Shown here: one piece after another, positions 1-64,000 of the stretch
Layout of the letters: the number at the start of each line of letters is the position of its first letter
Numbering within the stretch: the first letter of the stretch is position 1
DNA from: Labia minor
Taxonomy: Eukaryota > Arthropoda > Insecta > Dermaptera > Spongiphoridae
Reading direction: 5' to 3'
Length of the DNA stretch: 64,000 nt
Assembly (NCBI GenBank): GCA_963082975.1
Contig: OY720346.1
Coordinates: forward strand, 70,113,267-70,177,266
Made by a program: the position numbers and the translations under genes
Notes under the pieces: generated by a model
Databases searched by the model: none
What the model was told of the DNA's origin: nothing
What the model saw: only the letters and a program-made list of their open reading frames with translations

Positions 1-151
1 AGTAGCTTTTCCCCAATGTTGTTCCCGGAGGCTGGGTTGACTCCGTCCCATAGACCCCAGCTAGGGAAATTCCCTTGCCAGGCCCGAGACTTGATCCCGG
101 GACCATGTGAATGTGAGGCAGGATCGCTACCCACATACCCAATGGCGCCTG
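1..151 (-). mobile_element. tRNA-derived SINE, cut by the window edge
   Basis: The minus strand starts GGCGCCATTGGGTATGTGG and has a Pol III B-box-like GGGATCAAGTCTCGGGCC, then tggcaagggaatttcccta and the cagcctccgggaacaac section. It matches the copies at 33745 and 37003; the 3' tail is outside the window. Confidence 0.75.
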
Positions 152-779
152 ATTAAAAGAATATAAGAGTTTTATTTCTCAACGTGGTTTCATTTTAGTT
201 CGATACGTAAATTTAGAATCCACTGTTTTTCCAATTTCTTTTTATTTCTTCCAAATAATAGGTTTTCTCAAGAACCTTAAAGTAGGCGGTTGTTTCAGTC
301 ATTAATTCAGATTAATTCAGAAACATGAAATAATCACAGGAGTCCAAATTTGGCAAATAAGTTGCATAGGGTACGACTACATTGAAACTCAGTAAATTAC
401 TTATTAACTATTAAAATTGATGATGTAGAGACCCCATGTCTCGCTGACGATATTTTAGTACAAGAAATTACAGCTTTTTTTCCATTTTTGTTAAAATTTC
501 CGAGGTTGTCTGCTTTAAATAACTGTCAATCACAAACTAAATGGTGCAGCTTTTTCAAATTTATTCTGACTTATTAATTAATTTATTTCATTGAAACGCA
601 AACTATATTTATTTTATATAATTATGAATACATATTAATTATTTTATTAAATTATTGAACTTGGCATAATTTGACCCCCTCTACCAGGATTTTTGTAGAA
701 TGAGAAGTTTATATAAATATCATATAAATATTAATCTCTTGTCCTGGTTATACATAATATCCAAATTTATACATAATGA
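152..779. other. AT-rich intergenic DNA
   Basis: No gene, RNA or repeat boundary recognised between the SINE and rep-H. Confidence 0.6.
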
Positions 780-905
780 GAAAAGTCGAATTGGCAGTCG
801 TGGGACTGGCCGACAGAAGTGAAAACTTGTGCGTAAGAAATTTGAAAGCAGACGGAATGCGCACCAGCTTCACGAGAAAAATGAAATTTATATACGTATA
901 TATAT
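780..905 (+). repeat. rep-H 5' section
   Basis: ttggcagtcgtgggactggc cgacagaagtgaaaacttgtg cgtaagaaatttgaaagc matches 15228-15300. The opposite section (gtgctcaacgccgctaaaga agttttcacttc) lies at 2447-2480. gaagtgaaaacttc is itself near-palindromic and appears inverted at the two ends. The frames at 776-1062 are inside this repeat. Confidence 0.55.
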
Positions 906-974
906 ATATAAAATTCATAATTATTTTTTTCAGCAAACTGATTATTATTACAAAAATATTAAAAATACGATGTG

Positions 975-1110
975 TATGAATATATATATATATATGTCTG
1001 TCTGTCTGTCTGTCTGTGTGTGTCTGTCAAATACTCAAAAACTACCCGTCCGATTGCGATGAAACTTTCAGGGATTGTTGTGGGCGTCCCAGGGAAGGTT
1101 TTAGTGTAGT
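975..1110 (+). mobile_element. Microsatellite plus conserved tail module
   Basis: (TA)n and (TCTG)n are followed by actacccgtccgattgcgat gaaactttcagg. The same order (tetranucleotide tract, then a gatgaaa-type block) is seen in RC-B and at 10709. The parent element cannot be bounded. Confidence 0.4.
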
Positions 1111-1529
1111 TAAATCCAAAATTAATTTATCCAAAATTAATTTAAATAGTAATATTTTGGTAAAAGTCTATTTATGGTTACCATGGTTACATTGAAAAAT
1201 TTACAATAAATAAATAAAAATAATTGGAAATCTTTTCAAATTATTATTTTGATAAATTTTATTAATATTTTTAATTTTTTTTAAACTGCCAAAAATAACA
1301 TACCCATAATAATAGTTGTAATAAAAATAAAAATATAAATCACAATGTAAGTAAAATATTGAATCGTTTTATTTATATTGTTTCAATTATTGTTTGAATA
1401 TTTATTAAATTTATATATAGATTAATTTACATGTTTAAATGTATATTTAATAAATTTATTTATTGATTCTTAATATTAATAATTCCAATTACTTTCTTGA
1501 AAATTTTTTTTATTTAAAAGCATATTCAG

Positions 1530-2065
1530 CATATCTCGCAAATTTGAATTGGATTAAATAACATATATTAATTTAAATTAAATTAAATTAATTCAATTAT
1601 AAATTAAAATTAATAAATAATATTTATTAAACCAGCGAAAGTTTGGCTCTATTTTGATGGCACCACGTCACGTGTTGGCGCGTGAGATTTCCAGTGTTAA
1701 AAAATTAATTCTGGTACTTTCAGCAATTCAATTTTCGATGTTGAGATTTTGATGTTTTTGATGTTATAAATAATATTTATTAAATTATAATTTAATTAAT
1801 TTAATTTAATTTAAATTAATAAATATTATTTAATCAAATTCAAATTTGCAAGATAGTCGAGTGGATAGTGGAGTGTTTGGCTCTTTGTTGATGGCACCAC
1901 GTCACGTGTTGGCGCGTGAGATTTCCAGTGTAAAAAAATTAATTCTGGTACTTTCAGCGATTCTATCAGGCTGAAATTCTATATATAGCAGTTTTATACA
2001 ATTATTAATCATGTGAAAAATTATCAAACATATATCTTTATTTTTACGGTCACACACACACACAC
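1530..2065 (-). mobile_element. RC-A copy 1, rearranged
   Basis: It contains two blocks with the RC-A body (ttgatggcaccacgtcacgtg at about 1655 and 1890) separated by an inverted piece of the AT-rich part with gatagtcgagtgga at 1852-1868. The second block runs on to tttttacggtcac and a short CA run at 2046-2065. This looks like one copy inserted into or recombined with another. Confidence 0.65.
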
Positions 2066-2339
2066 ATATTTAAAAATTAATTTATTAAAATATATATTAT
2101 ATAATATATTATATATAGTATATAATTTAATATATATATATATATATTCTGAAATTAATTTTAAATTATATAAATATATTAGAAATTAATTTAATATAAT
2201 TTAACACATAATAATATATTAAAATATTTTATTTTATATATACATAATTTAGTAATACTGATTATTAATGTAAATATAAATAATAATATTTAATATGGCA
2301 AATATGTAAAATTTCGTAAAGAATGTATCAGAAGTTTAG

Positions 2340-2485
2340 TGTCTAACATTCTGGCGTATTGCGCATGCGTATATCGGTCGGTCGGTCGGGTCGGTGTCGT
2401 TTTGGAATCTCACGCGAAATCTATATTTTTTCCCCATCCGCAAAAGTGCTCAACGCCGCTAAAGAAGTTTTCACTTCAAAAATAA
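2340..2485 (+). repeat. rep-H 3' section with (TCGG)n
   Basis: A GC-richer stretch with gcgcatgcg, tcggtcggtcggtcgg, then tttttccccatccgcaaaag and the end block shared with 15684-15745. Confidence 0.55.
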
Positions 2486-3053
2486 ATGCTTTGTATTAAT
2501 GATAGAAAAAGCAGAGAACAGAAGATAAATAATATATGCAAATGTTGAAGAATATTTTACACGAGAATGAAAACTGATCAAAACAAGATAATATTTGTTT
2601 TTATAAGTAAACATAGCACTAATTACTAAATCTAGTAGAATAAGTAGCTAGATTTTTTATTTGTTTAGATACAACGATGATTAAGGTCAATTTTATTCCA
2701 AACAATGAATCAAATGGAAAAACGAATGTTTATAGAAATAGAACTAAATAGATGAAGAGATGAATCATAGAGTTATGTTGTCTTTTTACTTTTTGCCTCT
2801 GGTGTGAATTTTTTTTAGTGCACAAGTAGGTCAGAGGATGACAAACGCCTGAAGGCACTTTTGAAAAATGATCTCATAATAGTTAAACCTATAATAGTAT
2901 TAATTTAAAATGAAGTTTAAGGAATATTGGTCGAGAAGAGAGTCTTCCTGCCCATCTAATCTAAATGAATGAATTTTATTAGATTTATGACTACCAATTA
3001 TGAGTTTCTTATCAAATAACTAAATATATGTTGGTTTCTAAGCAATAAAAAAT

Positions 3054-3689
3054 CTGGAGTATTTCACAAATTTGAATTCGATTAATTAACATATCTTAAG
3101 GTGCCGTCTCCCTTTCCGAGTTTGGCTATCATCATGACTAGGATGCCCTTAGAAGCTGCCCAGCCATAATGATTTTTCTTGGGAATGTTAATGCGATGGT
3201 TTACCGATGCCTTCCGCATGTATAGAACCAGGAACTGACAGTTCCTGGTGACGGAGGCAGCTGGTGTTAAATTGAATTTTATTAGAAAAATTTGTTCTTA
3301 TTTGTAATCAAACGCCGACTTCTTGTGTAGAAAATTGCTACTCTATACTCTCGGCTAGCTGCCTCCTTCATTAACATATATAATATTTAAATTAAATTTA
3401 ATTAATTCAATTATAAATTAAGTATAATTAAATTGGATTAATTAATTAATTAAAAAAAATTAAATGTACAGTATAGTATTGTTATTCAATAAAATTAATT
3501 AATTAACATATATTAAATTTAAATTTAAAATCTTCATTTTTAAGTCAAAATTTAAAAATTTAAAAAATTAATTCGCGTGTTTAGCTCTTTGTTGATGACA
3601 CCAGGTCACGTTCTGACGCGTGATTGGCAGTCAACGTGTTAAAAAATTAATTCCGGTACTTTCAGCGATTCATTCAAGCTGAAATTCTG
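3054..3689 (-). mobile_element. RC-A copy 2, interrupted
   Basis: It starts with ctggagt and the AT-rich arm, is split by an unrelated 275-base insertion at 3095-3369, then resumes to the cacgt-type box (3590-3630) and gctgaaattctga. The microsatellite half is missing. Confidence 0.65.
3095..3369. mobile_element. Unclassified 275-base insertion with 10-bp target duplication
   Basis: GC-richer than its surroundings; splits RC-A copy 2 with ATTAACATAT on both sides (3085-3094, 3370-3379). It contains an odd perfect palindrome of 11-base arms ACCAGGAACTG around one A (3227-3249), and ggaggcagct(g/a) occurs inside and, inverted, at the right end. No poly-A tail and no open frame. Confidence 0.65.
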
Positions 3690-4932
3690 AACAATATGAA
3701 TTCTTTGTAATAACATACATATATAATTTACATCAAAAAATATAATTGAAAACGGAGGAATATTAGGAAATTGGGAGTAGGGCAAGATTCGATGATGATA
3801 GCACGAGATAAAGACATTTGTAGAAATTTGTTGCAGTCGAAAACTAGAAATGAAATTGAAACACTTTTTTTAAACAGATAAAATCATGTTAGACAAAACA
3901 AAAACACAGGTATATAAACAAAAAAAAAAGGGAGAGTCTTTTCAAAAAATGTGTGAAAAAGTTCTGAATTCATTAATGATGCATCATATTAATACGTTCT
4001 AAATACTTAATACTTTAAAATAATATTTAATTACTAAATTTCTTTGACATAAATACAAAAAAAAATATTTTATTTAAAAGTATATAATTAACATAAATAA
4101 TTTAAAATCTAAACTAGTTAACTTGTTCTTTTTAGTTCAAAGTATATTATTATTATTATTATTATTATTATCATTATATAAGAATATAAATATCATCTAA
4201 AAATAATAAATAAATATTGAACAAAATAATCTTTTTGAGGCTAAAGTTAAAATGAAGTAAATATTAAATTAATTTGAAAAAAACAAATTTAGATTTTATT
4301 GAGAAAAACACAATAATATTTATTAAACTATTTATATTATATTTGATTAAATTTTCTATTAAAAAAGTAAAAAAAAAACTACCTTTACAACTTTTTTCCA
4401 AAATACAGTATTATTCCGAAAAAAATGATTCTTTATATACTTTCACCATATTTTCGAATCGTTTAAGTAATATTACTTAGCAAGAAATATAAAAATGACA
4501 TCACGACTTCAAGATCAAATGAATATGTATAAAATATTAAAAATTATATATATATTTATATGATTTATTTTAGAAAAGTACGAATTTATTTTAAAATGAA
4601 ATACTAGTATTATAGATACAAAGGAAGACTTGCTTTTTTTTGTATTTATATAATTAATATAACTATTATAAATAAATAAATTGAGATATTGGTTCGTATC
4701 AGGAAATAGGAATGTTTAGGTAGTAATCAAATAGAAAAAAATGAAGGAATAATATTGATAATAATAAAAATTAAAATCATAAATTTCTCTTGAAAAGTTT
4801 GTTTTAAAAATAATATTATATATTCATATACACGTACATTATTAGATAATTGAAAGAAATTTATTTTTTACTTACTCAGGTATGAATATATAGTAATGCC
4901 CTTTTATATAAATCATTGACTTGATATTAAGT

Positions 4933-5222
4933 CAGAGGTTCCAAGACAATTCAAGTGCCCGCAAACTTTTGAAAATTCTCGATATTTTTTCAATTTTTTT
5001 CCAACATGGTTATAAAAAGAGGTAAGGTGATTTTGTGGCCAAACTTTAAACATTTTCGATTTTATCAATACGGTTTTTTTTTAAAAAAAAAAAGGTCAGA
5101 TGATTTTGCGATGCTCTGAATGTGCCTGACTATTGAAAAAAGAAATTAGATTATTACAAAAATTAAGATTATTACAAAACAAAAGGGGGGGGGCGCCTGT
5201 ACAGAAATGTTGGAAACCACTG
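4933..5222. mobile_element. hAT-type MITE, same family as 24498
   Basis: Left end cagaggttccaag, right end gttggaaaccactg, flanks TATTAAGT / GATTAAGT (7 of 8). It shares caagtgcccgcaaa and ggtcagatgattttgc with the 24498 copy. Confidence 0.7.
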
Positions 5223-6370
5223 GATTAAGTAGATAAATTTTATTCCCTTTATTTTGCAAGAATTAATTATTTAAAATTAAAAAAAAAAATATTTAATTTA
5301 AAATAATTACTCACTTTCCTTTAAAAATAAAGTAATTCGTTTTTTTTTTGGAATATTAATGAATAAAATAAATAACACGGTGTCCTACTAATCATAATAT
5401 TTTTCTTATTAGAGATAATGATAAATATTTTTAAATAAATTACATATTTTATATTTACTTTTGTTTAATAATAATATACCTATAAATATTATAAAAAATA
5501 TATATATAAATAGAGATAAAATATTAAAAAAATAGGTTTAAAATTACTATTAATTACTGAAGAGATATTATCAAAAATATTTTACAAATAATTAATAAAT
5601 TAAAGATTGTATTGTATGGAAGATGATTATTAATATATATCTGTATATATATCAGTAATTGGAGAAAGTTTCTATTGGAAGTTTAGCAAATAAATAAAAT
5701 AAATAATATAAATAAACAAATAAATAAACAAGAAAGATGATTTTGTATTAAAGACAAAACAATTTCATATTATGAGTAAAAGTCAAAAATCATTATAATA
5801 GTTTTTATTAAAATTAATGAATCTTATTGTAAGGAAAAAAAAACAAATAATAAAATTATGATTAATCATCAATAATTTATTATTAATTTTTTTGATTATC
5901 TGTTGAGAATTTGAGAGTAATTAACTTAAAAGAAGGACAAATCTATTTCTTGATTAGATATTTGAAGAAAAAAAAATACTAATAATTTCTACTCTCTACT
6001 TTTTTAACTAGGATTTGAATCATTTAGTAGATCAACCATTTCTTTAAAATATATATAATTATAATCTATACAATATTATTACAATTTGACAGTAACCTAA
6101 ATATACTAAATAATCTTAATTCTTGTTTGATCATTAGTAAATATAAAAAATTATAACATCCAATTATATTTATATATATTTATTTAAATAATTAAAACTG
6201 TATTAGTATTATTTATTTTAATTCGAAAGAAAGTAAATATAAAAAAATATTAAGGTTTTTAGAATATATTATTATATATATATATATATATTATTATTAT
6301 ATAACATAAATTAAATTCATAATTTTTTTAGTATAATGGTTTTAAATTTAATTTTAATTTCAATTGATTG
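5223..6370. other. AT-rich intergenic DNA
   Basis: TA- and AAT-rich simple sequence, including (TA)n at about 6272-6292; nothing gene-like. Confidence 0.6.
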
Positions 6371-6378
6371 ATTTAACC

Positions 6379-7216
6379 CAGTGATTCTCAACCTTTTTTA
6401 CCGACCGACGATAGTAAGGGAGGTATTGTTTTCACACCAAATTTCACATGTGGAGATTTTTACATATCTCCACGAATCATGCATTTTCTAAACAGAAAAA
6501 AGTATTTTTAGCATGATGTCTGTCCGTCCGTCCGTCCGTCTGTCCGTCCGTCTGTCAGTCCGTCCGTCCGTCCGTATAGATGTGTACAGCCTGAACGGCT
6601 CAACCGATTTTGATGAAATTTGGTATATTTACTTAATGCATCAGTGGGATGAATTGATCAACTTTTGGTGCAATTCCGGAAACCGGAAGTGGTAGTATTA
6701 GCGATCGACGATAGGAAGGAAAGGGTTATTTTCACACCAAAGGAGATTTTTTTATATATCACCACGAATCATGCACTTTGTATTGGTTTTATCCTCGAGA
6801 AAAATCATATTTATTAGTTTTTTCTTGATTTAAAATTATATGACGTCATCCAGCCATTCATGACGTCACAGCCTGGTCTTGCATATATATTATAAATAAA
6901 ATACAATTAAAAATGTTTATATTTATTATTTATGTATCCATATCTGTTTTTTATTACATTAATAGATATATTAAAATTATTTGAAATTGTTTCTGTAGCT
7001 GGAAATTAATTTATTTTTTACCGCGGCACACAAATAAAAAGATGTAAAAGTTTACCATATTGAAAAAAAGTGGTCCCAAAAACGTTTTATCTTTTTTTTA
7101 GAACCAAATTGAAAAAATTTAGAAAAAAGTCGGAAATGTTTAAGAGCCTCTTTACATTTGTAATAATTTGGCAGCACATTTTGATAATCTCGCGGCACAT
7201 AGGTTGAGAATCACTG
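6379..7216. mobile_element. hAT MITE with perfect target duplication, host of RC-B
   Basis: Starts CAGTGATTCTCAACC, ends GGTTGAGAATCACTG, flanked by ATTTAACC on both sides (6371-6378, 7217-7224). RC-B occupies 6400-7019, so the MITE itself is about 218 bases. Its right part (ccgcggcacac ... ctcgcggcacatagg) matches the copy at 29712. Confidence 0.9.
6400..7019 (+). mobile_element. RC-B copy inside a hAT MITE
   Basis: Runs from ACCGACCGACGATAG to ggaaattaatttattttt, including an imperfect (TCCG/TCTG)n tract at 6521-6575; the 3' stem-loop is missing. The short frame at 6513-6695 is microsatellite translation. Confidence 0.75.
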
Positions 7217-7579
7217 ATTTAACCTTATTCATTAAAACTATATGTTTGGTTGAATTCTATAACTCTTAGAAATTAAGAAAATAATTTAAAAATATAAAAA
7301 TGTCATAATAATTGAAAAACTAAGAATAAATTTTTAGTTTCATATTTAAAATTTTCAAAATAATTTTTAGTTCAGACATAATATTTTTTAACAATGTTGA
7401 ATGTAAACATAATTTAAATGACATAATTTTAAATTATTAAAAGGAAATTATTTAACTGCACAATCAACACTCAATCATCCATTCTAATTTATTCTAGTAA
7501 CCTAAAATCAACTTACTATTATAAATATTAACTTCTATTTAAGAAAATTTTCAATTAAAATTTCATAGTATTTTAACAT

Positions 7580-7960
7580 GGTAATTGTTTAGTCTAACCG
7601 ATGTATGATGGATTTGAAAAAAAACTTTAAAAGTGGATTCCTTTTTTGATTCAAAATAAACTTTCCTTAAGAAGTATGTGGCAGTCGCTTCTAGTTTACG
7701 AGATATAAATTATTAAAGTTTGCATATAAATTAGTTATGAATGAGCAGCCATTTTGTTTTATTGACTAATTCATTAATTATAACATTATTCACTAATTTT
7801 GGGTTTTTATAAGTTCGGTTTAAATATATAAAAATTATTTAATAAATGAATTTTTTTAATTTTCTTATATCCAAACCGAACTTATAAAAAACCGAGAATT
7901 AGTGAAGCCCTCTGGTGGTCAAATAATAAAACATGATTGCTAAATAGAATATCAATATAA
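7580..7960. mobile_element. MITE-F copy, right arm truncated
   Basis: Left end GGTAATTGTTTAGTC, arm sequence cttctagtttacgagata, centre aagttcggtttaaatatat with its inverse; the right arm fades after catgattgctaaatagaata. Confidence 0.6.
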
Positions 7961-8706
7961 TAACAATATTATGTGATGTATAAAAGAAACCACATAATAA
8001 AGAAATGAACTATTTCAATGAGTAAGTCTATACATTTTGATTCTTTAAAAAATAAGTTATCCTTTAAGTATATAACAATAACCCAGTTACCACAATCACC
8101 TAAAGGTGAAAATGATAATAAAAATCTTACTGAAAAAAATTATCTAACACAATAGATGAAACTAGAAAGTTGTAGAACGAGTAGATAAATAAATAAAGAT
8201 TCTCATTCAAACAATTTAATTAATCTCCAATTATTAATTAAAAGAACTTGAGAAATAAAAGTGGCAATAAACGAATGTGAAATATATTCTTAAATGGATT
8301 TAAATAAATGCATTTGCAGTTTATATATATATATATATTGTAAGATGATTTTAGTTAAAATTAAAAAATTTTCTTCTAAAAATACTGGAATTAAAGAATA
8401 ATTGGCTTTAAAAAAAAATAAACTGATAACCGTGACATTTCATAGATTTAATAATATATAGTATATAAATCGACTATATTAATGAATAAATTAAATTAAA
8501 TTTAATACTATTTTATATAAGCAAGTATTATTTAATTAATATAATTAAGTACAATTTTTAGTTATTTTATAGATAAAAAATATAAATATACATATATAGT
8601 CTTCTATATTTTTGCAAATTGTTTAAAATTTATTGAAAATTTAATTTAATTAAACAATTTTTAAATTAATGAAAAAAACAAAATGTTTGTTAAATATTAA
8701 TGTATT
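7961..8706. other. AT-rich intergenic DNA
   Basis: No recognisable feature between MITE-F and RC-A copy 3 apart from (TA)n at 8322-8338. Confidence 0.6.
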
Positions 8707-9280
8707 ACTATCACGAAAATTTTCAATGATTTTGATGTTTTTTACGTTTTGACGGTCCCTGAGTCATTTTCACTAAGGTTGAGAAAAATGTCTGTGTGTG
8801 TAGGTTTGTAGACAAGATTACGCAAAAACGGTATGAGATAGATTAATGAAATTTGGTACATGGGCATTATTCAAAATTCGAAGTTTTCTATCATTTTTTG
8901 AGAAATGTAGCTCAACCGGTTGAAGGTCATTACCTAAAACGTTTTGATTTTTTTTCCTCTAAACTGACCGTAAAAATAAAGATATATGTTTGATAATTTT
9001 TCATATGATTAAAGATTGTATAAAACGGGTATATATAGAATTTCAGCTTGATTGTATCGCTGAAAGAACTGGAATTAATTTTTTTAATTTTTTAACTCAT
9101 TGATTGCCAATCACGCGCCAGCACGTGACATAGTGCCATCAACAAAGAACCAAACATCCGCTGGTTTAATAAATATTATTTATTAATTTAAATTTATAAT
9201 TAATTAAATTTAATTTAAATATAATATATGTTAATTAATCCAATTCAAATTTGCGAAATAGTTGAGTGGAGACACTCCAG
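8707..9280 (+). mobile_element. RC-A copy 3
   Basis: This near-complete copy runs from ACTATCACG through a short TG run, the acggt...atgaaatttggta segment and the cacgtgaca box to GAGTGGAGACACTCCAG. Its 5' hairpin has decayed, but the 3' stem-loop is perfect. T-rich sequence follows the 3' end. Confidence 0.75.
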
Positions 9281-9779
9281 GTTTTTATAATAAAATTTTT
9301 ACTTTTTTATTTTATACATAGGCCACCTATTTAAATTTTTTTAACACTATAAAGATTTTAATCTAAGTTCATATATAAAAAAAAGAAGAAACAAACGAAA
9401 ACAAAAACAAAGGTCAATTATAGATCATAGTGAGAACCAGGTCAGAACCATTCTTTAATTAGGATCATTTTTACTTATTGAATGTTTCTATTATTATTAT
9501 TATTATTATTAACATATATTATATTATTATTATTATTATTATTATATTATTATTATTAAAATTAATATAAATTAAAACTCCAATTTAAAGGTATATTGAT
9601 TACCATCTACATATATATATTTATAATATATATATAAAGTATGAAAAATATAGGTGATCGAAACTTCTGTAATTTTTATTGAATTACAATTTCACTTCAA
9701 ATTTGAAAATTCAAAGATTAGATAAAACAAACAAAAATCAAAAGAAATTTAAATTCTGTTCAATTAAGTGGTAAATACT
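9281..9779. repeat. AT-rich DNA with (ATT)n microsatellites
   Basis: (ATT)n runs at about 9490-9512 and 9520-9560; the rest has no signal. Confidence 0.7.
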
Positions 9780-10060
9780 TAAAATGGTATTAAAGGCGTA
9801 AGACGATTTTAAAATGCCGACTTGATTTGTTAAAATGACTGGAGATTCAAGGGAACCGTTATTTGAAAGTCAGACTGCCCTCAGGGGATCATCGGATGGA
9901 TCAAGAAAGAAAAGCAACTCAATTTAATTTTTATCGCACTCTGGTGGGGGTGGATGAACGGACATAACACGCAGTGAAACACCGTAAACCTCGACAAACA
10001 GACATACAAACGGTGAATGAGATAGAAGGAAAATTATGGAAGACAAAAGACAAATGAAAT
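9780..10060. other. GC-richer single-copy island with a 30-codon frame
   Basis: The plus strand has ATG (context gttaaaATGa) at 9835, reading MTGDSREPLFESQTALRG and ending TAA at 9925-9927. Codon choice and GC are unlike the surroundings, and the sequence is not repeated in the window. It may be a 5' exon, a short peptide or regulatory DNA; I could not find a partner exon. Confidence 0.35.
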
Positions 10061-10594
10061 GTTAATGAAGAGATTGTTCCTTCATTAAAGACATCAATTA
10101 TCATTAAGTAGTTGAAGATTTCATTAGAAATTATCTAGACATTAATAATCATTTATGAAATAATAATAATAATAACTACCATAACATATCTTGAAAATAA
10201 ATACAAATTATTAATTATAGTTATTTATTATCATAACAGTATTAAGTGAAACTTTTCTATTATTTTTTTAGTAAGAAATTATTTCCACAAAAAGGTATTT
10301 ATATATTTTTACAATTACAAAAATAATAATAATAATAAGTTCCTGGAACACAGAACTATCGCTCGACCCTTTAACAAATTTATACAATTTATTATTATAA
10401 TCTTTAAAATTTTTACAATTTTTAATTATTTATTACAATTGTTAAATGGATTTTCTAAAAATGAACCATCAAATATTTGTTTCCTAAAATAGTACAAATC
10501 AATTAATTAATTAAATAAATAACTTGATTTTCATTTCAAGATGAAAAATATATTCGAAATTACTTGATTAAATAAAATATTTGATTCTATATTA

Positions 10595-10708
10595 TCTATA
10601 TATATAAAAAAAGGTTTTTGTCTGCACATTGCTCAGAATTTAAAAATTTTTGCATATCTTCGCGTTTCATGACCTCTAGAATCCAAAAGTGACTTTAGAA
10701 TTTTTCAC

Positions 10709-10787
<79 letters not shown>

Positions 10788-10930
10788 CGGAAAATTACTA
10801 TTTTATAGACTCAGAATTGGCTGAACCGATTTCTTTGAAATTACATCACAATATTCTTATATACCTCTAGAGTAACATAGGCTATAAATTTTATTAATAT
10901 CTTATCAATAACCGCAGAAATTAATTTTTT
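10595..10930 (+). mobile_element. Helitron-like 5' segment with (GTCT)n tract
   Basis: Starts TCTATATATATAAAAAAAGG after atta, and contains gcatatcttcgcgtttcatg, about 19 units of GTCT (10709-10787), then ggctgaaccgatttctttg. Starting with TC after A fits a Helitron 5' end; whether it belongs with the 3' end at 13897 is not shown. Confidence 0.4.
10709..10787. repeat. (GTCT)n microsatellite
   Basis: About 19-20 uninterrupted GTCT units, the longest tetranucleotide tract in the window. Confidence 0.95.
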
Positions 10931-12689
10931 AAAGTTTATATAATTCTCCGTGTTGTTCATTCAAGAGCAGCTCGCGGCTCACTGCCGGCCTAGCGGAATC
11001 ATTTCAAACAATGAATTATCATAGCGATTCCCAATCGAAGAATTATTATAATATTTCACTTTTATTTTAAATTCTAATATACAAATATCAATTCAATTAA
11101 ATAATTTATTCTAAAAGTTCTCAATTTAATTAAAATATTTATTAGATCATATTTTTATCTTAAATTATTTTTTATTTAATTGAATATTTCTTCTTTTCTA
11201 TAATATATATATAATAATATATAAATTTTAATATTGAATAATAAAAAAAAAATATTATTTAACCTGAATTAAAATGACTGAATTATATTATCTTTGTTTT
11301 TTATTTAATTACTCTATTATTAATTACTAAATATATATATATATTATTTAAAAATTAAAATATGATGATATAAAGTTGTTTTAAATTTTTGACATTTTTA
11401 AATTGGATATATTTTTTAAATTTATTAAAATGTTTTTTTTATTTATTATGTTTTAAAAGATTCATTTTTATTATGTGATATTAATAAAAAATAACGATGC
11501 TCTGTGCAAGTCGAATCATGTTGCACATAATTAAATAACAATTGCCAAACAAAGAATATAATATTTTTTTAAATTCTTATATTTAAATATCATTTCAATT
11601 AAATAATTCATTCTAAAATGTCTCATTTTAATTAATTTAATAAAATAATTAAATCACCATTCAATTTTTTATTAATAGGCTTCTTTTTTTATTTTTAATT
11701 TTTAATAAATTCTCTTTTTTTGATATGATAATAATAAAAAATAATATTAAATTGTATATAAATATAAAAATTAGAATATTTGAATTTTTTTAAATTTTAA
11801 CACAAGTAATCAATCATATGCATTAAGAATGGAAAATTTTTAAAATCAACTTGCTATTAAATTCAGAAAAAAAATACTGATATATAGAATATATAGACTA
11901 TTCGAATATAATTTAAAACTCTTTCTCTCCTTCTATTTTAAATTAAAAAAAACGGAGTTTTAAGAAATTTAGATGCCATATGCAACATGGGTGGGTAAAT
12001 GAATTGGGCTGGAAGAGGAGGCAATTTATAATTTTCTTCTAATTCAGATTTAGGACAAATCGTACAACATTATATCAAATCTCGCTAAGAACATTCAATA
12101 TTTTTGTACACAAATTATTCAGAGTATTGGCTAAGCGTATCACTCACAATCAGTTTAAATTGAAATTTATATAAATTAACAAAGTGAAAATTTTTATTTG
12201 TTTAAATTTTATTATAATGAATCAAAAAAAATTAAATATATAGATCACATGATTAAGAGAAGCAAAAAACTTGAGAAAAATAACTGTTGGATGGAGGTCG
12301 GACATGACAGAAACTGTAAGCGAAATCTTCATATTACAAAGAATAATTTTCAAATCCCCTAGCACCACAGAATTAGATAAGTTTCTTTTAAGGGAGGAAA
12401 TTAACTAAAATCTAGAAAAATTAATAAATGAACTTAATAATAAAAAAAACAAATAAATCAATTAATTTAAATTAATACTATTAATGAATGTATATATTGG
12501 TCATTTATCTATAGTTTTATACCGTTAATTTTTATAAATTGTCTCAAGTCTCTATTTTTGCATTTTCTCAAGTTTCATTATAATTAAAAATATTCAATAA
12601 TAATCTAGCAATGAAAATAAAATACCAAAATGTAATGATCAAGAAATATTATACTCTATTTCACTATTATAACATATACAATACTTAAG
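10931..12689. other. AT-rich DNA around rep-I copy 1
   Basis: A short GC-rich patch agcagctcgcggctcactgc (10963-10982) follows the Helitron-like segment. A stretch at about 12250-12400 (ggatggaggtcggacatgac) may be an eroded LINE 5' portion. No gene. Confidence 0.5.
11735..12012 (+). repeat. rep-I copy 1
   Basis: About 280 bases (caatcatatgcattaagaat, actgatatatagaatatat, ctctttctctccttctattt, gtaaatgaattgggct) repeated at 56105-56390 in the same orientation. An end-like taataaattctctttt occurs before it and again at 19055 and 63730. Nature unknown. Confidence 0.65.
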
Positions 12690-13672
12690 AACCATAGGCG
12701 GAGGAAATATTAGGAGATATCATTGCGGGTTCAGGCCAAATCGACCAACATTAATTAAGATATTTTCATTATGACAGATATTAGGAAAAAAACCGCGAAT
12801 TCAATATTCAATCTGTTCACTAATTATTTGTAGACTTTAGTAAAACATACGCATGACTCAATAGATCCAATCAATCTTCAAATTTGTCTTGAAGGTAGTA
12901 AAGAAAGAATAAGATGCGGAAATCAATTGTAAAATATTAGGTTACCCAGACGACTTAAATATAATAGGAGATTCGGATTACAGATAGCGAGGAAAATTTA
13001 ATGGAGGTTTGAAATTAATAGGGATAAGAAAAAATATTTAGTAACAAAGAGGAAGAGTATTAACATACAAAATCTTAAGATACAAAATGTAGAATTTGAA
13101 TATGTAGAAAAATTGAATGTAATCACGAAGGATAATAATATTTGAGAAGAATTTAAATCGGGGTTGCAATCGGGAAACGCCTGTTATCTGCAATAAAGAG
13201 GCTTATCTCTTCAAAATTATTATCAAAGGGAATATATAAAAAGATTATTTTGCCTGTTGCATTATATGGGTGGGAGGCATGGTCTATGACCCTTGGAGAT
13301 GGGAGTAGATTCAGAGTATTTGTGAATAGGATTCTTCCCTGCATTTATTGGCCAAAGAAAGATGAGGTCACCGGGTATGGGGGAGACTGCATAACAAGAA
13401 ATTGCATGGCCTCTCTGCATCTTCAGAAATAGTTAGGGTTATAAAAGGGAAAAAACTGCGATAGGCAGGGCACGTGGCTAGAATGGGAGAGGAAAAAGAT
13501 ATTGGTGGGAAGACCAATTGGAAAACGTCCGCTTGGAAAACCAATGACGCGTAGGAAGGGACGTAAGAGAGATGGAACAAGGGCTCAGGATAGGGACACT
13601 TGGAGAAATGTGGTTGTTGCGGCTAAGAACTTTCGAGTATCTTTGAGCCACATAGGTAGATAGATATAACAT
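12690..13672 (+). pseudogene. Non-LTR retrotransposon reverse transcriptase, decayed 3' part
   Basis: Frames broken by many stops give CGFRPNRPTLIKIF (normally GFRP.RST) near 12727, a Y(A/P)DDL-like YPDDLNIIGDS near 12945, then YLG-type and LPVALYGWEAWSMTL (13250), INRILPCIYWPKKDE, an RARG/GHVARMGE-like section and GRPIGKRPLGKP near 13510, the usual order at the end of LINE ORF2. The short frames at 13153-13678 are pieces or shadows of it. Confidence 0.8.
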
Positions 13673-13746
13673 ATACAATAATAATATATATAATTAATAT
13701 AGTGATTAAATTAAAATATATTTTTTAAATAAGAACACAAAAAGAA

Positions 13747-13897
13747 ATGAATGTTTTATGTAATATACTGATTGAAACAAAATGGATGAAAACCTTTTAC
13801 TACTTTCAACCACCAAATACTATGTACCACTCGGGGGTACAGGGGGCGGAGCCCCCGTCTAGGTGTGAAGAGCGCCGAAGGCGCTCTGAGCAACTAG
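13747..13897 (+). mobile_element. Helitron 3' terminus
   Basis: The last 56 bases hold two perfect hairpins, GGGGGC-GGA-GCCCCC (13842-13856) and AGAGCGCC-GAA-GGCGCTCT (13869-13887). The second is followed after six bases by CTAG (13894-13897) and then T. A GC hairpin about 10 bases before a CTRR end, next to an AT target, is the textbook Helitron 3' end. The left limit is arbitrary; a possible 5' end (TCTATATATATAAAA) lies at 10595. Confidence 0.75.
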
Positions 13898-13984
13898 TAT
13901 ATATATATATATATGTAGTTATAATTAGATGGTTTCAGTTTTATATTTTTCAAAGTAGCAACTTATAGACTGTTTCGATCAAGG

Positions 13985-14280
13985 ATTAACATACTACTAC
14001 TATAAATATTTTTAATTTTATTTCGAAATGAAATAAAAAATTTTAGAATATTTTAAATATAAAAAAAATATTAATACAATATCAATTAAAAAAGAATGGC
14101 GGGAGGCAAATTTCAATATGAATAGTTGCTGACGTCATTTAAATTTACTATTTTAAATGAAGAAAAAACTAACAAAGTTGATTTTTGTCGAGGCTGAAAG
14201 CAATACAGATCGATTTTTCTTTATAAATATTATCTATTGAGTGAATTTCGGTTGTTTTGTTTTCTTAAAAAATAAATATA
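13985..14280 (-). mobile_element. Hel-D internal fragment
   Basis: It matches the Hel-D middle (atttttaattttatttcgaaat, gggaggcaaatttcaatatg, caatacagatcgattttt) but lacks both termini. AT-rich DNA without a gene follows to 14867. Confidence 0.5.
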
Positions 14281-14867
14281 AATCAGGGAAATAATTCAAA
14301 CATTTTATTTATATTTTTTTAAAAATATTTATTTCTATTCCGAGCTTTCATGTCAAATTCAATTACAAAAAAACGAAAGAGTTAAAATTCTTTTCAAGTA
14401 TTAAAAAGTTATAAAAAAAAATTAACAGCATCTTAAATGAAGTGATAAAAAACAAGCGAGAAAATTAGAATGTAATGGTGTGGGTGAAGTAATATTTGAT
14501 TTTTTTTTATGTTGTTGAATTAGAAAAGAGAAACGTAAATAAAGTAGCTTCGCTTAATCTCATGCAACGTTCAATCATGAAATAAAAAAAAATCACTTCG
14601 AAAAAAATGATTGAGTTTTCGAAATTATATATAAATAATCAAGTTTGTAATATAATAAAAATTTAATACTTTTAAAATAATATTAAATTGGGTGATTTTC
14701 TTTATCATTTGGGATGTTGTTAATTTAATCGCTAGTACTAGAAATATGACATACTTTTTTAAAAAATTGGGATATTTCTTTTATAAACCAGTTACTTAAA
14801 ATAATACAACTCGTTTACTATATTATATTAGTTACTAGCGATTTAAAAATATTAGTTTTTTAACGTA

Positions 14868-15110
14868 TTAGTACCGGGACCCCGAGCCTCGGCTCGGTAC
14901 TTAAGTTAAAAAAAATGATTCATTATTATTGGATTTGGCTGGTAATATTAATACCTGGGACACCGAGCTCTCGCTCTACCCTTTAAAAAATATTGATACA
15001 CAATTCTTTAATTATTTATTACAATTATTAAATGTTACACATTTGCATCAATCTGATTAAAATTAATGAACTTGTGCTCCTCAATAATACATAAATATAT
15101 AATATATAGG
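14868..15110 (-). mobile_element. Hel-D 3' part
   Basis: On the minus strand it ends in hairpin CCGAGC-CGAG-GCTCGG (14882-14897 on plus) then GGTCCCGGTACTAA, with CTAA at the terminus 14868. The body up to gcatcaatctgattaaaatt matches the other copies; repeat rep-H follows. Confidence 0.6.
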
Positions 15111-15189
15111 TACATATATTTTTTTTCTATAGTGTTTTTTTGAAAAACTGTTTAGCGCCCCAAGTGGTTATAAAACAAACTAAAGACAA

Positions 15190-15745
15190 AAAAACGTGCT
15201 TTGCAGCTTTTCGGAATTAAAAAAGCAAAATTGGCAGTCGTGGGACTGGCCGACAGAAGTGAAAACTTCTGCGTAAGAAATTTTAAAACAGACGAAATTC
15301 GCGCTATTTCACGAGAAAGATGAATTTCATATGCATGTATATATATATAACTTATATATTATTTTAAACATATATTTTAAACAAATTTGTAACTTATATT
15401 TATATATATATAAATACACAACTTTGTTTAAAATATTGCAATACGAACTGTTTTATAATTCTTATCTCTAACATAAAATATATATTTATTATGTGAAGTT
15501 CATTTCGTATAATTTTGATTATATATGTATATATGAAATGAACTTTACATAATAAATATATATTTATATGTTAGAGATAATTTATAAAACAGTTCTAATG
15601 ACAATTCAAATTTCGCGCTCTGTTATAAGAAATTTGAAAGCAGATGGTTTCATGGTGTTGGTCACGATCACGCGAGTTCTATACTTTTTCCCCATCCCGC
15701 AAAAGTGCTCAACGCCGCTAAAGAAGTTTTCACTTCAAAAATTAT
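15190..15745 (+). repeat. rep-H, complete-looking copy with large internal hairpin
   Basis: From ttggcagtcgtgggactggc to aaagaagttttcacttc. In the middle, 15445-15505 and 15535-15595 are about 61-base inverted arms (gaactgttttataa ... / ... ttataaaacagttc) around a 29-base loop. No protein frame is credible; the 15568 frame is part of it. Confidence 0.6.
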
Positions 15746-15849
15746 TTAATATTTGGAAATATATCTGACTTATAGAAAAAATGAATATTAATTAAAGAAA
15801 GAAATAGTTTTTAAAATATCCTGAATAATATGTAACAATTTTCAAGATA

Positions 15850-16462
15850 GAAATTTATTACAATATTACAATTATTAACTGTTGCATCATTGCATCAATC
15901 TGATTAAAATGAATGGAACTTCGGGTACTCAATAATAATAAATAAAATAATATTAATAAATATATTGAATAATATTTTATTGAAAAAATATTAAAACTTA
16001 TAAAACTATCTAAAACTTTATTAATAAAAGAACAATGAATAAATAAATATAGAATAGTAATTTATTAAAAAGTAAACAATAGATAAAAAGAAAAAAAAAT
16101 AACAAAATCATTATTTTCATTTTTAAATAACGATTCACCCGGCGAGTTTCGAACCGACGAAATCCACTCGTTAAAACATCAGTCCAACCGCTGGACTATA
16201 TGTATTTAGATAAAAAATTGTCATTTTTTTACTGTCTTAGCAGGCAGTATTAAAAATTTTGACGTTTTCCATATATAATTTTCAATTAAGAAATTAATAA
16301 TGAAGCTGTATGTTTCAAGAGATATCATCAATAAAACTTAATTTTTCTTTATAAATACTATATCTAGTGTGAATTTGAAAAAAATCGTTAGAGCGGTTTT
16401 TGAGAACCAATATATATAGATAAATACATATATACAATTTTAGCTAGCATAATAAGATAAGA
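15850..16462 (-). mobile_element. Hel-D 5' part with a tRNA-like segment
   Basis: The minus-strand 5' end TCTTATCTTATTATGCTAGC is at 16462-16443. The sequence then carries ccgctctaacgattttttt and, after the tRNA-like segment at 16135-16204, gcatcaatctgattaaaatg at about 15890. The 3' hairpin is not present. Confidence 0.55.
16135..16204 (-). pseudogene. tRNA-like sequence (tRNA-derived head or tRNA pseudogene)
   Basis: The minus strand reads TAGTCCAGCGGTTGGA (A box and a D arm with TCCA/TGGA pairing) and, about 35 bases later, GGTTCGAAACTCGCCGGG (B box). The anticodon and T stems do not pair well and there is no good acceptor stem, so a functional tRNA is unlikely. Confidence 0.5.
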
Positions 16463-16579
16463 TGATTAGGACTATAATTTGATTTTCAGATGATTGAAAT
16501 CTAGAAAATTAATATTTTTATAATTTCGGTAAATGTGTAATAATTATTTAAGAAAATAATCATATAAATAAATTGCATT

Positions 16580-17745
16580 ACAGGTGCCCATTATATCAAA
16601 ATTATTATATAGGAGTATTAAAATATATAAAACCATTATTGTATTATATTGGAATGAAACGTGATCTATAACTTTGGGTGATAAAAATAAATATAAAATA
16701 TTTGAAAATAAAATTCTTTGGAGTATTTATGGGCCGAAGAAGGATAATAATATGGAAAAGTACCTAATGGGGAATTACAAAACCTATATACATCTCCAAA
16801 CATAGTTCTGGTTATAAAATCTAGAATGGGTAGGGTATGTAGTTAAATAGGGTAAGAAAAGACTAGCGATAAACTTGTTTGTAAAGAGATCAATTGACAT
16901 GATCGGGTGGAAGGATGCGATGAGCAGGTCAATAAGTCCGTGACATTTTGAATTTCTTGTCTCTTAAATGAAATGGCAACACTGCTCATGTCAGCAGGCA
17001 ACTATCAATTGACTCCTGTCGAAATGTGAACCAGCTGGGTATTTTAGTTTTTATTTTGACATCCATTAATAACAGACTACCTCGTGATTTGAGAAGAAAA
17101 TGGAAAAAAGTAAATTTCATGTGTTCATTAAGGATTATTTTTCAGTGAAACCGAGTTTTTGTGCCGTTTTGTAACCAGGGTTGAAACTTGGATCTACCAC
17201 AACACACCAGAGACCTGCTGTTTAGCAGTCAAAATAGTGGGCTACTCTGGGTGAATTTTCACCAAAGATGTCCTAGACAAATTTTATTTTTTGGAAGGGA
17301 TAAATAAATTGAAGTGTATACCGCTCAAAGGAGACTTCGTTGAAAAATAAAATAATTTTTTATCCAAAATCCTGTGTTTCATTCAAAATGTCACGGACTT
17401 ATTAACCACCCTCGAGAAAAGTGGTTAGGAGGATGCAGTGAAGTATTGGTAAAATAAGAAGTAAGGGAACGCATAGTGGGAGCAAAAAAAGTCCTATTTT
17501 CAGTAAACTATTTTTTTCCATACAAGTTTTTATTTTTTGTTATTCTTACTATAAAAAATATTTACAAACACAAAAAAGAAACTCTAACAGTAGATTTAAG
17601 TGGGAGTTGTCGGGACATGAAAAAATACTGGAACGCGTTCCGGTTCAGAAAAAAAGGTAAGGGAACGTCATTCCCCCGCGTTCCCCTCCAAATACACCAC
17701 TGGGAGGATGGAGGTTGTTTACTCTGATGATAGATATTATAAAAA
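16580..17745 (+). pseudogene. Second copy of the same LINE 3' region, twice interrupted
   Basis: IVLYWNET.SITLGDKNKYK, FENKILWSIYGPKKDNN and WVGYVVK parallel the section at 13250-13480. The copy is split by the mariner at 16935-17399 and again at about 17475-17725 by a sequence ending tacaccactggg (a hAT-like end). Flanking gatgcgatgagcagg and ttggtaaaataagaagtaag continue the LINE. Confidence 0.7.
16935..17399 (+). mobile_element. Deleted mariner nested in a LINE
   Basis: 465 bp between TA (16933-16934 and 17400-17401), ends AGTCCGTGACATTTTGAAT inverted. It contains an N-terminal scrap MEKSKFHVFIKDYF at 17100, VETWIYHNTPETCCL, and a C-terminal part TKDVLDKFYFLEGINKLK with the stop near 17350. 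The middle of the transposase is deleted. Confidence 0.82.
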
Positions 17746-18084
17746 TTATTAATATTATAAAAGTCTTTAATAGTTATTCTGGAGATTCTACATATTTCAA
17801 TCTTATCAGATTCTCTATATTTTATTTAGAATGATTGGAGCAAATCGTAAGTAACATAAAAAGGGTGATAAAATGTATTATAATCATTGTATTGAATTTT
17901 GTAATTGTTTTAAAAGAACTAATTTAGAAAAAATGCAAATTTCTCATAATCCACTACTTCAACTTTTAATTTTAATTTATTTTTTCCTTAAATCAACTTT
18001 TATTAGAGTTGGTCATTATTATCTTTTATTAATATTTTGTTAATTTCATTTTAATTAAATTCATTAATTATTAATTATTATGTA

Positions 18085-18215
18085 TTTTGATTTGGAAGAA
18101 GCCTATGCCCTAAGGGGCCTGGTTAAACAATTTTAAAAAATTATAAATGTAAATATTGTAAAAATATGTATAAATGAGCCAGAATAAAGGCTATAAATAA
18201 ATAAATAAATAAATT
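18085..18215 (+). mobile_element. Probable LINE 3' tail
   Basis: gaagaagcctatgccctaag gggcctgg, then gccagaataaaggctataaa and (TAAA)n. An AATAAA followed by a simple AT tail is typical of insect non-LTR 3' ends; the family is not identified. The frame at 18445-18663 is separate. Confidence 0.4.
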
Positions 18216-18464
18216 TATATGTTTTAAAAAAGAGGGCTCTATATACAACTAAAGTTTTTAAATTGTAAAAGTATTATAGGATTAAAACTACAAAAGTATA
18301 CCGAATGCAAGAAAAGAAAAATGGTTTTAATTTGCCGAAAAACTATCTTTTTCTTTATTTTTATAATCATTAATCATTCCCCAATTGGACACCCACAAAA
18401 CGGCAATTTATAATGACTAATTATCTAATTATCCTTTAACTTAATTAAATTATATTAATCCTAT

Positions 18465-18685
18465 TTATGGATAATGTTGACGTTAACGAATAACGTTTAA
18501 TGAATAGGAATTGTTTACATGAAGTCACGTTTGAAATACAAGCAACAGTCATTTGCGGAGACGGACAAACGCGGTGATCCCGGGAAGATCTTTTTCCAAT
18601 TCCCGTTATACAATTCCAATCCTGTATTTGTCCTCTCTTTACTTGTATCCTATTCTTTTCCACAAAAAGATCTAATACCGCTTGT
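18465..18685. other. GC-richer single-copy island
   Basis: gatcccgggaagatcttttt and gcggagacggacaaacgcgg stand out from the AT background. The minus strand is open for 72 codons from an ATG at 18663, but the product matches nothing I know. It could be an exon, a promoter or an old insertion. Confidence 0.35.
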
Positions 18686-19275
18686 TGGGTATTAAATCAT
18701 TTAAAGAATCTTATGCGATTTTTCTTATTAAGTATAAATCTATATATGTAAATAATATATAATATATAAATATAATACATTAATATTCATTTTTTATGAT
18801 AAAACTAAACATCATAAATGCTGCCAGCAACTTCTAGCCGCACGAGATTGATTAATAATAATAATTTATACGGAATTTTGTTTCAAATACTTACAAAACA
18901 ACTCAATGTTTAAATATAAAATTAAAAACTTTATTCAAATCGTAGTAATATTTTTTTTAATTTTTTTTTTCAATATTTAATAATAATAAAAACAAAATTA
19001 TAAAAAAAATTAAGTTAGTAACAAATTAATACATTTGATAGGTTTCTTTTTATGTTTATTATGTTTAATAAATTCTCTTTTATGATAAAAAAATAATATT
19101 AATATCAAAAATTTGAATATTTCAATTTGTATTTCAAATTTTATTTTTTTATTTTAATAAATTCTATAAAAATTGTAAATTGTAAAATTCTAAGTTTGTA
19201 GCTAACTTCATAATGTTACAGACATTAATAGGAAATTATAAATATTAAAGTTAATATGTATAACTGTGTATAACT

Positions 19276-19553
19276 AGAGTGACCATATTTCGAAAACATC
19301 AAACCGGGACAAACGGTTTACCTTTTTTTTATTTTTAAGAACCAATTTGAAAAATTTTTGAAAAAAGTACGAAATGATCAAGAGCTTAGTCCAGAAAACG
19401 TTTTACCTTTTTTTTTAGAACGAAATTGAAAAAATTTTGAAAAAACTACGAAATCTCCTAAATATTAAAAAAAATAACGGGACAATAGGCTGTCGCGAAG
19501 ACTTTTTCAGGACGCCGGGACAGAGCACCTAAAAACGGGACGTTTGGTCACTC
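19276..19553. mobile_element. hAT-like MITE, GTGACCA family
   Basis: Starts agagtgaccatatttcg and ends gggacgtttggtcactc, with internal aacgggacaatagg and accgggac blocks. The same ends are found at 36491 and 39997. Confidence 0.65.
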
Positions 19554-20455
19554 AATATATAACTTATATATAGCTTACATATGGATACGAGATTATACAT
19601 TAAACTTTAGATTATAATTCAGTATTTTATATATATAATCAGATGCAAAATAAATGTTACACATTCTTTTTCTTTTAAAATGTAACATTAAAAATTAAAA
19701 TTGTGGAAGGCGAATGTTTTCACAAATTTCAAATAAATTAATTAGATATTGGAATAATAATATTCATCTAAATTTTAAACAATCTCAAAAAAATTAAAAT
19801 TTCAATTTTGAAGTAATTTGCAAAGTTTTTGACCATATTTTATTTAATAAGATTTCAATGAGACTGTTTACTTATAAATAGAATTGAAATAAAAACGGAA
19901 ATTAAATTAATATAATTTGCGTGTTCCTACAAATAAGGTCCTGGCCGATGATATCAAAGGAAAATTAAATTCTTTCTCGAGAGTTGATTTAGATAAAATT
20001 TTTTCCCAATCTGAAAATAAAATAAATGAGTCTTCTATATTTTAGACGCTTTTATTTAAAATATAATCTCATATTTAATTAATATTCTTCAAGATCATAA
20101 ATACCGATTGAAATTTGTATGTACAAAAGCCTGATTTTAATCTTAATCTCAGAAATTATCATTTTTTTTTAAATTGGAAAGAAAAAAATACAACAGAACT
20201 TCTTTCTCTCTCTTTCACTTCTTCAACGTGTTTAAAAGGATAATTGCTTAGAGATATTTGAGGAAAAAGTGGATCATCGTTAAGAAAATTATCTTTCAAT
20301 ATGGGTTAAAAGATTATACCTTCCTGCATCATTTGAAAAGAAGGTGTATTTTTTTTTTTTTTTTAATGCTTTTCAAAATTTATTCTCACATATTTACTTC
20401 ATAAAAGGTGAGATTAAAAGATTAAAAGTTTGTTTTCATTTTTTAAATAAAAAAT

Positions 20456-21388
20456 CTGGAGTGTCCCCACACAACTATCTCGCAATTTTGAATTGGATTA
20501 ATAATTACTAATTAAATTAATATACATATAATTAATTATTATATTATTATTATTATATTTAATTATTATTATTATTATTATATTTAATTATTATTATTAT
20601 TATTATATTTAATTATTATTATTATTAGTATTATTATTAGTATTATTATTATTTCCAAGTTTTCACACTCACACACTCAGCACAAGTGCTGGTAAACTTT
20701 GACCTACCCCAGTTGTTCTATTCTTTAATGTGGGGTTAGGCTCGGACGCTGTGGAGAGGGAATTCACCCTAACCCACAGTTATTCTCATTCTTTGTTTTT
20801 TTTTCATTAAATTATTATTATTATTATTATTATTATATTTAATTATTAATTAAATTTAATTTAATTAATTATAAATTATAAATTAAAATTAATAAATAAT
20901 ATTTATTAAACCAGCGTGTGTTTGGCTCTTTATTGATAACACCACGTCACGTGCTGGCGCGTGATTGGCCATTTTAAAAAATTAATTCCAGTACTTTCAG
21001 CGATTCAATCATGCTGAAATTCTATATATAGCAGTTTTATACAATTTTTAATCTTGTGAAAAACTATCAAACCAATATCTTTAGTTTTACGGTCACTTTA
21101 GAGGAAAAAAAAATGAAAACATGGTAGGCAATGACCCTCTTCCGGTTGAGCTATATTTCTCAAAAGTTGATAGAAAACTACGAATTTTGAATAATGGCCG
21201 TGTACCAAATTTCAATATTCTAGCTCAAACCATTTTTGCGTAATCTTGTCTACATACACACACAAAAACGTGTGACATTTTTCTCAACCTCAGTGAAAAT
21301 GACTCAGGAACCTTCAAAACGTTTAAAAACATCAAAATCTCGACATTGAAAATTTTCGTGATCCCAATACTATCTCTGGCGAGAAAGT
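20456..21388 (-). mobile_element. RC-A copy 4 with ATT microsatellite and insertion
   Basis: From ctggagtgtccccac to ctatctctggcgagaaagt. The AT-rich arm has expanded into (ATT)n blocks (20540-20655 and 20816-20840) that flank an unrelated GC-richer insert of about 150 bases (20653-20807). Confidence 0.75.
20653..20807. other. GC-richer insert within RC-A copy 4
   Basis: Between (ATT)n blocks; holds hairpin CAGCAC-AA-GTGCTG (20678-20691) and gtggggttagg with its inverse cctaacccac about 45 bases later. Unidentified; possibly a short SINE or structured element. Confidence 0.45.
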
Positions 21389-23163
21389 AAAAAAATATAA
21401 AATATTAAAATTATTGAGAAAACTATGAGTTTCAAATTAATTAACAACAACCAAAACAACTTTATAATAAATTAATATTTTTATATCTATATTATTTGCA
21501 CTTTATTTTATTTTATCATTTACCTTTTAAGGTAAATATTATTTATTTTTAAATTGAGAGCATTTAATAAACAATTATTTTTATTTTTAACTTATTTTTT
21601 TAATTATTCGAATTTATTTATTTCCATTATAGGTCAAAGGTAGTAGAATAGTATATTAATATTAATATTTAAAAGTATCAAATTTTTTTCTAAAAAAAAA
21701 ACAATATAATTTTCGTGTTAAAATCTATTAAATCTTTTATATATTTTTATCTTATTTACATAAAAAACAACTAATTTTTAATTCTTCACTCCCTTCAACG
21801 AGATAGAGAGAGAACACAATCAGTAAATACATATATATAATTTATATCCAAAAATTTTATTTTTTTAGTAAAAAATCGAAGAGTTTATTGTTTTTACAAA
21901 AGCATTTCTCAAAAAAATCGTAATTAATATTTGTAAAAAAATACACCATATGTACATAAATCGGTCATCCAGTCATAGATTTGGATAAAACTTTACCAGT
22001 GGGTTCCTTGCTTACTTTCCAATAAATTTATCTTATGCAATTTTTGCGGGTCGTTTCTATTTAACGAGATAAAAAGGATTAAAAATTAGCTTATTATAAA
22101 CCTCGAAATATGATAACATTAAGTAATATTTTATTGACTTACTAATTATTCACTTATTCCTTATTTTCAGTTTTTTTTCGGTTCGGTTTGGATATAGGGA
22201 AATTATTTAATTAATTAATTTTTCTATATCTAATCCGAACCAAAAAAATGTAAACAGAAAATTAGTCGACCCCTCTGATGGTCAAATGATTAAACATGGT
22301 AGCTATATAGATGGATTTATATGTAAACTTTAATCCTTTTTTTCTCGTGAACTAGAAGCGACCCGCAAAAATTGCATAAGATAAGTTTATTTGAAAGTAA
22401 TCAAGGAACCCACTGGTAAAGTTTTAGCCAAAATCATGACTGGATGACCATTCAATATAATTACAATTTTTTAAAATATATGTTGATATAATATAGTAAT
22501 CCTTAAAAATAGAAAACAAAACAAAACAGTCCCATTGACACATAGAAGTAATTTTAAATTAATTTAATATTTATTTAACTTAATGTTAATTTAATAATTT
22601 AAATATTATATTAATGGTAAAAATTTAAAATTATTTTTATCAAAGATTTTTTTTTTAATATTACAAATAAATATAATCGTACTACAAAATAAAAAAAATT
22701 AATAATAATAATATTAATATTAATAAATTTTTGGGTATTATATTATACCCTTTTTTTATTTGATTGAAATGAATCCTTTATAGTAAAAATAAGATTTATG
22801 AGTTTTAACAAAAAATTCAAAAAAATCCTATAGTAAGTAGCCTTTTCACAGTTTTAATGAGATGTAAATTGTTAAAAAAAAGCATTATTCCGATTTAGAA
22901 TTGTCTCAAAGCAGCTTTCACCGTGTTAATTGTATTATTCACAATCATCAACATCCATTTGACGTCAGAAGTAACAATTAATTGAATGGGGCCATACAAT
23001 TTAAAACTTTATTTATTAAATTTAAATAATAAAATAAAATGAATGAAGAAAATAATGTAAATCGAATGAAATTAGGTATAATATTAAATAAAAAAAAACA
23101 TTTGTTTTATTTGTTTAGAAAGCAATTTATTTTTAATAAACCAAAATTAAATGTTTTATTTTT
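21389..23163. other. AT-rich DNA around MITE-F
   Basis: Outside 21963-22463 I see no gene or bounded repeat. Confidence 0.55.
21963..22463. mobile_element. MITE-F copy, long inverted arms
   Basis: Arms ggtcatccagtcatagattt ... and aaaatcatgactggatgacc contain gcaatttttgcgggtcg and its complement. The centre has ttcggttcggtttggatata and its inverse. No coding capacity. Confidence 0.75.
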
Positions 23164-23733
23164 ACTAACTCGCCAGATCACGAAAATTTTCGATGTTGAG
23201 ATTTTGATGTTTTTATACGTTTTGACGGTACCTGAATCATTTTCACTAAGGTTGATAAAAATGTCTGGGTGTGTGTATGTATTTAGAAAAGATTATGCAA
23301 AAACGGTTTGAGCTAGAATAATGAAATTTGCTATACGACAGTGGTGGGTAAATACTTTTAAGGGCGGGCCAAAATGAAATTTTCAATTTTCTTTTCTGTT
23401 TCTATTTTTAGATATATGGGATTTTGAAAAAAATTTAATTCCAGTAACGTTCAATTTTTTTTTCTATTATTTTCTTTTTTACTATCTCAAACCGTATATT
23501 GAATCGCTGAAAGAACTGGAATTAATTTTTTTAATTTTTTAACTCATTGTTTGCAAATCACGCGCCAGCACGTGACGTGGTGCTATTAACAAAGAACCAA
23601 ACATGCGCTGGTTTAATAAATATTATTTATTAATTTTAATTTATAATTTATAATTAATTAGATTTAATTTAAATATAATATATGTTATTTAATCCAATTT
23701 AAATTAAGAGATAGTCGAGCGGAGACACTGCAG
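23164..23733 (+). mobile_element. RC-A copy 5, composite
   Basis: The 5' part (actaactcgcc to agctagaataatgaaatttg) breaks at about 23336 into a hAT-like end (cagtggtgggtaaatacttt) and a 90-base segment also found next to copy 8 (30105-30195). An internal actatctca at about 23489 then leads back to RC-A sequence and a 3' end gagcggagacactgcag. The 23039-23311 frame that overlaps it is fortuitous. Confidence 0.65.
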
Positions 23734-24497
23734 CTTTTTGATAATTAAATTAAAATACGTTAATTTCTTTGGGGGCCCGAGATAGATGAGATTAGAATTA
23801 GGCTGAAACAAATTTAGAAGAAAGTGAATCGCTCAAGTGATTAAATAAATTTAAAAATATATCTAATAATTATACTATTTTATACCTATAAATATAGTAA
23901 ATATGTGCCTTTATTTCTTTAATAATTGTTATAAAAAATAATTAAGTTATTTATAAAGTTTTTAAGTACACTTATTATACATTAAACCGATTAATTTAAT
24001 TTTTAATAGTTATTGGTAAATAATTGAATTTATAATATGTAATTATTTTTATTAATATAAATTTCATTAAAGTTAAACATGATAATTTGTCTTTGAGTAA
24101 TTATTATCAAATTAATAATATTTATTTTTCATATTTATTACTAGTGAATAGGATATTTTATAATTCATATAGCAAAATAATTGTAATTTGTTTTTTGTTA
24201 TTTAAAAGTACTTATATACAAAAAAAAATTATTCAAAATTTTTTTGGATATTTTATTATTCATTTAAAACTTCCAGCCAGAAATGGAATTCGAAAAATAT
24301 TTTATTTTTATTTTGAGTTTAAAATGTTTGAATTTTTAAATATTTCTAATTTTTATAATTATTTAATTATTCCTGAAACCATTTTCCACCATCCCACAAT
24401 CTCTGCATAGATGATCTTTACTGTCTACCAAAATATAATTTTATATCTGATTTACTTTAAAATTATAAAATATTCATAAAAAATCCTCCCTTTAAGG
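23734..24497. other. AT-rich intergenic DNA
   Basis: The 107-codon frame at 24087-24410 opens at a TTG, is Phe/Ile/Tyr/Asn-rich and has no domain; not called. Confidence 0.6.
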
Positions 24498-24882
24498 CAG
24501 CGTTTCCCAACCTGTGGGGCGCGCCCTCCCTGGAGGGCGCGAGACTGTTGCAAAGGGGACACGAAGGATTAGAACCAATTCCAAGTGCCCGCAAAATTTT
24601 GAAAATTTTTGATTTTTTTTCAATATGGTCCTAAAAAAGGTAAGATGATTTTGTGGCCAAACTTTTGAACATTTTCGATTTTTACATTTTTACACATTAA
24701 AAAAGGTCAGATGATTTTGCTCTGAACCATGGGGAACCCCCCCCCCCCCCCCGGTTGTTATATTATTTCAGAAATGGGCCCGACTATTGAAAAAGGAAAT
24801 TAGATTATTACAAAATATAAGGGGGCTCAAGAATTTTTTTAACAAAAGGGAGGCACCGGTACAGAAAGGTTGGAAACCACTG
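24498..24882. mobile_element. hAT-type MITE
   Basis: Ends CAGCGTTTCCCAACC and GGTTGGAAACCACTG; flanks CTTTAAGG / TTTTAAGA match 6 of 8. Inside is a C-run of 16 or more near 24740 and caagtgcccgcaaaattttg, shared with the 4933 element. Confidence 0.75.
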
Positions 24883-24947
24883 TTTTAAGATTTGAAGAAA
24901 CCTGATGAACATCAAAGAGAAACTAAACTTGCTATATTTCATTTATT

Positions 24948-25156
24948 ACTATCTCGCCATTTTTTAACACGTTGACTGCCAATCACGCTCCAGCACGTGA
25001 CGTGGTGTCATCATCAAAGAGGTAATCAAGAGCTGGTTTAATAAATATTATTTATTATTTTTAATTATAATTTAAATAAGTAAATTTAATTTAAATATAA
25101 TATATGTGAATTAATCCAATTCAAATTTGCTAGATAGTCGAGTGGAGACACTCTAG
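24948..25156 (+). mobile_element. RC-A copy 6, internal deletion
   Basis: ACTATCTCGCC is joined directly to the ttttttaacacgttgactgcc section, so the microsatellite half is deleted. The 3' end is gatagtcgagtggagacactctag. Confidence 0.65.
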
Positions 25157-26504
25157 ATTTTTTTAAATTTATGATTTAGTTTAAATAAAATGGAATAAGT
25201 ATAATGCATAAAAGGTCTCTTTTAGTGTTTTAAAGAAATACTGAAAATATGACTAATTGTGACAAAATTGATTTAAAAAAAATTTTAAAATTAATTCTTA
25301 ATAATAAATCTAAAATATTTGATTTCAGAAGAATTTATTTATAATAATACTACTATTTTTTTGATAAAAGAATAATTTTATTATTTTCATAGGTCAGGTA
25401 ATTAATTCTTCCTTCCCGTAATACCTGACTATATATAAATTACAGGACCATAATACAGGAATAACATCAAATTCTTTAAAACAACAACCATAGGAAAAAT
25501 TACTTAAATGCTCCATGAAATACCTAAATGAATATGTTTTGTAAAATTTATGACTGAAAAAACAACTTATTAATTAATCTAATTATTTATTATAAGTATT
25601 TAATTTTTATTTATTTATTTTATTATTATTTTTATTATTATTATTATATTATTTTGAAAATAAAAAAATAAAATAACTGATAAGAACCTGATAAATGGAA
25701 TGTTTTAATCCAAAAATGTACATCCAAATAAAAGGATAGTCATTTCACCTGTCACTTAGTATATATGAGCATAATGGTTAAGGGCACAAGAACACTGAAA
25801 TTCACTGAGGCACCCACTTCACGTGCACGAGTGACACTTGACGTTAGGAAATTTCGCGTGGATGTCGACAGACAGCCAACCGGCATGAAACTAAACGTCC
25901 AAGACGATGGAACTTCACCTGCACCGACGACTTAACGGGGGTACTCTCCTTCTCTCTTTCTATCTCTCTCTCTCTCTCTCACTCACTTCTACACCTTCCC
26001 ATCTATTTAAAACTATCACCTGAGTGAAGAGAAAGGAAAGAGGTTGACTTGGTTCACTTCCGAACGGACCTGTTCCTCTATGAGATGTTTTGTCAATCAA
26101 ACAACAACAACCAAACTACTTGTATTCTTACATACTTCTTTTTAATTATATTGCCATCTAATAATAAAATAAGATACAATTAATAATAATAAGAGGAAGA
26201 AGAAGAATGAACGAGCAAATCAAATTTACTTTTGAAAAAATAATTGTAATTCATTTAGAAGTTAATTGGAATTAAATTCCTTGATAATTAATTATTATAA
26301 GTATTCTCAATAATAATGAAGTTCATTAATCATCCTTTTAATGAATGAAATGATGTACATAAGATTTAAAAAAAAAATTCAATAATCATAAAAAATAATA
26401 GAACTAATAATAGAAAAATAAATTTCAATCATTAAAAATAAATCAGGTGCATAGCATTTCACTAAATAGTAAATAGAAGTAAATGAATATAAAATTAAAA
26501 CTAC
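25157..26504. other. Intergenic DNA around the 25780 island
   Basis: AT-rich on both sides of the island, with (ATT)n at about 25620-25650; no gene. Confidence 0.5.
25780..26110. promoter_or_regulatory. Candidate promoter / first-exon region
   Basis: About 330 bases with near-balanced GC, several CpGs, an E-box CACGTG (near 25820), a (TC)n tract at 25957-25980 that would bind GAGA-type factors, and many non-repeat 6- to 8-mers. No frame longer than a few tens of codons. It may be the start of a gene whose other exons are outside the window or unrecognised. Confidence 0.4.
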
Positions 26505-26766
26505 CATTTCCGTTTGCCGGATATACACCAAAAGTTGATCAATTCATCATACTGATGCATTAAGTAAATATGCCAAATTTTATCAAAATCCGTTGAACCG
26601 TTCGAGCTGTACACATCTATACGGACGGACGGACGGACAGACATCATGCTAAAAATACTTTTTTCTGTTAAGAAAATGCATGATTCGTGGAGATATGTAA
26701 AAATCTCCTCATGTGAAATTTAGTGAGAAAACACTACCTTCCCTTCCTATCGTCTGACGGTAAAAA
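26505..26766 (-). mobile_element. RC-B fragment (5' half)
   Basis: Reverse-oriented: ccggatatacaccaaaagttgatc, a short CGGA tract at 26620-26640 and an end at ctatcgtctgacggt, a mutated 5' arm. Confidence 0.6.
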
Positions 26767-26860
26767 TAGACTTGAAGCTATAGACATCGAAGGACAAAGC
26801 GTATTTAGGGCAGGCAGTATAGACAATATATTCACTCTGCGAGACAATTGATAGGAATAA

Positions 26861-28092
26861 GTTGACCTGTGGCCAGGCACAGAACGGATCGACGGTTTGA
26901 AATAAATTAATTTCCAGCTACTTTTCGCTTTAATGTGAAAATAACCCTTCTCTCTCTTCGTCGATCGGTAATACTACCATTTCCGGTTACTAGATATACA
27001 CCAAAAGTTGATCAATTCATCATACTGATGCATTAAGTAAATATATCAAATTTTCGATCTGTACATCGCCAGAGATAGTATTGCGTTCACGAAAATTTTC
27101 GATGTTGAGATATTGATGTTTTTATACGTTTTGAAGGTTCCTGAATCATCTTCACTAAGGTTGAGAAAAATGCCTGTGTGTGTGTGTGTGTGTGTGTATG
27201 TGTGTATGTATGTAACCAAGATTACGCAAAAACGGTTTAAGCTAGAATCGTGAAATTTGGTTTCAAAATTATTCAAAATTCATAGTTTTCTATCAACTTT
27301 TGAGAAATGTAGCTCAACCGGAAGGGGATCATTACCTACAACGTTTTGATTTTTTTACTTCTAAAGTGACCGTAAAAATAAAGATATATGTTTAATAATT
27401 TTTCACATGATTAAAAATTGTATAAAACTGCTATATACAGAATTTCAGCTTGATTGAATAGAATACCGGAATTAATTTTTTAACACTGCAAATGTCACGC
27501 GCCAACACGTGACGTGGTGCCATCAACAAAGAGCCAAACATGCGCTGATTTAATAAATATTAATTATTAATTTTAATTTATAATTTATAATTAATTAAAT
27601 TTAATTTAAATATAATATATGTTATTTAATCCAATTCAAATTGCGAGATAGTCGACTGGAGACACTCCAGATTGTTTCTGTTAAGAAAATGAATGATTGG
27701 TGGAGATTTGTAAAATTCTCCAGATGTGAAATTTGGTGTGAAAACAATACCTCCCTTACGATAGAAAGGGAAGGGTTATTTTCACACCAAATTTCACATT
27801 TTTTTACATATCTCCACGAATCATGCACTTTGTATTGGTTTTATCCTCAAGAAAAATCATCTTCATTAGTTTTTTCTTAATTTAAAATTATATGACGTCA
27901 CCCAGCCCTTCATGACGTCACAACCATCTCCCACTTATATATTATAAATAAAATAAAATTAAAAATATTTATGTTATATCCATATCTGTTTTTTATTGCA
28001 TTAATAGATACATTAAAATTGTTTCTGTAGCTGGAAATTAATTTATTTCAAACCGTCGGTCGGTTCTGCGCCTGGCCACAGGTCAACTTATT
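26861..28092. mobile_element. RC-B inverted pair with both 3' stem-loops outward
   Basis: Left boundary gttgacctgtggccaggcac and right boundary gcgcctggccacaggtcaac are both the RC-B 3' terminus, so a reverse copy (26861-27762) faces a forward half copy (27763-28092). RC-A copy 7 sits inside the reverse one at 27065-27670. The short frames at 27622-27880 are repeats, not genes. Confidence 0.65.
27065..27670 (+). mobile_element. RC-A copy 7, inserted in an RC-B copy
   Basis: This full-length copy (atcgccagagatagt to gagacactccag) has a (TG)n tract at 27175-27200. RC-B sequence lies on both sides (ending at about 27058 and resuming at about 27673), so RC-A is the younger insertion. Confidence 0.75.
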
Positions 28093-28243
28093 TACTCTTA
28101 TACTGAAATAAATAAATAGAAATTTATTTCTATTACTTATTGTTAGTTATTTTATTGTTTATATTTTAACAAAATCTATTATTTGGAATTATTTTATACT
28201 ATTATACATTGGGAATAACGATTTTTTTCAACCTATGTTTATA

Positions 28244-29175
28244 TTAGGTTGGGGAAAAAGAAATCCATTATTTTTTCAGTAGATGGCTGTAGTGATCGAT
28301 ATCTCGTAAATTATCGATCAAACAATTTCAAATTTCTGCTCGTTGTCAAGGTAACAGTTCGCACTAAAAGAATTCGTTTGCAGTTTTTTGTTTTGTCCAT
28401 TCAGTTCTGAGTTACACGGCGTTAAAGATGGAAGTCAACAAAGAGAAAATTCGGTACATTTTACAGTTTTTCTTTGATAAGGGCGAAAATGCAAGTCAGG
28501 CGGCTGAAAATGTGAATAGTGTTTATGGTCCCGATACTGTAACAGCTAATTACGCGCAATTTTGGTTTCGTCGATTCCGTTCGGGTATTTTTGACGTTAA
28601 GGATGCCCCTCGCACAGGCAGGCCCGTCGTCGAAAATGTCGACAAAGTCACTGAAATCATCGAAGTGGACCGGCATGTTAGTAGTCGTAGCATCGCCCAG
28701 GAGTTAAAGATCGACCACAAAACAGTTTTAAACCATTTGCACAAAGCTGGGTTTAAAAAAAAGCTTGATGTTTGGGTGCCACACCAATTAACACCAAAAA
28801 ACATGATGGATCGAATTTCCATCTGCGAAGCCTTGGCCAAACGTAATGAAATCAACCCATTTCTTAAACGGATGGTGACTGGGGATGAGAAATGGGTCAC
28901 ATACGACAACATTATGCGAAAGCGATAGTGGTCAAAGCGAGTTTTAGTGATAAGAAATTGGCATCAAGGGAAGAGTGTGAAAATCAATTGCTGGAGTTTT
29001 TCGCTAATAAGGACCAAGACTTTTATGAGAGAGGCATAATGAAGCTACCATTAAAATGGCAACAAATTATAGAACAAAATGGTGCATATTTGACCTAAAT
29101 CGGACAATGCAAAACATGTTAAATAAAGTCTTGAAGTTCACGTAAAAATAATGGATTTCTTTTTCCCCAACCTAT
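28244..29175 (+). mobile_element. Mariner element (cecropia-like), internally deleted
   Basis: 932 bp flanked by TA (28242-28243 and 29176-29177). Terminal inverted repeats of about 33 bases begin TTAGGTTGGGGAAAAAGAAA, with the terminal base differing at the right end. A normal mariner is about 1.3 kb; here the central part of the gene is missing, so the copy can at most be mobilised in trans. Confidence 0.92.
28428..29098 (+). pseudogene. Mariner transposase, internally deleted
   Basis: The first 160 codons are intact: N-terminal helix-turn-helix DNA-binding region (IRYILQFFFDKGENASQAA), linker GRP at about residues 64-66, the WVPHQLTPKNMMDR motif (about 115-128) and the first catalytic aspartate in TGDEKWVTYDN (D153). 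Just after this the sequence jumps, with a frame shift, to the C-terminus (FSDKKLASREECENQLLEFF to IMKLPLKWQQIIEQNGAYL, stop 29096-29098). The second and third acidic residues of the DD34D triad are lost, about 115 residues. A full protein would have about 345. Confidence 0.92.
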
Positions 29176-29711
29176 TATATTTAATCGAATATATGGTAAA
29201 TAATATTTATAGATATAAAATTAAAGATATTAATATGTTTATAAATATCACCTATATATAAAAAATAATAATAAAAATTTTTAAGATAATATTGGTTATA
29301 GAACCATAATGACTAAATCTAAGAAAGTCATGCTAACTACTAAAAGTGGCAAAATAAAATTTAAAAATGCATGTTCTAAATTCAATAATTCATTTACTTA
29401 AAGATTAATCTTCGAATCTCATTTTATTTAATTGAGGTCAGAGAACATAGACTATCCTTTTTTCCTCTCTCATTCTCTCTCAATGTACTATATTTTCATT
29501 ATACTTGACCAAGAATCATTAATATCCAACCCAGATTTAATGTATCAATTATCAGTTGATGTACGATAAAATTATTATTTTAGATAATATTCATGAAATA
29601 TATGTAATTATTTCCCATTTGCAAGCAAATATTTTTAAATTCGACTAAGAAATTTTATATATATATATAATATAGATTTAATTTTTTATTTTATTGTATA
29701 TTTGTATATAT

Positions 29712-29951
29712 CAGTGATTCTTTTACCGCGGCACACTTTTAACGGTTTAAAAATTTGGAGGCAGACAAGTGTAAAAGTTTACCATATTGAAAAAAGTGGT
29801 CCCAAAAACGGCTTACATTTTTTTTTTTTTTAGAACCAAATTGAAAAAATTTAACAAAAAAAGTCGGAAATGTTTAAGAGCCTCTTTACATTTGTAATAA
29901 TTTGGCGGCACATTTTTCAGAATCTAGCGGCACATATGTTGAGAATCACTG
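29712..29951. mobile_element. hAT MITE, same family as 6379
   Basis: Starts cagtgattcttttaccgcgg, ends catatgttgagaatcactg. Flanks GTATATAT / GTATCTAT match 7 of 8. Confidence 0.85.
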
Positions 29952-30195
29952 GTATCTATGTATATTTGTTTACCTTTAATTTGTATGTGTTGCTATTTAT
30001 TATGTTTTTCTAATTATGAATGAATAATTGAATATATATGAGTATTACTTTATGAAGAGTCTCTGGAAGCTGATCTTACAAATTAAATAAATAAAAATTT
30101 GTGTCTTACTGTTTCTATTTTTAGATATATGGGTTTTTGAAAAAAATTTAATTCCAGTAACGTTCAATTTTTTTTTTTCTGTTATTTTCTTTTTT

Positions 30196-30803
30196 ACTAT
30201 CTCAGAGATAGTAATACGATCACGAAAATTTTCGATGTCGAGATTTTCATGTTTTTATACGTTTTGAAGGTTCCTGAATCATTTTCTCTAAGGTTAAAAT
30301 AAATGTCTGTGTGTGTATATGTATGTGTGTATGTATGTAGACAAGATTACGCAAAAACGGTTAGAGCTAAAATCATGAAATTTTGTACATTGGCATTATT
30401 CAAATTCGTAGTTTTCTATCAACTTTTGAGAAATGTAGCTCAACCGGAAGAGGGTGATTACCTACAACGTTTTGATTTTTTTTCCCTCTAAAGTGACTGT
30501 AAAAATAAAGATATACGTTTGATAGTTTTTCACATGATTAAAAATTGTATAAAACTGCTATATACAGAATTTCAGCTTGATTGAATCGCTAAAAATACCC
30601 GAATTAATTTTTTAACACTGCAAATCTCACGCGCCAACACGTGACGTGGTGCCATCAACAAAGAGCCAAACATGCGCTGATTTAATAAATATTATTTATT
30701 AATTTTAATTTATAATTTATAATTAATTAAATTTAATTTAAATATAATATATGTTAATTAATCCAATTCAATTTTGCGAGATAGTCGAGTGGAGACAATC
30801 CAG
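30196..30803 (+). mobile_element. RC-A copy 8
   Basis: Full-length, with ACTATCTC-AGAGATAGT (the hairpin loop lost), a TG tract, all body blocks and a 3' end gagtggagacaatccag. The 90 bases before it (30105-30195) match the segment inside copy 5. Confidence 0.75.
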
Positions 30804-31261
30804 CCTATTTGCAAATTCTCTACCCCAAATAGGGAGAGGATAGAGATATACCTGGTTTTGTATATAATCGTTTTAAAGAAATAAATAAATCAATATTGTA
30901 GATAATTTTCATGAATTAAAAATATTCAAGAATTCATTCAAATCGTAGTATTAGTTAATGTTATAGTCTTTCGTTGTTATTGAGGGTGAAGTCGTTGATG
31001 GACTCGACTTAGTGACCTCTTGTCAACATAAAACCGGTTCCATTTATAATTCCTTCCTCATATACTTAAATGTATTTTCATTGTTATTAGTTCAAAGCAC
31101 AATTACACCTGTAATTAAAATTTTATCGAAGTATAAAATTATCATACAAATTAATTGGTAATACTAATGTAATATTTCCAAGCTTGTGATACAATTTTAA
31201 AATTTTAGAGTGTTGAGAGTTAAGATTAAGTTCAATTATTTATTGAAAAAGCTTTATTTTT

Positions 31262-31919
31262 ACTATCTCTACTACTAAAATTTTCGATGTCGAGATTTTA
31301 ATGTTTTTATACGTTTTGAAGGTTCCTGAATCATTTTCACTAAGGTTGAGAAAAATGTCTGTCTGTGTGTGTGTGATTACGCAAAAACGGTTTGAGCTAG
31401 AATCATGAAAATTGGTATACGGGCATTATTCAAACTTTGTAGTTTTCTATCAACTTTTGAGAAATGTAGCTCAACCAGAAATGTGTCATTACCTACCACG
31501 TTTTCATTTTTTTCCTCTAAAGCATAGGTTCCCAAAGTGGTCTATTTAGACTCCTGGGGGTCTATTTTAACCTCCACGGCAGCGAATAACAAATTTGGGG
31601 CTCAATGAAGTGAAAATGGGGGTCTACGGAGGTCTAGGGGATCCACGATGGATTTTTGGAATATGTCTAAAAAAAAAGGTAAATTGTTTTGCCGACATGG
31701 CTTTTGACACATTTTTTTATTTTTTCCCAATATGTCTTTAAAAAAAGGTAAATCGTTTATAAAAAATCAAAATCAATTTAGGGGGTCTACCCAAAACCGA
31801 AAAACATGCCAAGGGGTCCACGACAAAAAAAAGTTTGGGAACTTATGTTCTAAAGTGAAGTAAAAATAAAGATATTGTTTGATAATTTTTTATATGATTA
31901 AAGATTGTATAAAACTGAT
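31262..31919 (+). mobile_element. RC-A copy 9, 3'-truncated and carrying a hAT MITE
   Basis: Starts actatctctactac, runs to cctctaaag, is interrupted by the hAT MITE at 31523-31847, resumes at ttctaaagtgaag and stops after aaaactgatatatata. The whole 3' half is absent. Confidence 0.7.
31523..31847. mobile_element. hAT-type MITE inside RC-A copy 9
   Basis: Ends CATAGGTTCCCAAA and TTTGGGAACTTATG, flanked by CTCTAAAG / TTCTAAAG. The interior has gggggtctattttaacctcc and T/A homopolymer runs. Confidence 0.8.
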
Positions 31920-32167
31920 ATATATATATAATTATAATTCTAGAAATACATTTTTGAAAAATGAATTCACTATCGGTTTTCTTATAATAGGTTTTTAATT
32001 AGAAAGTATGGAATAAATCAATATTTAATTTAATAATATTGGTTTTATGAATAAATATTATTAACTAAATATTTATATTTTTAATATGTCTACCAATTTA
32101 GTTTCTAAGGAAAATATCTAATGAGATAATTAATAAGTTGTTTAGATAATTAGTAAAATGTACTTTT

Positions 32168-32438
32168 AAGCCTAGTTTACATGAGCTTAGTTCTTGTCAT
32201 TAGTTCAGGGGTAGGCAAATACTTTTAAGCGCGAGCTTTTTGAACGCCCGCCGGCCCGTTGAAAAAGTTAGCACTTATTTTGATTTTTGTTCAATATGTC
32301 AAATATGTCTCTAAAAAAAAAAAAATTTTTAATAGTGTTTTAGAAATATGGTCCTCCGTTCACATTTTGGCTCGCGCTTAAAAGTATTTGTCCACCCCTG
32401 AACTAATGACAAGAACTAAGCCCGTGCAACCTAGGCTT
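32168..32438. mobile_element. Nested palindromic MITE
   Basis: The outer arms AAGCCTAG...CTAGGCTT extend through agttcttgtcattagtt, and continue without a break into inner arms CAGGGGTAGGCAAATACTTT / mirrored at 32400. A TTA abuts the AGCCTAG arm at each end, as in PIF/Harbinger insertions. The inner end also occurs at 23338. Confidence 0.6.
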
Positions 32439-32534
32439 TATAAATCTGGTGTTTTATTATTTTTTCGTTTTTTTTTTTTTGGTTTATAACAAATAATTTA
32501 CTAATCTTAACTAACATTCATTAATCTATCATAG

Positions 32535-33081
32535 AGAGAGAGAGAGAGATGTAATTTTTGCTCACTGTTTTCTTCGATGATAATGGCGTGGTGCATTATG
32601 AGTTCTTCCAAACAGGTCGTACTGTTAATAAGGAATACTACAAGGAAGTTATTCAATGTTTGCAAGAAGCAATACGGCTGAAACGATTGGAATTGTGGAA
32701 AAACAAATAATGGATTCTGCATCACGATAATGCACCAGGTCATACATTAGTGCTTGTTCGGGTTTTTTTGGCCAAAAACAACACCGTAATCATGCCTCAT
32801 CCACCTTATTTACCAGATTTGGCTCCCTACGACTTTTTCCTATTCCCAAAACTGAAGAGACCAATGAAAGGAAAGCGTTTTGCCACAATTGATGAGATAA
32901 TGTAGAAATCAAAGAATGAACTAGCTGGTGGTACCAAAAAGCGCATTTCAGAAGTGCTTCGACGAATGGAAGAAGCGCTGGTATTATATCTGATTGAAGG
33001 GGACAAAATGAATATTGATGAATAAATAAATACTTTTCAAAATAATTCAAAATTCTTTTTTTCTTTTGAACAAAGCTCGTA
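32535..33081 (+). pseudogene. Mariner-like transposase, C-terminal half
   Basis: Translation from about 32562 gives FFDDNGVVHYEFF, GRTVNKEYYKEV, HHDNAPGHT (second catalytic Asp), LPDLAPYDFFLFPKLK (third Asp of DD34D) and a C-terminal region ending near 33025. There are at least two in-frame stops (after LELWKNK and after TIDEIM). The right end cttttgaacaaagctcgta matches the 44178 element, so both belong to one family. The N-terminal half and left end are missing. Confidence 0.85.
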
Positions 33082-33744
33082 AATTACCTAAATATATATA
33101 AACAAATAATATTGTTTTTTTTCAATTAGTAAACTGACTAAATAAGCCTCCATCCCAAGATCATGGTCTAGGAGAAAACCTTGGCAACGTTTATATGACT
33201 AAGCTTTGAAATATAAACCTGTTGCCTTTCGATTAAGGGGAAATACAAATCACGATTTTTTCAAGCCATTAACTTCATAACTTTAAGTATGAATCAAAGA
33301 AAAATACTTTTTATAAGAATGATTCATCTATTTTAAATAAACAAAAAAAATTTCTAAAATTATCTGGATTAATCTAAGTATAAAATGATTTTAAAATTAT
33401 TAAGATATAAATCCTCTTTGTTTGGTTGATGTTTCAAAACATTAACACTCCCTCAAATAAGCATATAATATAATGCAAAATTATTATTTTTTTATTAGAC
33501 AAGTTTTAGATTAAATAAGGAGGTCGTTATTTTTATATTAAGCATGTATGTATAGATATATACAATACGTATATCGCAATTAATTTTTTGATAATAACTA
33601 CATAATTATAGTAGTTTTACTTTTTTTATTATTAAAGTTAATTTATATTGTTATTAAGTAAAGTATTCAATAATCTGTAGAGTATTATTAATCATAGTGA
33701 ATTTATTGTTCTATTTGTAAAAAATATTATCAGGTACTGAAAAA

Positions 33745-33935
33745 CATCATCATTCGTGGTTCCGGGTTCAAGTCCCGGGCCTGGCAAGGTAATTTCTCTA
33801 GCTAGGGTCTATAGGACAGAGTCAACCCAGCCTCCACGATCAAAAATGGAAAAGCTACTTGATAAAAAATAGCGCCTCCGATCAAGAAAATCAAGGTAAA
33901 GGTTGAGAGGACCCGTTCTACTGATCATAGGACAC
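33745..33935 (+). mobile_element. tRNA-derived SINE, 5'-truncated
   Basis: Starts near gtggttccgggttcaagtcc (B box) and runs to gttgagaggacccgttctac, with an extra ataaaaaatagc in the middle relative to the 37003 copy. Confidence 0.75.
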
Positions 33936-33941
33936 CTCGAA

Positions 33942-34222
33942 CCTAAAATAATTAATATCTCATAAACTACTCAACATAAATTTGTGAAATTTTCAAGAAA
34001 TGTCAAGGGAAGATGTTTCTTTGTATTCAAAAAAATTTAATCAGCTTAGCTTACCTAAAAATTGAGTTCTGTGTGATAAATGTGATAAATTTTGAAGCAA
34101 CCGGATTCAAAGCATGCCTAAAATAATTAATATCTCATAAATAACTCAACATAAATTTGTGAAATTTTCAAGAAATGTGAAGGGATTGTATACAAAATAA
34201 TTTAATCAGCTTAGCTAGAATT
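33942..34222 (+). repeat. Tandem duplication, period about 176
   Basis: cctaaaataattaatatctc ... caagaaatgt ... atttaatcagcttagct occurs at 33942 and again at 34118 with about 90% identity by eye. It follows directly on the SINE, so it may derive from that insertion's flank. Confidence 0.7.
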
Positions 34223-34680
34223 GAGTTTTGAAGACTCTCGAAAAAAACAATAAAAAATAGTGGAAAAAGGAGAAAGTGTAATTATTGTAGTTTTAAAAAG
34301 TGCAAAAATTTTCAAAATTGATCAAGAGATAGCAGAGAAATGAATATTTATATAAACGCTGAAAGCCGGCGAGTACGGACTCGGGGTCCCACCGTTATGA
34401 TAGAATCTGTCGAGCGAGTACGTACTCGGGTTCCCGGTTTGAGGGGTTAAAACCGAACAAAAGATCTAAAAACTTTGGAAGAAAAATATAAAAACATCTC
34501 AATAACATCATATGGATCATTCTCCCATATAAACTAAAAATTAATCGATATTTTAATTATTTAAAAGTAATCAATTAATTAATTTAATATATAATATGAT
34601 TTCTTAAAGCAAAATATGTTTTAGTTAATTCATTTTGTCAAATAATTATTGATTTAAATTTTATATTTTTAAATATTAGA

Positions 34681-34742
34681 TGGAGTGTCTCCACTCGACT
34701 CTCTCGCAAATTGAATTGGATTAAATAACATGGCAAGATAGT
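34681..34742 (-). mobile_element. RC-A copy 13, 62-base miniature
   Basis: Only the terminal stem-loop end (tggagtgtctccactcgact) with the adjacent ctctcgcaaattgaattgg and, directly after ttaaataacat, the opposite end ggcaagatagt. It is a solo-like deletion product containing both termini. Confidence 0.55.
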
Positions 34743-35094
34743 AATAAGGTATAATAATTAATTCAATTTTTTGATATAAACAAAAATAAAAGTTTTTAAA
34801 CTGCTGTCATTGAACTCCATCTCAGATGCATGGAATATTTAATGTTTATTAATTAAATATGTTTTTGTATATTTTTTTCTCTTTCAACGTAATGTCATTC
34901 AGCTCATCACTGTTTCCGCTCTGAATCGTTTCTGATATTGTAATCGTTAAAAACAAAACGTTTCAGTAATGTTTTTTTAATCAATGTTATTTTTCTTTAT
35001 AGGATGCATGTTTTTTTAAATAATCATATGGTTCTATGCTTTGTATATTTAATATATAATGTTTTCTTTCTTGTTTTTTTTTTGTTAAGAATCT

Positions 35095-35228
35095 TCAATA
35101 TATGAAGAAAAGTAACATATTTGCTTTAAGTACAGTTAAATATATAATTATTAAGAGAATTAAAATAAATATAATAATAAATATTTAAATTGATCTGTTG
35201 ATTATTTGTAGAAATAAATATAAATAAT
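35095..35228 (+). repeat. rep-J copy 1
   Basis: aaaagtaacatatttgcttt ... ttgatctgttgattatttgt agaaataaat, repeated almost exactly at 39150-39270, 4 kb away in the same orientation. Confidence 0.65.
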
Positions 35229-36490
35229 AATAATATATAATATATAATTTTCGGTTTTTTTCGGTTCGGTTTGGATTTAGGAAAATTCTTCATAATATTC
35301 TTTATATAAATAATTTTTTCCATTATTAGTGAGTAATTATTAGAGATCTACGATAAATTTAACTACATATTTCTATTTTTTGAATTAAAATAGTTAATGA
35401 ATAATACTGGCTGGACAATGCGAAGATTTCGCACAATTATAGTAATGAATAATCGCGTATTAAAACAGTCAAATTATTTCAAATATCAAGCAAAGATATA
35501 AAGAAAAGGTAAATTTAAAAAAAAGTTTAAATTATATTATTTAATACATAATAATTTGTTAAAAGTTTGTATGCGAAAGGTTTTAATTCATTTTAATTCA
35601 ATCAGTATATTAAAATATTTATATCCACGACGGGGTTCAGTGTATATAACTTCTTTGTTGATCACTATTGAGTAGCATATCTTCTTTTTTCGACTTTTAA
35701 ATTGTTTATTTACCATATTAATAATGACAACACATTCTTTTATTGTATGAAAATTCTTTCATACAATCTTATTTTACTTTTTTTCGACATAAGCATCGTG
35801 CTCTTCTTTCTGTCCTCAGAAAAATAAACATGGTTTAATAAACCAATGTTTAATTTATATCATCATAGGACATCTTAGTTAAAAAAAATATTTAATAAAA
35901 TTATAAATTATATTATATACCTTATAAATTTTTACTACATACTAGTTTTTAGTGATATTTACAATGAATACAAAGTAACCAAATATATCAAGAAATAAAT
36001 ACTATAAAATATTTGTATAAAGAAAATAGCAATTCAATATCATCAACAAAAATATACAGTCTTATTTTACTTTTTTTCGACATGAGTATCGTGCTCTTCT
36101 TTCTTTAACCAATCGAAATTTTCTCTCATTTGGATCTTCGTTTTCACTCAAATTTGCAAATAGAACAATTTTTCAAAATATAAATTTAAATATAAAAAAT
36201 ATCACTTATTTTGTTTTAGAAAATATTAATCAATTAAGAGAAATATTCAATTTAATTTAATTTAAATTTACTTTTAATATTATAGAATATTAGAACTTAA
36301 AATAAAAATTTAAATATTATAAATCTTCTTTATATGGAAATTTCTAAAATTATTAATTTTATATTGAGTGTCAACGTCTTAACTGAGCCTCCAGAGGCTC
36401 CACATAGGTTGGGTCGGATTTTTGCCCATAACTTTGGAACGGATCAACTTTTTTGAATTTTTCAACCTTATACCTTATCCTCGGGTCATG

Positions 36491-36745
36491 ACTAGGGTGA
36501 CCAAACGTCCCGGTTTTCCGGGATTGTCCCGATTTTAGGTCCTCTATCCCGGCGTTACAGTCTATTGTCCCGGTTTTAAACATTTAGGACATTTCCAACT
36601 TTTTTTCTAAATTCTGGGGTGGTCACACTTGGTGATACTTAGAGCCATTTTGAAAATCGAATAAGAGCCAAATCGGGGAAAAATTTTACCTTTTTTTTAG
36701 GGAGCCACGGTTTGGCCACCGTTGGCATATAGTATGTAGGCCTAT
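36491..36745. mobile_element. Two partial GTGACCA-family/hAT fragments in tandem
   Basis: ctagggtgaccaaacgtccc ... gtcccggttttaaacattt is cut at about 36606 and followed by a second piece from ggggtggtcacacttgg to cacggtttggccaccg. A short palindrome ctccagaggctc-type (36385-36400) lies just before. The frame at 36371-36583 is antisense to this repeat. Confidence 0.55.
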
Positions 36746-37002
36746 TTAATTATCGGATTCGGGCCCTAGGCACGTGCCTAGTCCGCCCCTGATATTCAGT
36801 AACAATGTAAACACATTTGCCAAAAAAAAAATAAGAGTAATGATTTTCATATGTTAAAATTGTATTTTTTTTAAATAAATAAATATTGTTTTTACACCTT
36901 TTTATACCATATTTTATTCTAATGTCCCACTATAAATATACCTTGAAATAATAAATGGTTATTCACTAATAAATATTTAATATTTATAAACAAAATATAT
37001 GA

Positions 37003-37260
37003 AGGCGCCATTGGGTGCGTGGCCTCACATTAGCATGGTCCCGGGTTCAAGTCCCAAGCCTGGCAAGGGAATTTCCCTAGCTGGGATCTATGGGACGGAG
37101 TCAACCCAGCCTCCGGGAACAACATTGGGGAAAAGCTACTTGATAGCGCCTCCGATCAAGAAAATCAAGATAAAGGTTGAGAGGACCCGTTCTACTGATC
37201 ATTGATATAACCGGCTTGATAGGCGTTGTCTTTGCGTAGGACGTACAAAGTCAGAGGTTT
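37003..37260 (+). mobile_element. tRNA-derived SINE, most complete copy
   Basis: GGCGCCATTGGGTGCGTGG, then B box GGTTCAAGTCCC at about 37043, then the body (tccctagctgggatctatgg; cagcctccgggaacaac) and tail gaggacccgttctactgat. The frame at 36999-37205 is chance translation of the SINE. Confidence 0.8.
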
Positions 37261-37889
37261 TATACAAAATATATAAAACAATTTATACAAATTATTTTCG
37301 AGTTCCGTAGAGCCGTAGTAATAGAAATAGATAGATGGATAGAATATTTATAAACTTTTACTTTCTTTCTAGAAAATAAATTAATTTTTTTTAATAGATT
37401 CTTTAATATCTAATAAAATATATGTGAAAGTCGAGTTTTATCTATTAAATTTATTAAAATTATTAATTATAAGGTTTATTTATAAGCTTATTTTTTGAAC
37501 TTAACCTTATTATACTTTTTAAATGGTAAAAAAAAAATTAAAAATTAAATGGAAATACCAAAAATTCAAAGAAACAATTCTGATGATACTTGAATCTGTC
37601 TAAATCCACAGATTAATTATTTAATATAAATCATATTTAGTATTGATAAAAGTATTTCTATGTGTATATCATTAATACAATGAAATAAAATATCAAATAT
37701 TTTGAATTCATTTTTCCTGGACTATTCATTCATTGATTTATTTATAAATATGTAATTTTACTGTCCATTGAATTGTTTAGGATATAAATAGCTAAGATAC
37801 TTATAATACTATAGGTATGTACTTATTAATGATACTCGTATAAATACTACCATTATGTCGTAATATATAATCATACCTTTTGGTAATAA

Positions 37890-38185
37890 TACTTCACGTG
37901 TCTTAACTATTTATTAGGGCAGTTTTATTTAAAGTGTATTCTTGTTCGTGGATATGTAGGCCAACTTTATAGAACTATTTACTCTGGTTTGTTTTTATGG
38001 GATATGTTAATTGATGGAGGTGTGTTGTCAGTAGGAAAGAAGAAAGGAAACTTTACCAGCAGCTGCTTGTCCCGTTAGTGAAGTATCCACGTCCTATACT
38101 AAATATTTAAATAATCGACAAAAGAAGCGATTGAATGACTTGCCGTTAGTAAAATTGTCTACTGAATAATGGCAATTTAATTACT
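37890..38185. other. GC-richer single-copy island
   Basis: gaaactttaccagcagctgc ttgtcccgttag and gatggaggtgtgttgtcagt are moderately GC-rich and unrepeated. No frame worth calling. A promoter or untranslated exon is possible. Confidence 0.3.
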
Positions 38186-38493
38186 CATATAGATACAATA
38201 TTGTAAACATCCTTAGACTTTAACAAATTTTAAACGCTTAGATTTATTATATATGATCGATTTTTATACAAAATATTGTTAAAAAAGGCTTAATATGAAG
38301 TAAATTTAAAATACATATCTATAATTATTTAGTAAATAAAATTGTACATAAGATTATAGAGTTAAACTTTCATATAATATATCTTATCTTATTATACTAG
38401 CAAAAATTGTATATATATATATATATATTTGTATTTTTGATATATTAAACCGCTTCAAGGATTTTTTTGAAGTTCACACCATAGATAATTTTT

Positions 38494-39099
38494 ACTATCT
38501 CGCCAGAGATAGTATTGCGATCACGAAAATTATCGATGTCGAGATTTTGATGATTTTATACGTTTTGAAGGTTCCTGAATCATTTTCACAAAGGTTGAGA
38601 AAAATGTCTCTCTGTGTGTGTGTGTGTGTGTGTAGACAAGATTACGCAAAAACGATTTGAGCTAGAATAATGAAATTTGGTATACGAGCATTATTCAAAA
38701 TTTGTAGTTTTCTATCAACTTTTGGGAAATGTAGCTCAACCGGAAGAAGGTCATTACCTACAACGTTTTGATTTTTTTTCCTCTAAAGTGACTATAAAAA
38801 TAAAGATATAGGTTTGATAGTTTTCACATGATTAAAAATTGTATAAAACTGCTATATATAGAATTTCAGCTTGATTGAATCGCTGAAAATACCGGAATCA
38901 ATTTTTTAACACTGCAAATCACGAGCCAGCACGTGACGTGGTGCCATCAACAAAGAACCAAACATGCACTGGTTGAATAAATATTATCTATTAATTTTAA
39001 TTTATAATATTTATAATTAATTTAATTTAATTTAAATATAATATATTATGTTATTTAATCCAATTCAAATTGCAGGATAGTCGAGTGGAGGCATTCCAT
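38494..39099 (+). mobile_element. RC-A copy 10, inserted in Hel-D
   Basis: Full-length with an intact 5' hairpin (ACTATCTC gcca GAGATAGT) and (TG)n at about 38612-38632. Hel-D sequence (atagataatttt / ttattataaagaaaaatcgatc) continues on either side without an obvious target duplication, as expected of a rolling-circle insertion into a T-rich target. Confidence 0.78.
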
Positions 39100-39134
39100 C
39101 TTATTATAAAGAAAAATCGATCTTTTCTTTTTTG

Positions 39135-39270
39135 TTTTTTCTTAAGAAGAAAGAAAAGTAACATATTTGCTTTAAGTACACTTAAATAAACAATTATTAA
39201 AGAATTAAAATAAATATAATAATAAATATTTAAATTGATCTGTTGATTATTTGTAGAAATAAATATAAAC
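39135..39270 (+). repeat. rep-J copy 2
   Basis: Second copy of the 35095 repeat, immediately downstream of RC-A copy 10 and the Hel-D continuation. Confidence 0.65.
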
Positions 39271-39996
39271 AGTTTTTCATATTTTTTATTATTTATTTTT
39301 ATATTAAAAATTTATTTTCTTTAATGAATTTATCAATTTATTCATTGGTTTCAGCCTCGGGGAAAATCCTCTTTGTTAGTTTTTTCTTAATTTAAAATAG
39401 GAATTTTAATAATAAAAAAATGGCGCCGAGCTACGCCGGACAGCGCTTCTTTAAATACAAAATATTAATAAAAATAAAAATAAAATTAAAAATATTTATT
39501 TTAATAATATTTTGTAATCAAATTACAAAATATATATTATGTTATATCCACAGGCCATACTTTTCTGTCCTTTAGTGCATTAATACGTACGTTTAAGAGC
39601 TGTATGTTTAATAACTATTTTTTTTAATTTATGTTTTTTTAAATTATTCGAAATTGTTTCATGTATTTCGTAGTTTATTTATTTTAAATAATAATCTTAA
39701 TAAATATTCATAGATCATTTAGAATAATTTTTTTAAAAGTACCCTGTGGTGGCTTGGTGAACCAGGTTCGTATATTATATAATGGTCGTATTTTAATAAT
39801 TAAAATTTATTGACCTTATACCTTGTCTTATTTTGATTTATTCATACATAGCATACATTTATCAATTTTGGACAAGAACACAAAATATTTATTTTCTAAA
39901 TGTTGAAAATCTCATGCTTCTAATAAATAATTTATCAGTAATTTATAATTGAAATTATTTGGTTTTAATATTTTTTAATTCATAATGTGTTTTGTT

Positions 39997-40320
39997 GGGG
40001 TAACCAAACGTCCCGGTTTTCCTGGATTGTCCCGATTTTAGGTGCTCTGTCCCGGCGTCCCGAAAAATGTCTTCGGGACAGTCTGTTGCCCTGGTTTTTA
40101 AATATTTAGGTCCAACAAACGTATTCTTACAATCAGTTTGGCTTTTATTTTCGATTTTTCATTCAATATGGCTCTAAAAAAATAAAAAACAAATAAGGTA
40201 AAATATTTTTCCGATTTGGCTCTTAAACATTTTCAATTTTTCATTCAATATGGCTCTTAAAAAAAGGTAATTTTTTTTACAAACCGGGAGGTTTGGTGTT
40301 TTCGAAATATGGTCACCCTA
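39997..40320. mobile_element. hAT-like MITE, GTGACCA family
   Basis: Left ggggtaaccaaacgtcccgg, right gaaatatggtcaccc, with gtcccgattttaggtgctct inside. Orientation is opposite to the 19276 copy. Confidence 0.65.
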
Positions 40321-40889
40321 TGTTATGCGTATATTTGACTGAAATAGAGAAAGTTAAATATTCTCATTTACTACCAATCTTACCTTAATTAATAATTTAA
40401 TATATCATCATAATATCAAATTTTTATAATTATAATAAAATCACCCTAAATGCATTTAATTCAATCAAATAAATACTCTTATTTTCTATTCTATTACCAG
40501 CTTGTTTGTTTTTCTTTTTTTTTAATAATTTTGCCAACTATATAATAAAAGAGAACAGATTTCTAATTTAAATGCACAGATAATACAAAGTTTCAACATT
40601 TTTCTCTTTTCGCCATCAAAATTCAGTATGTATGATCACCATTAAATAAATTTCCATCAAAAGAAATTATTTTCACTGGGCCATCCTTTAGCCAATTCCT
40701 TTCACCAGATCTAGATAATGGAGAAATACGTTAATAAATTTTTGAATAGCTAATATTATATTATATATACGTACCTTTAGAAATTAACATTAACTTGAAC
40801 TTAATTTGAATAAAGTTGAATAACATTTAAATAAATTGATCAGTAAAGATAATCATATGAGTTTTTATACTTGGTATACTTTTTTTATA
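40321..40889. other. AT-rich intergenic DNA
   Basis: No feature recognised between the GTGACCA MITE and the mariner. Confidence 0.6.
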
Positions 40890-42053
40890 TTAGGTCTGGT
40901 AAAATGTATGCGACTTTTTTCAAATTACTCTGAAATTATAAATCGTACCGCCACCACTAAATGCTCATTAAAAAGATAACATTTCGAGTGTTAGATGAGT
41001 GTCAAACATTAAAATTGGTTTAGTAGTTATTTTTTCATTTAACCATGGAGAAAAATAATGTAAAAATCGCTATATTTTGCAATATTACTATGAAAAAGGC
41101 AAGAAGGCTTCACATTCTTATGAAAAAATTTGTGTTGGATGCTGTGAAGATACTCTTTCAAAAATTATTACACTAACTTTAGTTCAGCAAATTTTGATCT
41201 GAAAGATGAGCAAAGTTGATGCAATTTTTGAGAAAGGCGACCAAAATAGGCATATTAGCAGCTATTGCTAATGAACTAGGCATTATCCATAAAACGGTTT
41301 TAAGCAATTTATATAAATCTAGTTACAAACAAAAGATAGATAGATGTTTGGGTTCCCCATGATTTGAGCATGAAAATTATTTTAAATCGAATAAATATCT
41401 GCGATTCGCTGCTAAAACGGAATGACATGGAGCCTTTTCTGAAACGTATGATAACGGGTGATGAAAAGTGTATCTCGACAATCGAAAGCGTCAATGGCGA
41501 GCCATTCTAACAGTTTGCAAAACATGGATGGACATTAAAATAGGTGATGCTAAGTGTAAGGTGGTACTGGAAGAGAACCGTTCACCATGAGGTACTTCCA
41601 GCTGGACAGACGATTACTTCACAACTCTGAACTCTCAAATCTGTCAACAACCAAAGAAATTAAGCCCGAATTAAATAATAGGAAAGGTGTCTTCCATCAT
41701 CACAAGGTCCAGTCACACAGTTCTATAATGATACATCAAAAGTTGTAAGAGTTTGATCAGGAAGTTTTAATGTACCTACCATATATTTTGGACCTCTGAC
41801 TATCACTTATTCCGAACTCATCAGAACTCCCTTAATGTAATTAAACATGATTTAAAAGGTCTCTGTAAAGGTTGATTCAGTTTTTCAAGCAGAAACCGCA
41901 GAAATTCCGAAGGTATCATGGTTCTGTCCTAAAAATGGTGAAAGAGTGTCATTAATAATGGCGCATATTTGATTTAAACAAATTAATTTTCATACATTAT
42001 AATAACGAATAGAATTTTACGAAAAAAAAACCGGGAACTTTTTACCAGACCCA
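40890..42053 (+). mobile_element. Degenerate near full-length mariner
   Basis: Between TA dinucleotides (40888-40889 and 42054-42055), with imperfect ends GGTCTGGTAAAA. Plus-strand fragments in several frames match mariner transposase: IIHKTVLSNLYKSSYKQK, WVPHDLSMKIILNRINICDS, FLKRMITGDEK and a final NNGAYLI. It has many stops and frame shifts. The minus-strand frame at 41309-41494 is its antisense shadow. Confidence 0.85.
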
Positions 42054-42658
42054 TACCCATTATAATGATTCGAATGGATTTAATTTCATTGAAAATAATT
42101 ACTCAAACATAAATACTATAATAAAAAGCAATAATTTAGAAAATAATAATGATTATATTGTCATTAAATACCGGTAATAATGGATTGATGACATAGCCAT
42201 TGAGGCCATCAATTTAAAATCCAAGAGAAATACTATATCATAATAGTTTCTATATGAATCATCAATGAACTCAATTAATATTCTATTAAAAATAAAAAAA
42301 AATATTTATTATATTCTTTACTTAGAATTAAAGTTTATTTACCGCTTTCTCAAAAATTATTAGTATGAATGTTGCTATACAATTAATAAATAATGACAAA
42401 TTAATTAGGAAATTGAATTGGCAGAATTTAAAGATTTTTTTTTAGTTAAATATACTTAAATATACGTGTGAGTGTATGAATGAACGTGTGTGTGAGTGTG
42501 TGCATGAATGCAAACTTATTTTGCCAAATTTACTAAAAGTTTTATATAAGTTGATTGTAAATAGAAAATAAATTTTAAAAAAAATATTCTTATTAAATTT
42601 ATATTTTATAGTTTATTATAAAATTATATATAATTTATTATTATTATTCATTCTTTTT

Positions 42659-43388
42659 ACTATCTCGCCAGAGATAGCATTGAGATCACTAAAATTTGTT
42701 GATTTTGATGTTTTTATACGTTTTGAAGGTTCCTGAATCATTTTCAATAAGATTGAGAAAAATGCCTGTGTGTGTGTGTGTGTGTATGTATGTAGACAAG
42801 ATTACGCAAAAACGGTTTGAGTTAGAATCGACTATCTCGCAATTTCAATTGGATTAAATAACATATATTATATTTAAATTAAAAATTTAATTAATTATAA
42901 ATTAAAATTAATAGATAATATTTATTAAACCAGCGCATGTTTGGCTCTTTGTTGATGGCACCACGTCACGTGTTGGCGCGTGATTTGCAGTGTTAAAAAA
43001 TTAATTCCGGTAGTTTCAGAGATTCTATCACTCTGAAATTCTATATATAGCAGTTTTATGCAATTTTTAATCATGTGAAAAACTATCAAACATATATCTT
43101 TATTTTTACGGTCACTTTAGAGGAAAAAAAACCAAAACGTTGTAGGTAATGACCTTCTTCTGGTTGAGCTACATTTCTCAAAAGTTGATAGAAAACTATG
43201 AATTTTGAATAATGCCCATGTACCAAATTTCATGATTCTAGCTCAAACCGTTTTTGCGTAATCTTGTCTACTAAAATACACACACACACACAGACATTTT
43301 TCTCAACCTTAGTGAAAATGATTCAGGAACCTTCAAAAAAACATCAAAATCTCGACATTGAAAATTTTCATGACCTCTGACGAGATAA
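42659..43388. mobile_element. RC-A copy 11, head-to-head fusion of two copies
   Basis: Bases 42659-42829 are the forward 5' third of RC-A, up to gagttagaatcg. At 42830 the sequence switches to a reverse copy (actatctcgcaatttcaattgg...) that continues to gacgagata at 43388. The two are joined with no spacer. Confidence 0.7.
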
Positions 43389-44177
43389 TAAATAGAATAA
43401 TTTTAATTTTAGTAATATTCAAGGGTTAACCCCACATGAATTTAATTTTATTTCTTCTTAAATAAAATCATTTAAAATATAAATTAATTAATTTCTTTTT
43501 AACACAATTATTTTGATTTTTGTTTAACTTTTGTTTATAAATTTTAATGTTATAAACACATCTTTTAACATCAAATTAATGTTCTATTAATTTTCTATTA
43601 ATTTAATTGCTAATACAAATGAAATTAATTTTCAATATGCTTGTAAAAGCTTAAAAAAATAAATTAAATTAAAGATATATAGTATTAAAAATTATTTATA
43701 AGTATTTATATCATGATTTATTAGATCAATTAAATTTTAAACTAAAGTTTAAAAATAAATATTTTATTATTTATAAACAGAATGAAGAAAATCTTACCGG
43801 AAATTATTTTGTTTTAATTTTATGGATCATCTGATTTTTATAAAAACAGGCGGAAATAATAAATTAAGACCAAACACATTCAAATAATACACACTTGGTA
43901 TTTGTTTTTGTTTAATTGGAATATTTCCGGCCTCTATTAGTTGCACCGTTATAATATATGGTCAATACTTTTTAAGTAAATCCCACCCATGTCAAACACA
44001 CACATTTTAGTTCTATTATTTTTCCCATAATAGATGCTTGTTTAAGAAAATTCTACTTATCATACATTGTAAATAAATAAAATTAACATTCAAGTATAGT
44101 TTATTTTTGAAAATATTTATTCAGTGTTAAAATAAACTAGATAGTGCATAAAAACCAAAGAATAATTTACGATGATA

Positions 44178-44860
44178 TACGAGGTCTGTTCAAAAGAAAA
44201 GGTGAATTTTGAATTTTCGCGGGCTGTGTACATTCGATTATCGAAATTTTTTTGTTATGTTGGTACACATACGTTTCTAATATGTTGACATTATCAGCCA
44301 TTTTGGATTAGTAATTTGTTTTTGACAACTGAAAAAGTTAGTCAGTCACCTTTTGTGTGTTCTTCGATTTTTTACTTAAAAAAATGTATCAAAGAACCTG
44401 TATCTGTTCTTGCCAACAGGTCGTACTGTTAATAAGGAATTCCACAAAGAAGTTATGCAACGTTTGCCTGAAGCAATACGGCTCAAACGATCGGAATTGT
44501 GGAAAAATAAATCATGGAATGCACCAGCTCACACATCATTGCTTGTTCGTAATTTTTAGGCCAAAAACACCGTAATCATGCCTCAACCATCGTATTCAGC
44601 AGATTTGGCTCCCTGCGACTTTTTCCTATTCCCAATGAAAGGAAAGCGTTTTGCCACAATTGATGAGATAAGTAAAAAATCGAAGAACACCCAAAACGTT
44701 ACTAAGTTTTAAAATTGTGAAAAACAAACTACTAATCCAAAATGGCTGATAATGTCAACATATGAGAAACAATGTGTCCAACATGAAGAATTTTCGATAA
44801 TCGATTGTACACAGTCCGCGAAAATTCCAAATTCACCTTTTCTTTTGAACAGACCTCGTA
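44178..44860 (+). mobile_element. Mariner-like element with about 205-base inverted repeats
   Basis: Flanked by TA (44176-44177, 44861-44862). The arms start TACGAGGTCTGTTCAAAAGA and remain alignable for about 205 bases, up to gttcttcgattttttactt on each side. Between them is a transposase scrap (GRTVNKEFHKEVMQRL, NAPAHTSLLV, YSADLAPCDFFLFP) lacking the N-terminus, the second Asp and the C-terminus. It is close to the 32535 pseudogene. The frame at 44357-44575 is not a gene. Confidence 0.85.
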
Positions 44861-45379
44861 TATGTCTTCAATTAGGCCGTCACAAAAATTAAGAAGGGTA
44901 AACCCTCAAACAGCACAAGGTACATTTAAAAGTCAATAATTAGTGTTCAAATATAACAATCAAGAAAAATTATAATTTAATAAACAAAAATAGAAATTGT
45001 ATTTATATCTTATTAATTTATTAGTATGTCATATTCTTAAATTAATAAACGATTTATCTAATCTATTAAAAGAGATTTAATATAATATTTTATATATCCT
45101 AAATAGAAATTTTTGGATAAGTATATAAAATTTAAAAACAAAATAATAAAATAAGAAATAATATTTTATTTGGACAAGATTTTGGTAACCTATTTATGAT
45201 TTAGTTGAATTTTATTTAGAGATCATAATTCTCGAAAGAACTTGTTTTTAGTTTATTTAGAAAAAGAAAATAATTATTAAGATGTTTTACAAAACATATT
45301 CTATGAGAGTTATATATCATTTTTCAACCACAAAAATAAATGTCTAATCGGGTTGTTAAGGCGACCGGTTTGTTGTTTA

Positions 45380-45387
45380 TATCGATA
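45380..45387 (+). promoter_or_regulatory. DRE motif TATCGATA upstream of TPGS2
   Basis: A perfect palindromic TATCGATA lies 74 bases before the TPGS2 start codon. In Drosophila and other insects this is the DREF-binding core-promoter element of broadly expressed genes. Its position fits a short 5' UTR between about 45390 and 45460. Promoter function is inferred. Confidence 0.5.
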
Positions 45388-45460
45388 CGCTTCAGTGAAT
45401 TTCATATTAAACACATTCTTTGGCATTTTCGGTGTTTATGTTTCGAAATCCAATATTAGC

Positions 45461-45518
45461 ATGGAAAACGAGGATTCATTTTATGATAGTTTGACTTTGG
45501 GTCTAATTGAACAACTCG
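45461..45518 (+). CDS. TPGS2: TPGS2 exon 1 (N-terminal micro-exon)
   Basis: The exon runs from ATG (context tagcATGG, A at -3, G at +4) to CTC G followed by the donor gtaagc, phase 1. It encodes MENEDSFYDSLTLGLIEQL, whose LTLG matches the N-terminus of animal TPGS2. The frame is open further upstream, but residues before this Met do not resemble the family. Reading past the donor gives only a short tail before a stop, so splicing here is needed. Confidence 0.87.
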
Positions 45519-48500
45519 GTAAGCGTAATTTGAATTCAATCCATCTAGCAGATTACTATGAATTAGAAACAAAATAAGGTAATTGTTTACAAACCGGGTT
45601 GCTCGAGGGATTTGGATAAAGCTTTGCCAGTGGGTTCCTTTTTTAATTCCAAAAAAACTATCCTTATTCAATATTTCTCGGTCTCTTCTAGTTTACGAGA
45701 TAAAAATTATTAAAATTTGCATATAAATCCATTGACATTCTATTTAGCTGCCATGTTTTATTAATTTGACCAGCAGACTAATTTTCTGGGTTTTTTTTCG
45801 GTTCGGTTTGGGTATAGGAAAATTTTTTAATTTTTTAATAATAAGTTAATATTTAGTGAATTAGTCAATAAAGGATTATTAAATAGCTGCTCATTCATAA
45901 CTAGTTTATTTGACAGACTTTAATAATTTTTATCTCGTATACTCGAATAGACCGAGAGATATTGCATAGGGAAAGTTTCTTTGGAATTAAAAAAGGAATT
46001 CACTGGCAAAGTTTCATCCAAATCCCTGAGCCTTCCCGGTTTGTAAACAATTACCCAAATTAATATTATCATACTAGTACTAAATGAATGAAAACAATCT
46101 ATTATTTTCTAGCCATTTAATTATTATCACAACCCTAAATTCAGTAGCGCAACCAGAAATTTTTAATGGGGGGTGCAAATTTTTTTTTGTAGATAAATTT
46201 TTTTATTCATTTTTATTAACTTGTACATGAAATTAAGCATAAGGAATATTAAATAGAGAAACATTAAAGAAAAATCGATAAAAGTAGATTTATATTCAAA
46301 AAGAGCAAAAACATTAACTATTAAATATAAAAATCTAATTTGCTTCTTTATGTAAATAATTTTCTTATTCATTTTTATTTAAATGTACATTAATTAAATA
46401 TAAGCAATATTAAATCGACAAACAATTGAAAAAATAGATGAACATATAGATATAGCCAAAAAGAAAAAAAAATATAATTAAATATAGAAATCTAATTTTC
46501 TTCTTTGTTGCTGCAAAATTTCAAAAATTTCTTCCAAAATAAAAAATGTTTACTAGTTTGATTTAATTTTTTCATAAATATATTTTATTTTCAGTAATTC
46601 AGTATTATTTGCAATATATTTTTTTTTAATTAGGGGGTGCATATCCACCCATGCACTCCCCCTGGTTGCGCCAATGCCTAAATTGTCCTATTTTAATTTA
46701 GCTGTCTACAATCTAATTTCTAATTTCTACAAAAAAAATTCTTGTTTAATTAGGAGATTTAAAATGAATAGATAATTATATATATTTACCCATTGTAAAT
46801 AGAAAAAATTTCAATGAAATTACTTAGAGTATATTGTTAAAAACATTTAATACTTATTATAAATAATTAAATTAATTTAAATTAATTTTCGTATTATAAT
46901 AATTGGTAGAAATAATAATATTAAAATGCAAATTAAGTTATTTAAAATCCAGGAATCACAAGTGTTTATAATATAAAAAATTGAATAGTTGATCCATTTG
47001 TAAATTTTCACTCATAGCAAAACTCTCAAGGAGTTTATAAAGCATAGGTTCCCAAACTTTTTTTGTGTCGCAGACACCTTGTTATGTTTTTCGGTTTTGG
47101 GTAGACCCCCTAAATTGATTTTGATTTTTTATAAAAAATTTTACCCTTTTTTTTAGAGCCCTATTGAAAAATCAAAAATGTTTTAAAAGCCATGTCGGAA
47201 AAACAATTTACCTTTTTTTTTAAGAGACATATTGATAAAAAAAATCAAAAAAGGTTTCAAAATCCCTGTCGGAAAACATTTTACCTTTTTTTTAGAGCTG
47301 GGAAAACACGTAGACCCCCATTTTCATTTCATGTACCCCCAAATTTGTTATTCGCTGCCATGAATCCCCTGGAGGTTAAAATAGACCCCGTTGGGAACCT
47401 ATGTTCTAAAGCTTAATATTGGGAAAAAATAAATAACTTCGCAATTTTTCAATTGTTTCATTAAAAATGAAATTTTTCGATCTTAAGTTTTCAAAATTAA
47501 TATTGCTTGAACAATCTACAATTCTTTGCCAGCTAATTTAATTAAATGTTTCTTCGAGTTTAATATTCTTCATCGTACTTGGAAATCGTAGAGAAATCGC
47601 ATTCTTATTCATCAATTAAAAGATAAACTTCCATTAAGTTTTTTTAATAATAAAATTATAGAAAATGTTACTGTTAAAAAACAACATAAACATTATTTGT
47701 ATGTATAAATATAAAAAATAAGTTATTTTTACTTTTTATCTAGTATAAATTAAGGAAAAGGGGGACATCTTTCATTTTTAATATCTAATAATAAATGTGT
47801 AAAAAAAGTAATTATAGTAAAAATTTTTATTTTAATATAATATAGAATAGTAATATTTATGTCATATGACATTTAAAGAGAAAGTATTTATTTTATAAAA
47901 TGATATTAATATCAGGAAATGTTGATTTATTAATTTTCAAAAGTAATACTAGACCCTTCACACCAGCTAATTCTCTTGTGAAAGTATTTCTTATTTTAAA
48001 TATTAAATCGATTATAATAATTTTTAAAGAAATATAGAAATTAAAAAAAATTAAGGTTATATTTTAGAATAAGAAAATTACATTAAAAAGTCATTTTGAA
48101 ATATTAAACCCATAATATATTTATTTAATATTTTTATTAACTCATTGCTTAATATTTATTCAAAAAGTATTGAAAGTATTAATATCCAATCGTGAAAGTT
48201 AATTTTAGAGTGAGAATAAATATCATTCAGAAGACAAGTGAATTAAATTGAAACTAAAGAACAAACTCGATACGTTTAATAAAATATTGAGATTTTGTAA
48301 ATTGTTTAGATTTGTATCCCGTTAAACATCTGTTTCCTTTTACAATTGAGATACAAATTAAGTAAAAGGGCTTAATTAAGAGGGGTGGGCAGAGTATTAT
48401 GAGTATTATAAAGATGGGAGTTTATTTATAGTTCAGGTTTAATTGGTCACCCCATTGCTTTTAAAATAGCTATAAAATAGCCATAAATAAATATTTATTA

Positions 48501-51500
48501 CAAGAGCAGGATTGAATTCCTTCAGACATAAATCCCCTCCCATAATAATCTAAAATAATAATAATAGTATTGACTACATGAGTTCTAGATAAGCGATCCT
48601 TTAAGCCTTAAATTATTGTTTATCTGAACTATTTTATATAATAATTTATAATTACTATAAATGATTGGATATATAAGTAAAAAGGTAATTATATTGAATG
48701 GTCATCCAGTTATGGATTTGGATAAAACTTTACCACCTTTTTTAATTACAAATAAACTTACTTAGGCAATTTTTGCGAGTCGCTTCTAGTTTACGAGATA
48801 AAAAAAATTAAAGTTTGCTAGATTAGCTTATTATGAACCTCGAAATATGATGTCATTAAGTAATGTTTTATTAACTAATCCACTAATTATTCACTTATTT
48901 CTAATTTTCAGTTTGGATATAGGGAAATCATTTAATTAATTAGTTTTTTAATATCTAATCCGAGAAAAAAAAAACCCGAAAATTAGTGGAGCCCTCTGAT
49001 GGTCAAATAATAAAACATGGTATTTAGTTAAATAGAATATCAATGGATTTATATGCAAACTTTAATCCTTTTTATCCCGTAAACTAGAAGCGACCCGCAA
49101 AAATTGCATAAGAAAAGTTTATTTAGAATTAAAAAAGGAACTCACTGGTAAAGTTTTATCCAAATCCATGACTGGATGACCATTCAATATAATTACCGTA
49201 AATAATATAAAATGAAATATTTACATATGACATTTCTTGTGAATAAAATCCTAAAAAAATTGATTAAAATGTTTTCTTTGTGCCACTTTCAAGTAAATCT
49301 CTCTCCCTTAATAGACATTAATTTTGCAATGGTTGGTGGGTCCAGAGGCGACTCCGCATGTCCAGGATGTCTCCCTTGAGCGACGATCTCCCTGCGAGCG
49401 ATCACAGGTGGCTGCATGGGAGCAAAGACATTGCTGTATTTTGCCCGAGGATCTGCGTAACTTCTATTTAACTACCGATGGATTCCGTCTCGTCTGGAAT
49501 TACGAATATGCAGGTAAAAACAAACATTCCTTTAATTCCAATTCATTACAAACCTATCAATTCGTATAGTATAACACTTGATATTATAAAAATTAATCTT
49601 AACCAAATATAAATAGATGAGATTAAAATTCTTAATATTTTTTTTTTTTTAATTATAAAAATATTTTTTTTATTATAAAGATATTTTAACAAATAATGAG
49701 AAAAATAACACTAATTTTAATAGTTAAGATGTTAGTTTATTCTTTTATATAGTTTTTATAATTTTACATTCTCAATTTGTTAAATTGAATTAAACTACTC
49801 TCTATTTGATGATCATAAAACTCTGTACTCTTTAAATTCATAATTTTTAAGTTATTTAATTATAGTGAAAAGAGAAATTATTATTATACTTCTGAATATC
49901 GATGGTATTTGAGAATTTGGATCTCCCCGGGACACGCCTCTATTTAATCACTGAATCCCTCAGGTCCTATAAAAAAAAAGCTGTATCGAAATTGGCACAA
50001 CCGGATAGCGGTCAAACGACCTGGAAACTCTACTTGTAACGAGATACAAGCCATCAGAATCTATTACTCGCTGCCTCGTCATTTCAATCAGATTAAAAAA
50101 CAATGTTTTTTTAAAACTTCTCATAAAAATTATAATTTTAAATGATAATTAGATGTTTGGCACATCTACAGAGAATATCGTATATAATATAAAGTTGTCC
50201 ATTCTATAAATTTATATTTCATAAATAAACTATAATTGTAATCATTTTTATAGATATTAATATCATATGATAAATTATTTTATTATTATTATTCATTATT
50301 TTAATAATGATTTTGCCATTAAAAATTGTGAGAAAACCATTTCTTTCACCACATCAAATGTAATCAAATACAATAATTACCTATTTTTCTGAAAACGAAT
50401 ATTTATTGTATATTATTTAGGTATTTTAAAATAAAATATTTAGTATGTTTCTAAATCTCTCTATAAACCTAATTATAATTTAATTGTTTATGTTAATTTC
50501 TTTTTTTCTCAATCTTGAACGAATTTATAGTATTTATTTCTTTCCATTTTAAATTTCATTCTATAACTGAAATAGAAAATTCAATAATTAGTTTAAGCAT
50601 TTGATTTTAATATTTACTATTATATAAATAATTTTTTATTCATATTTTTAATAAAATTATTAATATTATTATTATTATTAATAATGAAGTTAATTTTTGT
50701 TTGTGAAATTCCCATTGCTGACTTTCATCACATGGGATGTACCTCGTTTTTGTTTCTTAAATATCTGATTTACTTCTCTTTAAATAAATTAATGATCATT
50801 TATTAGAATATAATAGAAGAAACATAACGAACCGGGAAAACGATCTTAAATGTGCTCTGATCTCGTTTCAATGAATGATGTTGAATGGGAAAACGATTTT
50901 TTTATTGATATATTCATTCATACAATTCATTTCAGAAATTTATCTCAAAGCATGTTGTGAATTTATTTTATATCTTTTTAAAATTTCAATTTAAAAATTT
51001 GTTAAAAATATTAAATACAAATAAAAACATGTACAAAAAAATAAATAAATAAAATTGAAAATTAATTGAAAATAAAGAATAATTAAATTTAAAGAGTAAA
51101 ATTTGACTGGGGTAGAAATGGATGAGTTTTCAAGATTTAGAAAACTTTTTATAAAATAAAATACTTCATATTTCATAAGTCAATTCCAAATTCAATATTT
51201 AGTTGATTTCGAAGTTATTGCAAAACAAAGATTTTGGATAACTTATGAATTTTATTTTTCTTTTCTCATTTATAATTCATTTTTCCCTCTATGATTTTTA
51301 AGGAGAGATATTACCTGTGGGAAATATGAGAATTAATTCACTATCAGATTTGCGTCGTTTGGCTGGTCTGAAATGCGCAGAGGATCCTCAATGGCCAACT
51401 CTTTTGGATATAGAAGAAGCAAATAAATATGCTGCGCCATATGATCTTCCAGGAACATATCCAAGTCAAAATCCCAGTGGCGGATTTCAACAATTAATTA

Positions 51501-53048
51501 AACCACATTTTGGTATACGATGCAAGATTTTCGAATTAGATCCATGTCAAGGCATGGCAAAAGTATGTTCATTCTAAAAGTATATAATAATAAAAATATA
51601 AATTAATATATCATATTAAAAAAAAATTAATAGTTTTAATAGAAAACTAAGATGATTCAAAGTTTTTTTAAATAAAATAGTTTAAATCCAAATTTATAAC
51701 TAATTTTATATATCATACTTCAATAATAATTGAAATTTTTTTTTACTAGATTTGTCTTAAAAATATTCTAAACGGATAATATTATACATTCTGGTATATT
51801 GTTTTTTTAAGGTTTGTTTGGTCTATTTGGACCGCTCAGAATTTGGCCAAGGTGTCATGCCAAAAATAAACAATTGTTCTCAGTTTTCAACGAAAAGTAA
51901 TTTATTTTCATCAACCAAAATTGTTTCGGCTCCTTTATCAAATGGCAGTGGAGAAGGTACTTCTTGTTCCAATTTAATTGCAATGGAGCCAAGTATTTGG
52001 CTTTTGGATCGTGCATTTGACTGGCATCCATTAGCTCGGGACTTTGGCCAATATTTTCGAATGATGCTCGTCCATCAAGGTTTGCCTCAATGGCAGTTTT
52101 TGTTCACGAAATTAGGACTCACTCCTTGGTCCGAGGTAAAGACAACTTTCAATTTATTCATTCCAAATTTCCTTTCCATGAATTCTTAATTAAATGAACT
52201 TGAAAGAAAAAAATATCCTCAAAGCCGCACCTATTTAAAATCCTATTTTCAAAAGAGAGAACACTTTTTGAAAGTGAAATTATAATTGATTCATATAAAT
52301 TAAGAATTAAATAAATAAAATATTCCAAAAGCGTAGAAATTATTTTAATAATTTTTCTATGCTATTTTTTCCATTTTTTTTATAATTAAAATATTTAATA
52401 GTTATTATATATATATTAATAAATACATATATAAATATATAAATAATTAAGTAAAATATAATATAATGAATTGATTTCATATCACAGAATTTATTTTTTA
52501 TTATTTAAAATCAATTTAATTAAAATTGTGTTGATTAGGTCCTTCTAATTGATTTTCCAATTAATATTATTATAATTAAAGATATATTAATTAAACACCT
52601 TATAAATAGTTTTTTTTTTATTTCTTTCTTTACTTTCAAATTGTTTAATAATTTTGAAATTTATATTGTAAGTAGTTCTTTAAACAATTTGTATTTTTTT
52701 GATTATAAGATAAATAAATATTAAATAACATTTTATATACTAGGATATACAATTTTAAATACAAAACAATTTGCTTTAAAAATTTAACTGAGAAATATAT
52801 CGAGTGAAATTTGTAATTTATTATTATTTAGGAATTTATAATTTAATCATTTTTAATATTAACATTAATTTTTACAGCAAATTCTTATGATGGTGGCACC
52901 CCATCTAATACCATCAGATGACAATGGAACCAACTACCAAGGGCCAGTAGATTGGAATGACATCCCTTATAACCATATCGATTTAAACATTTTTAAAACT
53001 AAACAGACCAAAACGAATAAGAAAAAAAACGAATCCACTAAAAATTAA
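45461..53048 (+). CDS. TPGS2: Tubulin polyglutamylase complex subunit 2, five coding exons (spliced)
   Basis: TPGS2 is a non-catalytic subunit of the TTLL1 tubulin polyglutamylase complex, which adds glutamate side chains to tubulin tails in cilia and neurons. I join 45461-45518, 49346-49513, 51303-51562, 51812-52135 and 52878-53048: 981 nt, 326 residues plus TAA, against about 300 in human. All introns are GT-AG and the phases (1, 1, 0, 0) keep one open frame without stops. Family hallmarks seen: LTLGLIEQL then EATPHV across junction 1, a WEQRH...LPEDLRNFY block (residues about 44-60), TTDGFRLVW, LPVGNMRINS (79-88), FELDPC, a WLLDRAFDWHPL block, GLPQWQFLFTKLGLTPW, and a lysine-rich C-terminal tail. 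The middle resembles SMI1/KNR4-like folds (inference). Exon 1 encodes only 19 residues plus one base. Intron 1 (3.8 kb) carries four MITEs. The acceptor of exon 2 is the least certain junction. Confidence 0.93.
45578..46055. mobile_element. MITE-F copy in TPGS2 intron 1, variant ends
   Basis: 478 bp with ends GGTAATTGTTTACAAACCGG inverted, flanks CAAAATAA / CAAATTAA (7 of 8). The arms share tttggataaagctttgccag and tctagtttacgagata with the other copies. The frame at 45456-45671 on minus is not a gene. Confidence 0.78.
46142..46676. mobile_element. hAT-type element in TPGS2 intron 1
   Basis: 535 bp with ends CAGTAGCGCAACCAG and CTGGTTGCGCCAATG, flanked by a perfect 8-bp duplication CCTAAATT (46134-46141, 46677-46684). 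GC-rich ends (ggggggtgcaaa; gcactccccctgg) surround an AT-rich centre without coding capacity. Confidence 0.85.
47043..47403. mobile_element. hAT-type MITE in TPGS2 intron 1, same family as 31523
   Basis: Ends CATAGGTTCCCAAA and GTTGGGAACCTATG, flanked by TTATAAAG / TTCTAAAG. The 47192-47416 frame is fortuitous. Confidence 0.8.
48684..49197. mobile_element. MITE-F copy in TPGS2 intron 1
   Basis: 514 bp, the most complete: GGTAATTATATTGAATGGTC to gaccattcaatataattacc, arms near 200 bases. It ends about 150 bases upstream of exon 2. Confidence 0.8.
49346..49513 (+). CDS. TPGS2: TPGS2 exon 2
   Basis: The acceptor is gggtccag at 49345; the first two bases complete a Glu codon begun in exon 1. 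Alignment to vertebrate TPGS2 then runs without a gap over about 23 residues across the junction. An upstream AG at 49314 sits nearer the pyrimidine tract but would break the frame after exon 1. The exon ends at G before gtaaaa (phase 1). It encodes the WEQRH and LPEDLRNFYLTTDGF block. Confidence 0.9.
49514..51302 (+). other. TPGS2: TPGS2 intron 2
   Basis: This 1.8-kb AT-rich intron has no coding signal. A GC-richer patch at about 49915-50090 includes a line resembling the MITE-F arm (tagtttacgagata-like), probably an old fragment. The minus-strand frame at 50991-51176 is low-complexity and not a gene. Introns 3 (51563-51811) and 4 (52136-52877) are likewise plain AT-rich. Confidence 0.7.
51303..51562 (+). 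CDS. TPGS2: TPGS2 exon 3
   Basis: The acceptor is atttttaag at 51302 and the donor is aaa/gtatgt at 51563. The first two bases complete a Gly codon, followed by EILPVGNMRINSLSDLRRL, a strongly family-like stretch. The exon ends after FELDPCQGMAK in phase 0. Confidence 0.93.
51812..52135 (+). CDS. TPGS2: TPGS2 exon 4
   Basis: The acceptor is gtttttttaag at 51811 and the donor gag/gtaaag at 52136; phase 0 at both ends, 108 codons. It begins VCLVYLDR and contains the WLLDRAFDWHPL block and GLPQWQFLFTKLGLTPW, the most recognisable TPGS2 segment. A serine/asparagine-rich linker in its first half makes the protein slightly longer than the human one. Confidence 0.94.
52878..53048 (+). CDS. TPGS2: TPGS2 exon 5 (last)
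   Basis: The acceptor is aatttttacag at 52877. The frame is open for 56 codons to TAA at 53046-53048. It starts QILMMVAPHLIPSDD and ends in a Lys/Asn-rich tail (KQTKTNKKKNESTKN), the same kind of basic C-terminus found in vertebrate TPGS2. The AATAAA at 53335-53340 is one possible polyadenylation signal; several A/T-rich alternatives exist. Confidence 0.88.
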   Translation, partial: QILMMVAPHLIPSDDNGTNYQGPVDWNDIPYNHIDLNIFKTKQTKTNKKKNESTKN

Positions 53049-54539
53049 ATCTTTCTTTACCAATAATACATTAACTATTATAAATTATTATAAATTAAAA
53101 TTGGAAAATGAAATATATTTTCTTTTTAAATAATTATCAAATATAAATCTAATTGAGATGTATTAAACCTATACTTAAAAACAAATGAAAAGTAATATTT
53201 TATACTTTACATTAAAAAAAGAAGAAATGAAAAATAAAAATTATAAACCTTTAGTTTTCTGAAAATCTGTTTTAGAAGAATATGCAACCAAGTAGATTAG
53301 ACTTTCAAAAATATTAGAAAGATTATAATTATTAAATAAATAGTATTTAATCTTAATTAATTTTTTTTTAAAAATGTTCTTCTAAAATTATCAAATATTA
53401 TCTAAAAACAAAATATAAAAGTAAAAAAAAATATACATATATTTTATATATATATATAAGATTATAAATTAATATGGAGATAAAAATTTAAAAATCAGAT
53501 ACTATGATTATGATCAAATGATTGTCATTTATAACCACTTTTTTTAAGATGGTCTTCTTATTATAAATATATAGCTGTGTGAATTGATTTGTAAATGATT
53601 CAAATAATTATTCAATTACTGGTAATAAATGATCAGGGATAATTTTAAATTTGTTTAGTTTATTTTTAATTTATTCAAAATCCAGAAAATTTTAATTAAT
53701 TTAATCTTAGAATTTAAGATGTCAGCACCTACAATGAACAATGTTTAATTCTTTTATTTATTCAATTCTATAAATAATATAATTTTACAAGGAATAAAGT
53801 ATTCTATAAAAAAATTATATTATAAAAAATTAATATAAAAATTAAATATACAATAAATCCCCCATTGATTAAATATTCATATATTTATATTTCATTTATA
53901 TTATAAAATGAGCTTAGAACCCGTTAGCTATTAAAAAATAAAAATAATATAATTTCTATATTAATTTATTAAAATTACATTTTTTTTAATCATAAAATGA
54001 AAAAAAATATTGTCTAATATATTCTATCCAACTGATATTTGAAGAGTTCCACTGAGAATAATAAAGATTATTCCAATAATATATTTAAATATACCATATA
54101 TATATTTAATATATAAGTATTTTAAAACCAAATACATATTGGATCTAAATTTACTTCTCCATAAAAAATAGAAAAATTATTATGTAAAGGTAAATAATTA
54201 TTCATTTATCCCAAAAAAAACTGATCAATTTTTTTATATTCTCACAATGAAGATTGTTATTAATTTAAATTTGTTAATTCATTTGATTAATTTTAATTAA
54301 TGTTAGTTAGAGATAATTAAATTTCAAATTTAACTAATTTTAAATTTTATTATTTGAGTAAATTAATAATAACTAAAATATTTTCAAAATTAAAATAAAA
54401 TGTTTTATTAAAATTTTAAATTTAAATCTATAATACTCTCCATCATCTCCATTATTACTCGATAGATGCCGCTAGTAGTTTTAAATTTGTCACTTGTTTT
54501 AGTTTCTATATCAATTGTCAATTCGGTATATATTCTTTC
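53049..54539. other. AT-rich DNA downstream of TPGS2
   Basis: Possible 3' UTR and polyadenylation signals near 53330; then nearly pure A/T sequence. Confidence 0.55.
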
Positions 54540-54792
54540 GACCCTTCACCTCGCAGAATTTTATGAAACTTGGCCAGTTGATTCTTTGATTAATTCTAAG
54601 AAACTTTTTCCTTAGGCAATTCTTGGGTAAACTTCTAGTTTTCGAGATAAAAAGGATTAAATTTTAGCTATTGACAGCATCATAACTGACAGATATTTAG
54701 GTATCAATGAATGCAGCGGTAGAGGGCACTCTCAGCTTTAAATATAAATTGCTCTCAGCTTTAAATATAAACAGCTTTAAATATAAATTGCT
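54540..54792. repeat. Diverged MITE-F arm and short tandem repeat
   Basis: gcaattcttgggtaaacttc tagttttcgagataaaaagg follows the MITE-F arm pattern. At 54728-54792 a unit of about 20 bases (gctttaaatataaattgct) is repeated three times before Hel-D begins. Confidence 0.45.
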
Positions 54793-55392
54793 AAAATAGC
54801 TAAAATTGTATATATATATCTTGGTTCTCAAAAACCGCTCTAACGATTTTTTTCAAATTTACACTAGATATAGTATTTATAAAGAAAAATTGAGTTTTAT
54901 TGATCATATCTCTTGAAACATACAGCTTCATTATTTATTTCTTAATTTAAAATTATATATGGAATCCGTCAAAAATGGCATCCATTTTGAAATTTTACTC
55001 CCGCCTTTTTTTAAAGGATATTGTATTAATATTTTTTTTATATTTAACATATTTTAAAAATTTTTATTTAATTTCGAAATAAAATTAAAAATATATATTT
55101 TAATAATATTTTATAATTATAAATTACGATAAATATATATCATTCTTCCAATAAAAAAAAATATTCATGCACTTAGAAACATACCTAAAAATACATATTT
55201 ATGTATTATTGAGGACCCCAGTTCCATTCATTTTAATCAGATTGATGCAATGATAATAATTGTAATAAATCAATTAAAAAATTGTATATCAGCTCGGTGT
55301 CCCAAGTATTAATATTACCAGCCAAACCCAATAATAATGAATTAATTTTTTTTAACTTAATTACCGAGCCGAGGCTCAGGGTCCCGGTATGA
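54792..55392 (+). mobile_element. Hel-D, Helitron-like non-autonomous element
   Basis: The 5' part is agctaaaattgtatatat and ggttctcaaaaaccgctctaacg; the 3' part is a GC-rich palindrome in accgagccgaggctcagg followed by gtcccggtat. In better copies the 5' end reads TCTTATCTTATTATACTAGC and the 3' end is the hairpin CCGAGC-CGAG-GCTCGG then GGTCCCGGTACTAA, matching the Helitron signature 5' TC and hairpin plus CTRR 3'. Confidence 0.6.
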
Positions 55393-55989
55393 TCTTAATA
55401 TATTGTGAGAATTAGATAAATAATGTATAGAGAAAAAAATATTTAAAAATAGATATTTATTTAAATGAAATAAAATTATTTAATTTACAGAATGAAAATG
55501 TCTATAATAATATCTAAGTATTTTTTCTTTATAATTTTACATTATAATAATACTAATTACAGTAGTTATAATATATGGGGGAATTTTCAACTTTGACCGC
55601 CGATTTGACCATGTTCCCAAATGAATTTTAAAAAACCAAGACCACACTTTACATTTCCACATTTTAAACTCTAATCGAATCCAAAATCAAAATTTAAAAA
55701 ATCGAGAAACAGACACACTAATATAATTAATTTGAAACATTTTAGGAAACAAATTTTGAATGGGTCATTTTTAGAAATCCCATTTAACAATTATAATAAA
55801 TAATTAAAAAATTGTCAAATTTTTAAAGTATATAAAAATAAATTGTATAAATTGGTTAAAGGGTCGAGTGATAGTTCGGTGTCCCAAGTATATATTTTAT
55901 ATTAACACGCCTACTTTTCTGTATAATAAAGATATAACAAATAATATTTTAATTTTTATATAACCAAGAAATCATTTTTTCACTTAAAA

Positions 55990-56100
55990 TATTGTAGTAA
56001 AGCCCAAATCTCCGATCCATATAACATCATCGACTGGGCCGCTACCTTAAGGAGTCTTCTCTTGCTCTGATTAGGGCCACCGGTATTTGCCATTAGTCTC
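55990..56100 (-). pseudogene. R1-clade-like LINE reverse transcriptase scrap
   Basis: The minus strand encodes MANTGGPNQSKRRLLKVAA then QSMMLYGSEIWALL, which corresponds to the conserved LMPNxGGP.....RRLL.....LYG..IWA block at the end of the reverse transcriptase in R1/Waldo-type elements. Only about 35 residues remain, in clearly GC-richer sequence. Confidence 0.7.
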
Positions 56101-56104
56101 GAAA

Positions 56105-56390
56105 AAATAATATTAAATTATATATAAATTTAAAAATGAGAATATTTGAATTGTTTAAATTTTAACACATGTAATCAATCATATGCATAAAGAATAGAAA
56201 ATTTTGAAAATCAACTTGGTATTAAATTCAGAAAACAAAATACTGATATATAGAATATATCGACTATTCGAATATAATTGAAACTCTTTCTCTCCCTCTA
56301 TTTTAAATTTTAAAAAAGGGAGTGTTAAGACATTATTTTGCCTTATGTAACATGGATGGTTAAATGAATTGGGCTCCCTACCTCCCTTAG
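56105..56390 (+). repeat. rep-I copy 2
   Basis: Close match to 11735-12012, including catatgcat(a)aagaata and ttaaatgaattgggct. It lies directly downstream of the R1-like LINE scrap. The minus-strand frame at 56179-56400 is not a gene. Confidence 0.65.
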
Positions 56391-56626
56391 AAATTTCCAC
56401 TAAAAATGTTTATAATATTTTATTTTAGTTTATTAAATCAAACTATTATTTTTTATTTCAATATTTTTAATGTTAATACAATAATTTTTATTTTATAATC
56501 TTTAAAATAATTTAATTATTTTAAAAAACGGCGGTGTTCAATTACAATTTTTTTACTCTCTACTGACTGTTCATTTCATAACTGAAAATAGTGTCGAATA
56601 GAAATAGACGATATTACTTGGATTAA

Positions 56627-56858
56627 TCTTATTATGCTAGCTAAAATTGTTTGTTTGTATTATTGAGGACCCCAGTTCAATTCATTTTAATCAGATTGAT
56701 GCAATGATGCAACATTTAATAATTGTAATAATTAATTAAAGAATTGTATATCAATATTTTTAAAGGGTCGAGCGAGAACCAGGTATTAATATTACCAGTC
56801 AAACCAATCATTTTTTTTAAACTTAATTACCGAGCAGAGGCTCGGGGTCCCGGTACTA
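56627..56858 (+). mobile_element. Hel-D, short deletion derivative
   Basis: TCTTATTATGCTAGCTAAAA is joined almost directly to the 3' section (tattgaggaccccagttc...) and ends with ctcggggtcccggtacta. It keeps both ends within 232 bases. Confidence 0.6.
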
Positions 56859-58034
56859 TATAATATAAAAATAAATATCTACATCTTATTTATGCTTTAC
56901 CAAACTTTTAGTCTCATAAATTAATACAAGTTTGCAAAAATTTAATTAATTATGAATATATTCAATAGATAGAACCCATGTATGTTTTTTCTCGATGTTT
57001 AAATTCATATTTTATTATAATATATTATAATAATTAAAAATATTAAGATCAGTTAAAATAAGATGTTTTACAACATAACAAAATATTTATGTTAAAAATT
57101 CATGGTTTAATTTTTTTTTCTAAACACACTTTTAAAATTTTATTCCAACTTTGGTTATAACCCTTGAATATCTTTTTCTCTTGAACTGAAATATCACATC
57201 CGTATTATCTTTTGACAATAATCAGGGGTCAAAAGGTCCTTTTTGTTGTATTATGATTGTCTCTTCCTTTCAAGTAAACAAAATACAATTTTTAATTTAA
57301 AAGAAACTAACAAAAATAAATAGATTTTTCATAAAAGTAAAGAAATTATATAATTTATGATACTTTAAATAGAATTTTATTTTTTCTTAAAGTGCAGTAT
57401 ATACATGGATATTATGTATTTTCAAAGCTTTGAAAATGTCCTTTTTGTTGGTTTGTCATTTTTTCATTCTTCTTCAAGTAAACAAATTTCAATTGTTATT
57501 GAAATACTTTTACAAATAGGAAACAAGTTAAAAATAAATATTTTCATAGATTTTTCAAATACCTGAATATTTTGCTTGTTTGGAAATTATTTTAAGATAA
57601 TATATAAATTTTAATTTAAAATATAATATAACAGATATAGTCTATATATCTAAATGTATATAAATGTTCCATGCTGCCTATAAAGATTTGAATAAAATAA
57701 TAATTAAATAAATTAAAAATATCGATTAAATATTTATTATTTCCACTCTGCAACTCATCTAGTTTGGAAAGGTTGTATATTATTTCATTTTTGATATATT
57801 TTTTGAATTCTGATTCCGAGGACCTATATTTACCCAGACATGCTCTTAGACATCTCCTTTCAAATTTTCAAAGTGTCTTTGTTTGACAAATTTTCAAAGA
57901 GATGCCAGTTAGTTTTAATAAAATTCTATTTATATTATCAAATGTTATCTAACCGCGCGACTAATATATTTAGAGAATAAAAGTAACTTTTTTTTACCAT
58001 TTTGGCAAGATAATTACCAAGCCGTATTTACGTT
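56859..58034. other. AT-rich intergenic DNA
   Basis: Two loosely similar stretches, each with tcctttttgttg and tcaagtaaacaaa, start at about 57226 and 57428, suggesting an old duplication. No gene. Confidence 0.45.
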
Positions 58035-58384
58035 TTGTTTTTTTGAGAGTTTAATAAATACATATTTTATTAAAATAAATATTTTTAATTTTATTTCGAA
58101 ATAAAATAATACATTTTTCAAATATTTTAAATATAAAATAAATAATAATACAATATCGATTAAAGAAAAAAAAAGACAAATTTCAATATGGATGTCATCC
58201 ATTTATAAATTTAAATTAAGAAAAAATTATTGAAGATGATGTTTTTCCAGATTGAAACCAATACAGATCGATTTGTATTTATTAATATTATCTATGGTGT
58301 GAATTTCAAAAAAATCTTTACAGCGGTTAATTAATAAATTAATTAATATATATACAATTTTTGCTAGTATAATGAGATCAGATT
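58035..58384 (-). mobile_element. Hel-D 5' half
   Basis: The minus-strand 5' end is at about 58384 (tctgatctcattatactagc). It contains ccgctgtaaagattttttt and gatgacatccatattgaaa; the 3' end is lost. Confidence 0.5.
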
Positions 58385-58387
58385 AAT

Positions 58388-58470
58388 CTGGAATGTCTCC
58401 ACTCGACGATCTCACATTTGAATTGGATTAAATAATATAAATTATTTTTAAATTAAATTATAATTATAAT
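58388..58470 (-). mobile_element. RC-A copy 14, terminal fragment
   Basis: ctggaatgtctccactcgacgatctcac plus part of the AT-rich arm; the rest is missing. It lies between two Hel-D pieces. Confidence 0.5.
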
Positions 58471-58479
58471 TATCTCTGT

Positions 58480-58695
58480 TGTGAATTTCAAAAAAATCGT
58501 TAGAGCGGTTTTTGAGAACAATGAAACAAACAAACAAACAATTTTTACTCGTATAAGAAGATAAGATATATATTTTTAATTTTATTTCGAAATTAAATAA
58601 AAAATTTTAAAATATTTTAAATATAAAAAAAATATTAATAAAATATCTTTTAAAAAAAGGCGTGAGTCAAATTTCAATATGAGTGTCGTTTATAT
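58480..58695 (-). mobile_element. Two Hel-D pieces, the second broken by a hAT relic
   Basis: A 5' end piece (cgttagagcggtttttgag ... agaagataaga) is followed from about 58566 by a second piece (atttttaattttatttcg ... tttcaatatgagtgtcg). The second piece is interrupted by the hAT element starting at 58696. Confidence 0.45.
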
Positions 58696-59873
58696 CAGGG
58701 CTTCGAACCGGAACTGAACCGAAAACCGAAAACCGAAAAAAACCGTTATTTTTGCCGGAACGAAAACCGGAGCTGAACCGAAAAAATAATATCGGTTTAT
58801 TTCGGTTCAGTACGTGTTCAATCCAGAGTTGCCACAAGAGGTGTTTTGGCAACACCCAAGCCCGAATTTTTCAATTAGTTATGCCTCGCACTGCATGGTG
58901 TCGCTAAAAACTTTGTTTCAAAAATTAGTGTCCTAGTCATACTCTCCCTTCGGTTGTGTTGGCAGCGTCTCGTAGTCGCAATACAGAATTTAATGTTTTC
59001 ATCGTTTGTTTAATACTGATATTTTGATTTAATGATAGTATTAATTTTTTAAATTATTTATTCCATTTGTTACAGGGTTATGTATTGATATAAAGAAAAT
59101 GATTCATAAATATAAATAAAATTATTAAATAAATTTAAACAAATATTGAATACCTTTGACCAAGTACGAAGATTAGACAGTAAAAAACTTATTTTAGAAT
59201 TTTGGGAGGAAAATAAAAATACATATCCTCATTTTAACAAAATTGCAATGGTGGTTTTAGGAGATACTGCAACACAAGTTAGTGTTGAAAGAGCTTTCTC
59301 TGGTTTAAAGTTTATTTTATGAGACAATAGAAATAGTTTAAATGAAAATATATTGGAAGGTATTTTGATAATTAGAAGTAATTTTCATCTTTTATAATTA
59401 TAGTTATAATTATAAGTAAATATATCCAAGAATCCTGTATACTTTAACATTAAATATACGAATTTGTTTCGTTTGTTGAGTGTTTGAAAGTAGAAGGATG
59501 TAAAAAAATATTCATACTTATTTGTTCCGTTTAATAAATTATATTAACATCTTATATTAAATACTTCTAATTATTATACCTTTAATTAATTATTATTATT
59601 TATATTATATTGTATCAATTCATGTAGTATGATTTAGGGTGGTAGCAAGAAATATTTTTATATATTTATGGCAGACTCGGCATACCCCGACCTAAATTTC
59701 TAATACAAATAAAAGGTCTTTAAAATTAATTAATCGGAGCTGAACCGAAAACCGAAAACCGAAAAAAACCGTTATTTTTGCCGGAACGAAAACCGGAACC
59801 GAACTGATATTTTTTTTTTTTTATTGAACCGGAACGAAAACCGAAACGAAAAAAATAACGGTTCGAAGCCCTG
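58696..59873 (+). mobile_element. hAT transposon relic
   Basis: Ends CAGGGCTTCGAACCG in inverted orientation. A 60-base segment with repeated aaccgaaaaccg units near the left end (about 58712-58771) recurs in direct orientation near the right end (about 59738-59797). Only a C-terminal scrap of transposase is left inside. No clear 8-bp target duplication. The two overlapping frames at 58667-58907 are terminal-repeat translations. Confidence 0.8.
59173..59397 (+). pseudogene. hAT transposase, C-terminal dimerisation domain
   Basis: LDSKKLILEFWEENKNTYPH, KIAMVVLGDTATQVSVERA, FSGLKFIL, then an in-frame TGA (59320-59322), then DNRNSLNENILEGILIIRSN and TAA. The SVERAFS core is diagnostic of the hAT family dimerisation domain. 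The DDE catalytic part and zinc finger are absent. Confidence 0.88.
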
Positions 59874-60097
59874 ATAATATCAATGTATATCCTCCACTTT
59901 AAGAAAAAAAAATTTTATAAAAACTATCATAAATTATATAAATTCGGTTTTGATTGGAAAAACATTTATGACTAAATTTAAAAAAAATACGTTTTTCTCA
60001 TGGACTTAAAAGAATAAAATAATTTTCTATAAGCCTGACAAAGTTTATGGATGAATTGCTACATATTCAACTAAAATCATTGGGTGCTTGTATTTTT

Positions 60098-60723
60098 ACC
60101 GACCGACGATAGTAAGGGAGGTATTGTTTTCACACCAAATTTCACATGTGGAGATTTTTACATATCTCCACGAATCATGCATTTTCTAAACAGAAAAAAG
60201 TATTTTTAGCATGATGTCTGTCCGTCCGTCTGTCCGTCTGTCCGTATAGATGTGTACAGCCTGAACGGCTGAACCGATTTTGATGAAATTTGGTATATTT
60301 ACTTAATGCATCAGTGGGATGAATTGATCAACTTTTGGTGCAAATCCGGAAACCGGAAGTGGTAGTATTAGCGATCGACGATAGGAAGGAAAGGGTTATT
60401 TTCACACCAAATTTCACATGAGGAGATTTTTTACATATTATCACGAATCATTCACTTTGTATTTGTTTTATCTTCGAGAAAAATCATATTTATTAGTTTT
60501 TTCTTGATTTAAAATTATATGACGTCAACCAGCCATTCATGACGTCACAGACTGTTCTTACATATATATTATAAATAAAATAAAATTAAAAATATTTATG
60601 TTATATCCATATTTGTTTTTTATTAAATTAATAGATATATTAAAATTATTTGAAATTGGTTCTGTAGCTGGAAATTAATTTATTTCAAACTGTCGGTCGG
60701 TTCAGACCTGGCCACAGGTCAAC
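60098..60723 (+). mobile_element. RC-B (second Helentron-like family), full-length copy
   Basis: It begins ACCGACCGACGATAG after a T-run and ends with GTCGGTCGGT followed by the stem-loop ACCTG-gcca-CAGGT and caac. A (TCCG/TCTG)n tract at 60218-60245 is followed by gaacggctgaaccgattttgatgaa. Two related modules, each starting cgacgatag and containing ttttcacaccaaatttcacatg, flank the microsatellite. A pair of tgacgtca sites lies near 60520 and 60540. No coding capacity. Confidence 0.75.
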
Positions 60724-60965
60724 TTATTTTTGTTTACTTAAAAAGGAGAAACAATAACAATACAACAAAAGGCCCTTTTCAAACCTGACCTTTCTCAATA
60801 GATAATACAAATGTTATGTTCCAGTTCTAGGAAAAGGTTTATAAAATATATATTAGGTTGTAGCACAAGTTGGTATAAGAATTTGATGAAATTTTAAAGT
60901 CTATTTAGAAAGTATATGAAACAATGAATTTATCACATAAGATTTGTAATCATTTCAAAAATTAG

Positions 60966-61424
60966 CTGGAGTGTCTCCACTCGACTATCTCGCAATTTGA
61001 ATTGGATTAAATAACATAATATATTATATTTAAATTAAATTTAATTAATTATAAATTATAAATAATAAATAATAAATATTAAACCAGCGCATGTTTGGCT
61101 TTTTGTTGATGGCACCACGTCACGTGTTGGCGCGTGAGATTTGCAGTGTTAAAAATTTAATTCTGGTAATTTCAGCGAATCAATCAAGCTGAAATTCTAT
61201 ATATAGCAGTTTCATACAATTATTAATCATGTGAAAAATTATCAAACATATATCTTTATTTTTACGGTCACTTTAGAGGAAAAAAAATCAAAACGTTGTA
61301 GGTAATGACCCTCTTCCGGTTGAGCTACATTTCTCAAAAGTTGATAGAAAACTATGAATTTTGAATAATGTCCATGTACCAAATTTCATCATTCTAGCTC
61401 AAACCGTTTTTGCGTAATCTTGCC

Positions 61425-61496
<72 letters not shown>

Positions 61497-61607
61497 TTTT
61501 TCTCAACCTTAGTGAAAATGATTCAGGAACCTTCAAAACGTATAAAAACATCAAAATCTCAACATCGAAAATTTTCGTGATAGCAATACTATCTCTGGCG
61601 AGATAGT
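60966..61607 (-). mobile_element. RC-A (Helentron-like, non-autonomous), full-length copy 12
   Basis: This is the best-preserved copy of the commonest repeat here. Read on the minus strand it starts with ACTATCTCGC inside a small hairpin (ACTATCTC gcca GAGATAGT), has a TG microsatellite (61437-61491 on plus as CA), a conserved body with aaacggtttgagc, the box cacgtgacgtggtgcc, then GCGAGATAGT and a terminal stem-loop GAGTG-GAGA-CACTC followed by CAG. A 5'-terminal arm repeated inside the 3' end, then a stem-loop, is the asymmetric layout known for Helentron-associated elements (HINE/DINE-1). No coding capacity. Confidence 0.8.
61437..61491. repeat. (CA)n microsatellite in RC-A copy 12
   Basis: About 26 uninterrupted CA units preceded by (CATA)n. 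The same position in other RC-A copies holds much shorter TG tracts. Confidence 0.95.
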
Positions 61608-61868
61608 AATTAATAAAATCAAAATATTGAAAAAATATAATAGGGAGGTAGAAAAAAGGTTCGAACTCCCCTCTTCTTATTTTTACTTATCGGGTCTTCT
61701 GATTGGTTGCCTGTTTCGACACACCTTTTTTCGACTTAAACGCCACCAGGAATTTCCTTTAGCTATCATTTGCTCTCTGCATCTCACCAAGTCAACATTA
61801 GCACGCTTGCTAACGGAGTGTACTTTGCAATTTGTTTTCTTTTTCATTTTCTTTTTTCTTTTTTAATA
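61608..61868 (+). promoter_or_regulatory. Putative promoter and 5' UTR of the F-box/LRR gene
   Basis: A GC-richer 260-base gap lies between the RC-A copy and the ATG. It contains gattggt (inverted CCAAT) near 61700, a short inverted repeat TTAGC/GCTAA near 61798-61815 and a T/C-rich leader just before the ATG. I see no clear TATA box. The 61627 frame that crosses this gap starts at TTG and ends just before the ATG; it is not a gene. Confidence 0.4.
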
Positions 61869-63236
61869 ATGCCATTCAAAAATTTGAACACCAACATTTC
61901 TGTTCAGAAGCTGTCTCCTGGAAATGAAACAACTGTGAATTATACGTGTGATCAAGAATTACATCAACATATGAAGAGATTACCGCAAGAATTAGTAGGT
62001 AATATTCTGAAATATTCAACATTTCAACAATTGCTTGTTTTTAGTGAAGATCCATATTATTACGAAGTGATTATCAGGTATGGGATTGTTTCTTCTTTAC
62101 CTCCAATATCATTGCACGGTCGGAATTCCTTCTACGCGGAACAGTTTTTTCAACGATTCTATTTATTAATAGAAACTGTTTATGTATCTTCGTGGAATTA
62201 TGAATTTTTAATTGAGTTTATAAAAAATTTTCCCATGCCACGATTAAAAAAAATTAATATTGAAAATTGTGAGGTAGGTAGAGAAATAAAAATAAAAATA
62301 ATAGAAAATCTTCTAGAAAATTTAAAATGTCTTATAGAAGAAGGTAAATTGCCAACTTGTCCTACTTTCAATACGGTAGAAGAAATTAGTATCTTTGTAA
62401 TTGGGTATTTGCCTGATATTTTTCTATGGGCTATTAATTATTTTTTTCCAAATTTAAAAAAGTTACATCTAAGCAAAAATTATTTTCTAAATCCTACATT
62501 TTTTAAGAATATCAACAAACTTGAAACATTAAGTTTATGCGCACTGGCAAAAACTAAATCCTTGGAAACAATAGCTAACTTAAATAATTTAAAAAAATTA
62601 AGAATTATTCCTGAAAATGAGACCTGGCCATCTTATTTGTCTAAATTAGAAAATTTAGAACACCTAGAGATTGAGTACGGTGGCCCAGAAGAAATTCTCA
62701 GGAGTTATTTTGAAATTGCATCAGTATGTAAATTGAAAAAACTAAATCTTTACTGTATTCAATCCTTTACAGAACAACTAGTTAAAGTGTTTCTTGAAAA
62801 AAGGTTACCATTAACAAGTTTGACAATATTAAATTGCGACGATATCCATAATAATGCCTTGAAATTGCTTAATCAATTTGAAAATTTTACAGATCTCCGA
62901 TTAGTACACTGTAAATTATTAAAATCTAGTGATCTAGAGGATATCCATAAAATAAAAAAATTAAATATTTTATCTTTGCAGGATTGTTCATTAATATGTA
63001 ATGAAGTACTTCCATACATTTTTCAATGTAAAACATTATATCAATTAATTCTTCAGGGCACACAGATTAAAATTGATTTTAGTACATTTAAAAATAACTT
63101 GCGTCTTCATACATTGATCATTCAAAAAAAGGACAATTATAATGAGTATAGGTCCTTGAAATCTAATTTGAATCCTCTAGATAAGGGTCGAAATTTAAAA
63201 AAATTATTACCTTTTGCAAGTATAATCAAAAATTAA
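61869..63236 (+). CDS. F-box-like leucine-rich-repeat protein, single exon
   Basis: A 455-residue intronless reading frame, from the first in-frame ATG (context taataATGc) to TAA. Residues about 37-75 (RLPQELVGNILKYSTFQQLL) look like an F-box; from about residue 115 to 430 there are degenerate leucine-rich repeats with LxxLxL cores such as LKKLHLSKN, LETLSLCAL, LEHLEIEYG, LKKLNLYCI and LNILSLQDC. Such proteins usually act as substrate receptors of SCF ubiquitin ligases: the F-box binds Skp1 and the repeats bind the target. No signal peptide follows this Met; the frame stays open upstream to 61770 and would add a hydrophobic stretch, but has no ATG. The family name and substrate are not recognisable. 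An AATAAA overlaps the stop (63236-63241), another lies at 63362-63367. Intronless form and isolation suggest a lineage-expanded or retro-derived gene (inference). Confidence 0.85.
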   Translation: MPFKNLNTNISVQKLSPGNETTVNYTCDQELHQHMKRLPQELVGNILKYSTFQQLLVFSEDPYYYEVIIRYGIVSSLPPISLHGRNSFYAEQFFQRFYLLIETVYVSSWNYEFLIEFIKNFPMPRLKKINIENCEVGREIKIKIIENLLENLKCLIEEGKLPTCPTFNTVEEISIFVIGYLPDIFLWAINYFFPNLKKLHLSKNYFLNPTFFKNINKLETLSLCALAKTKSLETIANLNNLKKLRIIPENETWPSYLSKLENLEHLEIEYGGPEEILRSYFEIASVCKLKKLNLYCIQSFTEQLVKVFLEKRLPLTSLTILNCDDIHNNALKLLNQFENFTDLRLVHCKLLKSSDLEDIHKIKKLNILSLQDCSLICNEVLPYIFQCKTLYQLILQGTQIKIDFSTFKNNLRLHTLIIQKKDNYNEYRSLKSNLNPLDKGRNLKKLLPFASIIKN

Positions 63237-64000
63237 ATAAATTACCATTGTATGTTTGTATTTAAAAAAAAGGTATTGTTAACGTTAAATCATAAATATA
63301 TTATTCTAATTATTCTCAGTATTTCACATTTTTTCTACTATATTTATTTAGAATAATAATAAATAAACATTTTTTTTTATTTTTTTAATTTTATTCTATT
63401 TAAATTAAATTATTTATAAAATAATTTTAAATGTTTAATAAAATTAGTGTATAAAGTAAAATCATTTTATTATTTAGGTCAAATATAATGTCTATATTAA
63501 AATAAATACTATTCTTGTTCATTATAGTAATTGATGTTTTATTTAAAAGAAGACCATGATTTTAATTTTAACTTTTTACTCTATTTTAATTATTAACAAT
63601 AAATATTTGATATAAATGTTATAAAATTTTACGTTATTTTATTTATTTTAATATTTAAGCTATTGTGTATACTTATATTAAAATTAATAAAAATACATTT
63701 ATGTACTTTTTAATAAGTAAAGAGACAACTTTTAATAAATTCTCTTTTATGTTGATTTATTGTAAGTGTATAAAATCAACTTTAATACAAAAACTTAACA
63801 AATAATTCATTGGATCTTTTTGTCATATATAATCTCTTTATTAAAATAAATTTATAAAAAATACAAAATACAAATGATAATTGAACAATGGCAATACTCT
63901 AATATATATTTGATATTTTTAATGTATATCTTAATTAATATTAATTATTAAATATAATAAAAATTCATTAAAATTAATAAATATTATAAAATGAAATTTC
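63237..64000. other. AT-rich DNA downstream of the F-box/LRR gene
   Basis: Contains likely polyadenylation signals (63236-63241, 63362-63367) and taataaattctctttt (63730), otherwise featureless. Confidence 0.6.

Follow-up and report, generated by a model that had tools for sequence, protein, structure and literature searches.

RC-A, a dispersed non-coding repeat family of Labia minor that is probably a DINE-1-like, non-autonomous Helentron-type element

Which class of mobile element gave rise to RC-A, a dispersed repeat whose only letter-perfect copy lies near 61 kb in a stretch of 64,000 nucleotides of Labia minor DNA (contig OY720346.1, assembly GCA_963082975.1; hereafter the window)? We report that RC-A is very probably a DINE-1-like family of Helentron-associated interspersed elements (HINEs), non-autonomous and non-coding members of the Helentron-type rolling-circle kind, in an AT-rich genome. 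An earlier note on this DNA had proposed a Helentron-like family, and the coordinates it gave for the 61k copy (copies are named by their approximate position in the window) were exact, with the element on the minus strand and the parts laid out as described. Its Helentron-like reading is supported by those published hallmarks of DINE-1/HINE elements (PMC4067079, PMC2374699) that can be looked for in 64 kb: RC-A has subterminal inverted repeats (subTIRs), the 5' one of which takes in an arm of a further inverted repeat; it carries a microsatellite; its 3' subTIR is followed by a stem-loop; and it inserts into T-rich DNA and lacks a long reading frame.

Read on the minus strand, the 61k copy begins, after a T-rich flank, with ACTATCTCGCCAGAGATAGT and ends with GCGAGATAGT-C-GAGTG-GAGA-CACTC-CAG, which is followed by C-TAATTTTT (Table 1). 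A perfect hairpin occupies its first 20 bases, the left arm lying inside the 5' subTIR ACTATCTCGC; this hairpin is a diagnostic part of RC-A that was absent from the layout in the earlier note. The 3' inverted repeat is internal, its near end being 18 nt from the CAG end, and is followed by the stem-loop; in this copy, folding prediction favours an overlapping hairpin, TGGAG-ACA-CTCCA, over that stem-loop. RC-A has no long frame and is classified here as non-coding.

Table 1. Positions in the window of the parts of the 61k copy, of the other RC-A loci and of RC-B
Feature	Position	Strand	Remarks
RC-A reference copy (61k)	60966..61607	-	642 bp; K2P 0.027 to consensus, lowest among 7 aligned copies
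5' subTIR ACTATCTCGC, 61k	61598-61607	-
5' terminal hairpin ACTATCTC-GCCA-GAGATAGT, 61k	61588..61607	-	DNA fold z = -8.5; 8/8 pairs
Central TG/TGTA microsatellite, 61k	61426..61496	-
3' subTIR GCGAGATAGT, 61k	60984..60993	-	exact reverse complement of 5' subTIR
3' stem-loop GAGTG-GAGA-CACTC, 61k	60969..60982	-
3' end CAG, 61k	60966..60968	-	then one non-T base and T-rich flank
RC-A copy, all parts recognisable	38494..39099	+	inside repeat X; paralogous empty sites in window
RC-A copy	30196..30803	+	5' hairpin arms present without loop
RC-A copy	27060..27670	+	outer 5' end damaged; nested in RC-B copy
RC-A copy	20456..21388	-	split by AT-rich satellite and foreign sequence
RC-A copy	8701..9280	+	without 5' terminus
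Two RC-A pieces	23164..23733	+	5' fragment and deletion derivative from 23481
RC-A 209-bp deletion derivative	24948..25156	+	5' ACTATCTCGCC(A) fused to 3' part
RC-A 63-bp deletion derivative	34680..34742	-	5' ACTATCTTGCC(A) fused to 3' end
RC-A fold-back composite	42659..43389	-	two inverted 5' ends
RC-A fragment, interrupted	31262..31926	+	profile match
RC-A 3' fragment	58388..58480	-	profile match
RC-A internal/3' fragments, rearranged	1532..2053	-	profile match
RC-A 3' fragments	3348..3690	-	profile; one match short and AT-rich
RC-B complete copy	60098 to about 60730
RC-B 5' part	6400-7016
RC-B rearranged copy	26856-28093		fold-back with two inverted 3' ends; hosts RC-A 27k insertion

The terminal motifs recur in the window far beyond expectation. 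With at most one mismatch allowed, ACTATCTCGC was found at 16 sites (0.69 expected; 0 of 100 shuffles reach 16) and GAGTGNNNNCACTC at nine sites (0.20 expected; 0 of 100 shuffles reach nine). A profile HMM built from seven RC-A copies gave 23 matches in the window at a cut-off of E ≤ 1e-3, two of which lie in the RC-B family, and none in 20 simulated 64-kb first-order Markov sequences. The other 21 matches, when grouped by eye, correspond to about 15 RC-A loci on both strands and span 6391 of the 64000 bases (approximately 10% of the window). The seven aligned copies differ from their consensus by 2.7 to 9.8% (K2P), and the mean pairwise distance is 11%. The profile thus agrees with the previous estimate of at least 14 copies or fragments, and the term high-copy holds inside the 64-kb window, which is the scope of the count. 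The claim that all these copies share one layout stands in full for 61k and, with mismatches, for 21k, 30k and 38k, where the parts are recognisable; 27k is without the outermost 5' bases, and the remaining copies are truncated, deleted or rearranged. RC-A 27k lies within RC-B and RC-A 38k within the dispersed repeat X, and since RC-A is nested in these two repeats its past mobility is shown; RC-A is a real, formerly mobile family. Repeat X itself was noted at 13980-14250, 16200-16460, 54797-55109, 58064-58687 and 38381-38492; upstream of its 16.2k copy lies a T-run followed by ACTGTCTTAGCAGGCAGT, and this copy may represent a third family of such kind.

The two terminal structures are preserved to different degrees among the copies. 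The RC-A consensus shows the same nesting of a 5' hairpin in the subTIR that has been published for DINE-1 of Drosophila. Four of the 11 readable 5' ends retain the hairpin with seven or eight of the eight pairs, and the other seven do not pass a test with a fixed length of 20 nt (six of eight pairs form in 43k, and 30k has both arms and no loop). In the two short deletion derivatives the break falls within the hairpin loop, behind GCC or GCCA, the assignment of the A being ambiguous; of the 5' end they retain no more than 11-12 nt, together with the 3' end, a hint that, if they were mobile as such, the ends carry the signals needed. At the other end, the stem-loop motif (with up to three mismatches) follows the 3' subTIR at 10 RC-A loci, the stem being intact in four (9k, 25k, 34k and 61k), containing a G-T pair in two (38k and 58k) and broken in four (21k, 23k, 27k and 30k). 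Predicted folding of four of these ten 3' stems gave z-scores between -2.3 and -0.1. Judged from the aligned letters, the changes in the 3' stems are not compensatory, as would be expected of dead copies.

A second family, RC-B, is built on the same plan. Its 5' end has a T-run, the subTIR ACCGACCGAC and then a (GTCC)n microsatellite, and its 3' end reads GTCGGTCGGT-TCA-GACCTG-GCCA-CAGGTC-AACTTATT, which is T-rich. Of three RC-B 3' ends, one has the exact 6-bp stem and two retain CCTG/CAGG. The ends, the array and the stem-loop sequences differ between RC-A and RC-B, whereas the order of the parts is identical. Their cores share AACGG, ATGAAATTTGGTA, ATCAACTTTTG and AACCGGAAG in conserved order. 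With the microsatellite included the two families match at E = 6e-7 and 1.8e-8; without it the core matches have E-values of 0.0033 and 0.0046 (12.4 and 11.9 bits, as compared with 7.2 bits for the best of 20 simulated sequences), and because the strong E-values span the microsatellite we grade the likeness of the cores as weak. Two families in which the repeats and stems differ and the pairing is kept are better evidence of function than either family alone, and such constancy of architecture under sequence change is in line with a HINE that a Rep/helicase/endonuclease, unseen here, mobilises in trans.

That RC-A inserts into T-rich DNA, as the earlier note proposed, is corroborated by an enrichment of T on both sides of the copies. 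All 11 readable 5' flanks end with TT; at most 10 of them are independent, as the 23k-inner and 30k flanks are homologous, and the count leaves out 9k, 27k and 58k, whose 5' ends are missing or damaged, as well as the 1.5-3.7k fragments. On the 3' side TT occurs within the first three flanking bases of 7 of the 10 copies, counted without 31k, 42k, 43k and the 1.5-3.7k fragments, which have no stem-loop within three mismatches. Among the outer 10 nt, the share of T reaches 0.745 on the 5' side (0 of 20000 random draws) and 0.57 on the 3' side (P = 0.00025), as compared with 0.372 for random positions. The base after CAG is A in four, C in five and G in one of the ten 3' ends, i.e. never T, though the next bases are T-rich, and it differs from the host base in both comparisons (27k and 38k).

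The 38k insertion can be compared with paralogous empty sites, since four of five aligned copies of repeat X cross the site without an insert. Its joined flanks, GATAATTTTT/CTTATTATAAAG, compared with the closest empty copy of X (13.98k; GATAATATTTATAAAG), hold about six bases beyond a clean insertion bounded by ACT and CAG, as judged from this one paralogous empty site. Either Ts carried by the element, as proposed for Helentrons by Thomas and co-workers (PMC4067079), or a T-rich duplication of about 5 bp (TATTT) could account for the surplus. That some Ts belong to the element is also hinted at by two fold-backs (42659-43389 and the RC-B copy hosting 27k), because both are T-rich outside both ends. 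When the flanks of the seven two-ended copies are paired as a 5-bp duplication, 6 of 35 positions mismatch, as compared with a mean of 8.0 for permuted partners; with P = 0.28 such a duplication is not supported. We consider it unlikely that RC-A insertions carry a T-rich target duplication of about 5 bp together with one variable, non-host base after CAG. If they did, Helentron integration would be a staggered double nick, unlike that of a canonical Helitron, perhaps made by a LINE-type endonuclease. A similar ambiguity is described for DINE-1 of D. yakuba in PMC2374699, and the question has been discussed for DINE-1 in PMC2374699 (2008) and PMC4067079 (2014); RC-A flanks, some of which hold A besides T, could help to settle the target duplication of Helentrons.

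The same flanks bear on the possibility that RC-A is a MITE-like cut-and-paste derivative with subterminal repeats, a T-rich duplication of about 5 bp (TWWTT) and a base after CAG that is the element's own. Flank pairs do agree at 61k (TAATT/TAATT) and at 21k and 23k (TTTTT/TTTTT), the seven two-ended copies show the mismatch count given above, and five surplus bases remain at the 38k empty site if the base after CAG is counted as the element's. The permutation result shows, however, that T-richness alone accounts for the agreement. Moreover, the ends are asymmetric in RC-A and likewise in RC-B: instead of inverted repeats at both termini, the 3' one is found 18 nt inside the CAG end and is followed by the stem-loop, and we regard a MITE-like origin as highly improbable. 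Derivation from a canonical Helitron (5' TC, 3' CTRR, insertion between A and T) would account for a 3' stem-loop near the end, for the absence of a clear target duplication and for the non-coding nature of RC-A. It is contradicted in the window by ends of the form ACT...CAG rather than TC...CTRR (one of ten copies, 25k, ends with CTAG, which may be a mutation), by flanks that are T-rich on both sides instead of A and T, and by the presence of subTIRs and a 5' hairpin, so that it appears extremely improbable.

A rival within the same mechanism class is that RC-A derives from a Helitron2 or another Helitron-like element without an endonuclease domain, i.e. that only the autonomous partner differs. 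Helitron2 and the Fusarium elements FoHeli1/2 have likewise been described as having inverted repeats that are asymmetric and a hairpin at either end (PMC4067079, PMC5148889). Insertion into T-rich DNA, the microsatellite and the coexisting RC-B with its GTCC array are closer to DINE-1, and such an origin seems distinctly unlikely to us. The HINE/DINE-1-like reading is preferred because the layout recurs, whole or partly, at about 15 loci, the 5' hairpin matches the 'IR' of DINE-1, RC-B has the same architecture, the stem-loop follows the 3' subTIR at 10 loci, the flanks are T-rich and insertions are nested. Counted against it are a subTIR whose length of 10 bp and distance of 18 nt from the 3' end both fall below those of mite HINEs, the non-compensatory 3' stems, the 5' ends failing the hairpin test (7/11), the weak RC-A/RC-B core and the approximately six surplus bases at 38k.

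Comparison with known systems suggests where RC-A belongs among these elements. DINE-1/INE-1 of Drosophila has in common with RC-A subTIRs, a partial inverted repeat next to or inside the 5' subTIR, a microsatellite, a 3' stem-loop just past the 3' subTIR, insertion at T-rich/TT sites and the lack of a long frame (PMC2374699, PMC4067079). As described there, it differs in having subTIRs of 13 bp (10 bp in RC-A), different ends and a GTCY array (PMC2374699) in place of TG/TGTA, although RC-B has GTCC; with respect to central tandem repeats, none was noticed in RC-A except the AT-rich satellite of one copy. According to PMC4067079, the short 5' inverted repeat of Drosophila DINE-1 has its 5' side nested in the 5' subTIR, and this trait separates DINE-1 from mite HINEs; RC-A is DINE-1-like in particular because an arm of its 5' hairpin is nested in this way. 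HINE-Mo of the mite Metaseiulus occidentalis is likewise non-coding and shares subTIRs, a 3' palindrome and T-rich targets with RC-A, but its subTIRs are palindromic, 12-15 bp long and about 38-60 nt from the 3' end, as opposed to 18 nt in RC-A (PMC4067079). Hel-2 of Lepidoptera and associated viruses resembles RC-A in its inverted repeats, one at the 5' end and others subterminal, in a microsatellite that lies downstream of the 5' one, and in its 3' hairpin, and is unlike it in 5' TC, 3' CTAG, A/T flanks and a (CTGT)n microsatellite (PMC4344730). FoHeli1/2 of Fusarium oxysporum share with RC-A a hairpin at either end, terminal inverted repeats that are asymmetric and a T-rich 3' end, but are coding elements of about 5-6 kb with different ends that insert after TNAT (PMC5148889). 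The kind of element is already well known (DINE-1-type, insects), while the RC-A family itself may be unnamed. A literature search with its terminal letters gave only unrelated titles among the matches listed. Exact-pattern scans of viral contigs (RC-A and RC-B) and prokaryote contigs (RC-A) gave no matches, which has little bearing because relatives of the window's genome may be absent from such collections. As a well-delimited HINE family beside RC-B, RC-A offers a natural comparison of end features that persist despite sequence change; otherwise it represents ordinary repeat biology.

Following the published model, a Rep/helicase/endonuclease from an autonomous Helentron elsewhere in the genome would recognise the 5' subTIR and hairpin and nick the strand at the T-rich 5' boundary, after which one strand would be peeled off or copied; termination would occur at the 3' subTIR and stem-loop, and the product would integrate into T-rich DNA. 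The window has 38 stop-to-stop frames that are 75 aa or longer; a Pfam scan of 20 of them, which shorter coding relics would escape, detected no Helitron, helicase or endonuclease family, and no autonomous Helentron was seen among these frames. One match to Relaxase_M (E = 0.059; 14 bits versus a cut-off of 27) was taken as chance. Neither Rfam at its gathering threshold nor a tRNA scan gave a match in the window.

Several loci are rearranged. The two halves of the 42659-43389 composite are arranged head-to-head, with arms that agree at approximately 86% of 128 positions; the junction lies just before the 3' stem-loop, which is lost. This fold-back looks like the outcome of a strand switch during replication. 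Elsewhere, 23393-23489 and 30106-30204 have 99 bp in common (94.9%), up to and into the 5' ends of two RC-A copies; capture of upstream host DNA or duplication of the locus is possible. Long self-inverted (palindromic) dispersed repeats, mutually related, were observed at 21963-22470, 48684-49197 and 45578-46055. A mariner-type relic at 28240-29179 has 36-bp inverted ends (97%) and the start of a transposase (HTH_48, E = 1.4e-15), the frame being broken after 186 aa; taken with the AT-rich composition, it points by itself to an animal genome, perhaps that of an arthropod. The window also includes a SMI1_KNR4-like frame below the Pfam cut-off. Finally, an open frame of 455 aa at 61869-63236, which is similar to leucine-rich-repeat proteins (LRR_14, E = 3e-5, below the Pfam cut-off), starts 262 bp past the RC-A 61k copy.
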